Below, piece after piece: positions 1 through 64,000 of a DNA stretch of 64,000 nucleotides. The notes beneath the pieces were generated by a model that saw only the letters and a program-made list of their open reading frames with translations, did not search any database and was not told where the DNA came from. Position 1 is the first letter of the stretch, and every line of letters begins with the position of its first letter. A program made the position numbers and the translations under genes. The stretch comes from Symbiodinium natans (Eukaryota; Sar; Dinophyceae; Suessiales; Symbiodiniaceae), in NCBI GenBank assembly GCA_905221605.1, contig CAJNDS010002152.1:558001-622000 (forward strand), written 5' to 3'.

Positions 1-85
1 CGGAAAAACACCCACCCGCCCAAAGAGTCCCATGACATTACGAAAATAGAAGTTTTTGTTAATGTCTGTTCAGACGCACCAAGAA

Positions 86-331
86 ATGGATCAAATTGCC
101 AAATTCGTGCTGAACAATGGGGGGCCAAAGGGGTCGGAGGGGCCGAAATGGATCAAATCGCCAAATTCGAAAATTCGTGCTGAACAATGGGGGGGTCGAA
201 GGGGTGAGACTGAAAATGGAGCAACTCGCCAAATTCGCGCCGAACAATGGGGGGGCCAATGGGGTCAGGAATCGCCAAATTCGTGCTGAACAATGGGGGG
301 GGGGGTAAAATTGATCAAATCGCAAAATTAG
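86..331. repeat. about 60-bp tandem minisatellite
   Basis: Four to five head-to-tail copies of a unit that reads roughly ATGGATCAAATCGCCAAATT, then CGTGCTGAACAATGGGGGG, then a variable G/A-rich spacer. Copies differ by small insertions. The last copy is truncated and runs into telomere-like sequence. Reading frames across it are a product of the repeat. Confidence 0.75.
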
Positions 332-357
332 TGTTTCAACATTTAGGTTTATATGGT

Positions 358-632
358 AGAGAGGTTTAGGTTTAGGTTTTAGGGTTAGGGTGGGGAAAGG
401 GTTCAGGGTTGAAGGTGTTTTTGCGTCGACGGGTTCCTAGCCCTATATACAGCGCCAGGACAACCCCTCATAGCCCAAACCCTAAACCCTAAACCCTCGA
501 AATCCTTCAAGCCCTCGACCGTCAGGTGGCGGGAGACTTTGAACAAAGCATGGGCGACTGCCCGGAGGCCCCCCCCGCCCCTTCCCCCCAGGTTTAGGGT
601 TTAGGGTTTGGGGTTTAGGGTTAGGGTTTAGG
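358..632. repeat. degenerate telomere-like heptamers around a possible exon
   Basis: Runs of TTTAGGG-type heptamers lie at about 358-410 and 592-632, and a CCCTAAA-type run lies at about 476-497. They flank a short open stretch at 526-579, which follows a GTCAG acceptor-like site and reads VAGDFEQSMGDCPEAP. Confidence 0.6.
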
Positions 633-2993
633 GTGCAGGACCCCGAATATAGTTCCCAAATAGTAGGATTCCCTTACAATAAGGACCCCAATAAGGTACC
701 CCGAATTTCGGAAACCCGCATATTGCAGAGGTTTAAACAGGGCTGTAGAGGCCAAAGGTTTTGGCTTAGGTTTTTATGGGCCCAAACCCCGTGGATATTT
801 GATATGGGTTCTGAGGCCGATTTGCCGTTGGTTTTGGTTGTCCTGTTTGTTTGTGATCAGAAAAAGATTACACAAAAAGTGGAGCCCTAAACCCTAATTC
901 CTGTGGGCGGCGGGGGGGGGGGAGGGGGCGGGCCCGGTGCTTCTTGGGCTGTGTCTGTGTTGTCGTCGCGGCTAGACCTGAGACCACTTGGGGAGGATTG
1001 GCTTCCCCCAATAAAGATGGGCTCCTGCGCTCCTTCCTTCGTTGCCAACTCACCTCCTGAAACTCTGAAACTGCCCCCTTGGTCCCCCCCAGCCGAGAAA
1101 AAGGACCCCAGAGCCGCTGTTGTTTTTTTTCCTGGGGGTGGGGTTTAGGGTTTAGGGTTTAGGGTAAACGGTTTAGGGTTTAGGGTTGAGGGTTTAGAGG
1201 GGGCTCCTGAACCCTACAAGGGCTCGGTGGCAGCTGTGGCCCACGGTCTGCTCGCGCTGGATGAGGCGATGCCGCTAAGTCACATCATCCCTAAAGCAGC
1301 CGTTTAGGGCCCTGAAGGGTTTAGGGTTTAGGGTTTAGGGTTTAGGGTTTATAGTTCACTACCATAAGCCCAGCCCTGGAGAGCGTTTGGAAAGTTAGGC
1401 AGATGGCCACTCCACCGTGCTGGAGCCAGGACCTCAGATGCCACGAAAGACTCACGGGCCGGAACTTCGCAACTGGCTGCGGAATGATCCCGGAAAACAG
1501 AAACGCCCGAAAAGCCCCCCAAAAACGCCCTAGGCTTTCGCCCCTGATTTCCCGAAGCCACAGTCCCTAGGTATCCCTGAAAAGCCCAAACCCTAAACCC
1601 TAAACCCTAAACCCTAAACCCAGGATCATCAAGATGATGTACCACATGCTCAGCAGCCGCGAGCATCCTCCTCAGCATCTGGTGCCCTTGGACCGGCAAA
1701 AGCTCCAAAGAAGTGTCCCTAAACCACCAAATCCCTAAATCCCTGAATCCCGAAAGCCCCTAAACCCCCAAACCCCATGGCCCATAACCCTAAACCCTCA
1801 ATCCCGAAAAAAGGCTTAAAGCTAAACCCCCAAACCCCTAAACCCCTAAACCTCCAGGGGTTAGGGTTGAGGGTTTAGGGCCCTACACCCCTAACTTCCT
1901 GCACCCTCAAACCCCCAAGCGCCATAAACCTCTCAGTCTCGAGGCTTCCTGCAGCTGCGCTGGAGTCCCGTTCTCGGATCTTCTCTTGGAGCCTGGCGGA
2001 GGAAGCGTTCGGTCATAGGAGTTTTACGGGTTTTTTTTGAACCCTTAAACACCTAACCCTTAAACCCTCAACCCCCCCAAAAAAAAACGCTATCCACCTA
2101 AACCCTAAACCCCGACACCCCGAAACCCCTACCCCCCCCCCCCCCCCCCCCAAAACAAAAAAAAAAAAACATATATATATATATATATATAAACAGCCAA
2201 ACCCAATCAAACCCTATTAAACCACAGCGCCGGGCTGAGGCCTTCCGAATGGCAGCAGCACTGGCTGATGGCGGTCTCGTCGATGCCGCTTTGGCACGTT
2301 GGCGACAAACACATGAATTAGGGCCATTAGGGTTTAGGGGTTTAGGGGTTTAGGGGTTTAGGGTTTAGGGTTTAGGGTTTAGGGGTTTAGGGGTTTAGGG
2401 GTTTAGGGGTTTAGGGTTTAGGGGTTTAGGGTTTGGGGTTTTAAGGCCACCCCCCTCCAATTTTCACAACCTCCACATGGGTAATTCTCTAAATCACCCT
2501 GTTTGGGTCCTCTAGTACGGCTCCCTTGTAATGAGGACCCCCAAAAGGGACCCGAATTTAGAAAGCTACCCACATGTCAGGCTGCGTTTCACGTATCTCA
2601 AGCCGCAGCCTGAGATCGCGCGCCTTGACCCTGCATGACGCCAGGCGGGGCGGACTCACAGTTTCAGGTTAGTTTTGGGGTTTAGGGTTTAGTGTTTAGG
2701 GTTTACGGGTGCTGAGGTAAGCTTCAACTTCTTGGGTACGATGTAAACCCACCTTACGAACCAGAAGCTCAGCCTTTTTTTCTCCCTTGGAAGCTCAGCC
2801 AGCAAGGGTTTACATGGGTGTAGAGTTCCTCAACCCCAAAACCTCGCCCGAAACCCTAAACCCCAATAAGGTTTAGTTTAGGGACACTTAGGGTTGTGAA
2901 GCGTGGGTCAGCGTCCGAGGTGGGTGAATATGCCCCAGGACAAGGACCTCCCAGCTGATGTGGACCAGGCACTGCTTGTGCTCCAATCACTCC
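526..2993 (+). CDS. Candidate short exons of an unrecognised gene
   Basis: Several short open stretches have protein-like composition and AG-ended upstream borders: 526-579 (VAGDFEQSMGD), 1221-1301 (GSVAAVAHGLLALDEAMPLS), 1624-1714 (IIKMMYHMLSSREHPPQHLV), 1955-2019 (ALESRSRIFSWSLAEEAFGH), 2228-2320 (RRAEAFRMAAALADGGLVDA, then ALARWRQTHEL), 2581-2638 (LRFTYLKPQPEIARLDPA) and 2939-2993 (DKDLPADVDQALLVLQSL). The 1221 exon is followed at once by GTTTAGGG. The 1624 exon follows a CCCTAAA tract ending in CAG. The 2939 exon ends at GTACGT, a classic donor. I could not join all phases and do not recognise the family. The exons may belong to one gene that ends at 4232, or to two. The sequence between them is mainly telomere-like and degenerate repeat. 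Confidence 0.4.
1141..1352. repeat. TTTAGGG arrays either side of a candidate exon
   Basis: Heptamers at about 1141-1195 and 1318-1352 bracket the exon candidate at 1221-1301. The left array contains variants such as AACGG and TTGAGGG. Confidence 0.8.
1588..1620. repeat. CCCTAAA array ending in a splice-acceptor-like CAG
   Basis: About four and a half heptamers in the CCCTAAA orientation lead straight into CCCAG at 1619-1623, after which the candidate exon opens. The C-rich tract stands where a polypyrimidine tract would be. Confidence 0.8.
2129..2192. repeat. poly-C, poly-A and (AT)n tracts
   Basis: A run of about 20 C, a run of A and an AT dinucleotide repeat follow one another between candidate exons. 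No gene is visible here. Confidence 0.85.
2329..2440. repeat. mixed TTTAGGG / TTTAGGGG array
   Basis: About fourteen units alternate between the 7-base TTTAGGG and the 8-base TTTAGGGG form, directly after the exon candidate that ends near 2320. Confidence 0.85.
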
Positions 2994-3285
2994 GTACGTT
3001 TGGCCCCTTGAACGCTATTAGAGTCTAGGGTCTAGGGTTTTGATGGGTTTTGTTACGGTTTCGGGTTTAGGGACCCTAAGCCCGAAACCGTAGCCCTACA
3101 GAATCAGTCGAATCAGTCATCATTTCTGCTCCGGTGCCCCACGCCACGTCGAATGACCCACGGGGGCACTCTCAGGCGGCGTCCCTGAGTCCTGCGATCC
3201 TGCGGCCGCTGGGAGCTCGGTGGTCGCTGTGCCTGGAAGTGGCTTGCACAGTGTTCCCTACAGACGTAGCACACATGAACATAAT

Positions 3286-3840
<555 letters not shown>

Positions 3841-3934
3841 TGCACGTGTGTATTTCTTACGTTTGTTCGAATTTCTGTCGCTGGAAGCGGCATCATGGAT
3901 TGGAGCGGGGCAGCCAAAGCCTGTGCCAATCCAG

Positions 3935-4232
3935 CATGGTTGCAACGAGGCACCACGACTTCCTGTTCAGGACTTGTGCAAAAGCCCGAGACACGAGGGA
4001 AGTGTTTGTCAGAAAGAGCATGAGAGGGACTGCGTGGTGATGCTTTTGAGCCATCTTTGGTCTACCCCCTCCGCCAGTCTGCAGGAACTTCGTAGACAAG
4101 TTCGTGGCCAGTGGCGTGCGCGCGCACCTGACAACTCAGTTTGCAAGTGTCAGCTCAGCACCGAGGTGTGCCGTTTTCCTGTGGACAAGTGACGGCGTCG
4201 AGCAGCATTGGCTTGCAGTGAGAGCAGTATGA
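3935..4232 (+). CDS. 3' end of an unrecognised gene, two exons
   Basis: Exon 3935-4033 contains ATG at 3936 and reads [20 protein letters not shown], then [12 protein letters not shown]. It stops at a GTGGTG donor. The next exon opens at 4085 after a pyrimidine-rich tract ending CTGCAG, reads [19 protein letters not shown], later [20 protein letters not shown], and ends at TGA 4230-4232. Exon 1 leaves phase 2, and the G at 4085 completes an alanine codon, so the join keeps the frame across a 51-base GT-AG intron. The third codon position is mostly G or C. I do not recognise the family. ATG 3936 may be internal, since open exons occur upstream. The gene lies head-to-tail with the next one, 133 bp away, as is common in dinoflagellate gene clusters. 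Confidence 0.55.
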
Positions 4233-4365
4233 TGCAGCGCGCAGGAACGCACCCGAGTGTACAGCTTCAAGGCATCGCACTGTAGTCACCACTAAGCTAG
4301 CCTCCGTTCGAAATCTGATGCCTCGTCTACGTGTGTAGTTGCCTTTACCACTTGCACGAGCCGCC
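4233..4365 (+). promoter_or_regulatory. short intergenic region upstream of the renalase-like gene
   Basis: This 133-base spacer lies between the TGA at 4230-4232 and the ATG at 4366. I see no TATA box and no clear trans-splice acceptor motif beyond scattered AG dinucleotides. Any trans-splice site for the downstream gene should lie here. Confidence 0.35.
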
Positions 4366-7300
4366 ATGGCATCAAAGTCTGCGGGCGTCGTTGGAATCGT
4401 CGGCGGTGGCATGGCTGGTGTCACTGCTGCCCGGGCTCTCAGCGGCAAAGGACAAGGGCCCCAAGAGCCAGGGTTTTGGGTTTAGGGGGTACTGTAAATA
4501 ACAATAATAGTAACAATAACAAAATAGCACTAATAATAGTATGTCCTATCTGCCCACAAAATAGGGCTACACTCATGGCCTGGAAAACCCTGAACCGTGA
4601 TTTTGGGGGGGCTTTCGCAGCTCGGCAGGGGCTGGCCTTGACCCAGGAGTGGCGGTGCGGCTCTACGAGAAGGAGGCCGCCCTGGGAGGACGCCTGGGTG
4701 CCGTGCAGCTGGGGGAGCAGTGGCTTGGGCTCGGCACCACGTACGTTAAGGCCAAGGACCCCTTGTTCAAGGCCAGGAGGAGGAAGTTGGAGGGTTGTTA
4801 AGGTGCAAAAAAAGGGGTCGGAATTTTGACTAATAACGTTCCCTAATGGCCCCCTTGTAATTGTACTATAACCCCCAAACCCTTCTTCCAATATTCAGGC
4901 CCCTAGGTTAGGGCATTCATTTGGGGTTTAGGGCTTAGGGCATCGAGGGCAGCCATTCGAAGAGGGGCATCCACGTCGAGGATCGCCATCTTCTGGTTTT
5001 GGCTAGGAGGCAGTGAGAGTGCGGGGGAATCATGGAAAATCACAAAAGGCATGTTCTAAGCTTGCATCTCTCTCTCACCATGCTTAGAAAGGGATGCTTT
5101 CTGACTTTATGCCCCCCTTACTCTTCACCTAAACCCAAATTAGACCCTAAATCCTAAACCCTTTTAATTGACACCCAAACCCCAACCCTAAACCCTAAAC
5201 CCTAAACCCCTAAACCCTAAACCCCTAAACCCTAAACCCGAAGCAAGGCGGAGATGGCGAAGTGCGAGGAGCTCGGCCTCGCCTCGGAGTGGATGGTGGG
5301 CACCCCGCATTTCATAGCTGCTTGGACTGCTTGCTCACGACCGCGGCTTAGGGTTTAGGGTTTAGGGTTTAGGGCTTAGGGTTTAGGGTTTAGGGTTTAG
5401 GGTTTAGGTTCGGGTCGCAGTTGGCGCTTCCAGCTCTTGCCTCGACCCTTCAAAGATTTGAAGTTTAGTGTGTAGGGTTTAGGGTTCAGGGTTGAGGGTT
5501 TCCAGGGGAGCTGAGGGAAGATTGCGGGGCATTTCGCCAATCAAACATGCACGTGGCAGTTTAGAGTCTAGAGCAAGTTGGCCCTCTCCCACACCTCTGC
5601 GATTTTCAAGGACTTCCGGAGGTTTAGGGGCGAAGCTGTGGACATTTTTTGAGCAGTTGGCAGGGCCCACCTTCTATTGAGGCCCAGGTGAGTATGAACA
5701 GCTGGCCCTGCTTACCATCACCACGTTTTGTGCAGGTTTCTCGATCGCGCTGACAACACGAAATTGCCGAGCTCCGCTTATTCGTCACCACAAATCCTCT
5801 TATGTTTCGTTGACGCCCGTACGGCACATATTCAAAGGCACGCCCAGCCAAACCCTTGGGGTGCGGAGCAGCAAGCCGGACATTCGTTCCACTCCAAAAG
5901 CCCTACAAAACCCTAACATAGCCCAAAAACAACCCTCAAATAACCCCACATACCCCACATAACCCTACGACACCCCAAAACCCTAAAGCCCCCTTCAACC
6001 CACCTGCCTGTCCTTAAGGCAGCTCCGGGAGACTTCAGCGAGAAGCCGGAGTACAAAGCCCCCACAGACCGCTGGCATGTGGGCCGGCCGAACATGGGCA
6101 GCTTGGTGGAGCTCTCCGCCAAGGACTTCTGAAGGAATTGGGGTTACGCTTGGGGCTTGGGGATGTGTCTATCACACAAGCGAGATTGAGCATGGCCTGT
6201 TTCAGGTAACGTAGAAAGGAGTAACTTAATGCTTCTAATGAAAAATCACGGGCATTTAGGAGTTTGCTGCTCATGAGATTTGGGCCGCCCGTGAGGACTT
6301 CGAGCACATCACTCGCTGCGGTGAAGTCGCGTCAGTCAGCTGGGAAGGGGACCCTTGTCCGCGACTTATGTTAGATCATGCTGAATTCTGAAGCATGCCA
6401 TGATATATCAACTGATGGCAGCGCCGCGAGCCACCTCTGAGGGCTGAGAGAGAGCCGCTACTCATGAAAATAGTGTCCTGACTGGGCTTGGCCGCAGGGA
6501 GCCAAGCACAGGAACACACGAGGAGCAAATGGCTGGTAAGGGCGGACATTGACTCACAGGCTTTCGCTCACTCCCCCCCTCTCTCTCTCTCTCTGTTCCC
6601 TACTTCCCTCCCCGCCTCCCTCCCTCCCTTTCACTCAGTTGCAGGGTCGTGTACTCGCATTGCAGAGCAACAAATGACAACTCTCAAGTGCTACGACTGC
6701 TACGACCCAGAGCCCAGGAGACGTGGCTGCTGAACGGAAGCTTGGCCAGTATTTTTCCCAGCTCAAGTAGGGTCTTGCATTGACCGACCAGGAAATCAGG
6801 ATAGGCTTAGGGTTTAGTGTTTCGTGTTTAGGGTTTACGGGGCTGAAGGGGCTGGTTGTTGCGAGGAAGGTGCTTGGTTTGCCTACGCCACTCTGCAGGC
6901 AGCGACCCGGTTTCGGCACTGATCTTGGCACTGCCATTGGCTCCGCTGCGATCGCTGCTTCCGGCGGGGCGGGGGCCACGATGGAACATGTTGGGGGTTG
7001 ATGCTGAACCATTCTGGAGGAATGTGCCGTTAAACTGTACTAGAAAAGTGACCATCATCTGACCATCCTTTAGATCAACTCCCATGTGCAGCAAACTTGT
7101 GCCGAACTTTTCTTGGTACAGGCGGGGACAGTCGAGGGGATGCTGCCGACTGACCTGCTGGAGAAGGACTTTGAGAAGGCTCGGATGCCAAGTCTGCATC
7201 GCGGGGGCAGCGTGAGCCAGACCCAATGAAGCTTAAACTCCACTTCGTGTTGTCCTTTAGGCCTATTAAGGGGTTTAAGGTCTAGGTTTAGGGTGCTGCG

Positions 7301-8771
7301 GCAACCAGTGATGCTCACAAGATGCAAGTCTGTTCGTGGCCCGGCCAGGCGCGGGTCGCGGCCGATGCTCGCCTGGAGATGTGGGCCCGAGCCCACCCTT
7401 AAACCCTTAAACCCTAAGTCCCTGAGCCACTTTTGAAGTCCCTGTTTAAAACTCTTGTAAAGCTCCAAAAGACCTAAACCATGAAACCCTAATTACATCA
7501 AACCCCTCTTAAAGCCCCAAAGGCCCCTTGAACCCTGAACCCCTCTGGCCGCGCCTGCAAATCTCTGCTAGCCCAGGCTTGGGTCTTTGCGGCACCGCTG
7601 GAGCTTCCCTTCAGGATAGCTTTCGCCTCTCGGCCCTAGATGCAACAATCTTTTTCTAAAACAAATCTGTTGATGACAATCAACGGCAGTTTGGGCCCCG
7701 TTGGTTGGGATTTATGTGCTCTGGGCTTCCTATAACTATTGCATGCCGGACCTGCCGAGGTCAAAGACTCTCCGATCTCTCTTGTGTTGAATGACTCTTC
7801 GCGTGCCACGCAAGACGGCGCGAAGGCCGGGTTCGTTGTCGTCTGCCCGAGTGGAACCTCCGGTCTAGCAACCCTAAACCGCCTTGGCGTACCCAGTTCA
7901 GGTCGAGGCGTGGGTGGCGCAGACCTCGACCGAGTGGGCAGCTCAATGCATCAAGGATGCCATGCCAGAGGCAGAGGTGCCTTCGCCTTTGCCAAAACCC
8001 CCCCCCTCCCCCACCAAGAAAGGGCAGCCTGGCTCTTTGACGCACTGTACCCTCATAAGCCCTAAACCCTATAAAACCTGTAAACCCTGTAAACCAGGCA
8101 AAAAGCCTGTAAACCCTGCAAACCTTATAAACCCTATAAACCCTAAACCCGTAAAGAAGCCCCGTGAAGGTGTGCGCTGTGCTTCTCCGCGAGCTGAGCC
8201 GAATCCTTGGAAAAGAGCTACCTCCAGTGCAGCACCAGAAGGTTCGATCCTCAGCCAACGCGAACTTGAATCTGAGTCAGGGAATCAGGGAATCAGGTAC
8301 CTTAATTCCATCACCCTAAATAAATAGCCCTTTTCAGGGGGTTACCCATTCCCCTAGTAGGGAGCTCGGGAAGTGGACAGGCCCTGACATGGGCCTATGG
8401 CGACATGGACTACAAGCTTCCCGAGGGACATGCCTGGGACGCGACGAAGCGCCTGGCTTTGGCCGGAGATTGGTGGGGGGCCCGTGCGAAAGGGGGCCGG
8501 GGGGGGGGGGGGGGGGGGGGGGGGCATGATCCCAAAAAAGTAAGCTTCGTGGTTGTCTGAACCTTAACAAAAGTTTCGTGGTCGTCTGAACCAAAAGTTT
8601 AGGGAAAAAACTAGGGTTTTATGGTGGTTAGGGCTTAGTGTACTATGGAATCCAAAACCAGAGGGCCCGGATTTCAGAAAGCCTGTCAGGTGTTACAACG
8701 GGCGAGTGGAGGGCGCCTGGCTGAGTGGCCATCACGCTGCCCAGAAGGTGTTCGAATCTCTCGGGGTTTAG
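4366..8771 (+). CDS. Renalase-like FAD-dependent amine oxidase
   Basis: Probably an FAD/NAD(P)-dependent oxidoreductase of the renalase type. Reassembled exons: 4366-4444, 4629-4771, 5248-5295, 6019-6117, 6260 to about 6350, 6899-6963, 7122-7191, 7322-7350, 7760-7825, 7902-7976, 8170-8241, 8381-8472 and 8690-8771, about 330 codons in all, the usual family length. The start codon has a GCCGCCATGG context. Seen motifs, in order: GIVGGGMAGVTAARAL (dinucleotide-binding loop), VRLYEKEAALGGRLGAV, GTTYVKAKDPLFKAEM, DRWHVGRPNMGSL, ALILALPLAPLRSLLP, EAWVAQTSTEWAAQ, ALTWAYGDMDYKLPEG, and LALAGDW joined across an intron to CYNGRVEGAWLSGHHAAQ. The joins keep phase with GC donors (4445, 4772, 6118, 6964, 7351, 7826) and GT donors (5296, 7192, 7977, 8242, 8473). 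Eleven of twelve acceptors are AG followed by G. Weakest parts are the borders of exons 3-5 and the short exon at 7322. The stop TAG (8769-8771) is part of a TTTAGGG array. Confidence 0.82.
4445..4628 (+). other. GC-AG intron 1 of the renalase-like gene
   Basis: Opens GGCAAAGG with GC as the donor and ends CTCGGCAG before GG. The join AGC-GGG-GCT gives LSGAGLDP, continuing the strand that leads into VRLYEKE. It contains one degenerate heptamer and an AATAAC-rich stretch. Confidence 0.7.
5160..5408. repeat. telomere-like arrays around exon 3 of the renalase-like gene
   Basis: CCCTAAA-orientation heptamers at about 5160-5240 precede the acceptor GCAAG at 5247. TTTAGGG-orientation heptamers at about 5347-5408 follow exon 3, so the exon stands between arrays of opposite orientation. 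Confidence 0.8.
6571..6634. repeat. CT-rich simple sequence in an intron
   Basis: (CT)n followed by CCTCCCTCC-type sequence inside the intron before exon 6 of the renalase-like gene. Confidence 0.85.
8499..8524. repeat. 26-base G run in an intron
   Basis: Uninterrupted G tract in the last intron of the renalase-like gene, 26 bases after the GT donor at 8473. It could form a G-quadruplex, and its length in the assembly is uncertain. Confidence 0.85.
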
Positions 8772-8830
8772 GGTTTAGGGTTTAGGGTTTAGGGTTTAGG
8801 GTTTAGGGTTTAGGGTTTAGGGTTTAGGGG
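8763..8830. repeat. TTTAGGG array supplying the stop of the renalase-like gene
   Basis: Nine near-perfect heptamers. The last sense codons read CTC GGG GTT and the next triplet TAG comes from the first heptamer. The following ATG-opened frame starts at 8831, directly after the array. Confidence 0.85.
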
Positions 8831-10026
8831 ATGCCCTCCAGGCAGAGAGGTCAGCTTAGCAGCGCTCGAGAAATCTCGCCCCCTGAGATAGACAAAGCTC
8901 TATACGACTTGGTTCCGGAGCGGGGAGCCACTGCAAGACGGGCAAAAGTCCATGAGGGTTTAGGGTTTAGGGTTAAGCTGTCACAGATCCAAGGCCCTGA
9001 GCCCAACAAGGGGCGCTTCTGCAATGTCTGGCTTTCCAGGTATATGACCTGAGCATCACCGAAAACACGGTTCTCTACTCGGAGGCGGGAACGAAGTCTC
9101 CTGAAAGGAAAGCTGAAGATGGCTTAGGGGGATTGCAGGGTTTAGTGTTTAGGGTCTATAGGGCTTAGTGTTCAGGACGTCCCCCTCCCCAAAAACCCTG
9201 AGCCTCTTAAAGCCCTACTGCAGAGCCCCTAGACCAAAGTCAAAGACCCGCGCCTTAAGTCAATCCCGCCCTAAACTCTAAGCCCGCAACCCAAAACCCG
9301 AAACCCTAAACTCCTAAACTCAACCCCGAACCCTGAACCCTGAACCCTAAACCCCCTAAACCTCCCAAGCCCCTCAAGCCCCTAAACCCCCCAAACCCCC
9401 GAAACCCTGAACTCCTAAACTCCTAAACACCCTAGTCCCATAAACCCCTAAACCCCTAAACCCTGAACCCTAAACCTCAAACCCCCCCGAACCCCCCTGA
9501 ACCTTGGAGCCCTTCACCTGCAACTCCTAAACCCCTAACCCTAAACCCTAAACCCCTAACCCTAAACCCTAAACCCTAAACCCTAAACCCCGAAACCCCT
9601 GAACCTTTAAGCCCTTCACCTGCAACAGGCCTTTGCCTTCCTGGCTTTCTGCCATCTGCATCAGGTGGCGACCTGCGACATTTTGGGTTCCTGGTTGGAT
9701 TTGGGGTTCAGGGTTAGGGTTTGGGGTTCAGGGTGTAGGATTTAGGTGGGATTCTGTGATCAACCTTTCCTCAACCCCTACAGGGTGGGGCCCCCTTACT
9801 ATACTAACTGTAGTTAAGGGACTTATAACCTAACTTAGGGTCCTTATGACCCAATTTAGGGCCCTTATAACTCTACTTATAACTAGGGGGCCCCACCCTG
9901 TAGCTGCATCCTCACGGCCCCGAACTTGCGGCAACCGCTTGCCAGGTCGACTTCATTGCGGAGTCCGGTGTGTACAAAGGTGTGCAGACCTCAATCATCT
10001 TGCGCACGCAAGCACGCATTAAGTAG
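8831..10026 (+). CDS. Candidate exons of an unrecognised gene
   Basis: An ATG-opened frame at 8831-9052 reads SSAREISPPEIDKALYDLVP, then ERGATARRAKVHE. It passes through two heptamers, which translate as GLGFR, then KLSQIQGPEPNKGRFCNVWL. In another frame, an exon at 9040-9121 follows GCTTTCCAG and reads VYDLSITENTVLYSEAGTKS, then PERKAEDG. A terminal candidate at 9946-10026 follows CCGCTTGCCAG, reads VDFIAESGVYKGVQTSIILR, then TQARIK, and ends at TAG. The phases between the three pieces are unresolved, and the heptamers in the first piece may be an intron. I do not recognise the family. The last piece overlaps a candidate on the other strand, so only one of the two may be real. Confidence 0.4.
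9200..9600. repeat. degenerate CCCTAAA-rich region without genes
   Basis: Mostly variants of CCCTAAA such as CCCTGAA, CCCCTAAA and CCCGAAA, with a cleaner array at about 9536-9590. I see no coding signal. Confidence 0.75.
9778..9903. mobile_element. MITE-like hairpin with perfect 18-bp inverted ends
   Basis: The left arm 9778-9795 (CTACAGGGTGGGGCCCCC) is the exact reverse complement of the right arm 9886-9903. The 126-bp element has an AT-rich centre with further short repeats of CTTATAAC type. It has no coding capacity. A target-site duplication is not obvious. Confidence 0.7.
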
Positions 10027-10329
10027 CTCCTTTGCCCTTGGCTGCGTGCCGGGCAGTCTGCTTGTCTGGGCAGGTTTCCACTGAGATTTGGAGTCTTTTC
10101 GCGAAGGTGCGAAGCTCCGCAATGAGGGTTCCATGCTCTTCACAGAGGTGTGTAGGCTGCCTGCTACTCCTCTACTCCTACGGGAAACTCCTGCAACCCA
10201 GAGAGCACCATGCTCCCTTAATGAATAAGGGGTGTACCTGAGGGGTATCGGGCTCTTTGTGATCTCTGTGAGGAGGTGGCCGCTGTTGACATCTTCCTAA
10301 CGCCGGAGGCGCGGATTTGATGCCCTGTC
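9991..10329 (-). CDS. Candidate 3' exons of a Ser/Arg/Lys-rich protein
   Basis: The exon at 10329-10238 follows GATGCAG and reads TGHQIRASGVRKMSTAATSS, then QRSQRARYPS. It ends at a canonical CAG|GTACAC donor in phase 1. The next acceptor, GTAGCAG, opens 10160-9991, which joins in frame as GSLHTSVKSMEPSLRSFAPS, continues RKDSKSQWKPAQTS, and ends RAKELLNACLRAQDD with TGA at 9993-9991. Support is the in-phase GT-AG join and the shared basic, serine-rich composition. A third frame in the last exon (EEHGTLIAELRTFAKRLQIS) is also open, so the frame choice is not certain. It is tail-to-tail with, and overlaps, the + strand candidate ending at 10026. Confidence 0.35.
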
Positions 10330-10640
10330 CTGCATCTGCTTTCCAAATGAGGCATCGCGAAAAACACACCAGTGAAGGGTTTCAAAAGGGACGGTGTAGC
10401 TTTTCGACTAGAGGGCTCGGTTGGTAGATGATAGGTTGCCTTTGTATCTTGCTCATCTAGGCATCTCTTTGGGTTGTGGATGATTGTTGCGAGGTGTAGC
10501 TGTGGTCACACGTATCTACGATTAGACAAATCGGTTGTCCGCGCACCTTCAACGCGGCACGGAAGGCTGAAGAGCGACTTCAGCGAAGAAGCAATGTGGA
10601 GCTCCATACAGGCCAGCATTGGAGTCTTGCCTGCTGGCCT

Positions 10641-10740
10641 GGAGGTTCATGGATACTTATGAGTAGTTGTATATTTGGTTACAACTACATACCATGTTTG
10701 GCATACTTCAAATCCAACTCAGAAGTGCTCATGAACCTCC
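10641..10740. mobile_element. short element with GGAGGTTCATG inverted ends
   Basis: GGAGGTTCATG at 10641-10651 is the exact reverse complement of CATGAACCTCC at 10730-10740. The centre is TA-rich with TTGGTTACAACTAC. The right end, CATGAACCTCCAAGTAG, recurs in variant form near 11750 and 12723. Confidence 0.55.
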
Positions 10741-10847
10741 AAGTAGTTCTGTTTGACAGACATCATTTTGAGACTTGATCAGATGAGCGAGCAGAATAGC
10801 GGGCATTTTCTTGTGTATCCCAACAAGCTGTAGCCCTGATCAGACGA

Positions 10848-10870
10848 GCCACCCCCCCCCCCCCCCCCCC
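10848..10870. repeat. poly-C tract
   Basis: About 20 C in a row, upstream of the ambiguous coding region at 10937-11550. Confidence 0.85.
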
Positions 10871-10936
10871 TAACCCCTGCCCCCACTGGCCCACAAGAAA
10901 AAAGAAGTTCTTTTAAGATCAACTATAGTTCCTCAA

Positions 10937-11550
10937 TTGTATGTACACCTTCCCCCAGATATGGTTCTAGCCCGCAAGCTGCTCTTTATTCCTTTGCTGC
11001 TACGAGCCTCAAGCCTTCATGAATCCGATGCGTCTCTGAACTTTTCCATAGCCGATCCACCGCTGATGGGCGCAGTCCTTGCATGCGACTTATGTTTTGG
11101 GCGAGGAAGGGCCGTTGACAAGCTCCTGTGCAACAACATCGGCAAGGAAGACAACATGGATTCACCAGCCGGGAAAGATCTTGATGCCAACCGGCTTCAG
11201 CTCTTGCCGAAGACTACCAGAGTTGCCATTGTCCTGGGCCGTTCCAGCTTCTTCTCTCTCGGGTGGACGTTAGGCAGAGACCCTTGCGCCGATACGGCCA
11301 ATCGGTGATCGTGCGCCAATGATAATTTTGTGAACTGCCGCTGCTGACCTTCGACTATGGTGCCTTGCCACGTGTGGTCGTTGCCCTGATCCTGCCTTTG
11401 TGCCGTGCAGACAGTAGTTGCGGTAGCTTTCAGCTGGTAGAAAGAAGGCTTGACAGCAGGCGCATTCATGCCCTGCCGTGCGAGCGTACCCAAAGGGTGC
11501 TTGTGGGAACACTCCACGGACGCTGAACCACATCTGAGGTTCACATACAT
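10937..11550. CDS. Open region with competing frames on both strands
   Basis: On the + strand, 10937-11308 is open. From Met 10961 it begins MVLARKLLFIPLLLRASS, which resembles a signal peptide. On the - strand, 11550-11197 is open and contains HTWQGTIVEGQQRQFTKLS, then LPNVHPREKKLERPRTMATL and a stop. Composition does not decide between them. A - strand reading would extend the candidate gene that ends at 9991. I recognise neither product. Confidence 0.3.
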
Positions 11551-11654
11551 AGTTTAGGAGCACTCAGCACTGACAGACTTTCCGTTGAATTGCCGAAGAG
11601 CAAAAGAAGACTTTGCACGTTTCCGAGATAAGGGTACCTTTTTGGGGTGTCTGC

Positions 11655-11766
11655 TGGAAGGTTCATGGGCACTTAATAGGTAAGTTATAAGTACCCTAAG
11701 AGAAGGTTATGGCCATGGTTGCCCCACTTGTGTCCCTACTTAGAAGTACGTAGGAACCTCCAAGTA
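11655..11766. mobile_element. second copy of the GGTTCATG / AACCTCC element
   Basis: GGAAGGTTCATGGGCACTT at the left and AAGTACGTAGGAACCTCC at the right form an imperfect inverted repeat. The right end continues AAGTAGGG, as in the copies at 10740 and 12732. Confidence 0.45.
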
Positions 11767-11921
11767 GGGTGAACCCCTAAACCCTAAACATCCCTAAACC
11801 CTGAACTGTAAGTCAGCCCTAGACCATCTAAACCATCCCATGTCATCATGCCTGGCTCGCTCTAAAGTGCTCCTGCAGGAGATGGCCGCCAGCTGCTGCC
11901 TTGACCTTAGACTGGTTCCCT

Positions 11922-11992
11922 AAACCCCTAAACCCCTAAACCCCTAAACCCCTAAACCCCTAAACCCCTAAACCCTCAACCCTAAACCCGAC
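11922..11992. repeat. CCCCTAAA / CCCTAAA array
   Basis: Eight to nine units, mainly of the 8-base form. They lie 20-30 bases after a short open stretch (QEMAASCCLDLRLVP) that follows a CTCCTGCAG acceptor-like site near 11878. Confidence 0.8.
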
Positions 11993-12600
11993 CTCAAAAA
12001 AAGCGCAGGCGCCCCAAAGGCCCGGTTGAGGGTTTAGGGTTTAGGGTTAAGGCCCCCATTCGATCAGCCTGCGTGGCATGATGAGACATGACGAGACCCC
12101 GGGAGTCCCGTTGTGCCCATCACGCCCCAACACCCTCTGCATGGAACAGTGAGCTTCTAGGACTTTAGGTTCTTCGGGAACTTTATACAGTATGAGTATT
12201 AAAAAAGTATATATATATATATGTATAGATAAAGAGGTGTATGTGTAGGTGTGTGTAGTTATGTATGAATTTATGTATTGGGGAAAAAGTACGGCGTGTA
12301 GAAAAGCCTTGTCTTGGGTACTAGGACTAAGGCCCTTTCTTGGGGTCCCTCCGAAACCCCACACCCGCCAACATCCCAACACCACCAAACTCCTAAGCCC
12401 TAAACCCTAGACCCTAGACCGTCCCTAGATCCTCAAACCCCTAAACCCTGTAAACCTAAAGCCCCTAAACCCTATAAACCCCACCAACCCTTAAACCCCC
12501 TAAACCCCTAAGCGTGCAGACGCAAGGCCCGAGCTCCTGAGCCGCCCAGGCCGCCGCGCGGCAGCCGGGGCCACGAACTGCCCCAAGAGCCCCAAGAGCC

Positions 12601-12662
12601 GGTTTAGGGTTTAGGGTTTAGGGTTTACAGGGTTTAGGGTGTACAGCGTTTAGGGTTTAGGG
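12601..12662. repeat. TTTAGGG array with variants
   Basis: Heptamers, some carrying ACAGGG or TACAGCG substitutions, directly follow a GC-rich open stretch at about 12527-12600. Confidence 0.75.
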
Positions 12663-12717
12663 CTCAGGGTCGATGTCCGTATAAGTACAGTTGTAAGTAC
12701 AGTTATATTTGGTTAAT

Positions 12718-12741
12718 AAGTACCATGAACCTCCAAGTAGG
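12718..12741. mobile_element. end fragment of the AACCTCCAAGTAGGG element
   Basis: TAAGTACCATGAACCTCC followed by AAGTAGGG matches the right end of the elements at 10641 and 11655. No matching left arm is clear. Confidence 0.35.
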
Positions 12742-12811
12742 GTCTAGGGTTTGAGATTCTACGTAGTGTTCTAGGCGTCCCTTATTAGACCGATTAGGGG
12801 ACCCTATACAG

Positions 12812-14099
12812 CCCGAGGTTTTCATCGATGGGCCCAAGGGGGAGCTGGCCATTCACCTGGCCCTGAGCCTGGTCAAGTTGCCACAGGCAGGGGTTTTAGG
12901 GCTTTGTGTTTTTTCGTACCCTAAACCCTGAACCCGAAACCCCAAACCCTAAACCCTTCGCCCTAGGCTCTAAATTGACGAGCAGAAGCCCTGTCCCCGA
13001 AACCTTGTCGCATGTTCCAACTTTCGGCCGGGCCTCCCGAAGTAAAGACCATTTCCCCGGCCCCAAAAAGGCCACAAGTACTCCTACTTGGGGTTGTAAG
13101 CGGTTAGAAGAAAACGATAGTTGGCCCACTTATACCCCTGCTTATAAGTACCCCTGAACCCTTGTAGACCCTAACTCAGAAGCACTGACATGAACCTTCA
13201 CGTAAGCCTCCGCTGCTGCTCTTCGCCCCAAAGCCCTGCGCTGACAGGTGGCCTTCGTCGCCATGCACGACATGGAGCCTTACAAGCGTGGATCTGCCAC
13301 AAGTTGAGAAGGGTGGCAAAGAGCTGAAGAACATGTTTTTCCTGCTCTGTTTTTTTCTCTTTGTTGAGGGACGTCTGCAGCCGCGCGACGCGAGTCGCAC
13401 CAACCCACTCCAACCCCTCAACGCCTGGACTCAACCATCTAAAGCATCTAAAGCATCCTAAGCCTGAACCCGGGAAGCCCCGAAACCCTTAAGACCCTGG
13501 AAGCTCCACCAACCTCCAGGGCACCTGCGCAAGCTGGGCGCGTTCTTCTTCTCAGATGAGGACTGGTTCAAGGCGGGCAGTTTGGGGGGTTTAGGGGAGG
13601 GGTTCAGGGATCTGAGGGTTTAGGGTTTGTTGGGCCATGTGTGTCCAACACTTTTGTTGGGCTTTGGGGCAGAGGCCTTAGGGTTTGTAGGGTTTTGGAT
13701 TTGGGGTTGGGATTTAGGATTTTGGGTTTAGGGTTTGTAGGGTTTAAGGGTTCCTGCCAGCTGGTTGAGCCGAGGTGTTCGTTAGCGAGGCAAGGCCAGG
13801 CGCGATGAAAAGGGGCGCAACAAAGCCGGAACCTTCACATACGCTTTATGAACCCTCGGCCCCGCAAGCCTGCAAATGAGGACGCCTATCTAGCTCAAAC
13901 GCCAAACTCCCAGGTGGGGATGTTCCAGGCTATACCAACGGTCCTTAATCGGGACTATAATTAGGGGATCTAATCCCAATAAGGGCTGTTAGTGTAAGGG
14001 GGGGAACATCCCAACTCCCAAACTGAAACAAAAGCCTGACCAGGATGCCTATGGCCACCTCGATGAGCCCTTCCGAAGGCGTCCTGACTTGCCAGCGGG
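12812..14099 (+). CDS. Multi-exon gene with DGPKG and HD motifs, methyltransferase-like
   Basis: Exon 12812-12886 follows CTATACAG and reads PEVFIDGPKGELAIHLALSL, then VKLPQ. It ends at a GC donor in phase 0. Exon 13248-13302 follows CTGACAG, reads VAFVAMHDMEPYKRGSAT, and ends at a GT donor in phase 1. Exon 13520 to about 13576 follows CCTCCAG and joins in frame as RHLRKLGAFFFSDEDWFKAG. A further candidate at 14044-14099 reads DAYGHLDEPFRRRPDLPAGG. Three consecutive exons joining in phase is strong support for a gene. The FIDGPKG...A..LA..L followed by VA.HD recalls SAM-dependent methyltransferase-like or sugar-modifying proteins, but this is a loose resemblance from memory. The 5' end is not found; a GC-rich open stretch at about 12527-12600 could be an earlier exon. 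Telomere-like degenerate sequence fills the introns. Confidence 0.55.
13577..13900. repeat. degenerate TTTAGGG sequence in an intron
   Basis: Many variants such as GGGTTTGTAGGG and GGATTTAGG between the exons at 13576 and 14044. No clear coding stretch. Confidence 0.55.
13913..14012. mobile_element. MITE-like element with 8-bp flanking direct repeats
   Basis: GGGATGTTCC at 13917-13926 is the reverse complement of GGAACATCCC at 14003-14012. The 100-bp element is flanked by the identical octamer AACTCCCA at 13905-13912 and 14013-14020, which fits a target-site duplication. The centre holds TTAATCGGGACTATAATTAG. It probably lies in an intron of the gene that includes 13520-13576 and 14044-14099. 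Confidence 0.65.
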
Positions 14100-14716
14100 T
14101 GGCCGGGTCCCTGGCCTGCGCTCCAAAGCCTTTTTCTTTTTCTTGGGGTTTGACGTTTACCAGGGTTTGGGTTTACAGGCGCTAGGCGTGAGGTGGTGAT
14201 GTAGGTCTTCGAGCTTAGGGTAGTGCGTAGTTCATTTTCGGAGGGCTGGTGCCCTCCATGACAGGTCTGACTACTCTAGACCTTGAGATCTGGGACTCGT
14301 AGGCTTGCAGCATTTTGTAGCTATGGAGGCTCTCGCTGTTTTGCATCGGGTGTCAATGCAAGAGACGGGTCCCTTGAGATTTTTGTCTGGCCCACGCCAA
14401 GGCACAATGGCTTTCATAGCAGCTGGTGCAAAGAGCTGAAAACAGAAAGCACAATGCTTTGAGGATGTTAAGGGTCTGAGCTTTAGAACCGAAGTGGCGC
14501 AGTTGTTCCAGGGAACTCCATGCAGTCGGTCACCTCCACATCCGTCTAGACATGTATGGGAGCTTTAGTGCAGTGCAGCTGCTGACATGATTCCAAAGCC
14601 CGGGCGGACATGCTTGAGCATGCTTGTGTGCGCATAGGGAACGCGTTCTTTTCTACGCCCAACATCCGGCTTGACACCCCTGGCACCCCCTTCAAGTCCT
14701 GGGACCTATCAACCCC
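14100..14716. other. no supported gene before the tandem array
   Basis: Unique sequence with one degenerate heptamer stretch. Overlapping frames at 14546-14845 (-) and 14610-14813 (+) are open. The + frame ends SERSAVQLY, comparable to LERAAVLLY at the same place in the later units, so this end may be a diverged member of the array. Confidence 0.4.
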
Positions 14717-15030
14717 GCCGGAACTGCCGAAGCTTTGTGTTCCGCATTTTCCGCTGCTGACAATGAAATCTCCGGCCCTTGCTTCTGAGAGATCTGCGGT
14801 GCAGTTGTACTGACCTTCAGCGCAGAGGCTTTTTTCAAGCAACAAGCCCCAACTTCGGAATCCACCCGAGTCTTCGCAGCGTGACTCCGGCTCAAAGGCG
14901 TCGGATTGCGGAGAACCAAGTCTGAGCAGCTTTTTAGCAGCTTTTTAGCAGCTTTTTAGCAGCTTGTTAGCAGCTTTGAGCTCTAGGCCAGGAAGCTTTA
15001 GGCCATGTCAGGGATGCAGCAGGTGCCCGG

Positions 15031-15506
15031 CTGGATTTTGAGAGAGAGGTTGCAAAGGCGAAACCCTCAATTCCCCAGCCATTCCTGAGCCCTGCGAGGT
15101 CCTAGACCCTCGAAGCATCAAGAAGCATCAAGAAGCCCTAGAATCTCCGGCAGAAACCCCAACCGCCTCCAAAAGAACAGAATTTGTGGTGGGCTGTGAC
15201 AATGCTAACAGCCCCCACTTTCGGTGCCATGGCATCTTGCCTCGACTGGCTTGCGTTCTGCAGGCCGGGTTGTGGGTTTTGGGCTTCATGGCGGAAGGGG
15301 TTCTGAGGCTTTTGGGGGTCTGCGGGATGCTGATGCTTGCAATGCCGACACAATGGCCTCTCCATCTTCAGCTGGGACACGTCTTTGCTGTTCTGAATGG
15401 AGGAAACCCCCTCCCCCCCCTCTGCAACACGAGCAGTCAGAAGTACTCAGGGCCTTTGAGTGATCGCCTCATTTGCATGTACGACGCGACACGGCTCGTC
15501 GTCTAA
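15031..15506 (+). pseudogene. frameshifted copy of the EREAAKAKP open frame, unit 1
   Basis: Same sequence as the open frame at 29431-29924, but one C is missing in the CATTCCCC tract. The frame therefore ends early (PSIPQPFLSPARS, then TAG). The 3' part is open again from 15186. Confidence 0.5.
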
Positions 15507-15973
15507 ACTAGCTTCGTCCTGCTTCACTCGCTGCGAAGGTGCTCCATGCATCACGGGTTTTGCTTCTCATTTGGGGCCATTCTGATCCCTGATACGCAAT
15601 AAAATACAAAACACGGGGCGCATAGGTTGATGCCTAACGGGACCGTGAAACAAGCGAAGAACATGACCAAAATAGCTTGCGTACAATGGCTTAAGCACTG
15701 CACATGCTGCAAGGATAAAGTTGCTGCAAACGAGGAGCAGCACGTTTTAGTTTCTCATTAGATCCCCCCGCGCAGCTCGAAAGAGTTTACAACTTCTCCT
15801 CCCCGTTCTTGAGCACCCGTTCCTTCGTATGTACGGCGTGGCCACAGGATTTGCTCTGTGCCAACGCGCCAGAAGGAGGCCAGGGATTTCCAGATTGATA
15901 TGTGAACTGGGAAAGAGCACAGAGTTCAGCGGTAGGTGGGTAGGAGCGCGAAATGGTAAGTCACATGCCTGAC

Positions 15974-16207
15974 CCATGACCAGGTCAAGACGTCGCCATC
16001 TTCGAAAGCACTGGAAGATGGTGCAGGACAAACCCCGATGACCACCGGCTCCTCATCAGCATGTGTGACCGCGGGTTTTGGGCAGACAGCCGCAATCGTG
16101 CTACTCTTCCGTGCCCCACCGCTCTTGCAGCCCTGAGGCGGACTCAGTTGTGGGGATCCGTCGCCATCCAGCTGGGGGTCATCGCCAACTTCTCCAATCA
16201 CAGAGGA
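15974..16207 (-). CDS. acidic, proline/serine-rich exon, unit 1
   Basis: The exon opens after a CATCTCCCACCAG acceptor at 16207 and ends in phase 0 before a GTCAGG donor at 15973. Its 78 codons include SSVIGEVGDDPQLDGDGSP, THADEEPVVIGVCPAP and AFEDGDVLTWSW. Five copies in the window are all open, with only scattered substitutions. I do not recognise the protein. It is low-complexity and acidic, possibly a linker. Confidence 0.5.
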
Positions 16208-16404
16208 CTGGTGGGAGATGGTGCAAAGCGATGTTTTTGGTTTGAATGTCAATGGCAGGATTGAGGATGCTCCAATCGAAATCAAGGGAAGATCATGTCT
16301 ATAGTCGATGGGAAAAACCCAGTATCAGTACGTGCTGATTTGCTCTGGGCCTCTCTAGGCTGGCCGTAGCAAAATGCCGGAGACATGCATACGGAGAGAT
16401 CTGA

Positions 16405-16493
16405 GAGCTCCAGTTTTTGCAGGAGCTAGACGATGAGGAGACTGATTCAACATCGGTAACATCGGCAAAGGAGGCCTCGCTTTGAGTGCGCAC
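16405..16493 (-). CDS. serine-rich acidic exon, unit 1
   Basis: Reads TQSEASFADVTDVESVSSSS, then SSCKNWSS. It lies upstream, in - strand order, of the acidic exon at 16207 and is probably the same gene. The same frame is open in units 3 and 4 but has a stop codon in unit 2. An overlapping frame at 16597-16355 (NWDHREPQPREVLSEEMLGA) is also open and could be the preceding exon. Confidence 0.4.
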
Positions 16494-16796
16494 TTAAACT
16501 CTCGCCCACCTTTGGCACAAGCTCCTAACATCTCCTCACTAAGAACTTCTCTGGGTTGGGGCTCTCTGTGGTCCCAATTTGTGGGAAGTGGATTCAATCG
16601 GACTGGGTGCGTTTTCGTGTGCTATGCGGGCTATGCGCTTGTTTCCTTACTCCCTCTGCCCCAAACACCGTTCCTAACCCTTATCATCAACCATATATGT
16701 CTTTATGGGTCAGGGTCCCCTAGTTACTCGGCCGTTTCTGTAGCTACTGCGCGGGCCTTTTCTTTCTTGTGTTTCTACCCCATCCCAGGCAGGGGA

Positions 16797-17420
16797 GGGG
16801 TCCGGAGCCCGGAGGCCTCCCTAAGCTACCCCCCGACCCTGGAAAGGTCGAGGCTTCAGGCTTCAAGTATCCCTTCTTCTCGAGAAAAGCTTATGCCTTC
16901 CTGAAAACCGAAGGACTGAGCACTGGGCCCCGGGAGACTTGCATTATAGCAGGCCCCCAAACAAAGGTATTAAAGTGTGTCCGGAGGCCTCCGTAAGGTA
17001 CCCCCTTTCCGGATATGATTCGCCTATGGAATCATCTAGTTTTAAGTAAGGAATTTATCAAGAAAAGGCGCCCTGAAAAAAGAAGATTGTCGGAGATCCT
17101 GGACAGGTCGAGGCTTCAGGCTTCAAGTATCCCTCCTTCTCGAGAAAGCTTATGCCTTCCTGAAAACCGAAGGACTGAGCCCCTGGCCCCGGGAGACTTG
17201 CATCATAGCGGGCCCCCAAACAAAGGTATTAAAGTGTGTCCGGAGGCCTCCGTAAGGTACCCCTTTTCCGGATATGATTCGCCTATGGAATCATCTAGTT
17301 TTAAGTAAGGAATTTATAAAGAAAAGGCGCCCTGAAAAAAGAAGATTGTCGGAGATCCTGGACAGGTCGAGGCTTCAGGCTTCAAGTATCTCTCCTTCTC
17401 GAGAAGCTTATGCCTTCCTG
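16797..17420. repeat. 259-bp tandem repeat, about 2.4 copies, unit 1
   Basis: GAGGCTTCAGGCTTCAAG recurs at 16850, 17110 and 17369. The unit includes TCCGGAGGCCTCCGTAAGG and CGCCTATGGAATCATCTAG. The period is not a multiple of three, so the recurring open frames are not one repeated protein. Confidence 0.85.
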
Positions 17421-18119
17421 ACACCCTCAAAAAAACAGTCACGGCCCGAAAACTTTTCATTATAGCGGACCTCCAAAACAAAGGGTCCAGATCCTCAATA
17501 GCCGAAAAACTTTTCATAATAGCGGCCCCCTAGAATATTGCGGGTGCAACATTACGAGAAGGGTTCAGGGCCCCATCGAAAGGGCTACAATTTCGAGATG
17601 TTTAAATACATGTATATGCGTGTATGTACATATGTATATGGTATAGGTATACGGGCATGTATGTATCTGTATGTGTATACATATACATATATATATGTAT
17701 TCATTTAGAAACACATTTTATGCATGTATGTATGTATGCATGCATGCATGGATGTATGTATGTATGAACGTACGTAGGTATATAATTCTGTGTTTATGGG
17801 CAAGCGAACAACTTCGACGAATTATGCCGACACGCCGCCTCAAGGATCTGGCCTTGGCCGAAACACCCTGTGTGCCCAAACAATCCCAAACCAAACCCTG
17901 AACAAGCCTATAAGGCTCTCAAACACGGGATCATCTCCAAACCCCGGGCCCCCTGAAGAGACTTCGCGAGGCAGCGAAGATGCTGCTGTGGCTCGACGAG
18001 ATCGAGAGCCAGATCCAGGTGCCCCGCTTGGCGCAACGACTTCGGTGGGATCCGTTGGCAGTTCTGGGGCTTCGCGGGAGTTCGCGTGGCCGACAGAAAG
18101 TTCGTCGCACCCCTGCAAC

Positions 18120-18732
18120 TGTTTCAAAGGCCATCGAGTTGTAGAAACCCCTCTTCCCCGTCAGGCTCATCCACAAATCCGGAGAGGTCCATGCATGTCT
18201 GCGTACCCTGCGCGCACAATTGTTTGTGCCTGCTCGCCTGTGTAGCGGGGCCTGAGCTTTCTGCGACATTCGGCGATTCTCTGTTGCCGCAGGTATGTGT
18301 TAAACGTATTCAGTTTCATCGCGGCTTGCTGCTGCAGAAGCTCTAGAGCTTCCTGCGGACAGGGCACAAAGAAAGATCCGCAAGCATGAGTCGCCCATTA
18401 TGTCCATGCCTTGGGATGTTCCCTGTTTTACTAGCAGTCCTTCATCGGGATTCAATAAATGGGGGGGTACAATTATAGAATCCTTTTGAGGACTGTGAGA
18501 AAGCACATTGAAGGCCGGCAGCAGATTCAACATGACCCCCAATCCCCGCCTGCTTTCTGAGACCTTCTAAGCAGATGCTTAAAGTTTTTCGCGTTGCCAT
18601 ACGCACTTGCGGCAACCCCACTTCCCGGCTGGACGCCTCCACAAGACCGCGGAAGTCCTGCTCGGAAAGAGTCAAGGCCACAGTATTCGCAACTTTCCTG
18701 CAGTCCGCATCCTCCGCCCATGTCTGCATCCC
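18120..18732 (-). CDS. Intact three-exon gene fragment of block A, unit 1
   Basis: Exon 18732-18550 follows CGGGTATTCAG and has ATG at 18729. It reads MQTWAEDADCRKVANTVALT, LSEQDFRGLVEASSREVG, LPQVRMATRKTLSICLE, and ends KQ at a GC donor in phase 0. Exon 18352-18252 follows TGCCCTGTCCGCAG and reads EALELLQQQAAMKLNTFNTY, then LRQQRIAECRRKL. It ends phase 2 at a GC donor. Exon 18207-18120 follows TTGCGCGCAG, whose G completes an arginine codon, and reads VRRHAWTSPDLWMSLTGKRG, then FYNSMAFET, before GTTG. The last intron would be only 44 bases. Predicted mostly helical. I do not recognise the family. Block B carries a frameshifted relative. A GC-rich frame on the + strand (KRLREAAKMLLWLDEIESQI, about 17950-18020) lies downstream and may be a separate gene. 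Confidence 0.5.
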
Positions 18733-19426
18733 CTGAATACCCGGAATGGGAACGAAGGAGCACCCTATAGAGCCTAGAGGGTGTATGCATAGAGCCTAGA
18801 GGGTGTATGCAAAGGGACCTTTGAAACCTGAAAGCAAAGGTTGCCCAACCTCGGAACACTATCAGGTTGGCCATGACGGGTGCGTTTAGTGCAGCTGAAG
18901 ACGTCCCATACAAGAAAACAGTAATGTAGCACTGCAGCCAGCAGCTGTTGCTGCCTCACCGCGATTGCGTTTGAAGAGTGCATGTTGTCGTGCTTTTCTA
19001 CTTTCCGTGGATGCAAAGGCTAGCAGAAGGTCGCACAGTGTTTGCCCGCTCAGCGAAACATGTCCTCGATCTTTGTGACTCCGCCTGTACGTCGGCGCGC
19101 GGGGTGATGTGACGGAGAGGGGGCACGAAACTGCACAGGTCTCAAAGACATCTGAAACTCCTACGAAGGTGGCTCCCTTCGTCCGGCGGCCGCGGCTTCA
19201 GGAGTCGAGCCTGGGTTTTTGTTGTTGGGAGGGCTTTGGCGTTTGTGGATTTTGTGGGGTTCGGGGTGTTGCTGTTTGCGCGCTGTTGAGCTGCTGGCCC
19301 CCTGCTATGACACCCCCGCGTCATCTTCGGTTTCTTTCCCTTTTTTCGGGGCCCCTGCACTGATGGTTCTGGCTGGCTACGGGGCGCCCAGCTGAAGAAA
19401 TGGTCACAAAGATCGGGCTTAGGGTT

Positions 19427-19460
19427 TACGGTTTAGGGTTTAGGGTTTAGGGTTTAGGGC
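19427..19460. repeat. TTTAGGG array in block A, unit 1
   Basis: Five heptamers, one changed to TTTACGG, before GCACCTGCGGTGTGAGC. The same site in block B holds a longer array. Confidence 0.8.
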
Positions 19461-19818
19461 ACCTGCGGTGTGAGCTCCAGTTTCCTGCAAACCACGGGGA
19501 AAAAGAAAAGGCAGCGCAGCACACTGTTTTGAACCAAACTCGCCTAGCGTTGTAAGAAAGATAACAAAGGTTCAAGATAAGCTCTTTTTTCTCATGTTCT
19601 GTGCTCGGCTAAGAGCATGAGACAATATGAGACAGGCCACCAAACCCTTCCAAAGGGCCCCCAGAAAATGGCCCAGGCAGATGGGGGGGAACTTGGGGGG
19701 GAACCGGACACCTCTTCACCGGCTTTCCCTTCACCTTAGCAAATGTGGGCGGTTTACGAGAATAAGGACCCCAAATCTCGGAACCCCCCCAAATCGCTGC
19801 CAACGTTCCGCGCGAAAG

Positions 19819-20123
19819 GAGTCCGCTCTCCAGGCTGCGCACGAGGCTGCGCAGGAGGCTGCGCGGGAGGCTGCGAAGGCCTCCTGGGAAGAAGGAAACA
19901 AACCCAAAGGGTTTAGGGTTTGGGGTTTAGGGCACAGGGCTTGGGGTTTCGGGTTGTGGTTCAACATCCGCAAAGGAGACCTCATAAACTACCAAAGCGC
20001 TCCAACCAGCTTTCTGAGATCTTTGTAGGCAGATGGAAAGCCGGGCCCGGCGGAGCGCCGGCGACTGCAGGAGTCGAGCCTGGGTTTTTGTTGGGAGGGC
20101 GTTGGCATTTGTGGATTTTGTGA
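19819..20123 (+). CDS. Ala/Glu-rich helical exon and following exon, unit 1 block A
   Basis: Exon 19819-19910 follows GCGCGAAAG and reads ESALQAAHEAAQEAAREAAK, then ASWEEGNKPK. This is an alanine-rich heptad-like helix. It ends in phase 2 exactly where a telomere-like tract supplies a GTTTAG donor. A second exon may open at 19976 after CCGCAAAG and read RPHKLPKRSNQLSEIFVGRW, later GVEPGFLLGGRWHLWIL, ending TGA at 20121-20123; its phase fits. Block B has the same helix (ESALQAAREAAREAAEASWG) but different sequence after the intron. Family unknown. Confidence 0.45.
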
Positions 20124-20382
20124 CTTCACCGACAGGGGCTTCTAAACCGTAGGGTTTAGGGCCTTAAGAGCATAAAGGGCTTATTGTGGGCCTTAGATTA
20201 GATTTCGGGTTTTGGGTCCGTGAAAAAATTTTGGACCAATTGGACTTTGAGCTTTAAGCCTACCGGGAAAGTATTGAGTGAACTTTATATTTTCTCAATG
20301 TTATGGGTTTCTTGGGTGGGTGGGATTTCTTTCCAACGCTTGACAAGCTGCTTGACTAGTGAATGCTCGGACTTGAGATGCT

Positions 20383-20487
20383 GAACCCTGAACCCTGAAC
20401 CCTGAACCCTGAACCCTGAACCCTGAACCCTGAACCCTGAACCCTGAACCCTGAACCCTAAACCCTAAACCCTAAACCCTAAACCCT
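20383..20487. repeat. GAACCCT and AAACCCT array, unit 1
   Basis: Eleven GAACCCT units (20383-20459) are followed by about four AAACCCT units. Units 3 and 4 have only four GAACCCT units at this place. Confidence 0.9.
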
Positions 20488-20492
20488 AACCA

Positions 20493-21190
20493 AGCGTGCT
20501 TCAAAGCCCAAGAAACTAGTTGAAAAAACATTGTGTTTGCAAGTGGGGGGGGGGGCTGCGCCCCCCCAAACCCCACCGCCTCTTTTTTTTGAGCCGTGCA
20601 GAGCGTGACCCCCCCACGCTTCTTTTAAGCCGCACCAAGCATGCTTCAAAGCCCAAGAAACTAGTTGAAAAACATCGTGTGAGCATTGTGTTTGCAAATG
20701 GGGGGGGGGCTGCCCCCCAACCCCCCCGCTTTTTTTGAGCCGTGCAGAGCGTGCTTCAAAGCCCAAGAAACTTGTTGACACCCATCATGTGGGCAGGGTG
20801 TTTGCAAATGGGGCTGGGGCTGCGCCCCCCCCAACCCCCCCCGCTTTTTTTAAGCCGTACCAAGCGTGCTTCAAAGCCCAAGAAACTAGTTGAAAAACAT
20901 CGTGTGAGCATTGTGTTTGCAAATGGGGGGGGCTGCGCCCCCCCCCCAACCCCCCCGCTTTTTTTAAGCCGTGCAGAGCGTGCTTCAAAGCCCAAGAAAC
21001 TTGTTGACACCCATCATGTGAGCAGGGTGTTTGCAAATGGGGGGGGGGGGCTGCGTAAGCCGTACCAAGCGTGCTTCAAAGCCCAAGAAACTAGTTGAAA
21101 AACATCGTGTGAGCATTGTGTTTGCAACTGGGGGGGGCTGCGCCCCCCCCCAACTCCCCCGCTTTTTTTAAGCCGTGCAGAAAGGAGTGT
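20493..21190. repeat. GC-hairpin tandem repeats, unit 1
   Basis: About six copies of a unit near 118 bp: AAGCCGTNCNNAGCGTGCTT, CAAAGCCCAAGAAACT, then GTGTTTGCAAATGGGGGG, CTGCG and a C run, then CGCTTTTTT. The G run and C run pair as a hairpin. Two subtypes alternate: CTAGTTGAAAAACATCGTGT and CTTGTTGACACCCATCATGT. This gives a dimeric higher-order pattern. Confidence 0.9.
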
Positions 21191-21406
21191 CTGTTTTGCC
21201 ACCCAAGACATATATACATATATATATATACACACATGCACACTAAAATATACATATCTTTGCGTCGAATGCGGTAAGTTTTTTTGATGGAGAGAAAGTT
21301 TTTTTTTGATGGGTCAGGTGTCGTCCAAGAGACTCAAAACCTCTTGTAAACTACCAAGGAAAGTTTTGTTTTGATTGGGAATAAGTTTTTTTGATGGGTT
21401 TTCCAG

Positions 21407-21523
21407 GAGGAACTCGACCGCGAGGCCGAGGTGCCTTGCGAAGCACAAGACGGCGCTCCTTTGGGGAATGAGTTGGGGATCCTAGTAGCTAAGGGGGGGT
21501 TGGTAAATATTTGTGAGATTTGA
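21407..21523 (+). CDS. Terminal exon EELDREAEVP, unit 1
   Basis: Opens after TGATGGGTTTTCCAG and reads EELDREAEVPCEAQDGAPLG, then NELGILVAKGGLVNICEI, ending TGA. It has no ATG, so it is an internal or terminal exon. The frame is open in all four units. The only difference is GAA to GAG at the second codon in unit 2, which is silent. Upstream lies T-rich intron-like sequence with a repeated TTTTTTTGATGG. A further open stretch (VGRFKVDALKLQCAVV) follows near 21537. Family unknown. Confidence 0.5.
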   Translation, partial: EELDREAEVPCEAQDGAPLGNELGILVAKGGLVNICEI

Positions 21524-21905
21524 CCAGGCGTAGTGGGACGCTTCAAAGTTGATGCGCTGAAGCTGCAGTGCGCTGTGGTTCGAGGGGGTTGTTGCTGCGA
21601 TCCCCCGATCTCAGGGTTAGGGCGAAGTACACTTCGATAGGGGTTTTTAGGGATCGAGGATATTAAGCTTCTTGTTGCCGGTCTCCCGCAGTGCTTTGAA
21701 GCTTCGATTGGAGCTAGAACCCGGGCTGCAAGGTTTCATAAAATTTCCCAACGCTGCTAACTGTCTCCTCGCAACCTGCCGCGCTCCGATGATCCGCGTC
21801 GCGAACCATGCTCACTCCACAGTTCCTAGTGCGTGCTGGTAGCTTTTCCCTGGCAAAACTTGTTTGTGTCGATTCTTAGTGAGCCTTTGTTCTTCCAAGG
21901 GGATC

Positions 21906-22038
21906 TCAACACCGCGGGCCCGGAGGGACATGATTTTCGCCCAGACTTGTATGCGTAGTTTGTCTTTGTGAGCTCTTCATGTTTTCAAGGAGTTCCAAAA
22001 CCGAAGGCGGGACATCAAACCTTGCATAGAAGGTCTTC
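21906..22038 (-). CDS. Exon RKTFYARFDVPP, unit 1
   Basis: Opens after AAGGTTTCAG and reads KTFYARFDVPPSVLELLENM, then KSSQRQTTHTSLGENHVPPG, with a stop at 21908-21906. It is probably spliced before that stop, at a GTCTGG donor. An overlapping frame reads SLRARGVEIPLEEQRLTKNR and may be the next exon. It is present in all four units. Family unknown. Confidence 0.4.
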
Positions 22039-22872
22039 CTGAAACCTTTCAAATTCAACCTTTTGCTAAGTTCAGAATGTCAATCAATGGGATGCCAGGA
22101 GCGACTTCCGACGCAAAGCAGGGACGGGCAAGGGGGCGTGGATGATGATGCGGCTAAGGCAGGACCAGTTGGACCAGAAAAGTGGAGCAAGTGGTGCAAG
22201 TGGTTCAAGTGTCCGAAAGCAGTTTGCAGTCCACTTGCCCCCCCCCCCCCCATCCTACTTCGCTGTTCTGCACCGCCCAGCATGTGCAGGACTGGCGCGG
22301 TTAAGATACGAGAAGGGTTCAGGGCCCCATCGAAAGGGCTACAATTTTCGAGATCTTTAAATGCATGTATATGCGTGTATGTACATATGTACCTGGTATA
22401 GGTACACAGGCATGTGCAATGTATGTATCTGTATGTGTATATATTTATGTAGAAACACATCTTAAGTATGCATGTGCGCATGTCCAATCAGTGTATGTAT
22501 GTATGTATGTATGTAGGTAGGTATATGATTCTGTGCCCCAAAAATCCCAAACCAAACCCAAAACAGGCCTATCACGAAAACACGGGATCATCTCCAAACC
22601 CCGGGCCCCCTGAAGAGACTTCGCGAGGCAGCGAAGATGCTGCTGTGGCTCGACGAGATCGAGAGCCAGATCCAGGTGCCCCACGACTTCGGTGGGAACT
22701 GTTGGGAGTTCTGGGGCACAGAAAGTTCGTCGCACCCAACTGTTTCAAAGGCCATCGAGTTGTAGAAACCCCTCTTCCCCGTCAGGCTCATCCACAAATC
22801 CGGAGAGGTCCATGCATGTCTGCGTACCCCGCGCGCAAAATTGTTTGTGCCTGCTCGCCTGTGTAGCGGGGC

Positions 22873-23350
22873 CTGAGCTTTCTGCGACATTCGGCGATTC
22901 TCTGTTGCCGCAGGTATGTGTTAAACGTATTCAGTTTCATCGCGGCTTGCCGCTGCAGAAGCTCTAGAGCTTCCTGCAGGGCACAAAGAAAGATCCGCAA
23001 GCATGAGTCGCCCATTATGTCCATGCCTTGGGATATCTTGGGATGTTCCCTGTTATACTAGCAGTCCTTCATCGGGGTTCAAATGGGGGGGGGGTGCTAT
23101 TGTAGAATCCCTATTGAGGACTGTGAGAAACCACATTGAAGGCCGGCAGCAGATTCAACATGACCCCCAATCCCCGACTTTCTAAGCAGATGCTTAAAGG
23201 TTTTCGCGTTGCCATACGCACTTGCAGCAACCCCTCTTCCGGCTGGACTCTTCCGCAAGTTCGCGGAAGCCATCCCCCAGAGGAGTCAAGGCCGCAGTAT
23301 TCACAAATTTCCTGTGCTCCGCATCCTCCGCCCATGTCTGCATCCCCTGA
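22873..23350 (-). pseudogene. frameshifted relative of the block A gene, unit 1 block B
   Basis: Reads TWAEDAEHRKFVNTAALTPL, then FRELAEESSRK, clearly related to the intact copy at 18732-18550. Loss of one base after AGCCGG then shifts the frame, which ends at a stop after QRENL. The sequence around the exon-1 donor is also deleted. Exon 2 (22973-22873) keeps its acceptor and frame. Confidence 0.55.
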
Positions 23351-23786
23351 ATACCCGGAATGGGAGAGAAGGAGCACCCTATAGAGCCTATAGGGCGTAT
23401 GCAAAGGGACCTTTGAAACCTGAAAATGATCAGGCTGGCCATGACGGGTGTGTTTAGTGCAGCTGAAGACGTCCCATACACGAAGGTGACTCCTTTCGTC
23501 CGGCGGCCGCGGCTTCAGGAGTCGAGCCTGGGTTTTGTTGTTGGGAGGGCTTTGGCATCTTGCGGGGTTTTGTGGGGTTCGGGGAATTGCTGTTTGCGCG
23601 CTGTTGAGCAGCTCGGGCCCCGTGCTGCGATGACAGCCCCGCGTCATCTTCGGTTTCTTTCCCTTTATCGGGGCCCCTGCACATGGTTCTGGCTGGCTAC
23701 GGGGCGCCCAGCTGAAGAATTGGTCACGAAGATCGGGCTTAGGGTGTAGGGGTGTTTAGGGTTTAGAGAAGAGACAACAAAATGGG

Positions 23787-23858
23787 TTTAGGGTTTAGGG
23801 TTTAGGGTTCAGGGTTCAGGGTTTAGGGTTTAGGGTTTAGGGTTTATATGGTTTAGGG
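23787..23858. repeat. TTTAGGG / TTCAGGG array, unit 1 block B
   Basis: About nine heptamers with two TTCAGGG variants, ending TTTATATGGTTTAGGG. Confidence 0.85.
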
Positions 23859-24335
23859 CACCTGCGGTGTGAGCTCCAGTTTCCTGCAAACCACAGGGAA
23901 ACAAGAAGAGGCAACACAGCACACTGTTTTGAACCAAACTCGCCTAGGGTTGTGAGAGAGATAAAAAAAGTGGTTCAAGATAAGCTCTTTGTTTTTCATG
24001 TTCTGTGCTCGGCTAAGAGCATGAGACAGGCCACCAGACCCTTTTAACGGGCAAGTTTGCAGTCCCAGAGGCCCCCAGGCAGAGGTGGGGGGGCTTTCCT
24101 TCACCTTAGCAAATGTGGGGGTTTAAGAAAATAAGGGACCCCTAATATAGACCCCCAACTCATAGAATTCCCTTATAATCAGGACCCCAAAAGGGCGCCC
24201 CAAATCTCGGAACCCCCCCCAAATCGCTTCCTCAGTTCCGCGCGAAAGGAGTCCGCTCTGCAGGCTGCGCGCGAGGCTGCGCGGGAGGCTGCGGAGGCCT
24301 CCTGGGGAGAAGGAAACAAATCGAAATCGTTAGGG

Positions 24336-24414
24336 TTTGGGGTTTGGGGTTTAGGGTTTAGGGTTTAGGGTTTAGGGTTTAGGGTTTAGGGTTTAGGGTT
24401 TAGGGTTTAGGGTT
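24336..24414. repeat. TTTAGGG array after the helical exon, unit 1 block B
   Basis: About eleven heptamers. Unit 2 has about eight units with two TTTGGGG variants, and unit 3 is down to about three. The array sits between the ESALQAAREAAREAAEAS stretch and FNIRKGDPAKALQISETL. Confidence 0.85.
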
Positions 24415-24773
24415 GCGGTTCAACATCCGCAAAGGAGACCCTGCCAAAGCGCTCCAGATTTCTGAGACTTTGTAGGCAGATGGAAAGCCGGGCCCGGCGG
24501 AGCGCCGGCGACTGCAGGAGTCGAGCCTGGGTTTTTGTTGTTGGGCGTTGGCGTTTGTGGCTTTTCTGGGGTTCGGGGTGTTGCTGTTTGCATTGTTTGC
24601 GCGCCTTTGAGCTGCTCGGCGCATGGCGTATCGTGCTGCAGCGTGTCAGTCTGACGGCGGTACGCTTTTTCACAAAGGGCGGGGTCTGCACCCCCCCCCC
24701 CCCCAGCCCACCCGTATTTTGTTCAAGCCGCGTTATCTTATGAATCCTGTCCAAACCCCATCATGCATGATGC

Positions 24774-25014
24774 GTGCATAGTGCCCCTGCCACAGCACCC
24801 CCAGCAAAGACTCAGCCACCCACACCAGCAACACTCGCACCGACTAGGCCGCAGCCAGCAACACTTGCCCTGGCACCTATTGGCCTGCCGTCCCCCAATA
24901 GCCTACCGATGGAGCGAATCAACAGGTCGACTCACCGTTCGGAGTGGAAAGGCTTCGCAAGGTCCTGTGAGAACAGCCCGGGGGCTGATGAGTTGAGGAA
25001 AGCATGGAATGCTG
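24774..25014 (+). CDS. Pro/Thr/Ala-rich linker and WKGFARSCEN exon, unit 1
   Basis: Reads PATAPPAKTQPPTPATLAPT, then RPQPATLALAPIGLPSPNSL, then RSTHRSEWKGFARSCENSPG and ADELRKAWNA, ending at a GTGTTTG donor (25015). A low-complexity linker is followed by a charged domain-like stretch. The frame is intact only here. Unit 2 has a net 16-base loss and unit 3 an 8-base loss within the charged part. Family not recognised. Confidence 0.45.
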
Positions 25015-25432
25015 GTGTTTGCCAAAAGGAAAGGCTGCGTCCTCCCCGGCCCCCCCCGGCCCCCCACCCCCCCGCCCCCCCACTGTTGCGCGAGCTGCTC
25101 GCGAGCTTGCTTCACTCCGTATGAGTTCCTGTCCCGAACCCCTTCATGCGAGCATTCTGTTTGCAAACGGGCGGGGGAGACAACAGAAATCCTGGCCAAA
25201 CGCCAACATGCGACCGCTGTGTTTGCAAATGGTAAGGGGGGGGGTTTGCGTCGCCGCGTTTTTCCTTTTTTTGAAGCCGTGCAAGCTTGCTTCAAAACAT
25301 TTCTAGAAAATATATATATACATACATATGTATATTTACATAGTACGTGAATGTGAATAATGTGAATTCTGTCGAAACCCGTTCATGCATTTTTTTTGTG
25401 CAAGTGGCGGGGGCGAGGGGGGAGGGGGGTGC

Positions 25433-25456
25433 GCCCCCCCCCCCCCCCCCCCCCCC
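25433..25456. repeat. poly-C tract, unit 1
   Basis: About 22 C in a row in the diverged hairpin-repeat region. The length differs in every unit. Confidence 0.8.
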
Positions 25457-26583
25457 ACACCCCCGTCTTCTTTGAGCCATGCGAGCTGGCTTCACAACAT
25501 ATGATCCTGTCCAAACCCCATCACGCGAACATTGTGTTTCCCGCCTTTTTAGCGAAACACACACTGTGGTGCCCCAAAGATCGATTCGTGCTTGTCAGGA
25601 GCACACTTGTTTTGCAGGTTACCTTTGTACTTCCATAGGTGAATGGGCTTTACAAAGTTACAAAAGTAGCGATGACCGCAAAGTATTTCGGCCTTTTGAG
25701 TTTAGGATTTTGGGCCTGCCCATGCCCCGAAAAGTTTCACCGAAACACTATGACTGCGTGCCTATTTTTGGAGAAACTTTGAATTTAAATTTATCCCGTA
25801 TCTATGTGTTTAACACTGTTTTGGGGCCTCGCCAGGTCCTTCGGTTCAATCGAAGCCGTGCGAGTACAACATATGAATCCTGTCCAATCCCCATCATGAG
25901 AGCATTGTGGTTCCCCGCTTGTTTAAGCCGCGCGAGCTTGCTTCAGTGATTCAGAACATCTGAGTCCTGTCCAAACCCCATCATGCGTGCGTTGTGTTTG
26001 CAATGCGGAGGGGGGGGGAGCCCGGGTGTTCCAAATCCCATCATATACGAGCGTCCTCGCCAACGTGGTACCATTCCAAAAGTGAGCGCGAATTGCAGCG
26101 CCGCGTGCAGGGGTGGGAGCGTGCTGGGTGGGAGTTTAGCGTTTCTCTCACGTATATCCTTGTGGTTCTCAACTCCTTGAGAAGCCCACAGCTCATCTGA
26201 AAAGCACCTCAAGAGCCTCCAAAGCCATTTGCTGGATCAAATTGCGCTTGCTGTCTCAATTGCGCATATTGTGCGCGTCTGCCTCACGAGTGTGAGGTGC
26301 GCCCCGTGAGGCCGTGAGGCAGCACGCAACTATCGGGGAGGCCTTAGACTTGCCACCCGAAACCAAAACAAGTACCAAAAACACAACCTAGCTGCCAGTA
26401 GCTCGGCCAATTCGGCCACAAGCATGAGAAACAGAAGAGCCTGACCCCGCTACTGGGTAGCAACGGGGGAGGCCAGGGGACGGGGAGGGCAGGGGCAGGC
26501 TTGGTCCTGGAAACCTGGATTCCTGCACCCTCCCAAGCCCGAATGGTGCTCCTATTGTTTGTTCCCCTGCTTCATGTTCGAAG

Positions 26584-26879
26584 GAGGCGGAGCTGGAAGC
26601 GGCCCGAGAGGAGGCCACCCACGCAGCTCTAGAGGTTGTAGGAGTTAGGGGCCTTCAAGAACGGAAGCTTCGGAATCTGAGGGAGTATTTCAACTTTCCA
26701 GCCTCGTTGAGCCTTGCGCAAGCTATATAAGGCCCAGAGGCTCTTCCGACACATGCCGAGCCAGTCCGGCCCGACAGGACTGTGTAGTCGCCGAGGTTAA
26801 AGGCCGCGCGGCTCTGTTGCACTCCATCGTTGAGGAGATTGAGGAGGAGGCGCTCGCATGCGCTCGCTGGCTGAGTCAG
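26584..26879 (+). CDS. Two helical, glutamate-rich exons, unit 1
   Basis: Exon 26584-26634 follows TTCGAAG, reads EAELEAAREEATHAALE, and ends phase 0 at a GTTGTAGG donor. Exon 26796-26879 follows TCGCCGAG and reads VKGRAALLHSIVEEIEEEAL, then ACARWLSQ, in the same phase. Both are charged and helix-like, possibly a coiled coil. The pair is open in units 1-3; unit 3 has a Glu to Asn change and one further substitution. It may be the 5' part of the Gly/Met-rich gene downstream. Family unknown. Confidence 0.45.
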
Positions 26880-27624
26880 ACTTGAGGCTTTACAGGGGCT
26901 TACAGGCGGACTCATATGGAAACTTCGGGAAGGAATTCACTGGTGCGGGTCGCGTGTGGGGGGTGGTTACTCTACAAAGCCGGAGGCACCCTGAACTGGG
27001 CTTGCAGGGCCAGAATCTTTGGTTGGGTTTGAGGCAGCGTGCCCAGCTTGTTGTCCGCTACCAAGAACGGCATGCGAGTGAGATGAAATGTGGACATGAC
27101 GTGGCCTAAGTCAGGGCACCTTCAGACTGCCCCACAACACGAGCAGCATGTCAATGTGAACTAACGCGCTCCTTCATCGGGAGCAGCTGAGCTCACCACA
27201 CTGGGTATCCCTCTTCAATAGCATGCTGGGACGCTAGGTAGAAGAGAGCTTGTCAGGCATCGCTGCAGCAAGCGCAGCTTGCCAACCACATGGGCGGCAT
27301 CCACAGGCGTTGGTCTCAGTCCGGGGCATGAGCAGCATGGCAAAAAAGCGTGGCGAAGAGCGGTGCAGGTCGATGTACGCCCCAGGCGTGCCGGTCCTCC
27401 TGGCAGAAGTTGAGCTGGAAGGTTTCATGCTTTCTCCTGGTTGACTACATATCTGCTGGGCAGGTTTAGTGGTGGTCAGGTTCGGGTTGCCATGGCAGGC
27501 GATGACCATGCAAACGCAAGTCCCGCAGCAGGGTGTCCGGGCCCTTTCTGCTGAAAGCGCCTGGCCTTGGGTGTCGTTCACTTGTTTTCCGTGGTTGCTG
27601 TGCGTTTTGTGTTTGCTCTACCAG

Positions 27625-27951
27625 GCCCCTGCTCCGGCATCTCCGGCCATGGGTGGCATGCCTGGTATGCCCGGAATGGGCAGGCCGTGTGCCCAGTTCT
27701 GAAGTGCAGTGGCAACCTCAACGCCAGTGTAGGGTCAACAAAGTGAGCACATGTGAGGACAGTTTTCTTCTCACTCTTCTCACCTTTTGCCCAGGATGTA
27801 TGGCGGTGGCTCCTATGGTCCCATGGGCGCAAACGTCGGTCAGGCGTAAGACTTCGTGGAAACCGCGGAAGTTGGGAAGGTTTGAGTGCCGAGTTTGGTG
27901 AGACACAAGGCTTACGGTGGAGCCTTCGGTGGCTCAGCCTCTGGAGCATGA
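27625..27951 (+). CDS. C-terminal exons of a Gly/Met/Pro-rich protein, unit 1
   Basis: Exon 27625-27683 follows TTTGCTCTACCAG and reads APAPASPAMGGMPGMPGMG. It ends phase 2 at a GC donor. Exon 27795-27843 follows a strong pyrimidine tract (CTCACCTTTTGCCCAG), completes an arginine codon, and reads MYGGGSYGPMGANVGQ, ending phase 0 at GCGTAAG. Exon 27910-27951 follows GACACAAG and reads AYGGAFGGSASGA, then TGA. Both joins keep the frame, and the glycine-rich composition carries through. Introns are 111 and 66 bases, both GC-AG. GGMPGMPG-like tails are known from chaperones and RNA-binding proteins, but no domain is visible. All three units keep these exons. Confidence 0.6.
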
Positions 27952-27978
27952 TGCCCAGCTTGGCGTCTCACGTGCGAA

Positions 27979-28250
27979 TGAGCTGCCCTGAGATCTCCCA
28001 GCACATGAGAACCGAACTCTGGGAGGTTTTTCAGGCTTCGCAGTCCCAGCTTGCGAACCAGCAAGGGCAGCTCTACCGGTCAGATGCTGAGCACGAGCAC
28101 CATTGTGCCACGCGTTCCTCCTGCTTTTCTTTCTGCGTGAGCTTGGGCAGGACCCGGTTCTTGCCGCCTGGCCACGTTGTCGCAGCTGTCGCAGGCACCG
28201 GGAGCTTGGGGGCTCAGTTGTTCATCCCCAGACGACGGATTTCTTTTTAG
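27979..28250 (+). other. open stretch downstream of the Gly/Met-rich exons
   Basis: Contains MRTELWEVFQASQSQLANQQ and GQLYRSDAEHEHHC. It may be 3' untranslated sequence of the preceding gene or another exon, and is conserved in units 1-3. Confidence 0.25.
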
Positions 28251-28289
28251 GTCGTTGGCAGACCGTATTTCTCCACACCCGTAATACTG

Positions 28290-28529
28290 CTAAACGACCG
28301 TAAAACTGATCCTCCTGTCCAGAGGCAACGGAACGAGCATAAGTAGGCATAGAACACCCGTAGAACGACCGAAAAGAAAGTAGAAGCTTGTTCGGGGCGC
28401 CCTGCAACCCCGCATGATTGTAAACACCGTCAATTCACGGGCCCGACCGTTGACTTCCGCGTAAAGCATTTCCTCGCCATGCTGATAGCCTGGCATGCCG
28501 CCGCATGCCAGAATGTTACATAATGCCAT
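28290..28529 (-). CDS. Open frame MALCNILACGGM, unit 1
   Basis: ATG-opened 79-codon frame reading MALCNILACGGMPGYQHGEE, then MLYAEVNGRARELTVFTIMR, with a hydrophobic C-terminal part (STGVLCLLMLVPLPL). Present in units 1 and 3. In unit 2 a 4-base insertion shifts the 3' end, so the frame runs on. A second frame over the same bases (SFYGCSMPTYARSVASG) is also open, and the choice is uncertain. Confidence 0.35.
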   Translation of the reverse strand: MALCNILACGGMPGYQHGEEMLYAEVNGRARELTVFTIMRGCRAPRTSFYFLFGRSTGVLCLLMLVPLPLDRRISFTVV

Positions 28530-28815
28530 CGTATGCTTTACAAGATCCTGACGAGCATCTAAGCACCAAGCCCTTCAACAGTACATAGTCAAATGGAGTT
28601 CAGAAGCCACATGCGCGCCCAAAGCATCCCGAAGTCTAAGCTTCAAGCCCCCAAACCCTAAGCTCGCCACCTGTCAGTTTCAGAGATGTGGTAGTTTGTG
28701 TGAGTCTCTGCAGCTGTACTGGAAGGATATCGTTCGAGATCCTGTTTCCAACCATCCCCGTGTTGTCTGACTGGAGCTTGAGGTCTGAGGTCAGGCCTTG
28801 TGACAGGGCTGGATC

Positions 28816-29230
28816 CTAAAGCCTAAACCGTAAACCTGAAAGGACAGACTGTGAGAAAGTCCTGAGATTTGTTCTTAGCGCGGATTGCCAGGTCCCATGG
28901 TGTTCAAGGCAGCCGGTGCGAGGCGCTAAAACAGCACGCGCGACGACCTGCCTTGCAGTAGCGGTGCTTTGAAGGTTTTGACGGTCCAAGCTCCACAGAC
29001 GGGCATGTGCGGTTGTACTTGTGAACTTCGTGCAGTCGGTTTGTTCCAGATCCGCCAGGTTGCAGTTAGCAGGTGTAGAACTGCTAAAGCACAACCCGGA
29101 TGGCACCCCGGCAGACATGCTGGTGCGTGAGCCTGGTCCCTCCAGAATGCCGGAGTTCAGTCAGTCTCTGGGCATTTTCTGGCGGTCTGGTCTCTCGGTG
29201 CTTGAGAGAGCCGCAGTGTTGCTGTACTGA
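28816..29230. CDS. Region with competing frames at the end of unit 1
   Basis: On the - strand, 29118-28816 is open (TTAHARLWSLDRQNLQSTAT). On the + strand, 29021-29230 is open (LQLAGVELLKHNPDGTPADM, then FWRSGLSVLERAAVLLY). The + frame shares its C-terminal end with the left edge of the array at 14813, which slightly favours it. Both are repeated in unit 3. Unit 2 lost the middle of the region. Confidence 0.3.
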
Positions 29231-29430
29231 CCTTTAGGGCGCTGGTAGAGGCTTTTTCAAGCCAACTTCGGGAATTCACCCGAGTCTTCGCAGCGTGACT
29301 CCGGCTCAAAGGCGTCGGATTGCGGAGAACCAAGTCTGAGCAGCTTGTTAGCTAGCAGCTTGTTAGCAGCTTGTTAGCAGCTTTAGAGCTCTAGGCCAGG
29401 AAGCTTTAGGCCACTTCAGGGATGCAGCAG

Positions 29431-29924
29431 GTGCCAGTGCCCGGCTGGATTTTGAGAGAGAGGCTGCAAAGGCGAAACCCTCCATTCCCCCAGCCATCCC
29501 TGAGCCCTGCGAGGTCCTAGAGGCCTCGAAACATCAAGAAGCATCAAGAAGCCCTAGAATCTCCGGCAGAAACCCCAACCGCCTCCAAAAGAACAGAATT
29601 TGGTGGTGGGCTGTGACAATGCTAACAGCCCCCACTTTCGGTGCCATGGCATCTTGCCTCGACTGGCTTGCGTTCTGCAGGCCGGGTTGTGGGTTTTGGG
29701 CTTCATGGCGGAAGGGGTTCTGGAGGCTTTTGGGGGTCTGCGGGATGCTGATGCTTGCAATGCCGACACAATGGCCTCTCCATCTTCAGCTGGGACACGT
29801 CTTTGCTGTTCTGAATGGAGGAAACCCCTTCACCCCCCTCTGCAACACGAGCAGTCAGAAGTACTCAGGGCCTTTGAGTGATCGCCTCATTTGCATGTAC
29901 GACGCGACACGGCTCGTCGTCTAA
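29431..29924 (+). CDS. Open frame EREAAKAKP to ATRLVV, unit 2
   Basis: After GATGCAGCAG the frame is open for about 164 codons: ARLDFEREAAKAKPSIPPAI, EASRSPRISGRNPNRLQKNR, a tryptophan/glycine part, a hydrophobic stretch (LLGVCGMLMLAM) that could span a membrane, and DRLICMYDATRLVV with TAA. It is open in units 2 and 4 and frameshifted in 1 and 3. An alternative frame in the second half (29600-29881, EAFGGLRDADACNADTMASP) is also open in all four. Unrecognised. Confidence 0.4.
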
Positions 29925-30391
29925 ACTAGCTTCGTCCTGCTTCACTCGCTGCGAAGGTGCTCCATGCATCACGGGTTTTGCTTCTCATTTGGGGCCATTC
30001 TGATCCCTGATACGCAATAATATACAAAACGCGGGGCGCATAGGTTGATGCCTAACGGGACCGTGAAACAAGCGAAGAACATGACCAAAATAGCTTGCGT
30101 ACAATGGCTTAAGCACTGCACATGCTGCAAGGATAAAGTTGCTGCAAACGAGGAGCAGCACGTTTTAGTTTCTCATCAGATCCCCCCGCGCAGCTCGAAA
30201 GAGTTTACAACTCCTCCTCCCCGTTCTTGAGCACCCGTTCCTTCGTATGTACGGCGTGGCCACAGGATTTGCTCTGTGCCAACGCGCCAGAAGGAGGCCA
30301 GGGATTTCCAGATTGATATGTGAACTGGGAAAGAGCACAGAGTTCAGCGGTAGGTGGGTAGGAGCGTGAAATGGTAAGTCACATGCCTGAC

Positions 30392-30625
30392 CCATGACCA
30401 GGTCAAGACGTCGCCATCTTCGAATTCACTGGAAGATGGTGCAGGACAAACCCCGATGACCACCGGCTCCTCATCAGCATGTGTGACCGCGGGTTTTGGG
30501 CAGACAGCCGCAATCGTGCTACCCTTCCGTGCCCCACCGGTCTTGCAGCCCTGAGGCGGACTCAGTTGTGGGGATCCGTCGCCATCCAGCTGGGGGTCAT
30601 CGCCAACTTCTGCAATCACAGAGGA
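30392..30625 (-). CDS. acidic exon, unit 2
   Basis: Copy of 15974-16207. It has Gly to Ala in VIGEVGDD and Ser to Thr in CKSGG, with the frame and both splice sites kept. Confidence 0.45.
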
Positions 30626-30814
30626 CTGGTGGGAGATGGTGCAAAGCGATGTTTTTGGTTTGAATGTCAATGGCAGGATTGAGGATGCTCCAATCGAAAT
30701 CAAGGGAAGATCATGTCTATAGTCGATGGGAAAAACCCAGTATCAGTACGTGCTGACTTGCTCTGGGCCTCTCTAGGCTGGCCGTAGCAAAATGCCGGAG
30801 ACATGCATACGGAG

Positions 30815-30911
30815 AGATCTGAGAGCTCCAGTTTTTGCAGGAGCTAGACGATCAGGAGACTGATTCAACATCGGTAACATCGGCAAAGGAGACCTCGCTT
30901 TGAGTGCGCAC
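30815..30911 (-). pseudogene. serine-rich exon with a nonsense codon, unit 2
   Basis: Copy of 16405-16493 in which TCA (Ser) is TGA at 30854-30852, after DVESVS. The other units read through. Confidence 0.5.
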
Positions 30912-31214
30912 TTAAACTCTCGCCCACCTTTGGCACAAGCTCCTAACATCTCCTCACTAAGAACTTCTCTGGGTTGGGGCTCTCTGTGGTCCCAATTTGT
31001 GGGAAGTGGATTCAATCGGACTGGGTGCGTTTTCGTGTGCTATGCGGGCTATGCGCTTGTTTCCTTACTCCCTCTGCCCCAAACACCGTTCCTAACCCTT
31101 ATCATCAACCATATATGTCTTTATGGGTCAGGGTCCCCTAGTTACTCGGCCGTTTCTGTAGCTACTGCGCGGGCCTTTTCTTTCTTGTGTTTCTACCCCA
31201 TCCCAGGCAGGGGA

Positions 31215-31845
31215 GGGGTCCGGAGCCCGGAGGCCTCCCTAAGCTACCCCCCGACCCTGGAAAGGTCGAGGCTTCAGGCTTCAAGTATCCCTTCTTCTCG
31301 AGAAAGCTTATGCCTTCCTGAAAACCGAAGGACTGAGCACTGGGCCCCGGGAGACTTGCATTATAGCGGGCCCCCAAACAAAGGTATTAAAGTGTGTCCG
31401 GAGGCCTCCGTAAGGTACCCCCTTTCCGGATATGATTCGCCTATGGAATCATCTAGTTTTAAGTAAGGAATTTATAAAGAAAAGGCGCGCTGAAAAAAGA
31501 AGATTGTCGGAGATCCTGGACAGGTCGAGGCTTCAGGCTTCAAGTATCCCTCCTTCTCGAGAAAGCTTATGCCTTCCTGAAAACCGAAGGACTGAGCCCC
31601 TGGCCCCGGGAGACTTGCATTATAGCGGGCCCCCAAACCCAAACAAAGGTATTAAAGTGTGTCCGGAGGCCTCCGAAAGGTACCCCCTTTCCGGATATGA
31701 TTCGCCTATGGAATCATCTAGTTTTATGTAAGGAATTTATAAAGAAAAGGCGCCCTGAAAAAAGAAGATTGTCGGAGATCCTGGACAGGTCGAGGCTTCA
31801 GGCTTCAAGTATCTCTCCTTCTCGAGAAGCTTATGCCTTCCTGAC
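31215..31845. repeat. 259-bp tandem repeat, unit 2
   Basis: GAGGCTTCAGGCTTCAAG at 31268, 31528 and 31792. The last period is longer because ACCCAA is duplicated in the C-rich stretch near 31637. Confidence 0.8.
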
Positions 31846-32096
31846 ACCCTCAAAAAAACAGTCACGGCCCGAAAACTTTTCATTATAGCGGACCTCCAAA
31901 ACAAAGGGTCCAGATCCTCAATAGCCGAAAAACTTTTCATAATAGCGGCCCCCTAGAATATTGCGGGTGCAACATAACTGGAGAGAAAGTCTTTTTTGAT
32001 GGGTCAGGTGTCGTCCAAGAAACTCAAAACCTCTTGTAAGCTACCAAGGAAAGTTTTGTTTTGATTGGGAATAAGTTTTTTTGATGGGTTTTCCAG

Positions 32097-32213
32097 GAGG
32101 AGCTCGACCGCGAGGCCGAGGTGCCTTGCGAAGCACAAGACGGCGCTCCTTTGGGGAATGAGTTGGGGATCCTAGTAGCTAAGGGGGGGTTGGTAAATAT
32201 TTGTGAGATTTGA
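32097..32213 (+). CDS. Terminal exon EELDREAEVP, unit 2
   Basis: Same as 21407-21523 with one silent change, GAA to GAG. Confidence 0.45.
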   Translation, partial: EELDREAEVPCEAQDGAPLGNELGILVAKGGLVNICEI

Positions 32214-32599
32214 CCAGGCGTAGTGGGACGCTTCAAAGTTGATGCGCTGAAGCTGCAGTGCGCTGTGGTTCGAGGGGGTTGTTGCTGCGATCCCCCGATC
32301 TCAGGGTTAGGGCGAAGTACACTTCGATAGGGGTTTTTAGGGATCGAGGATATTAAGCTTCTTGTTGCCGGTCTCCCGCAGTGTTTTGAAGCTTCGATTG
32401 GAGCTAGAACCTGGGCTGCAAGGTTTCATAAAATTTCCCAACGCTGCTAACTGTCTCCTCGCAACCTGCCGCGCTCCGATGATCCGCGTCGCGAACCATG
32501 CTCACTCCACAGTTCCTAGTGCGTGCTGGTAGCTTTTCCCTGGCAAAACAAACTTGTTTGTGTCGATTCTTAGTGAGCCTTTGTTCTTCCAAGGGGATC

Positions 32600-32732
32600 T
32601 CAACACCGCGGGCCCGGAGGGACATGATTTTCGCCCAGACTTGTATGCGTAGTTTGTCTTTGTGAGCTCTTCATGTTTTCAAGGAGTTCCAAAACCGAAG
32701 GCGGGACATCAAACCTTGCATAGAAGGTCTTC
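32600..32732 (-). CDS. Exon RKTFYARFDVPP, unit 2
   Basis: Same as 21906-22038. A 4-base insertion (AAAC) just downstream makes the overlapping SLRARGVEIP frame run on through FAREKLPARTRNC in this unit only. Confidence 0.4.
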
Positions 32733-33002
32733 CTGAAACCTTTCAAATTCAACCTTCTGCTAAGTTCAGAATGTCAATCAATGGGATGCCAGGAGCGACT
32801 TCCGACGCAAAGCAGGGACGGGCAAGGGGGCGTGGATGATGATGCGGCTAAGGCAGGACCAGTTGGACCAGAAAAGTGGAGCAAGTGGTGCAAGTGGTTC
32901 AAGTGTCCGAAAGCAGTTTGCAGTCCACTTGCCCCCCCCCCTCCTACTTCGCTGTTCTGCACCGCCCAGCATGTGCAGGACTGGCGCGGTCAAGATACGA
33001 GA

Positions 33003-35260
33003 AGGGTTCAGGGCCCCATCGAAAGGGCTACAATTTTCGAGATCTTTAAATGCATGTATATGCGTGTATGTACATATGTACCTGGTATAGGTACACAGGC
33101 ATGTCCAATGTATGTATCTGTATGTGTATATATTTATATAGAAACACATCTTAAGTATGCATGTGCGCATGTCCAATCAGTGTATGTATGCATGTATGTA
33201 GGTAGGTATATGATTCTGTGCCCCAAAAATCCCAAACCAAACCCTAAACAAGCCTATCACGAAAACACGGGATCATCTCCAAACCCCGGGCCCCCTGAAG
33301 AGACTTCGCGAGGCAGCGAAGATGCTGCTGTGGCTCGACGAGATCGAGAGCCAGATCCAGGTGCCCCACGACTTCGGTGGGATCTGTTGGGAGTTCTGGG
33401 GCTTCGCGGGAGTTCGCGTGGCCGACAGAAAGTTCGTCGCACCCAACTGTTTCAAAGGCCATCGAGTTGTAGAAACCCCTCTTCCCCGTCAGGCTCATCC
33501 ACAAATCCGGAGAGGTCCATGCATGTCTGCGTACCCTGCGCGCAAAATTGTTTGTGCCTGCTCGCCTGTGTAGCGGGGCCTGAGCTTTCTGCGACATTCG
33601 GCGATTCTCTGTTGCCGCAGGTATGTGTTAAACGTATTCAGTTTCATCGCGGCTTGCCGCTGCAGAAGCTCTAGAGCTTCCTGCAGGGCACAAAGAAAGA
33701 TCCGCAAGCATGAGTCGCCCATTATGTCCATGCCTTGGGATATCTTGGGATGTTCCCTGTTATACTAGCAGTCCTTCATCGGGGTTCAAATGGGGGGGGG
33801 GGGGGTACTATTATAGAATCCCTATTGAGGACTGTGAGAAAGCACATTGAAGGCCGGCAGCAGATTCAACATGACCCCCAATCCCCGACTTTCTAAGCAG
33901 ATGCTTAAAGGTTTTCGCGTTGCCATACGCACTTGCAGCAACCCCTCTTCCGGCTGGACTCTTCCGCAAGTTCGCGGAAGCCATCCCCCAGAGGAGGAGT
34001 CAAGGCCGCAGTATTCACAAATTTCCTGTGCTCCGCATCCTCCGCCCATGTCTGCATCCCCTGAATACCCGGAATGGGAAAGAAGCAGCACCCTATAGAG
34101 CCTATAGGGCGTATGCAAAGGGACCTTTGAAACCAAATTATCAGGCTGGCCATGACGGGTGTGTTTAGTGCAGCTGAAGACGTCCCACGAAGGTGACTCC
34201 TTTCGTCCGGCGGCCGCGGCTTCAGGAGTCGGGCCTGGGTTTTGTTGTTGGGAGGGCTTTGGCATCTTGCGGGGTTTTGTGGGGTTCGGGGAATTGCTGT
34301 TTGCGCGCTGTTGAGCAGCTCGGGCCCCGTGCTGCTATGACACCCCCGCGTCATCTTCGGTTTCTTTCCCCTTTATCGGGGCCCCTGCACATGGTTCTGG
34401 CTGGCTACGGGGCGCCCAGCTGAAGAATTGGTCACAAAGATCGGGCTTAGGGTGTAGGGGTGTTTAGGGTTTAGAGAAGAGACAACAAAATGGGTTTAGG
34501 GTTTAGGGTTTAGGGTTTAGGGTTTAGGGTTCAGGGTTTAGGGTTTAGGGTTTATATGGTTTAGGGCACCTGCGGTGTGAGCTCCAGTTTCCTGCAAACC
34601 ACAGGGAAAAAGAAGAGGCAACACAGCACACTGTTTTGAACCAAACTCGCCTAGCGTTGTAAGAGAGATAAAAAAGTGGTTCAAGATAAGCTCTTTGTTT
34701 TTCATGTTCTGTGCTCGGCTAGAGCATGAGACAGGCCACCAAACCCTTTGAATGGGCAAGTTTGCAGTCCCAGAGGCCCTGGCAGAGGTGGGGGGGGCAA
34801 ACTTGGGGGAACCGGACATGTGTTGGCGGCTTTCCTTCACCTTAGCAAATGTGGGGGTTTAAGAAAATAAGGGACCCCTAATAGAGACCCCCAACTCATA
34901 GGATTCCCTTATAATAAGGACCCCAAGAGGGCGCCCCAAATCTCGGAACCCCCCAAATCGCTTCCTCAGTTCCGCGCGAAAGGAGTCCGCTCTGCAGGCT
35001 GCGCGCGAGGCTGCGCGGGAGGCTGCGGAGGCCTCCTGGGGAGAAAGAAACAAATCGAAATCGGGTTTGGGGTTTGGGGTTTAGGGTTTAGGGTTTAGGG
35101 TTTAGGGTTTGGGGTTTAGGGTTGCGGTTCAACATCCGCAAAGGAGACCCTGCCAAAGCGCTCCAGATTTCTGAGACTTTGTAGGCAGATGGAAAGCCGG
35201 GCCCGGCGGAGCGCCGGCGACTGCAGGAGTCGAGCCTGGGTTTTTGTTGTTGGGCGTTGG
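33003..35260. repeat. block B, unit 2
   Basis: The only A/B-type block in this unit. The site that carries a CCCTAAA array in units 3 and 4 is empty here (34254/34255). Confidence 0.85.
33585..34070 (-). pseudogene. frameshifted block B gene relative, unit 2
   Basis: Same disabling frameshift after AGCCGG as in unit 1, plus a 3-base GGA insertion at about 33996. Confidence 0.5.
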
Positions 35261-35449
35261 CGTTTGTGGATTTTCTGGGGTTCGGGGTGTTGCTGTTTGC
35301 ATTGTTTGCGCGCCTTTGAGCTGCTCGGCGCATGGCGTATCGTGCTGCAGCGTGTCAGTCTGACGGCGGTACGCTTTTTCACCCCACCCGTATTTTGTTC
35401 AAGCCGCGTTATCTTATGAATCCTGTCCAAACCCCATCATGCATGATGC

Positions 35450-35656
35450 GTGCATAGTGCCCCTGCCACAGCACCCCCAGCAAAGACTCAGCCACCCACA
35501 CCAGCAACACTCGCACCGACTAGGCCGCAGCCAGCAACACTTGCCCTGGCACCTATTGGCCTGCCGTCCCCCAATAGCCTACCGATGGAGCGAATCAACA
35601 AGTCGACTCACCGTTCGGAGTGGAAAGGCTTCGCAAGAGGCTGGCTGATGAGTTGA
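35450..35656 (+). pseudogene. broken Pro/Thr-rich exon, unit 2
   Basis: Copy of 24774-25014 with a net 16-base loss after WKGFAR, which brings a stop after GWLMS. Confidence 0.45.
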
Positions 35657-37238
35657 GGAAAGCATGGAATGCTGGTGTTTGCCAAAAGGAAAGGCTGCGT
35701 CCTCCCCGGCCCCCAACGGCCCCCCACCCCCCCGCCCCCCCATTGTTGCGCGAGCTGCTCGCGAGCTTGCTTCACTCCGTATGATTTCCTGTCCCGAACC
35801 CCTTCATGCGAGCATTCTGTTTGCAAACGGGCGGGGGAGACAACAGAAATCCTGGCCAAACGCCAACATGCGACCGCTGTGTTTGCAAATGGTAAGGGGG
35901 GGGTTTGCGTCGCCGCGTTTTTCCTTTTTTTGAAGCCGTGCAAGCTTGCTTCAAAACATTTCTATATATATATATACATACATATGTATATTTACATAAT
36001 ACGTGAATGTGAATAATGTGAATTCTGTCGAAACCCGTTCATGCATTTTTTTTGTGCAAGTGGCGGGGGCGAGGGGGGAGGGGGGTGCCCCACCCCCCCC
36101 CCCCCCCACACCCCCGTCTTCTTTGAGCCATGCGAGCTGGCTTCACAACATATGATCCTGTCCAAACCCCATCACGCGAACATTGTGTTTCCCGCCTGTT
36201 TAGCGAAACACACACTGTGGTGCCCCAAAGATCGATTCGTGCTTGTCAGGAGTACACTTGTTTTGCAGGTTACCTTTGTACTTCCATAGGTGAATGGGCT
36301 TTACAAAGTTACAAAAGTAGCGATGACCGCAAAGTATTTCGGCCTTTTGAGTTTAGGATTTTGGGCCTGCCCATGCCCCCGAAAAGTTTCACCGAAACAC
36401 TATGACTGCGTGCCTATTTTTGGAGAAACTTTGAATTTTAAATTTATCCCGTATCTATGTGTTTAACACTGTTTTGGGGCCTCGCCAGGTCCTTCGGTTC
36501 AATCGAAGCCGTGCGAGTACAACATATGAATCCTGTCCAATCCCCATCATGAGAGCATTGTGGTTCCCCGCTTGTTTAAGCCGCGCGAGCTTGCTTCAGT
36601 GATTCAGAACATCTGAGTCCTGTCCAAACCGCATCATGCGTGCGTTGCGTTTGCAATGCGGAGGGGGGGGGGAGCCCGGGTGTTCCAAATCCCATCATAT
36701 ACGAGCGTCCTCGCCAACGTGGTACCATTCCAAAAGTGAGCGCGAATTGCAGCGCCGCGTGCAAGGGTGGGAGCGTGCTGGGTGGGAGTTTAGCATTTCT
36801 CTCACGTATATCCTTTAGGTTCTCAACTCCTTGAGAAGCCCACAGCTCATCTGAAAAGCACCTCAAGAGCCTCCAAAGCCATTTGCTGGATCAAATTGCG
36901 CTTGCTGTCTCAATTGCGCATATTGTGCGCGTCTGCCTCACGAGTGTGAGGTGCGCCCCGTGAGGCCGTGAGGCAGCACGCAACTATCGGGGAGGCCTTA
37001 GACTTGCCACCCGAAACCAAAAACAAGTACCAAAAACACAACCTAGCTGCCAGTAGCTCGGCCAATTCGGCCACAAGCATGAGAAACAGAAGAGCCTGAC
37101 TCCGCTACTGGGTAGCAACGGGGGAGGCCAGGGGACGGGGAGGGCAGGGGCAGGCTTGGTCCTGGAAACCTGGATTCCTGCACCCTCCCAAGCCCGAATG
37201 GTGCTCCTATTGTTTGTTCCCCTGCTTCATGTTCGAAG

Positions 37239-37534
37239 GAGGCGGAGCTGGAAGCGGCCCGAGAGGAGGCCACCCACGCAGCTCTAGAGGTTGTAGGAGT
37301 TAGGGGCCTTCAAGAACGGAAGCTTCGGAATCTGAGGGAGTATTTCAACTTTCCAGCCTCGTTGAGCCTTGCGCAAGCTATATAAGGCCCAGAGGCTCTT
37401 CCGACACATGCCGAGCCAGTCCGGCCCGACAGGACTGTGTAGTCGCCGAGGTTAAAGGCCGCGCGGCTCTGTTGCACTCCATCGTTGAGGAGATTGAGGA
37501 GGAGGCGCTCGCATGCGCTCGCTGGCTGAGTCAG
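37239..37534 (+). CDS. helical glutamate-rich exons, unit 2
   Basis: Exons 37239-37289 and 37451-37534, same reading and splice sites as 26584-26879. Confidence 0.45.
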
Positions 37535-38285
37535 ACTTGAGGCTTTACAGGGGCTTACAGGCGGACTCATATGGAAACTTCGGGAAGGAATTCACTGGTG
37601 CGGGTCGCGTGTGGGGGGTGGTTACTCTACAAAGCCGGAGGCACCCTGAACTGGGCTTGCAGGCCAGAATCTTTGGTTGGGTTTGAGGCAGCCTGCCCAG
37701 CTTGTTGTCCGCCACCAATAACGACATGCGAGTGAGATGAAATGTGGACATGACGTGGCCTAAATCAGGGCACCTTCAGACTGCCCCACAACACGAGCAG
37801 CATGTCAATGTGAACTAACGCGCTCCTCCATCGGGATCAGCTGAGCTCACCACACTGGGTATCCCTCTTCAATAGCACGCTGGGACGTTAGGTAGAAGAG
37901 AGTTTGTCAGGCGTCGCTGCAGCAAGCGCAGCTTGCCAACCACATAGGCGGCATCCACAGGCGTTGGTCTCAGTCCGGGCATGAGCAGCATGGCAAAGCG
38001 TGGTGAAGAGCGGTGCAGGTCGATGTACGCCCCAGGCGTGCCGGTCCTCCTGGCAGAAGTTGAGCTGGAAGGTTTCATGCTTTCTCCTGGTTGACTACAT
38101 ATCTGCTGGGCAGGTTTAGTGGTGGTCAGGTTCGGGTTGCCATGGCAGGCGATGACCATGCAAACGCAAGTCCCGCAGCAGGGTGTCCGGGCCCTTTCTG
38201 CTGAAAGCGCCTGGCCTTGGGTGTCGTTCACTTGTTTTCCGTGGGTTGCTGTGCGTTTTGTGTTTGCTCATGTTTGCTCTACCAG

Positions 38286-38612
38286 GCCCCTGCTCCGGCA
38301 TCTCCGGCCATGGGTGGCATGCCTGGTATGCCCGGAATGGGCGGGCCGTGTGCCCAGTTCTGAAGTGCAGTGGCAACCTCAACGCCAGTGTAGGGTCAAC
38401 AAAGTGAGCACATGTGAGGACAGTTTTCTTCTCACTCTTCTCACCTTTTGCCCAGGATGTATGGCGGTGGCTCCTATGGTCCCATGGGCGCAAACGTCGG
38501 TCAGGCGTAAGACTTCGTGGAAACCGCGGAAGTTGGGAAGGTTTGAGTGCCGAGTTTGGTGAGACACAAGGCTTACGGTGGAGCCTTCGGCGGCTCAGCC
38601 TCTGGAGCATGA
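38286..38612 (+). CDS. Gly/Met/Pro-rich C-terminal exons, unit 2
   Basis: Exons 38286-38344, 38456-38504 and 38571-38612. The base before the first donor is G instead of A, so the split codon gives Gly instead of Arg. GGT to GGC in the last exon is silent. Confidence 0.55.
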
Positions 38613-38874
38613 TGCCCAGCTTGGCGTCTCACGTGCGAATGAGCTGCCCTGAGATCTCCCAGCACATGAGAACCGAACTCTGGGAGGTTTTTCAGGCTTC
38701 GCAGTCCCAGCTTGCGAACCAGCAAGGGCAGCTCTACCGGTCAGATGCTGAGCACGAGCACCATTGTGCCACGCGTTCCTCCTGCTTTTCTTTCTGCGTG
38801 AGCTTGGGCAGGACCCGGTTCTTGCCGCCTGGCCACGTTGTCGCAGCTGTCGCAGGCACCGGGAGCTTGGGGGC

Positions 38875-39195
38875 TCAGTTGTTCATCCCCAGACGACGGA
38901 TTTCTTTTTTGGGTCGTTGGCAGACCGCATTTCTCCACACCCGTAATACTGCTAAACGACCGTAAAACTGCATGATCCTCCTGTCCAGCGGCAACGGAAC
39001 GAGCGTAAGTAGGCATAGAACACCCGTAGAACGACCGAAAAGAAAGTAGAAGCTTGTTCGGGGCGCCCTGCAACCCCGCATGATTGTAAACACCGTCAAT
39101 TCACGGGCCCGACCGTTGACGTCCGCGTAAAGCATTTCCTCGCCATGCTGATAGCCTGGCATGCCGCCGCATGCCAGAATGTTACATAATGCCAT
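38875..39195 (-). CDS. Open frame MALCNILACGGM, unit 2
   Basis: Copy of 28290-28529 with one Glu to Asp change. A 4-base insertion at about 38971 moves the end of the frame downstream. Confidence 0.3.
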   Translation of the reverse strand: MALCNILACGGMPGYQHGEEMLYADVNGRARELTVFTIMRGCRAPRTSFYFLFGRSTGVLCLLTLVPLPLDRRIMQFYGRLAVLRVWRNAVCQRPKKEIRRLGMNN

Positions 39196-39878
39196 CGTAT
39201 GCTTTACAAGATCCTGACGAGCATCTAAGCACCAAGCCCTTCAACAGTACATAGTCAAATGGAGTTCAGAAGCCACATGCGCGCCCAAAGCATCCCGAAG
39301 TCCAAGCTTCAAGCCCCCAAACCCTAAGCTCGCCACCTGTCAGTTTCAGAGATGTGGTAGTTTGTGTGAGTCTCTGCAGCTGTACTGGAAGGATATCGTT
39401 CGAGATCCTGTTTCCAACCATCCCCGTGTTGTCTGACTGGAGCTTGAGGTCTGAGGTCAGGCCTTGTGACAGGGCTGGATCCTAAAGCCTAAACCGTAAA
39501 CCTGAAAGGACAGACTGTGAGAAAGTCCTGAGATTTGTTCTTAGCGCGGATTGCCAGGTCCCATGGTGTTCAAGGCAGCCGGTGCGAGGCGCTAAAACAG
39601 CACGTGGTCCCTCCAGAATGCCGGAGTTCAGTCAGTCTGTGGGCATTTTCTGGCGGTCTGGTCTCTCGGTGCTTGAGAGAGCCGCAGTGTTGCTGTACTG
39701 ACCTTTAGGGCGCTGGTAGAGGCTTTTTCAAGCCAACTTCGGGAATTCACCCGAGTCTTCGCAGCGTGACTCCGGCTCAAAGGCGTCGGATTGCGGAGAA
39801 CCAAGTCTGAGCAGCTTGTTAGCTAGCAGCTTTGAGCTCTAGGCCAGGAAGCTTTAGGCCACTTCAGGGATGCAGCAG

Positions 39879-40368
39879 GTGCCAGTGCCCGGCTGGATTT
39901 TGAGAGAGAGGCTGCAAAGGCGAAACCCTCCATTCCCCCAGCCATCCCTGAGCCCTGCGAGGTCCTAGAGGCCTCGAAACAGAAGCATCAAGAAGCCCTA
40001 GAATCTCCGGCAGAAACCCCAACCGCCTCCAAAAGAACAGAATTTGGTGGGGGGCTGTGACAATGCTAACAGCCCCCACTTTCGGTGCCATGGCATCTTG
40101 CCTCGACTGGCTTGCGTTCTGCAGGCCGGGTTGTGGGTTTTGGGCTTCATGGCGGAAGGGGTTCTGGAGGCTTTTGGGGGTCTGCGGGATGCTGATGCTT
40201 GCAATGCCGACACAATGGCCTCTCCATCTTCAGCTGGGACACGTCTTTGCTGTTCTGAATGGAGGAAACCCCCTCCCCCCCCTCTGCAACACGAGCAGTC
40301 AGAAGTACTCAGGGCCTTTGAGTGATCGCCTCATTTGCATGTACGACGCGACACGGCTCGTCGTCTAA
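39879..40368 (+). pseudogene. frameshifted EREAAKAKP open frame, unit 3
   Basis: Copy of 29431-29924 with a 4-base loss in the CATCAAGAAG repeat near 39981. The frame is open again from 40057. Confidence 0.45.
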
Positions 40369-40836
40369 ACTAGCTTCGTCCTGCTTCACTCGCTGCGAAG
40401 GTGCTCCATGCATCACGGGTTTTGCTTCTCATTTGGGGCCATTCTGATCCCTGATACGCAATAATATACAAAACACGGGGGCGCATAGGTTGATGCCTAA
40501 CGGGACCGTGAAACAAGCGAAGAACATGAGCAAAATAGCTTGCGTACAATGGCTTAAGCACTGCACATGCTGCAAGGATAAAGTTGCTGCAAACGAGGAG
40601 CAGCACGTTTTAGTTTCTCATTAGATCCCCCCGCGCAGCTCGAAAGAGTTTACAACTCCTCCTCCCCGTTCTTGAGCACCCGTTCCTTCGTATGTACGGC
40701 GTGGCCACAGGATTTGCTCTGTGCCAACGCGCCAGAAGGAGGCCAGGGATTTCCAGATTGATATGTGAACTGGGAAAGAGCACAGAGTTCAGCGGTAGGT
40801 GGGTAGGAGCGTGAAATGGTAAGTCACATGCCTGAC

Positions 40837-41070
40837 CCATGACCAGGTCAAGACGTCGCCATCTTCGAAAGCACTGGAAGATGGTGCAGGACAAACCCCG
40901 ATGACCACCGGCTCCTCATCAGCATGTGTGACAGCGGGTTTTGGGCAGACAGCCGCAATCGTGCTACCCTTCCGTGCCCCACCGCTCTTGCAGCCCTGAG
41001 GCGGACTCAGTTGTGGGGATCCCTCGCCATCCAGCTGGGGGTCATCGCCAACTTCTCCAATCACAGAGGA
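40837..41070 (-). CDS. acidic exon, unit 3 first copy
   Basis: Copy of 15974-16207 with Asp to Glu (GEGSPQ) and an open frame. It is separated from its upstream exon by the novel segment and may no longer be expressed. Confidence 0.4.
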
Positions 41071-41293
41071 CTGGTGGGAGATGGTGCAAAGCGATGTTTT
41101 TGGTTTGAATGTCAATGGCAGGATTGAGGATGCTCCAATCGAAATCAAGGGAAGATCATGTCTATAGTCGATGGGAAAAACCCAGTATCAGTACGTGCTG
41201 ATTTGCTCTGGGCCTCTCTAGACTGGCCGTAGCAAAATGCAGGAGACATGCATACGGAGAGATCTGAGAGCTCCAGTTTTTGCAGGAGCTAGA

Positions 41294-41936
41294 CGTTTTA
41301 GGGTTCCGGGTCTAGGGTCACCAGGGTCTAGGGCCTAGACCTAGAGAAGGGTGGTCCCAGACCCAAAAGCCCAACGAACAACTGAAACCCTAAACCCTGA
41401 AAGCTTCAACCCTGAAAATACAGAGGGTTGAAGAAAATGGAGCCCTAATATAGACCCCCAAATAGTAGGATGCGCCTGAATAAGGTACCCCTAATTTCGG
41501 AAACCTCCACATGACAAAAAACAAACAATCCTCTTAACCCCACAAGAAAACCTCATGGGTTCCCCTAGTAACCCCCCATCTAGATTACCCCGCCCCCCCT
41601 ACATTTCCCAGTTAGGGACAATTAAGCCTAACTAAGGTTATTTAAGGAGGGAACCTAGGGGGGTAGTATAGAGGGGGTAGTAGGGAAACATATGAAAATT
41701 GGGTTTGTGGTTGTTGCAAGTGTAGTATTTAGTTTTATTTTAGTCGGGTTCAGGGTTTGACTTAGGGATTCGGGTTAGACTTAGGGTTTAGGGTTAGGGT
41801 GTTAAGTTTTAAGTTTAGGCTTTCGGGTTTAAGGGGCCTCGGGTTTGGGCACTGAAGCACCTCAATATCGTAAATGGGCCCAGCCATGGGTGGAGTGGCC
41901 GAAGACAGCCCTGCTCACAGGGTTAAGGGTTTAGGG
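41294..41936. other. 643-bp segment found only in unit 3
   Basis: Starts GTTTTAGGGTTCCGGG and ends GGTTTAGG. It consists of degenerate heptamers, a copy of the AATAAGG dispersed element (about 41440-41512), and a stretch with imperfect inverted ACCCCCC / GGGGGGT arms (about 41560-41690). No gene seen. Confidence 0.75.
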
Positions 41937-42037
41937 AAGGAGGCCAGGGATTTCCAGATTGATATGTGAACTGGGAAAGAGCACAGAGTTCAGCGGTAGG
42001 TGGGTAGGAGCGCGAAATGGTAAGTCACATGCCTGAC

Positions 42038-42271
42038 CCATGACCAGGTCAAGACGTCGCCATCTTCGAAAGCACTGGAAGATGGTGCAGGACAAACCCC
42101 GATGACCACCGGCTCCTCATCAGCATGTGTGACCGCGGGTTTTGGGCAGACAGCCGCAATCGTGCTACCCTTCCGTGCCCCACCGCTCTTGCAGCCCTGA
42201 GGCGGACTCAGTTGTGGGGATCCCTCGCCATCCAGCTGGGGGTCATCGCCAACTTCTCCAATCACAGAGGA
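42038..42271 (-). CDS. acidic exon, unit 3 second copy
   Basis: Same Asp to Glu variant as the first copy in this unit, with the neighbouring serine-rich exon intact. Confidence 0.45.
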
Positions 42272-42468
42272 CTGGTGGGAGATGGTGCAAAGCGATGTTT
42301 TTGGTTTGAATGTCAATGGCAGGATTGAGGATGCTCCAATCGAAATCAAGGGAAGATCATGTCTATAGTCGATGGGAAAAACCCAGTATCAGTACGTGCT
42401 GACTTGCTCTGGGCCTCTCTAGGCTGGCCGTAGCAAAATGCCGGAGACATGCATACGGAGAGATCTGA

Positions 42469-42557
42469 GAGCTCCAGTTTTTGCAGGAGCTAGACGATGA
42501 GGAGACTGATTCAACATCGGTAACATCGGCAAAGGAGACCTCGCTTTGAGTGCGCAC
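42469..42557 (-). CDS. serine-rich exon, unit 3
   Basis: Copy of 16405-16493 with TQSEVSFADV in place of TQSEASFADV; open. Confidence 0.4.
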
Positions 42558-42860
42558 TTAAACTCTCGCCCACCTTTGGCACAAGCTCCTAACATCTCCT
42601 CACTAAGAACTTCTCTGGGTTGGGGCTCTCTGTGGTCCCAATTTGTGGGAAGTGGATTCAATCGGACTGGGTGCGTTTTCGTGTGCTATGCGGGCTATGC
42701 GCTTGTTTCCTTACTCCCTCTGCCCCAAACACCGTTCCTAACCCTTATCATCAACCATATATGTCTTTATGGGTCAGGGTCCCCTAGTTACTCGGCCGTT
42801 TCTGTAGCTACTGCGCGGGCCTTTTCTTTCTTGTGTTTCTACCCCATCCCAGGCAGGGGA

Positions 42861-43485
42861 GGGGTCCGGAGCCCGGAGGCCTCCCTAAGCTACCCCCCGA
42901 CCCTGGAAAGGTCGAGGCTTCAGGCTTCAAGTATCCCTTCTTCTCGAGAAAGCTTATGCCTTCCTGAAAACCGAAGGACTGAGCCCGGGCCCCGGGAGAC
43001 TTGCATTATAGCGGGCCCCCAAACAAAGGTATTAAAGTGTGTCCGGAGGCCTCCGTAAGGTACCCCCTTTCCGGATATGATTCGCCTATGGAATCATCTA
43101 GTTTTAAGTAAGGAATTTATAAAGAAAAGGCGCCCTGAAAAAAGAAGATTGTCGGAGATCCTGGACAGGTCGAGGCTTCAGGCTTCAAGTATCCCTCCTT
43201 CTCGAGAAAGCTTATGCCTTCCTGAAAACCGAAGGACTGAGCCCCTGGCCCCGGGAGACTTGCATTATAGCGGGCCCCCAAACAAAGGTATTAAAGTGTG
43301 TCCGGAGGCCTCCGTAAGGTACCCCCTTTCCGGATATGATTCGCCTATGGAATCATCTAGTTTTAAGTAAGGAATTTATAAAGAAAAGGCGCCCTGAAAA
43401 AAGAAGATTGTCGGAGATCCTGGACAGGTCGAGGCTTCAGGCTTCAAGTATCCCTCCTTCTCGAGAAAGCTTATGCCTTACTGAC
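42861..43485. repeat. 259-bp tandem repeat, unit 3
   Basis: GAGGCTTCAGG at about 42914, 43172 and 43431. The last copy keeps the AAAGCTTATG form that units 1, 2 and 4 shortened. Confidence 0.8.
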
Positions 43486-44179
43486 ACCCTCAAAAAAACA
43501 GTCACGGCCCGAAAACTTTTCATTATAGCGGACCTCCAAAACAAAGGGTCCAGATCCTCAACAGCCGAAAAACTTTTCATAATAGCGGCCCCCTAGAATA
43601 TTGCGGGTGCAACATTACGAGAAGGGTTCAGGGCCCCATCGAAAGGGCTACAATTTCGAGATGTTTAAATACATGTATATGCGTGTATGTACATATGTAT
43701 ATGGTATAGGTATACGGGCATGTATGTATCTGTATGTGTATACATATACATATATATATGTATTCATTTAGAAACACATTTTATGCATGTATGTATGTAT
43801 GCATGCATGCATGGATGTATGTATGTATGAACGTACGTAGGTATATAATTCTGTGTTTATGGGCAAGCGAACAACTTCGACGAATTATGCCGACACGCCG
43901 CCTCAAGGATCTGGCCTTGGCCGAAACACCCTGTGTGCCCAAACAATCCCAAACCAAACCCTGAACAAGCCTATAAGGCTCTCAAACACGGGATCATCTC
44001 CAAACCCCGGGCCCCCTGAAGAGACTTCGCGAGGCAGCGAAGATGCTGCTGTGGCTCGACGAGATCGAGAGCCAGATCCAGGTGCCCCGCTTGGCGCAAC
44101 GACTTCGGTGGGATCCGTTGGCAGTTCTGGGGCTTCGCGGGAGTTCGCGTGGCCGACAGAAAGTTCGTCGCACCCCAAC

Positions 44180-44790
44180 TGTTTCAAAGGCCATCGAGTT
44201 GTAGAAACCCCTCTTCCCCGTCAGGCTCATCCACAAATCCGGAGAGGTCCATGCATGTCTGCGTACCCTGCGCGCAAAATTGTTTGTGCCTGCTCGCCTG
44301 TGTAGCGGGGCCTGAGCTTTCTGCGACATTCGGCGATTCTCTGTTGCCGCAGGTATGTGTTAAACGTATTCAGTTTCATCGCGGCTTGCTGCTGCAGAAG
44401 CTCTAGAGCTTCCTGCGGACAGGGCACAAAGAAAGATCCGCAAGCATGAGTCGCCCATTTTGTCCATGCCTTGGGATGTTCCCTGTTTTACTAGCAGTCC
44501 TTCATCGGGGTTCAAATGGGGGGGTACAATTATAGAATCCCTATTGAGGACTGTGAGAAAGCACATTGAAGGCCGGCAGCAGATTCAACATGACCCCCAA
44601 TCCCCGCCTGCTTTCTGAGACCTTCTAAGCAGATGCTTAAAGTTTTTCGCGTTGCCATACGCACTTGCGGCAACCCCACTTCCCGGCTGGACGCCTCCAC
44701 AAGACCGCGGAAGTCCTGCTCGGAAAGAGTCAAGGCCACAGTATTCGCAACTTTCCTGCAGTCCGCATCCTCCGCCCATGTCTGCATCCC
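44180..44790 (-). CDS. intact block A gene fragment, unit 3
   Basis: Exons 44790-44608, 44412-44312 and 44267-44180, with the same splice sites and reading as 18120-18732. Confidence 0.5.
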
Positions 44791-45778
44791 CTGAATACCC
44801 GGAATGGGAACGAAGGAGCACCCTATAGAGCCTAGAGGGTGTATGCATAGAGCCTAGAGGGTGTATGCAAAGGGACCTTTGAAACCTGAAAGCAAAGGTT
44901 GCCCAACCTCGGAACACTATCAGGTTGGCCATGATGGGTGCGTTTAGTGCAGCTGAAGACGTCCCATACAAGAAAACAGTAATGTAGCACTGCAGCCAGC
45001 AGCTGTTGCTGCCTCACCGCGATCTTTGTGACTCCGCCTGTACGTCGGCGCGCGGGGTGATGTGACGGAGAGGGGGCACAAAACTGCACAGGTCTCAAAG
45101 ACATCTGAAACTCCTACGAAGGTGGCTCCCTTCGTCCAGCGGCCACGGCTTCAGGAGTCGAGCCTGGGTTTTTGTTGTTGGGAGGGCTTTGGCGTTTGTG
45201 GATTTAGTGGGGTTCGGGGTGTTGCTGTTTGCGCGCTGTTGAGCTGCTGGCCCCCTGCTATGACACCCCCGCGTCATCTTCGGTTTCTTTCCCTTTTTTC
45301 GGGGCCCCTGCACTGATGGTTCTGGCTGGCTACGGGGCGCCCAGCTGAAGAAATTGTCATAAAGATCGGGCTTAGGGTTTACGGTTTAGGGTTTAGGGTT
45401 TAGGGTTTAGGGTTTAGGGCACCTGCGGTGTGAGCTCCAGTTTCCTGCAAACCACGGGGAAAAAGAAAAGGCAGCGCAGCACACTGTTTTGAACCAAACT
45501 CGCCTAGCGTTGTAAGAAAGATAACAAAGGTTCAAGATAAGCTCTTTTTTCTCATGTTCTGTGCTCGGCTAAGATCATGAGACAATATGAGACAGGCCAC
45601 CAAACCCTTCCAAAGGGCCCCCAGAAAATGGCCCAGGCAGATGGGGGGGAACTTGGGGGGGAACCGGACACCTCTTCACCGGCTTTCCCTTCACCTTAGC
45701 AAATGTGGGCGGTTTACGAGAATAAGGACCCCAAATCTCGGAACCCCCCCAAATCGCTGCCAACGTTCCGCGCGAAAG

Positions 45779-46083
45779 GAGTCCGCTCTCCAGGCTGCGC
45801 ACGAGGCTGCGCAGGAGGCTGCGCGGGAGGCTGCGAAGGCCTCCTGGGAAGAAGGAAACAAACCCAAAGGGTTTAGGGTTTGGGGTTTAGGGCACAGGGC
45901 TTGGGGTTTCGGGTTGTGGTTCAACATCCGCAAAGGAGACCTCATAAACTACCAAAGCGCTCCAACCAGCTTTCTGAGATCTTTGTAGGCAGATGGAAAG
46001 CCGGGCCCGGCGGAGCGCCGGCGACTGCAGGAGTCGAGCCTGGGTTTTTGTTGGGAGGGCGTTGGCATTTGTGGATTTTGTGA
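45779..46083 (+). CDS. Ala/Glu-rich helical exon and following exon, unit 3
   Basis: Copy of 19819-20123, open in both parts, with the same GTTTAG donor. Confidence 0.4.
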
Positions 46084-46345
46084 CTTCACCGATAGGGGCT
46101 TCTAAACCGTAGGGTTTAGGGCCTTAAGAGCATAAAGGGCTTATTGTGGGCCTTAGATTAGATTTCGGGTTTTGGGTCCGTTAAAAAATTTTTTGGACCA
46201 ATTGGACTTTGAGCTTTAAGCCTACCGGGAAAGTATTGAGTGAACTTTATATTTTCTCAATGTTATGGGTTTCTTGGGTGGGTGGGATTTCTTTCCAACG
46301 CTTGACAAGCTGCTTGACTAGTGAATGCTCGGACTTGAGATGCTG

Positions 46346-46400
46346 AACCCTGAACCCTGAACCCTGAACCCTAAACCCTAAACCCTAAACCCTAAACCCC
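46346..46400. repeat. short GAACCCT / AAACCCT array, unit 3
   Basis: Four GAACCCT units then about four AAACCCT units, against eleven GAACCCT in unit 1. Confidence 0.85.
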
Positions 46401-46404
46401 AACC

Positions 46405-47112
46405 AAGCGTGCTTCAAAGCCCAAGAAACTAGTTGAAAAAACATTGTGTTTGCAAGTGGGGGGGGGGGGGCTGCGCCCCCCCTAAGCCCCCCACCTTTTT
46501 TTAGCCGTGCAGAGCGTGACCCCCCCCACGCTTCTTTTAAGCCGTACCAAGCGTGCTTCAAAGCCCAAGAAACTAGTTGCAAAACATCGTGTGAGCATTG
46601 TGTTTGCAAATGGGGGGGGCTGCGCCCCCCCCAACCCCCCCGCTTTTTTTAAGCCGTGCAGAGCGTGCTTCAAAGCCCAAGAAACTTGTTGACACCCATC
46701 ATGTGAGCAGGGTGTTTGCAAATGGGGGGGGGGCTGCGCCCCCCCCCAACCCCCCCCGCTTTTTTTAAGCCGTACCAAGCGTGCTTCAAAGCCCAAGAAA
46801 CTAGTTGAAAAACATCGTGTGAGCATTGTGTTTGCAAATGGGGGGGGGGCTGCGCCCCCCGCCCCCCCGCTTTTTTCTGTGCAGAGCGTGCTTCAAAGCC
46901 CAAGAAACTTGTTGACACCCATCATGTGAGCAGGGTGTTTGCAAATGGGGGGGGGCTGCGCCCCCCCCAACCCCCCCCGCTTCTTTTAAGCCGTACCAAG
47001 CGTGCTTCAAAGCCCAAGAAACTAGTTGAAAAACATCGTGTGAGCATTGTGTTTGCAACTGGGGGGGGCTGCGCCCCCCCCCAACTCCCCCGCTTTTTTT
47101 AAGCCGTGCAGA
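46405..47112. repeat. GC-hairpin tandem repeats, unit 3
   Basis: Same alternating two-subtype array as 20493-21190. Copy boundaries agree, with different homopolymer lengths and one truncated junction (CTTTTTTCTGTGCAGAGC at about 46868). Confidence 0.85.
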
Positions 47113-47337
47113 AAGGAGTGTCTGTTTTGCCACCCAAGACATATATACATATATATATATACACACATGCACACTAAAATATACATATCTTTGCGTCGAA
47201 TGCGGTAAGTTTTTTTGATGGAGAGAAAGTTTTTTTTTGATGGGTCAGGTGTCGTCCAAGAGACTCAAAACCTCTTGTAAACTACCAAGGAAAGTTTTGT
47301 TTTGATTGGGAATAAGTTTTTTTGATGGGTTTTCCAG

Positions 47338-47454
47338 GAGGAACTCGACCGCGAGGCCGAGGTGCCTTGCGAAGCACAAGACGGCGCTCCTTTGGGGAAT
47401 GAGTTGGGGATCCTAGTAGCTAAGGGGGGGTTGGTAAATATTTGTGAGATTTGA
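47338..47454 (+). CDS. Terminal exon EELDREAEVP, unit 3
   Basis: Identical reading to 21407-21523. Confidence 0.45.
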   Translation, partial: EELDREAEVPCEAQDGAPLGNELGILVAKGGLVNICEI

Positions 47455-47836
47455 CCAGGCGTAGTGGGACGCTTCAAAGTTGATGCGCTGAAGCTGCAGT
47501 GCGCTGTGGTTCGAGGGGGTTGTTGCTGCGATCCCCCGATCTCAGGGTTAGGGCGAAGTACACTTCGATAGGGGTTTTTAGGGATCGAGGATATTAAGCT
47601 TCTTGTTGCCGGTCTCTCGCAGTGCTTTGAAGCTTCGATTGGAGCTAGAACCCGGGCTGCAAGGTTTCATAAAATTTCCCAACGCTGCTAACTGTCTCCT
47701 CGCAACCTGCCGCGCTCCGATGATCCGCGTCGCGAACCATGCTCACTCCACAGTTCCTAGTGCGTGCTGGTAGCTTTTCCCTGGCAAAACTTGTTTGTGT
47801 CGATTCTTAGTGAGCCTTTGTTCTTCCAAGGGGATC

Positions 47837-47969
47837 TCAACACCGCGGGCCCGGAGGGACATGATTTTCGCCCAGACTTGTATGCGTAGTTTGTCTTTGT
47901 GAGCTCTTCATGTTTTCAAGGAGTTCCAAAACCGAAGGCGGGACATCAAACCTTGCATAGAAGGTCTTC
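47837..47969 (-). CDS. Exon RKTFYARFDVPP, unit 3
   Basis: Same reading as 21906-22038. Confidence 0.4.
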
Positions 47970-48823
47970 CTGAAACCTTTCAAATTCAACCTTTTGCTAA
48001 GTTCAGAATGTCAATCAATGGGATGCCAGGAGCGACTTCCGACGCAAAGCAGGGACGGGCAAGGGGGCGTGGATGATGATGCGGCTAAGGCAGGACCAGT
48101 TGGACCAGAAAAGTGGAGCAAGTGGTGCAAGTGGTTCAAGTGTCCGAAAGCAGTTTGCAGTCCACTTGGCCCCCCCCCCCTCCTACTTCGCTGTTCTGCA
48201 CCGCCCAGCATGTGCAGGACTGGCGCGGTCAAGATACGAGAAGGGTTCAGGGCCCCATCGAAAGGGCTACAATTTTCGAGATCTTTAAATGCATGTATAT
48301 GCGTGTATGTACATATGTATCTGGTATAGGTACACAGGCATGTGCAATGTATGTATCTGTATGTGTATATATTTATACAGAAACACATCTTAAGTATGCA
48401 TGTGCGCATGTCCAATCAGTGTATGTATGTATGTATGTAGGTAGGTATATGATTCTGTGCCCCAAAAATCCCAAACCAAACCCTAAACAAGCCTATCACG
48501 AAAACACGGGATCATCTCCAAACCCCGGGCCCCCTGAAGAGACTTCGCGAGGCAGCGAAGATGCTGCTGTGGCTCGACGAGATCGAGAGCCAGATCCAGG
48601 TGCCCCACGACTTCGGTGGGATCTGTTGGGAGTTCTGGGGCTTCGCGGGAGTTCGCGTGGCCGACAGAAAGTTCGTCGCACCCAACTGTTTCAAAGGCCA
48701 TCGAGTTGTAGAAACCCCTCTTCCCCGTCAGGCTCATCCACAAATCCGGAGAGGTCCATGCATGTCTGCGTACCCTGCGCGCAAAATTGTTTGTGCCTGC
48801 TCGCCTGTGTAGCGGGGCCTGAG

Positions 48824-49290
48824 CTTTCTGCGACATTCGGCGATTCTCTGTTGCCGCAGGTATGTGTTAAACGTATTCAGTTTCATCGCGGCTTGCTGCT
48901 GCAGAAGCTCTAGAGCTTCCTGCAGGGCACAAAGAAAGATCCGCAAGCATGAGTCGCCCATTATGTCCATGCCTTGGGATATCCTGGGATGTTCCCTGTT
49001 ATACTAGCAGTCCTTCATCGGGGTTCAAATGGGGGGGGGGGTACTATTATAGAATCCCTATTGAGGACTGTGAGAAAGCACATTGAAGGACCCCCAATCC
49101 CCGACTTTCTAAGCAGATGCTTAAAGGTTTTCGCGTTGCCATACGCACTTGCAGCAACCCCTCTTCCGGCTGGAGTCTTCCGCAAGTTCGCGGAAGCCAT
49201 CCCCCAGAGGAGTCAAGGCCGCAGTATTTACAAATTTCCTGTGCTCCGCATCCTCCGCCCATGTCTGCATCCCCTGAATACCCGGAATGG
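48824..49290 (-). pseudogene. frameshifted block B gene relative, unit 3
   Basis: Same one-base loss as units 1 and 2, plus a 26-base deletion near 49089. Confidence 0.5.
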
Positions 49291-49470
49291 GAAAGAAGCA
49301 GCACCCTATAGAGCCTACAGGGCGTATGCAAAGGGACCTTTGAAACCTGAAAATTATCAGGCTGGCCATGACGGGTGTGTTTAGTGCAGCTGAAGACGTC
49401 CCACGAAGGTGGCTCCTTTCGTCCAGCGGCCGCGGCTTCAGGAGTCGAGCCTGGGTTTTGTTGTTGGGAG

Positions 49471-49549
49471 ACCCTAAACCCTAAACCCTAAACCCTAAAC
49501 CCTAAACCCTAAACCCTAAACCCCAAACCCTAAACCCTCAACCCTAAAG
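49471..49549. repeat. CCCTAAA array inserted in unit 3
   Basis: A 79-bp array of about ten CCCTAAA-type heptamers sits between GTTGTTGGGAG and GGCTTTGGCATC. Units 1 and 2 join these two words directly. Unit 4 has a 44-bp array at the same base. Confidence 0.93.
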
Positions 49550-49703
49550 GGCTTTGGCATCTTGCGGGGTTTTGCGGGGTTCGGGGAATTGCCGTTTGCG
49601 CGCTGTTGAGCAGCTCGGGCCCCGTGCTGCTATGACACCCCCGCGTCATCTTCGGTTTCTTAGGGTGTAGGGGTGTTTAGGGTTTAGAGAAGAGACAACA
49701 AAA

Positions 49704-49785
49704 TGGGTTTAGGGTTTAGGGTTTAGGGTTTAGGGTTCAGGGTTCAGGGTTCAGGGTTCAGGGTTTAGGGTTTATATGGTTTAGG
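49704..49785. repeat. TTTAGGG / TTCAGGG array, unit 3
   Basis: Counterpart of 23787-23858 with four consecutive TTCAGGG variants instead of two, so variant heptamers have spread locally. Confidence 0.85.
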
Positions 49786-50642
49786 GCACCTGCGGTGTGA
49801 GCTCCAGTTTCCTGCAAACCACAGGGAAAAAGAAGAGGCAACACAGCACACTGTTTTGAGCCAAACTCGCCTAGCGTTGTAAGAGAGATAAAAAAGTGGT
49901 TCAAGATCAGCTCTTTGTTTTTCATGTTCTGTGCTCGGCTAAGAGCATGAGACAGGCCACCAAACCCTTTGAACGGGCAAGTTTGCAGCCCCAGAGGCCC
50001 AGGCAGAGGTGGGGGGGCTTTCCTTCACCTTAGCAAATGTGGGGGTTTAAGAAAATAAGGGACCCCTGATATAGACCCCCAACTCATCGAATTCCCTTAT
50101 AATAAGGACCCCAAAAGGGCGCCCCAAATCTCGGAACCCCCCAAATCGCTTCCTCAGTTCCGCGCGAAAGGAGTCCGCTCTGCAGGCTGCGCGCGAGGCT
50201 GCGCGGGAGGCTGCGGAGGCCTCCTGGGGAGAAGGGGAGAAGGAAACAAATCGAAATCGTTAGGGTTTGGGGTTTGGGGTTTAGGGTTGCGGTTCAACAT
50301 CCGCAAAGGAGACCCTGCCAAAGCGCTCCAGCTTTCTGAGACTTTGTAGGCAGATGGAAAGCCGGGCCCGGCGGAGCGCCGGCGACTGCAGGAGTCGAGC
50401 CTGGGTTTTTGTTGTTGGGCGTTGGCGTTTGTGGATTTTCTGGGGTTCGGGGTGTTGCTGTTTGCATTGTTTGCGCGCCTTTGAGCTGCTCGGCGCATGG
50501 CGTATCGTGCTGCAGCGTGCCAGTCTGACGGCGGTACGCTTTTTCACAAAGGGCGGGGTCTGCACCCCCCCCCAGCCCACCCGTATTTTGTTCAAGCCGC
50601 GTTATCTTATGAATCCTGTCCAAACCCCATCATGCATGATGC

Positions 50643-50875
50643 GTGCATAGTGCCCCTGCCACAGCACCCCCAGCAAAGACTCAGCCGCCCACACCAGCAA
50701 CACTCGCACCGACTAGGCCGCAGCCAGCAACACTTGCCCTGGCACCTATTGGCCTGCCGTCCCCCAATAGCCTACCGATGGAGCGAATCAACTCACCGTT
50801 CGGAGTGGAAAGGCTTCGCAAGGTTCTGTGAGAACAGCCCGGGGGCTGATGAGTTGAGGAAGGCATGGAATGCTG
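50643..50875 (+). pseudogene. broken Pro/Thr-rich exon, unit 3
   Basis: Copy of 24774-25014 with an 8-base loss after MERIN. The frame shifts and ends at VERLRKVL. Confidence 0.45.
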
Positions 50876-50918
50876 GTGTTTGCCAAAAGGGGGGGCTGCG
50901 TCCTCCCCGGCCCCCCCC

Positions 50919-50920
<2 letters not shown>

Positions 50921-50974
<54 letters not shown>
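50921..50974. repeat. 54-base C run, unit 3
   Basis: Uninterrupted cytosines where units 1 and 2 have short C runs broken by A and G. Confidence 0.85.
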
Positions 50975-52401
50975 ACTGTTGCGCGAGCTGCTCGCGAGCT
51001 TGCTTCACTCCGTATGATTTCCTGTCCCGAACCCCTTCATGCGAGCATTCTGTTTGCAAACGGGCGGGGGAGGCAACAGAAATCCTGGCCAAACGCCAAC
51101 ATGCGACCGCTGTGTTTGCAAATGGTAAGGGGGGGGGTTTGCGTCGCCGCGTTTTTCCTTTTTTGAAGCCGTGCAAGCTTGCTTCAAAACATTTCTATAC
51201 ATATATATATATATATACATGTATATTTACATAATACGTGAATGTGAATAATGTGAATTCTGTCGAAACCCGTTCATGCTTTTTTTGTGCAAGTGGCGGG
51301 GGCGAGGGGGGAGGGGGGTGCGCCACCCCCCCCCCCCCACACCCCCGTCTTCTTTGAGCCATGCGAGCTGGCTTCACAACATAAGATCCTGTCCAAACCC
51401 CATCACGCGAACATTGTGTTTCCCGCCTTTTTTAGCGAAACACGCACTGTGGTGCCCCAAAGATCGATTCGTGCTTGTCAGGAGTACACTTGTTTTGCAG
51501 GTTACCTTTGTACGTCCATAGGTGAATGGGCTTTACAAAGTTACAAAAGTAGCGATGACCGCAAAGTATTTCGGCCTTTTGAGTTTAGGATTTTGGGCCT
51601 GCCCATGCCCCCGAAAGGTTTCACCGAAACACTATGACTGCGTGCCTATTTTTGGAAAACTTTGAATGTTAAATTATTCCGTATCTATGTGTTTAAAACT
51701 GTTTTGGGGTCTCGCCAGGTCCTTCGGTTCAATCGAAGCCGTGCGAGGACAACATATGAATCCTGTCCAATCCCCATCATGAGAGCATTGTGGTTCCCCG
51801 CTTGTTTAAGCCGCGCGAGCTTGCTTCAGTGATTCAGAACATCCGAGTCCTGTCCAAACCCCATCATGCGTGCGTTGCGTTTGCAATGTGGAGGGGGGGG
51901 GAGCCCGGGTGTTCCAAATCCCATACAGGTGGGAGTGTGCTGGGTGGGAGTTTATCATTTCTCTCACGTATATCCTTTAGCTTCTCAACTCCTTGAGAAG
52001 CCCACAGCTCATCTGAAAAGCACCTCAAGAGCCTCCAAAGCCATTTGCTGGATCAAATTGCGCTTGCTGTCTCAATTGCGCATAATGTGCGCGTCTGCCT
52101 ACACGAGTGTGAGGCGCGCATAAGGCCGTGAGGCAGCACGCAACTATGACCGGGGAGGCCTTAGACTTGCCACCCGAAACCAAAAACAAGTACCAAAAAC
52201 ACAACCTAGCTGCCAGTAGCTCGGCCAATTCGGCCACAAGCATGAGAAACAGAAGAGCCTGACCCCGCTACTGGGTAGCAACGGGGGAGGCCAGGGGATG
52301 GGGAGGGCAGGGGCAGGCTTGGTCCTAGGAACCTGGATTCCTGCACCCTCCCAAGCCCGAATGGTGCTCCTATTGTTTGTTCCCCTGCTTCATGTTCGAA
52401 G

Positions 52402-52705
52402 GAGGCGGAGCTGGAAGCGGCCCGAAACGAGGCCACCCATGCAGCTCTAGAGGTTGTAGGAGTGAGGGGCCTTCAAGAACGGAAGCTTCGGAATCTGAGG
52501 GAGTATTTCAACTTTCCAGCCTCGTTGAGCCTTGTGCAACTATATAAAACCCAGAGGCTCTTCGCCCAGGCCCGACACATGCCGAGCCAGTCCGGCCCGA
52601 CAGGGCTTTGTAGTCGCCGAGGTTAAAGGCCGCGCGACACTGTTGCACTCCATCGTTGAGGAGATTGAGGAGGAGGCGCTCGCATGCGCTCGCTGGCTGA
52701 GTCAG
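52402..52705 (+). CDS. helical glutamate-rich exons, unit 3
   Basis: Exons 52402-52452 and 52622-52705. One Glu to Asn and one Ala to Thr change, same splice sites and phase as 26584-26879. Confidence 0.45.
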
Positions 52706-53443
52706 ACTTGAGGCTTTACAGGACTCATATGGAAACTTCGGGAAGGAATTCACTGGTGCGGGTCACGTGTGGGGGCTGGTTACTCTACAAAGCCTGAGGC
52801 ACCCTGAACTGGGCTTGCAGGCCAGAATCTTTGGTTGGGTTTGAGGCAGCGTGCCCAGCTTGTTGTCCGCCACCAAGAACGGCATGCGAGTGAGATGAAA
52901 TGTGGACATGACGTGGCCTAAATCAGGGCACCTTCAGAATGCCCCACAACACGAGCAGCATGTCAATGTGAACTAACGCGCTCCTCCATCGGGAGCAGCT
53001 GAGCTCACCACACTGGGTATCCCTCTTCAATAGCATGCTGGGACGTTAGGTAGAAGAGAGTTTGCCAGGCATCGCTGCAGCAAGCGCAGCTTGCCAACCA
53101 CATAGGCGGCATCCACAGGCGTTGGTCTCAGTCCGGGCACGAGCAGCATGGCAAAGCGCGGCGAAGAGCGGTGCAGGTCGATGTACGCCCCAGGCGTGCC
53201 GGTCCTCCTGGCAGAAGTTGAGCTGGAAGGTTTCATGCTTTCTCCTGGTTGACTACATATCTGCTGGGCAGGTTTAGTGGTGGTCAGGTTCGGGTTGCCG
53301 TGGCAGGCGATGACCATGCAAACGCAAGTGCCGCAGCAGGGTGTCCGGGCCCTTTCTGCTGAAAGCGCCTGGCCTTGGGTGTCGTTCACTTGTTTTCCGT
53401 GGGTTGCTGTGCGTTTTGTGTTTGCTCATGTTTGCTCTACCAG

Positions 53444-53770
53444 GCCCCTCTTCCGGCATCTCCGGCCATGGGTGGCATGCCTGGTATGCCCGGAATGGGC
53501 GGGCCGTGTGCCCAGTTCTGAAGTGCAGTGGCAACCTCAACGCCAGTGTAGGGTCAACAAAGTGAGCACATGTGAGGACAGTTTTCTTCTCACTCTTCTC
53601 ACCTTTTGCCCAGGATGTATGGCGGTGGCTCCTATGGTCCCATGGGCGCAAACGTCGGTCAGGCGTGGGAATCCGTGGAAACCGCGGAAGTTGGGAAAGT
53701 GTGCGTGCCGAGTTTGGTGAGACACAAGGCTTACGGTGGAGCCTTCGGTGGCTCAGCCTCTGGAGCATGA
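53444..53770 (+). CDS. Gly/Met/Pro-rich C-terminal exons, unit 3
   Basis: Exons 53444-53502, 53614-53662 and 53729-53770. The last donor is GCGTGGG instead of GCGTAAG. As a result the frame also reads through the intron (AWESVETAEVGKVCVPS) to the same stop, so this copy is translatable with or without splicing of that intron. Confidence 0.55.
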
Positions 53771-54108
53771 TGCCCAGCTTGGCGTCTCACGTGCGAATGA
53801 GCTGCCCTGAGATCTCCCAGCACATGAGAACCGAACTCTGGGAGGTTTTTCAGGCTTCGCAGTCCCAGCTTGCGAACCAGCAAGGGCAGCTCTACCGGTC
53901 AGATGCTGAGCACGAGCACCATTGTGCCACGCGTTCCTCCTGCTTTTCTTTCTGCGTGAGCTTGGGCAGGACCCGGTTCTTGCCGCCTGGCCACGTTGTC
54001 GCAGCTGTCGCAGGCACCGGGAGCTTGGGGGCTCAGTTGTTCATCCCCAGACGACGGATTTCTTTTTAGGTCGTTGGCAGACCGCATTTCTCCACACCCG
54101 TAATGCTG

Positions 54109-54348
54109 CTAAACGACCGTAAAACTGATCCTCCTGTCCAGAGGCAACGGAACGAGCATAAGTAGGCATAGAACACCCGTAGAACGACCGAAAAGAAAGT
54201 AGAAGCTTGTTCGGGGCGCCCTGCAACCCCGCATGATTGTAAACACCGTCAATTCACGGGCCCGACCGTTGACTTCCGCGTAAAGCATTTCCTCGCCATG
54301 CTGATAGCCTGGCATGCCGCCGCATGCCAGAATGTTACATAATGCCAT
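54109..54348 (-). CDS. Open frame MALCNILACGGM, unit 3
   Basis: Same reading as 28290-28529. Confidence 0.33.
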   Translation of the reverse strand: MALCNILACGGMPGYQHGEEMLYAEVNGRARELTVFTIMRGCRAPRTSFYFLFGRSTGVLCLLMLVPLPLDRRISFTVV

Positions 54349-54634
54349 CGTATGCTTTACAAGATCCTGACGAGCATCTAAGCACCAAGCCCTTCAACAG
54401 TACATAGTCAAATGGAGTTCAGAAGCCACATGCGCGCCCAAAGCATCCCGAAGTCTAAGCTTCAAGCCCCCAAACCCTAAGCTCGCCACCTGTCAGTTTC
54501 AGAGATGTGGTAGTTTGTGTGAGTCTCTGCAGCTGTACTGGAAGGATATCGTTCGAGATCCTGTTTCCAACCATCCCCGTGTTGTCTGACTGGAGCTTGA
54601 GGTCTGAGGTCAGGCCTTGTGACAGGGCTGGATC

Positions 54635-55049
54635 CTAAAGCCTAAACCGTAAACCTGAAAGGACAGACTGTGAGAAAGTCCTGAGATTTGTTCTTAGCGC
54701 GGATTGCCAGGTCCCATGGTGTTCAAGGCAGCCGGTGCGAGGCGCTAAAACAGCACGCGCGACGACCTGCCTTGCAGTAGCGGTGCTTTGAAGGTTTTGA
54801 CGGTCCAAGCTCCACAGACGGGCATGTGCGGTTGTGCTTGTGAACTTCGTGCAGTCGGTTTGTTCCAGATCCGCCACGTTGCAGTTAGCAGGTGTAGAAC
54901 TGCTAAAGCACAACCCGGATGGCACCCCGGCAGACATGCTGGTGCGTGAGCCTGGTCCCTCCAGAATGCCGGAGTTCAGTCAGTCTGTGGGCATTTTCTG
55001 GCGGTCTGGTCTCTCGGTGCTTGAGAGAGCCGCAGTGTTGCTGTACTGA
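54635..55049. CDS. competing-frame region at the end of unit 3
   Basis: Copy of 28816-29230. Both the - strand frame (54937-54635) and the + strand frame (54834-55049) remain open. Confidence 0.28.
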
Positions 55050-55224
55050 CCTTTAGGGCGCTGGTAGAGGCTTTTTCAAGCCAACTTCGGGAATTCACCC
55101 GAGTCTTCGCAGCGTGACTCCGGCTCAAAGGCGTCGGATTGCGGAGAACCAAGTCTGAGCAGCTTGTTAGCAGCTTGTTAGCAGCTTTGAGCTCTAGGCC
55201 AGGAAGCTTTAGGCCACTTCAGGG

Positions 55225-55725
55225 ATGCAGCAGGTGCCAGTGCCCGGGGATTTTGAGAGAGAGGCTGCAAAGGCGAAACCCTCCATTCCCCCAGCCATCC
55301 CTGAGCCCTGCGAGGTCCTAGAGGCCTCGAAACATCAAGAAGCATCAAGAAGCCCTAGAATCTCCGGCAGAAATCCCAACCGCCTCCAAAAGAACAGAAT
55401 TTGGTGGGGGGCTGTGACAATGCTAACAGCCCCCACTTTCGGTGCCATGGCATCTTGCCTCGACTGGCTTGCGTTCTGCAGGCCGGGTTGTGGGTTTTGG
55501 GCTTCATGGCGGAAGGGGTTCTGGAGGCTTTTGGGGGTCTGCGGGATGCTGATGCTTGCAATGCCGACACAATGGCCTCTCCATCTTCAGCTGGGACACG
55601 TCTTTGCTGTTCTGAATGGAGGAAACCCCTTCACCCCCCTCTGCAACACGAGCAGTCAGAAGTACTCAGGGCCTTTGAGTGATCGCCTCATTTGCATGTA
55701 CGACGCGACACGGCTCGTCGTCTAA
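55225..55725 (+). CDS. Open frame MQQVPVPGDFERE to ATRLVV, unit 4
   Basis: A 2-base difference (GCCCGGGGA against GCCCGGCTGGA) puts an ATG at 55225 in frame with the EREAAKAKP reading, giving 166 codons with the hydrophobic LLGVCGMLMLAM stretch. Otherwise as 29431-29924. Confidence 0.4.
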   Translation: MQQVPVPGDFEREAAKAKPSIPPAIPEPCEVLEASKHQEASRSPRISGRNPNRLQKNRIWWGAVTMLTAPTFGAMASCLDWLAFCRPGCGFWASWRKGFWRLLGVCGMLMLAMPTQWPLHLQLGHVFAVLNGGNPFTPLCNTSSQKYSGPLSDRLICMYDATRLVV

Positions 55726-56192
55726 ACTAGCTTCGTCCTGCTTCACTCGCTGCGAAGGTGCTCCATGCATCACGGGTTTTGCTTCTCATTTGGGGCCATT
55801 CTGATCCCTGATACGCAATAATATACAAAACACGGGGCGCATAGGTTGATGCCTAACGGGACCGTGAAACAAGCGAAGAACATGACCAAAATAGCTTGCG
55901 TACAATGGCTTAAGCACTGCACATGCTGCAAGGATAAAGTTGCTGCAAACGAGGAGCAGCACGTTTTAGTTTCTCATTAGATCCCCCCGCGCAGCTCGAA
56001 AGAGTTTACAACTCCTCCTCCCCGTTCTTGAGCACCCGTTCCTTCGCATGTACGGCGTGGCCACAGGATTTGCTCTGTGCCAACGCGCCAGAAGGAGGCC
56101 AGGGATTTCCAGATTGATATGTGAACTGGGAAAGAGCACAGAGTTCAGCGGTAGGTGGGTAGGAGCGTGAAATGGTAAGTCACATGCCTGAC

Positions 56193-56426
56193 CCATGACC
56201 AGGTCAAGACGTCGCCATCTTCGAAAGCACTGGAAGATGGTGCAGGACAAACCCCGATGACCACCGGCTCCTCATCAGCATGTGTGACCGCGGGTTTTGG
56301 GCAGACAGCCGCAATCGTGCTACCCTTCCGTGCCCCACCGCTCTTGCAGCCCTGAGGCGGATTCAGTTGTGGGGATCCGTCGCCATCCAGCTGGGGGTCA
56401 TCGCCAACTTCTCCAATCACAGAGGA
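56193..56426 (-). CDS. acidic exon, unit 4
   Basis: Copy of 15974-16207 with Ser to Asn in PQLNPPQ; open. Confidence 0.45.
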
Positions 56427-56623
56427 CTGGTGGGAGATGGTGCAAAGCGATGTTTTTGGTTTGAATGTCAATGGCAGGATTGAGGATGCTCCAATCGAAA
56501 TCAAGGGAAGATCATGTCTATAGTCGATGGGAAAAACCCAGTATCAGTACGTGCTGATTTGCTCTGGGCCTCTCTAGGCTGGCCGTAGCAAAATGCCGGA
56601 GACATGCATACGGAGAGATCTGA

Positions 56624-56712
56624 GAGCTCCAGTTTTTGCAGGAGCTAGACGATGAGGAGACTGATTCAACATCGGTAACATCGGCAAAGGAGGCCTCGCT
56701 TTGAGTGCGCAC
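56624..56712 (-). CDS. serine-rich exon, unit 4
   Basis: Copy of 16405-16493, unchanged in reading. Confidence 0.4.
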
Positions 56713-57014
56713 TTAAACTCTCGCCCACCTTTGGCACAAGCTCCTAACATCTCCTCACTAAGAACTTCTCTGGGTTGGGGCTCTCTGTGGTCCCAATTTG
56801 TGGGAAGTGGATTCAATCGGACTGGGTGCGTTTTCGTGTGCTATGCGGGCTATGCGCTTGTTTCCTTACTCCCTATGCCCCAAACACCGTTCCTAACCCT
56901 TATCATCAACCATATATGTCTTTATGGGTCAGGGTCCCCTAGTTACTCGGCCGTTTCTGTAGCTACTGCGCGGGCCTTTTCTTTCTTGTGTTTCTACCCA
57001 TCCCAGGCAGGGGA

Positions 57015-57640
57015 GGGGTCCGGAGCCCGGAGGCCTCCCTAAGCTACCCCCCGACCCTGGAAAGGTCGAGGCTTCAGGCTTCAAGTATCCCTTCTTCTCG
57101 AGAAAGCTTCTGCCTTCCTGAAAACCGAAGGACTGAGCACTGGGCCCCGGGAGACTTGCATTATAGCGGGCCCCCAAACAAAGGTATTAAAGTGTGTCCG
57201 GAGGCCTCCGTAAGGTACCCCCTTTCCGGATATGATTCGCCTATGGAATCATCTAGTTTTAAGTAAGGAATTTATAAAGAAAAGGCGCCCTGAAAAAAGA
57301 AGATTGTCGGAGATCCTGGACAGGTCGAGGCTTCAGGCTTCAAGTATCCCTCCTTCTCGAGAAAGCTTATGCCTTCCTGAAAACCGAAGGACTGAGCCCC
57401 TGGCCCCGGGAGACTTGCATTATAGCGGGCCCCCAAACAAAGGTATTAAAGTGTGTCCGGAGGCCTCCGTAAGGTACCCCCTTTCCGGATATGATTCGCC
57501 TATGGAATCATCTAGTTTTAAGTAAGAAATTTATAAAGAAAAGGCGCCCTGAGAAAAGAAGATTGTCGGAGATCCTGGACAGGTCGAGGCTTCAGGCTTC
57601 AAGTATCTCTCCTTCTCGAGAAGCTTATGCCTTCCTGACA
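57015..57640. repeat. 259-bp tandem repeat, unit 4
   Basis: Three partial to full copies as in unit 1, with AAGCTTCTG in place of AAGCTTATG in the first. Confidence 0.8.
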
Positions 57641-58328
57641 CCCTCAAAAAAACAGTCACGGCCCGAAAACTTTTCATTATAGCGGACCTCCAAAACAAAG
57701 GGTCCAGATCCTCAATAGCCGAAAAACTTTTCATAATAGCGGCCCCCTAGAATATTGCGGGTGCAACATTACGAGAAGGGTTCAGGGCCCCATCGAAAGG
57801 CTACAATTTCGAGATGTTTAAATACATGTATATGCGTGTATGTACATATGTATATGGTATAGGTATACGGGCATGTATGTATCTGTATGTGTATACATAT
57901 ACATATATATATATGTATTCATTTAGAAACACATTTTATGCATGTATGTATGTGTGCATGCATGGATGTATGTATGTATGAACGTACGTAGGTATATAAT
58001 TCTGTGTTTATGGGCAAGCGAACAACTTCGACGAATTATGCCGACACGCCGCCTCAAGGATCTGGCCATGGCCGAAACACCCTGTGTGCCCAAACAATCC
58101 CAAACCAAACCCTGAACAAGCCTAAGGCTCTCAAACACGGGATCATCTCCAAACCCCGGGCCCCCTGAAGAGACTTCGCGAGGCAGCGAAGATGCTGCTG
58201 TGGCTCGACGAGATCGAGAGCCAGATCCAGGTGCCCCGCTTGGCGCAACGACTTCGGTGGGATCCGTTGGCAGTTCTGGGGCTTCGCGGGAGTTCGCGTG
58301 GCCGACAGAAAGTTCGTCGCACCCCAAC

Positions 58329-58932
58329 TGTTTCAAAGGCCATCGAGTTGTAGAAACCCCTCTTCCCCGTCAGGCTCATCCACAAATCCGGAGAGGTCCA
58401 TGCATGTCTGCGTACCCTGTGCGCACAATTGTTTGTGCCTGCTCGCCTGTGTAGCGGGGCCTGCGACATTCGGCGATTCTCTGTTGCCGCAGGTATGTGT
58501 TAAACGTATTCAGTTTCATCGCGGCTTGCTGCTGCAGAAGCTCTAGAGCTTCCTGCGGACAGGGCACAAAGAAAGATCCGCAAGCATGAGTCGCCCATTA
58601 TGTCCATGCCTTGGGATGTTCCCTGTTTTACTAGCAGTCCTTCATCGGGATTCAATAAATGGGGGGGTACAATTATAGAATCCTTTTGAGGACTGTGAGA
58701 AAGCACATTGAAGGCCGGCAGCAGATTCAACATGACCCCCAATCCCCGCCTGCTTTCTGAGACCTTCTAAGCAGATGCTTAAAGTTTTTCGCGTTGCCAT
58801 ACGCACTTGCGGCAACCCCACTTCCCGGCTGGACGCCTCCACAAGACCGCGGAAGTCCTGCTCGGAAAGAGTCAAGGCCACAGTATTCGCAACTTTCCTG
58901 CAGTCCGCATCCTCCGCCCATGTCTGCATCCC
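58329..58932 (-). CDS. intact block A gene fragment with 9-base in-frame loss, unit 4
   Basis: Exons 58932-58750, 58552-58461 and 58416-58329. Exon 2 is 9 bases shorter at its 3' end but still ends CGCAG before GC, so phase and donor are kept and only three residues are lost. Confidence 0.5.
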
Positions 58933-60018
58933 CTGAATACCCGGAATGGGAACGAAGGAGCACCCTATAGAGCCTAGAGGGTGTATGCATAGAGCCTAGA
59001 GGGTGTATGCAAAGGGACCTTTGAAACCTGAAAGCAAAGGTTGCCCAACCTCGGAACACTATCAGGTTGGCCATGACGGGTGCGTTTAGTGCAGCTGAAG
59101 ACGTCCCATACAAGAAAACAGTAATGTAGCACTGCAGCCAGCAGCTGTTGCTGCCTCACCGCGATTGCGTTTGAAGAGTGCATGTTGTCGTGCTTCTCTA
59201 CTTTCCGTGGATGCAAAGGCTAGCAGAAGGTCGCACAGTGTTTGCCCGCTCAGCGAAACATGTCCTCGATCTTTGTGACTCCGCCTGTACGTCGGCGCGC
59301 GGGGTGATGTGACGGAGAGGGGGCACGAAACTGCACAGGTCTCAAAGACATCTGAAACTCCTACGAAGGTGGCTCCCTTCGTCCGGCGGCCGCGGCTTCA
59401 GGAGTCGAGCCTGGGTTTTTGTTGTTGGGAGGGCTTTGGCGTTTGTGGATTTTGTGGGGTTCGGGGTGTTGCTGTTTGCGCGCTGTTGAGCTGCTGGCCC
59501 CCTGCTATGACACCCCCGCGTCATCTTCGGTTTCTTTCCCTTTTTTCGGGGCCCCTGCACTGATGGTTCTGGCTGGCTACGGGGCGCCCAGCTGAAGAAA
59601 TGGTCACAAAGATCGGGCTTAGGGTTTACGGTTTAGGGTTTAGGGTTTAGGGTTTAGGGCACCTGCGGTGTGAGCTCCAGTTTCCTGCAAACCACGGGGA
59701 AAAAGAAAAGGCAGCGCAGCACACTGTTTTGAACCAAACTCGCCTAGCGTTGTAAGAAAGATAACAAAGGTTCAAGATAAGCTCTTTTTTCTCATGTTCT
59801 GTGCTCGGCTAAGAGCATGAGACAATATGAGACAGGCCACCAAACCCTTCCAAAGGGCCCCCAGAAAATGGCCCAGGCAGATGGGGGGGAACTTGGGGGG
59901 GAACCGGACACCTCTTCACCGGCTTTCCCTTCACCTTAGCAAATGTGGGCGGTTTACGAGAATAAGGACCCCAAATCTCGGAACCCCCCCAAATCGCTGC
60001 CAACGTTCCGCGCGAAAG

Positions 60019-60323
60019 GAGTCCGCTCTCCAGGCTGCGCACGAGGCTGCGCAGGAGGCTGCGCGGGAGGCTGCGAAGGCCTCCTGGGAAGAAGGAAACA
60101 AACCCAAAGGGTTTAGGGTTTGGGGTTTAGGGCACAGGGCTTGGGGTTTCGGGTTGTGGTTCAACATCCGCAAAGGAGACCTCATAAACTACCAAAGCGC
60201 TCCAACCAGCTTTCTGAGATCTTTGTAGGCAGATGGAAAGCCGGGCCCGGCGGAGCGCCGGCGACTGCAGGAGTCGAGCCTGGGTTTTTGTTGGGAGGGC
60301 GTTGGCATTTGTGGATTTTGTGA
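60019..60323 (+). CDS. Ala/Glu-rich helical exon and following exon, unit 4
   Basis: Copy of 19819-20123, open in both parts. Confidence 0.4.
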
Positions 60324-60585
60324 CTTCACCGATAGGGGCTTCTAAACCGTAGGGTTTAGGGCCTTAAGAGCATAAAGGGCTTATTGTGGGCCTTAGATTA
60401 GATTTCGGGTTTTGGGTCCGTTAAAAAATTTTTTGGACCAATTGGACTTTGAGCTTTAAGCCTACCGGGAAAGTATTGAGTGAACTTTATATTTTCTCAA
60501 TGTTATGGGTTTCTTGGGTGGGTGGGATTTCTTTCCAACGCTTGACAAGCTGCTTGACTAGTGAATGCTCGGACTTGAGATGCTG

Positions 60586-60640
60586 AACCCTGAACCCTGA
60601 ACCCTGAACCCTAAACCCTAAACCCTAAACCCTAAACCCC
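60586..60640. repeat. short GAACCCT / AAACCCT array, unit 4
   Basis: Four GAACCCT units as in unit 3. Confidence 0.85.
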
Positions 60641-60644
60641 AACC

Positions 60645-61338
60645 AAGCGTGCTTCAAAGCCCAAGAAACTAGTTGAAAAAACATTGTGTTTGCAAGTGGG
60701 GGGGGGGGGGCTGCGCCCCCCCTAAGCCCCCCACCTTTTTTTAGCCGTGCAGAGCGTGACCCCCCCCACGCTTCTTTTAAGCCGTACCAAGCGTGCTTCA
60801 AAGCCCAAGAAACTAGTTGCAAAACATCGTGTGAGCATTGTGTTTGCAAATGGGGGGGGCTGCGCCCCCCCCAACCCCCCCGCTTTTTTTAAGCCGTGCA
60901 GAGCGTGCTTCAAAGCCCAAGAAACTTGTTGACACCCATCATGTGAGCAGGGTGTTTGCAAATGGGGCTGGGGCTGCGCCCCCCCAACCCCCCCCGCTTT
61001 TTTTAAGCCGTACCAAGCGTGCTTCAAAGCCCAAGAAACTAGTTGAAAAACATCGTGTGAGCATTGTGTTTGCAAATGGGGGGGGCTGCGCCCCCCCCCC
61101 AACCCCCCCGCTTTTTTTAAGCCGTGCAGAGCGTGCTTCAAAGCCCAAGAAACTTGTTGACACCCATCATGTGAGCAGGGTGTTTGCAAATGGGGGGGGG
61201 GGGCTGCGTAAGCCGTACCAAGCGTGCTTCAAAGCCCAAGAAACTAGTTGAAAAACATCGTGTGAGCATTGTGTTTGCAACTGGGGGGGGCTGCGCCCCC
61301 CCCCAACTCCCCCGCTTTTTTTAAGCCGTGCAGAAAGG
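60645..61338. repeat. GC-hairpin tandem repeats, unit 4
   Basis: Left half matches unit 3 and right half matches unit 1 (the GGGGCTGGGGCTGCG variant and the CTGCGTAAGCC junction), so this array looks mosaic. Confidence 0.85.
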
Positions 61339-61559
61339 AGTGTCTGTTTTGCCACCCAAGACATATATACATATATATATATACACACATGCACACTAAA
61401 ATATACATATCTTTGCGTCGAATGCGGTAAGTTTTTTTGATGGAGAGAAAGTTTTTTTTTGATGGGTCAGGTGTCGTCCAAGAGACTCAAAACCTCTTGT
61501 AAACTACCAAGGAAAGTTTTGTTTTGATTGGGAATAAGTTTTTTTGATGGGTTTTCCAG

Positions 61560-61676
61560 GAGGAACTCGACCGCGAGGCCGAGGTGCCTTGCGAAGCACA
61601 AGACGGCGCTCCTTTGGGGAATGAGTTGGGGATCCTAGTAGCTAAGGGGGGGTTGGTAAATATTTGTGAGATTTGA
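61560..61676 (+). CDS. Terminal exon EELDREAEVP, unit 4
   Basis: Identical reading to 21407-21523. Confidence 0.45.
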   Translation, partial: EELDREAEVPCEAQDGAPLGNELGILVAKGGLVNICEI

Positions 61677-62062
61677 CCAGGCGTAGTGGGACGCTTCAAA
61701 GTTGATGCGCTGAAGCTGCAGTGCGCTGTGGTTCGAGGGGGTTGTTGCTGCGATCCCCCGATCTCAGGGTTAGGGCGAAGTACACTTCGATAGGGGTTTT
61801 TAGGGATCGAGGATATTAAGCTTCTTGTTGCCGGTCTCCCGCAGTGCTTTGAAGCTTCGATTGGAGCTAGAACCCGGGCTGCAAGGTTTCATAAAATTTC
61901 CCAACGCTGCTAACTGTCTCCTCGCAACCTGCCGCGCTCCGATGATCCGCGTCGCGAACCATGCTCACTCCACAGTTCCTAGTGCGTGCTGGTAGCTTTT
62001 CCCTGGCAAAACTTGTTTGTGTCGATTCTTAGTGAGCCTTTGTTCTTTCTTCCAAGGGGATC

Positions 62063-62195
62063 TCAACACCGCGGGCCCGGAGGGACATGATTTTCGCCCA
62101 GACTTGTATGCGTAGTTTGTCTTTGTGAGCTCTTCATGTTTTCAAGGAGTTCCAAAACCGAAGGCGGGACATCAAACCTTGCATAGAAGGTCTTC
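62063..62195 (-). CDS. Exon RKTFYARFDVPP, unit 4
   Basis: Same reading as 21906-22038. A 4-base TTCT duplication lies just outside its 3' end (about 62046). Confidence 0.4.
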
Positions 62196-63047
62196 CTGAA
62201 ACCTTTCAAATTCAACCTTTTGCTAAGTTCAGAATGTCAATCAATGGGATGCCAGGAGCGACTTCCGACGCAAAGCAGGGACGGGCAAGGGGGCGTGGAT
62301 GATGATGCGGCTAAGGCAGGACCAGTTGGACCAGAAAAGTGGAGCAAGTGGTGCAAGTGGTTCAAGTGTCCGAAAGCAGTTTGCAGTCCACTTGCCCCCC
62401 CCCCTCCTACTTCGCTGTTCTGCACCGCCCAGCATGTGCAGGACTGGCGCGGTCAAGATACGAGAAGGGTTCAGGGCCCCATCGAAAGGGCTACAATTTT
62501 CGAGATCTTTAAATGCATGTATATGCGTGTATGTACATATGTATCTGGTATAGGTACACAGGCATGTGCAATGTATGTATCTGTATGTGTATATATTTAT
62601 ACAGAAACACATCTTAAGTATGCATGTGCGCATGTCCAATCAGTGTATGTATGTATGTATGTAGGTAGGTATATGATTCTGTGCCCCAAAAATCCCAAAC
62701 CAAACCCTAAACAAGCCTATCACGAAAACACGGGATCATCTCCAAACCCCGGGCCCCCTGAAGAGACTTCGCGAGGCAGCGAAGATGCTGCTGTGGCTCG
62801 ACGAGATCGAGAGCCAGATCCAGGTGCCCCACGACTTCGGTGGGATCTGTTGGGAGTTCTGGGGCTTCGCGGGAGTTCGCGTGGCCGACAGAAAGTTCGT
62901 CGCACCCAACTGTTTCAAAGGCCATCGAGTTGTAGAAACGCCTCTTCCCCGTCAGGCTCATCCACAAATCCGGAGAGGTCCATGCATGTCTGCGTACCCT
63001 GCGCGCAAAATTGTTTGTGCCTGCTCGCCTGTGTAGCGGGGCCTGAG

Positions 63048-63525
63048 CTTTCTGCGACATTCGGCGATTCTCTGTTGCCGCAGGTATGTGTTAAACGTAT
63101 TCAGTTTCATCGCGGCTTACCGCTGCAGAAGCTCTAGAGCTTCCTGCAGGGCACAAAGAAAGATCCGCAAGCATGAGTCGCCCATTATGTCCATGCCTTG
63201 GGATATCTTGGGATGTTCCCTGTTATACTAGCAGTCCTTCATCGGGGTTCAAATGGGGGGGGGTACTATTATAGAATCCCTATTGAGGACTGTGAGAAAG
63301 CACATTGAAGGCCGGCAGCAGATTCAACATGACCCCCAATCCCCGACTTTCTAAGCAGATGCTTAAAGGTTTTCGCGTTGCCATACGCACTTGCAGCAAC
63401 CCCTCTTCCGGCTGGACTCTTCCGCAAGTTCGCGGAAGCCATCCCCCAGAGGAGTCAAGGCCGCAGTACACAAATTTCCTGTGCTCCGCATCCTCCGCCC
63501 ATGTCTGCATCCCCTGAATACCCGG
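63048..63525 (-). pseudogene. frameshifted block B gene relative, unit 4
   Basis: Same one-base loss as the other B copies, plus a further small deletion at about 63470 (ACTGCGG region). Confidence 0.45.
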
Positions 63526-63708
63526 AATGGGAAAGAAGCAGCACCCTATAGAGCCGGGCGTATGCAAAGGGACCCCTCTGAAACCTGAAAATGATCAGGC
63601 TGGCCATGACGGGTGTAGTGCAGCTGAAGACGTCCCATACACGAAGGCGGCTCCTTTCGTCCGGCGGCCGCGGCTTCAGGAGTCGAGCCTGGGTTTTGTT
63701 GTTGGGAG

Positions 63709-63752
63709 ACCCTAAACCCTAAACCCTAAACCCTAAACCCTCAACCCTAAAG
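63709..63752. repeat. CCCTAAA array inserted in unit 4
   Basis: A 44-bp array of about six heptamers between GTTGTTGGGAG and GGCTTTGGCATC, at the same base as the 79-bp array of unit 3. Confidence 0.93.
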
Positions 63753-64000
63753 GGCTTTGGCATCTTGCGGGGTTTTGTGGGGTTCGGGGAATTGCTGTTT
63801 GCGCGCTGTTGAGCAGCTCGGGCCCCGTGCTGCTATGACACCCCCGCGTCATCTTTCGGTTTCTTTCCCTTTATCGGGGCCCCTGCACATGGTTCTGGCT
63901 GGCTACGGGGCGCCCAGCTGAAGAATTGGTCACAAAGATCGGGCTTAGGGTGTAGGGGTGTTTAGGGTTTAGAGAAGAGACAACAAAATGGGTTTAGGGT

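Follow-up and report, generated by a model that had tools for sequence, protein, structure and literature searches.

A renalase-like gene and its telomeric tracts

The window, a stretch of 64,000 nt taken from a 759 Mb dinoflagellate assembly, contains a renalase-like gene near its start, whose exons alternate with tracts of the heptamer TTTAGGG or its complement CCCTAAA. The exons and tracts of this gene are as follows.

4364-4465, plus strand: renalase-like exon 1, from its translation and the match of the joined exons to PDB 3kkj; the exon may end at a GC donor (4453) or at a GT donor (4466)
4470-4487, plus strand: degenerate TTTAGGG tract on the donor side of intron 1, from heptamer matches
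4628-4774, plus strand: renalase-like exon 2, from the gap-free alignment over exons 2 and 3; AAG end followed by a GC donor, with a start that hinges on the exon 1/2 junction
4920-4938, plus strand: TTTAGGG-strand tract in intron 2, from heptamer matches
5144-5239, minus strand: CCCTAAA arrays on the acceptor side of intron 2, 8 nt short of exon 3, from heptamer matches
5248-5295, plus strand: renalase-like exon 3 (AEMAKCEELGLASEWM) with inferred end, flanked by CCCTAAA and TTTAGGG arrays, from homology and translation
5348-5408, plus strand: donor-side TTTAGGG array of intron 3, from heptamer matches
5961-5987, minus strand: degenerate CCCTAAA tract about 32 nt 5' of exon 4, from heptamer matches
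6019-6124, plus strand: renalase-like exon 4 (DRWHVGRPNMGSLVE), 3' end approximate, from homology
8361-8472, plus strand: penultimate renalase-like exon (LALAGDW) with inferred GT donor at 8473, from translation
8690-8771, plus strand: last renalase-like exon (GRVEGAWLSG) with its TAG stop inside a heptamer array, from homology (E 2.7e-4) and translation
8764-8829, plus strand: perfect TTTAGGG array, 9.4 units long, at the gene's 3' end, from the sequence

The joined exons match PDB 3kkj with an E value of 1.5e-7, the alignment running without a gap across the join of exons 2 and 3, and this homology-supported junction is of the GC-AG and not the GT-AG type. Several tracts between 4445 and 8830 do sit, as the first-pass annotation had proposed, within introns flanked by homology-supported exons; the CCCTAAA array that it saw just upstream of the acceptor at 5247 ends at 5239, 8 nt 5' of the exon, and a TTTAGGG array begins 52 nt past the inferred end of the same exon at 5295. 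The stop codon of the last exon (8769-8771) falls within the terminal array. Where the nearest array at an exon edge is considered, CCCTAAA stands upstream or TTTAGGG downstream at 9 of the 12 array-bearing edges of this gene, two of the exons concerned being without homology support.

The same annotation had read GTTTAG as a splice donor after 1301 and 19910 and a CCCTAAA tract as running into a CAG acceptor at 1623. These letters are present and CAG does end the tract, but their role as splice sites lacks support from homology. Position 19910 belongs to a tandem array with units of 10-15 kb, parts of which gave nothing above the curated cut-off in Pfam scans. Ten long open reading frames of the units likewise gave nothing above the Pfam cut-off, and one of them had no PDB match; the frame at 19621-20025 shows a sub-threshold match to DUF2486 (E 0.006). 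No family was found by Pfam on stop-masked frames (plus strand 4001-13702 and 14401-24202, minus strand 20001-29702), which is weak evidence of absence since these scans also missed the renalase exons. Neither Rfam nor tRNA scans found anything in the window.

The tracts are by no means confined to this gene. On both strands of the window we counted 195 matches to TTTAGGGTTTAG with at most one mismatch, whereas shuffled sequence would be expected to give 0.30, and heptamers cover 4.6% of its length. Of 17 sampled 10-kb stretches of the genome, 13 contain arrays of 12 bp or more; the heptamer cover per stretch is 0.47-21.7% (mean 6.0%, n=17), and the median array length is 45 bp (196 arrays, joined with a wider gap). 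Since arrays are common in the sampled stretches, the renalase gene is not special: the tracts are present in its introns, as had been noted, but neither introns nor this gene hold them exclusively. Genome-wide there are about 3.58 million overlapping telomeric dimers (1,788,098 and 1,787,600 on the two strands), against 257 and 280 (537) for a control; the dinoflagellate spliced-leader 21-mer has 104 and 101 matches in the assembly and its control none. TTTAGGG has been reported as the telomere unit of dinoflagellates (the review PMC11453091 is among the sources, seen in part). The tracts belong to the short interstitial telomeric arrays scattered through this dinoflagellate genome.

Strand and distance of arrays relative to exons

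Exons defined by homology were taken from genes matching the dynein family PF12774. There are 37 matches, 20 of them of at most 100 bp, and 16 of these 20 were analysed, having been picked before their flanks were viewed; four short matches (two on C1831 and two on C1757) and the flanks of the 17 longer matches lay outside the analysis. Flanks of 180 bp were used, so that the two arrays of one intron are mostly not both in view. Nine of the 16 exons, from four genes, have arrays on both sides, and the remaining seven have no heptamer within 180 bp. CCCTAAA upstream and TTTAGGG downstream is the arrangement at 17 of the 18 nearest arrays (one-sided p 7e-5, with edges that are not independent as they come from four genes). 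Upstream of the exons 734 heptamer bases lie on the C-rich strand vs 89 on the G-rich strand, and downstream 541 are G-strand vs 63 C-strand. The gap between array and exon match edge is 6-83 nt upstream and 0-50 nt downstream, several edges having an array 0-10 nt away.

All nine dynein exon ends that were placed by homology read AG|GC (six) or AG|GA (three). As judged from these alignments, the dynein introns conform to the dinoflagellate GC/GA-AG type, with an AG|GC or AG|GA donor and an AG acceptor. It had been suggested that a heptamer brings its own GT donor; with GC or GA donors, and arrays that begin at +7 to +47, the heptamer is not the source of the donor in these genes. At the three exon ends that were compared, the boundary is common to array-bearing and array-free paralogues, and at the LK|A/V position two array-free paralogues have complete introns of 59 and 76 nt, which contain no heptamer and finish with AG.

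Near exons the genome-wide counts agree with the dynein sample: CCCTAAA lies towards the acceptor and TTTAGGG towards the donor. These counts are pattern matches, in which one long array is counted several times. At exon-sized gaps of 80-110 bp the order CCCTAAA-gap-TTTAGGG occurs 83,227 times vs 35,412 for the reverse; at 300-330 bp the numbers are 143,516 vs 134,098, and at 0-30 bp they are 2,282 vs 6,284. Head-to-head telomere fusion, considered as the main source of the arrays, was set back by the small number of such close pairs. In the 17 sampled stretches together with positions 1-14000 of the window, consecutive arrays 60-300 bp apart stand in minus-plus order 40 times, plus-minus 22, plus-plus 16 and minus-minus 24. 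A coding signal (p<=0.05), weak for the minus-plus gaps, was seen in 8/34 of these, 1/15 plus-minus, 1/10 plus-plus and 3/16 minus-minus gaps. Across 216 arrays the GC content 20-80 bp past the CCCTAAA end is 0.575, compared with 0.531-0.535 on the other side (p 1.2e-4 and 1.7e-4); AG or CAG just past that end showed no clear enrichment over the other side (CAG 122 vs 104, n=216).

Other gene families look different, and a general enrichment of heptamers in introns is not borne out. In the 25 inter-exon gaps of five HSP70 gene copies (6,426 bases) heptamers make up 33 bases, and arrays of 14 bp are absent. One degenerate C-strand tract was seen at the HSP70 locus L039. The Cpn60 gene set has 6 matches only, and two of its exon loci (L028 and L031) are free of 14-bp arrays out to 180 bp. 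At L015 the joined peptide gives a TPR_2 match of 6.5e-11 that is best across the first exon, and the bracketed exon has no match by itself; as a case of a bracketed exon this TPR exon is only suggestive. Given the array-free HSP70 gaps, the Cpn60 loci and seven of the 16 dynein exons, arrays are not needed for splicing. We propose that in some genes the sense strand has CCCTAAA shortly 5' of the 3' splice site and TTTAGGG shortly 3' of the 5' splice site. Because the exons sampled from these genes stand in the order CCCTAAA-exon-TTTAGGG, their introns would hold inverted telomeric repeats.

Entry of arrays and their proposed retention beside exons

The tandem units of the window allow filled and empty copies of one site to be compared.

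14849-64000: tandem units of 10-15 kb; the matches of more than 2 kb that were listed are 95.5-99.1% identical, and several arrays recur at corresponding places
23535-23560, plus strand: empty TTGGGAG/GGCTTTGG site in one copy, array-free, from copy alignment
34242-34267, plus strand: second empty copy of this site, from copy alignment
49471-49549, minus strand: CCCTAAA array of 79 bp filling the site in another copy, from copy alignment
63709-63752, minus strand: CCCTAAA array of 44 bp filling the site in a further copy, from copy alignment

Altogether the site is filled in two tandem copies vs four that are empty, one of these at 59432. The insertion is precise, with at most 1 bp duplicated and little in the insert except repeat units, and the empty copies (GGGAG|GGC) have no heptamer seed. 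As read from the alignment, the CCCTAAA array at this site is a recent precise insertion, which bears out the earlier proposal that telomeric arrays are inserted. Between tandem copies, arrays vary by whole 7-bp units.

We give a probability of about 0.5 to the explanation that the introns came first, that arrays were inserted into them later and that beside exons mainly the orientation compatible with splicing has persisted, where the role in splicing is what we infer. Arrays would enter by precise insertion, as seen once with at most 1 bp duplicated, most likely from telomerase or from telomeric DNA or RNA at DNA breaks, and telomerase is here presumed. They would then lengthen and shorten in 7-bp steps, as the tandem copies do. 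Beside exons, the orientation that splicing tolerates or uses might mainly be retained: ahead of the AG, a C-rich tract with CTAAAC motifs may provide the branch site and the pyrimidine tract; past the donor would lie GGG triplets; and perhaps the two arrays pair across the intron.

The first-pass annotation favoured a different history, in which an array landing in coding sequence was turned directly into an intron, with a GT donor supplied by the heptamer and an acceptor tract by its complement. There is a GT within the heptamer, CCCTAAACCC can run into CAG, arrays are often close to exons, as at several dynein edges, and one recent precise insertion is at hand. However, the three dynein boundaries are common with array-free paralogues, two of which have complete introns, the dynein donors are GC or GA, and many exons and gaps, among them the 25 of HSP70, are array-free; introns 2 and 3 of the renalase-like gene hold hundreds of bases in addition to their arrays, and the sole insertion found is without a demonstrated surrounding exon. 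We therefore regard intron creation as quite improbable. Nor does growth from a seed, with telomere-like C-rich acceptor tracts and G-rich donor-side motifs extended by slippage or telomerase and oriented by the prior splice signals, appear likely. It would fit the whole-unit differences between copies, the degenerate heptamer-like units that adjoin perfect ones and the position of arrays next to exons, but at the one insertion site the empty copies contain no seed.

The orientation of the arrays could instead come from the polarity of their synthesis. If breaks in introns were capped (left-TTTAGGG, CCCTAAA-right) and rejoined as head-to-head scars, the G-then-C order within introns would be predicted without any role in splicing, and head-to-head pairs do exceed the reverse at 0-30 bp. 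Such close pairs are few beside the 83,227 exon-sized ones, and joining of capped ends alone does not account for the nearness of dynein arrays to exons (within 180-bp flanks), so that we hold this to be unlikely as well. That the arrays are carried by an Introner, or by another mobile element whose ends resemble telomeres, seems very improbable: dinoflagellates have Introners (PMC11453091, a review) and those of Amoebophrya bear terminal inverted repeats (PMC7789003), both sources seen in part, but the one insertion has a target-site duplication of at most 1 bp and little but repeat units. An artefact of assembly or library has a next to negligible chance. Repeats are difficult to assemble and the contigs are of mixed length, but arrays lie inside long contigs with flanks common to paralogues, and their orientation is linked to protein-coding homology.

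It might be possible that splicing has come to use telomere repeats across the genome as a scaffold that depends on their orientation, with CCCTAAA as acceptor tract and branch region, TTTAGGG as donor-side enhancer, and pairing across introns; we offer this tentatively, as doubtful. Were it true, the machinery of chromosome ends would supply exon-definition sequence in one class of genes of a dinoflagellate. Arrays at intron ends are a test case for the interplay of telomere DNA and splicing. With abundant arrays tied to exons by strand and distance, one genome offers many cases in which to test whether break-repair inserts shape splicing, and gene copies with and without arrays at one intron position are natural controls.

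Relation to known systems

According to earlier work, interstitial telomeric sequences are scars left by DNA breaks and are inserted when double-strand breaks are repaired (PMC7215372, seen in part). The arrays studied here resemble them in being short and internal (13 of the 17 sampled stretches), in their one-step entry into an empty locus with repair-type junctions (one site, two filled and four empty copies) and in their variable unit number. They differ in their sheer number of 3.58 million overlapping dimers, in their placement at intron ends in some genes and in a strand rule relative to exons, of which the consulted part of that source makes no mention.

Like dinoflagellate Introners (PMC9860276, and Roy et al. 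2023 as covered in the review PMC11453091, as far as these were available), the arrays are a repeated sequence near intron ends. Unlike the Introners of PMC9860276, they lie at boundaries common with array-free paralogues, the three dynein exon ends compared showing no introns at new positions, and the one insertion shows no target-site duplication beyond 1 bp; as to terminal features, the introns carry inverted telomeric arrays. The published introner screen, according to the portion of PMC9860276 consulted, removed low-complexity families, so that introns with telomeric arrays were probably missed there. Introner elements of Amoebophrya (PMC7789003, in part) also have complementary intron ends that could in principle fold the intron out, with repeats of 8-20 nt in repeated-intron families where we find telomeric arrays of tens of bases. 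The arrays here are complementary, and folding of two renalase introns shows a modest gain (z -2.87, 100 shuffles; z -0.99, 20 shuffles). Simple repeats also occur in lineage-specific gained introns of Amorphochlora (PMC12730881, in part), of which nine lie at AG|GN sites; the repeats there are AT repeats in another lineage, and section 3.4 of that paper gives no orientation rule. Among the matches listed from the open-access literature, by titles and the openings of abstracts, none reported telomeric arrays bracketing exons.

Exons bracketed by telomeric arrays

In this analysis we show that in some genes the sampled exons are bracketed by CCCTAAA and TTTAGGG arrays. A search for dynein family PF12774 gave 37 matches, 20 of them no longer than 100 bp; 16 of these short ones were fetched with 180 bp of flank on each side. 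Nine of these 16 exons carried arrays on both sides and lie on four contigs (C1812 four, C1971 two, C96 two, C204 one); the other seven, on five other contigs, had no heptamer within the 180-bp flanks, so that array-bearing and array-free genes split completely in this small set. The nearest upstream array was CCCTAAA (C strand) in 8 of the 9 bracketed exons, locus L042 being the exception, and the nearest downstream array was TTTAGGG (G strand) in all nine. Upstream, 734 heptamer bases were of the C strand vs 89 of the G strand; downstream, 541 were G vs 63 C. Elsewhere in the assembly (G000) some dynein matches fall within open frames of great length (C2492:208221-209204, 3242 aa; C1790:1317058-1317762, 2650 aa), whereas their paralogues are split among 20-30-codon exons, which suggests that the family holds intron-poor and intron-rich copies.

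The same rule held at 9 of the 12 edges of renalase-like exons with an array at most 250 bp away. It failed for exon 2 on the side of the short intron 1, for the exon candidate at 7902, and where a degenerate tract precedes the last exon. Exons 1-4, when joined, are similar to bacterial renalase (3kkj, E 1.5e-7; 4zcc, 2e-7), and the last exon has a match at 2.7e-4; the candidates at 7902 and 8166 had no homology support. Exons 2 and 3 join without a gap in the alignment if spliced AAG/GC...AG/GCG, and this intron therefore reads GC-AG; the last would be GT-AG, provided that GDW joins CYNGRVEGAWLSG. Two renalase introns folded somewhat better than shuffles (z -2.87, 1/100 shuffles as good; z -0.99, 4/20). 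The stop codon lies inside, and is supplied by, the terminal heptamer array (window 8764-8771), hence array insertion may set protein ends.

Abundance and orientation across the genome

TTTAGGG is reported as the dinoflagellate telomere unit (PMC11453091, PMC11508785). In the window (558001-622000 of a contig of 633,930 bases) we found 195 near-exact matches to TTTAGGGTTTAG vs 0.30 expected, and in the whole assembly (759.4 Mb, 2543 contigs) the exact telomeric dimer occurred 1,788,098 + 1,787,600 times, overlaps counted, vs 257 + 280 for the control. We sampled 17 ten-kilobase stretches at fixed coordinates, seven of them on the window's contig and two of those adjoining the window. Arrays of at least 12 bp were present in 13 of the 17, and heptamers covered 0.47-21.7% (mean 6.0%; window 4.6%). 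Among 196 arrays called with a wider joining gap, the median length was 45 bp. The tracts noted in the renalase-like gene by the first-pass annotation are thus present, but they are peculiar neither to this gene nor to introns. The dinoflagellate spliced-leader 21-mer had 104 forward and 101 reverse exact matches genome-wide vs 0 for the reversed control, consistent with a dinoflagellate host; six, mostly ~3.8 kb apart, lie at G000:C479:102078-129887, perhaps a tandem gene or spliced-leader cluster.

Since CCCTAAA followed by TTTAGGG (-+) is its own reverse complement, this order can be compared with the opposite one (+-) without knowing the gene strand. Neighbouring arrays separated by 60-300 bp, taken from the 17 stretches and from window 1-14000, were -+ in 40 cases, +- in 22, ++ in 16 and -- in 24. 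A laxer detector gave a -+ excess at 75-150 bp (33 vs 16) that was reversed at 300-600 bp (4 vs 16), and all dimer pairs gave 398 vs 115 at 120-220 bp (two bins summed), 12 vs 90 at 300-400 bp and 298 vs 254 at 600-1000 bp. Genome-wide pattern counts, which are not independent events because long arrays are weighted several times and adjacency is not required, were 2,282 -+ vs 6,284 +- at gaps of 0-30 bp, 83,227 vs 35,412 at 80-110 bp and 143,516 vs 134,098 at 300-330 bp; the last class is near parity and does not reproduce the strong reversal found locally in the small sample. Across 216 arrays, GC content past the CCCTAAA end exceeded that on the other side at distances of 20-40 bp (p 1.2e-4) and 40-80 bp (p 1.7e-4) but no longer at 80-160 bp, as expected for an island the size of an exon. 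Splice-type AG was not clearly enriched there, and coding scores trained on HSP70 were only slightly higher in -+ gaps.

Arrival of arrays and age of introns

Tandem units of 10-15 kb, with long matches 92-99% identical, occupy window 14849-64000 and continue into the fetched locus L015; no protein family was recognised in the parts scanned. Several arrays of telomeric repeat stand at corresponding positions in different copies, with varying numbers of heptamers. Other repeats there are:
window 16838-17421 and 31256-31844: minisatellite, period 259-265 bp, inside the tandem units
window 20381-20491: CTGAACC-type variant array running straight into CCCTAAA units, with a 49 bp difference between copies
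The variant heptamer looks as if amplified independently. In locus L014, between about 9155 and 6560 bases upstream of the window, a segment of tandem self-similarity shows 6-bp indels (GAATGA/GAGTGA) and is possibly a coding repeat.

The site TTGGGAG/GGCTTTGG is filled with CCCTAAA repeat at 49471 (79 bp) and 63709 (44 bp) and is empty in the unit copies at 23548 and 34255. Insertion is likelier than deletion, because the site is also empty in diverged copies (segments ~73% identical) at 19232 and 59432. At other sites copies differ by whole 7-bp units.

Array insertion had been proposed to create introns, a view that the dynein paralogues do not support. At the boundary between LK and A/V a G array begins at intron base +45 in L043 and +7 in L055, whereas the introns of L049 (59 nt) and L053 (76 nt) are complete and contain no heptamer. 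The boundary after VAxQ has arrays in L051 and none in L052, that after TK has them in L046 and L050 and none in L047. All nine dynein ends, placed from homology, have GC or GA after AG, boundary types reported for dinoflagellates (PMC11453091). None of 25 gaps in five HSP70 gene copies held an array of 14 bp (heptamers made up 33 of 6,426 bases), one gap, in L039, having a degenerate C-strand tract, and two Cpn60 exon loci had no such array within 180 bp. Because boundaries are common to array-free paralogues and the HSP70 gaps and Cpn60 loci lack arrays, the arrays of the compared cases would most simply have entered already existing introns, in certain genes only. The opposite order, in which ancestral introns had arrays and later lost them, is possible, but it would need loss in several paralogues.

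Possible origin of the bracketing and known systems

The explanation that we favour is that arrays insert frequently and would not persist in exons, since either strand brings stop codons, TAG in sense and TAA in the complement, while close to splice sites one orientation may be tolerated or useful. On the acceptor side this would place a C-rich tract with CTAAAC before the acceptor, on the donor side G triplets after the donor, and arrays might pair across the intron. The strongest rival explanations invoke the polarity of telomerase or the growth of arrays from seeds in splice signals.

Titles and abstract openings from a search of mostly open-access literature gave no description of telomeric arrays bracketing exons. 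One introner screen reports that low-complexity families were filtered out after manual examination (PMC9860276). Amoebophrya introners are described with inverted repeats at both ends, said to let exon boundaries join (PMC7789003). In contrast to S. natans, interstitial telomeric signals are reported as rare by FISH in Karenia (PMC6395649). Mammalian interstitial telomeric sequences are described as behaving alike, with filling of empty sites and changes in unit number, which is attributed to the repair of breaks, with telomerase as a probable participant (PMC7215372).
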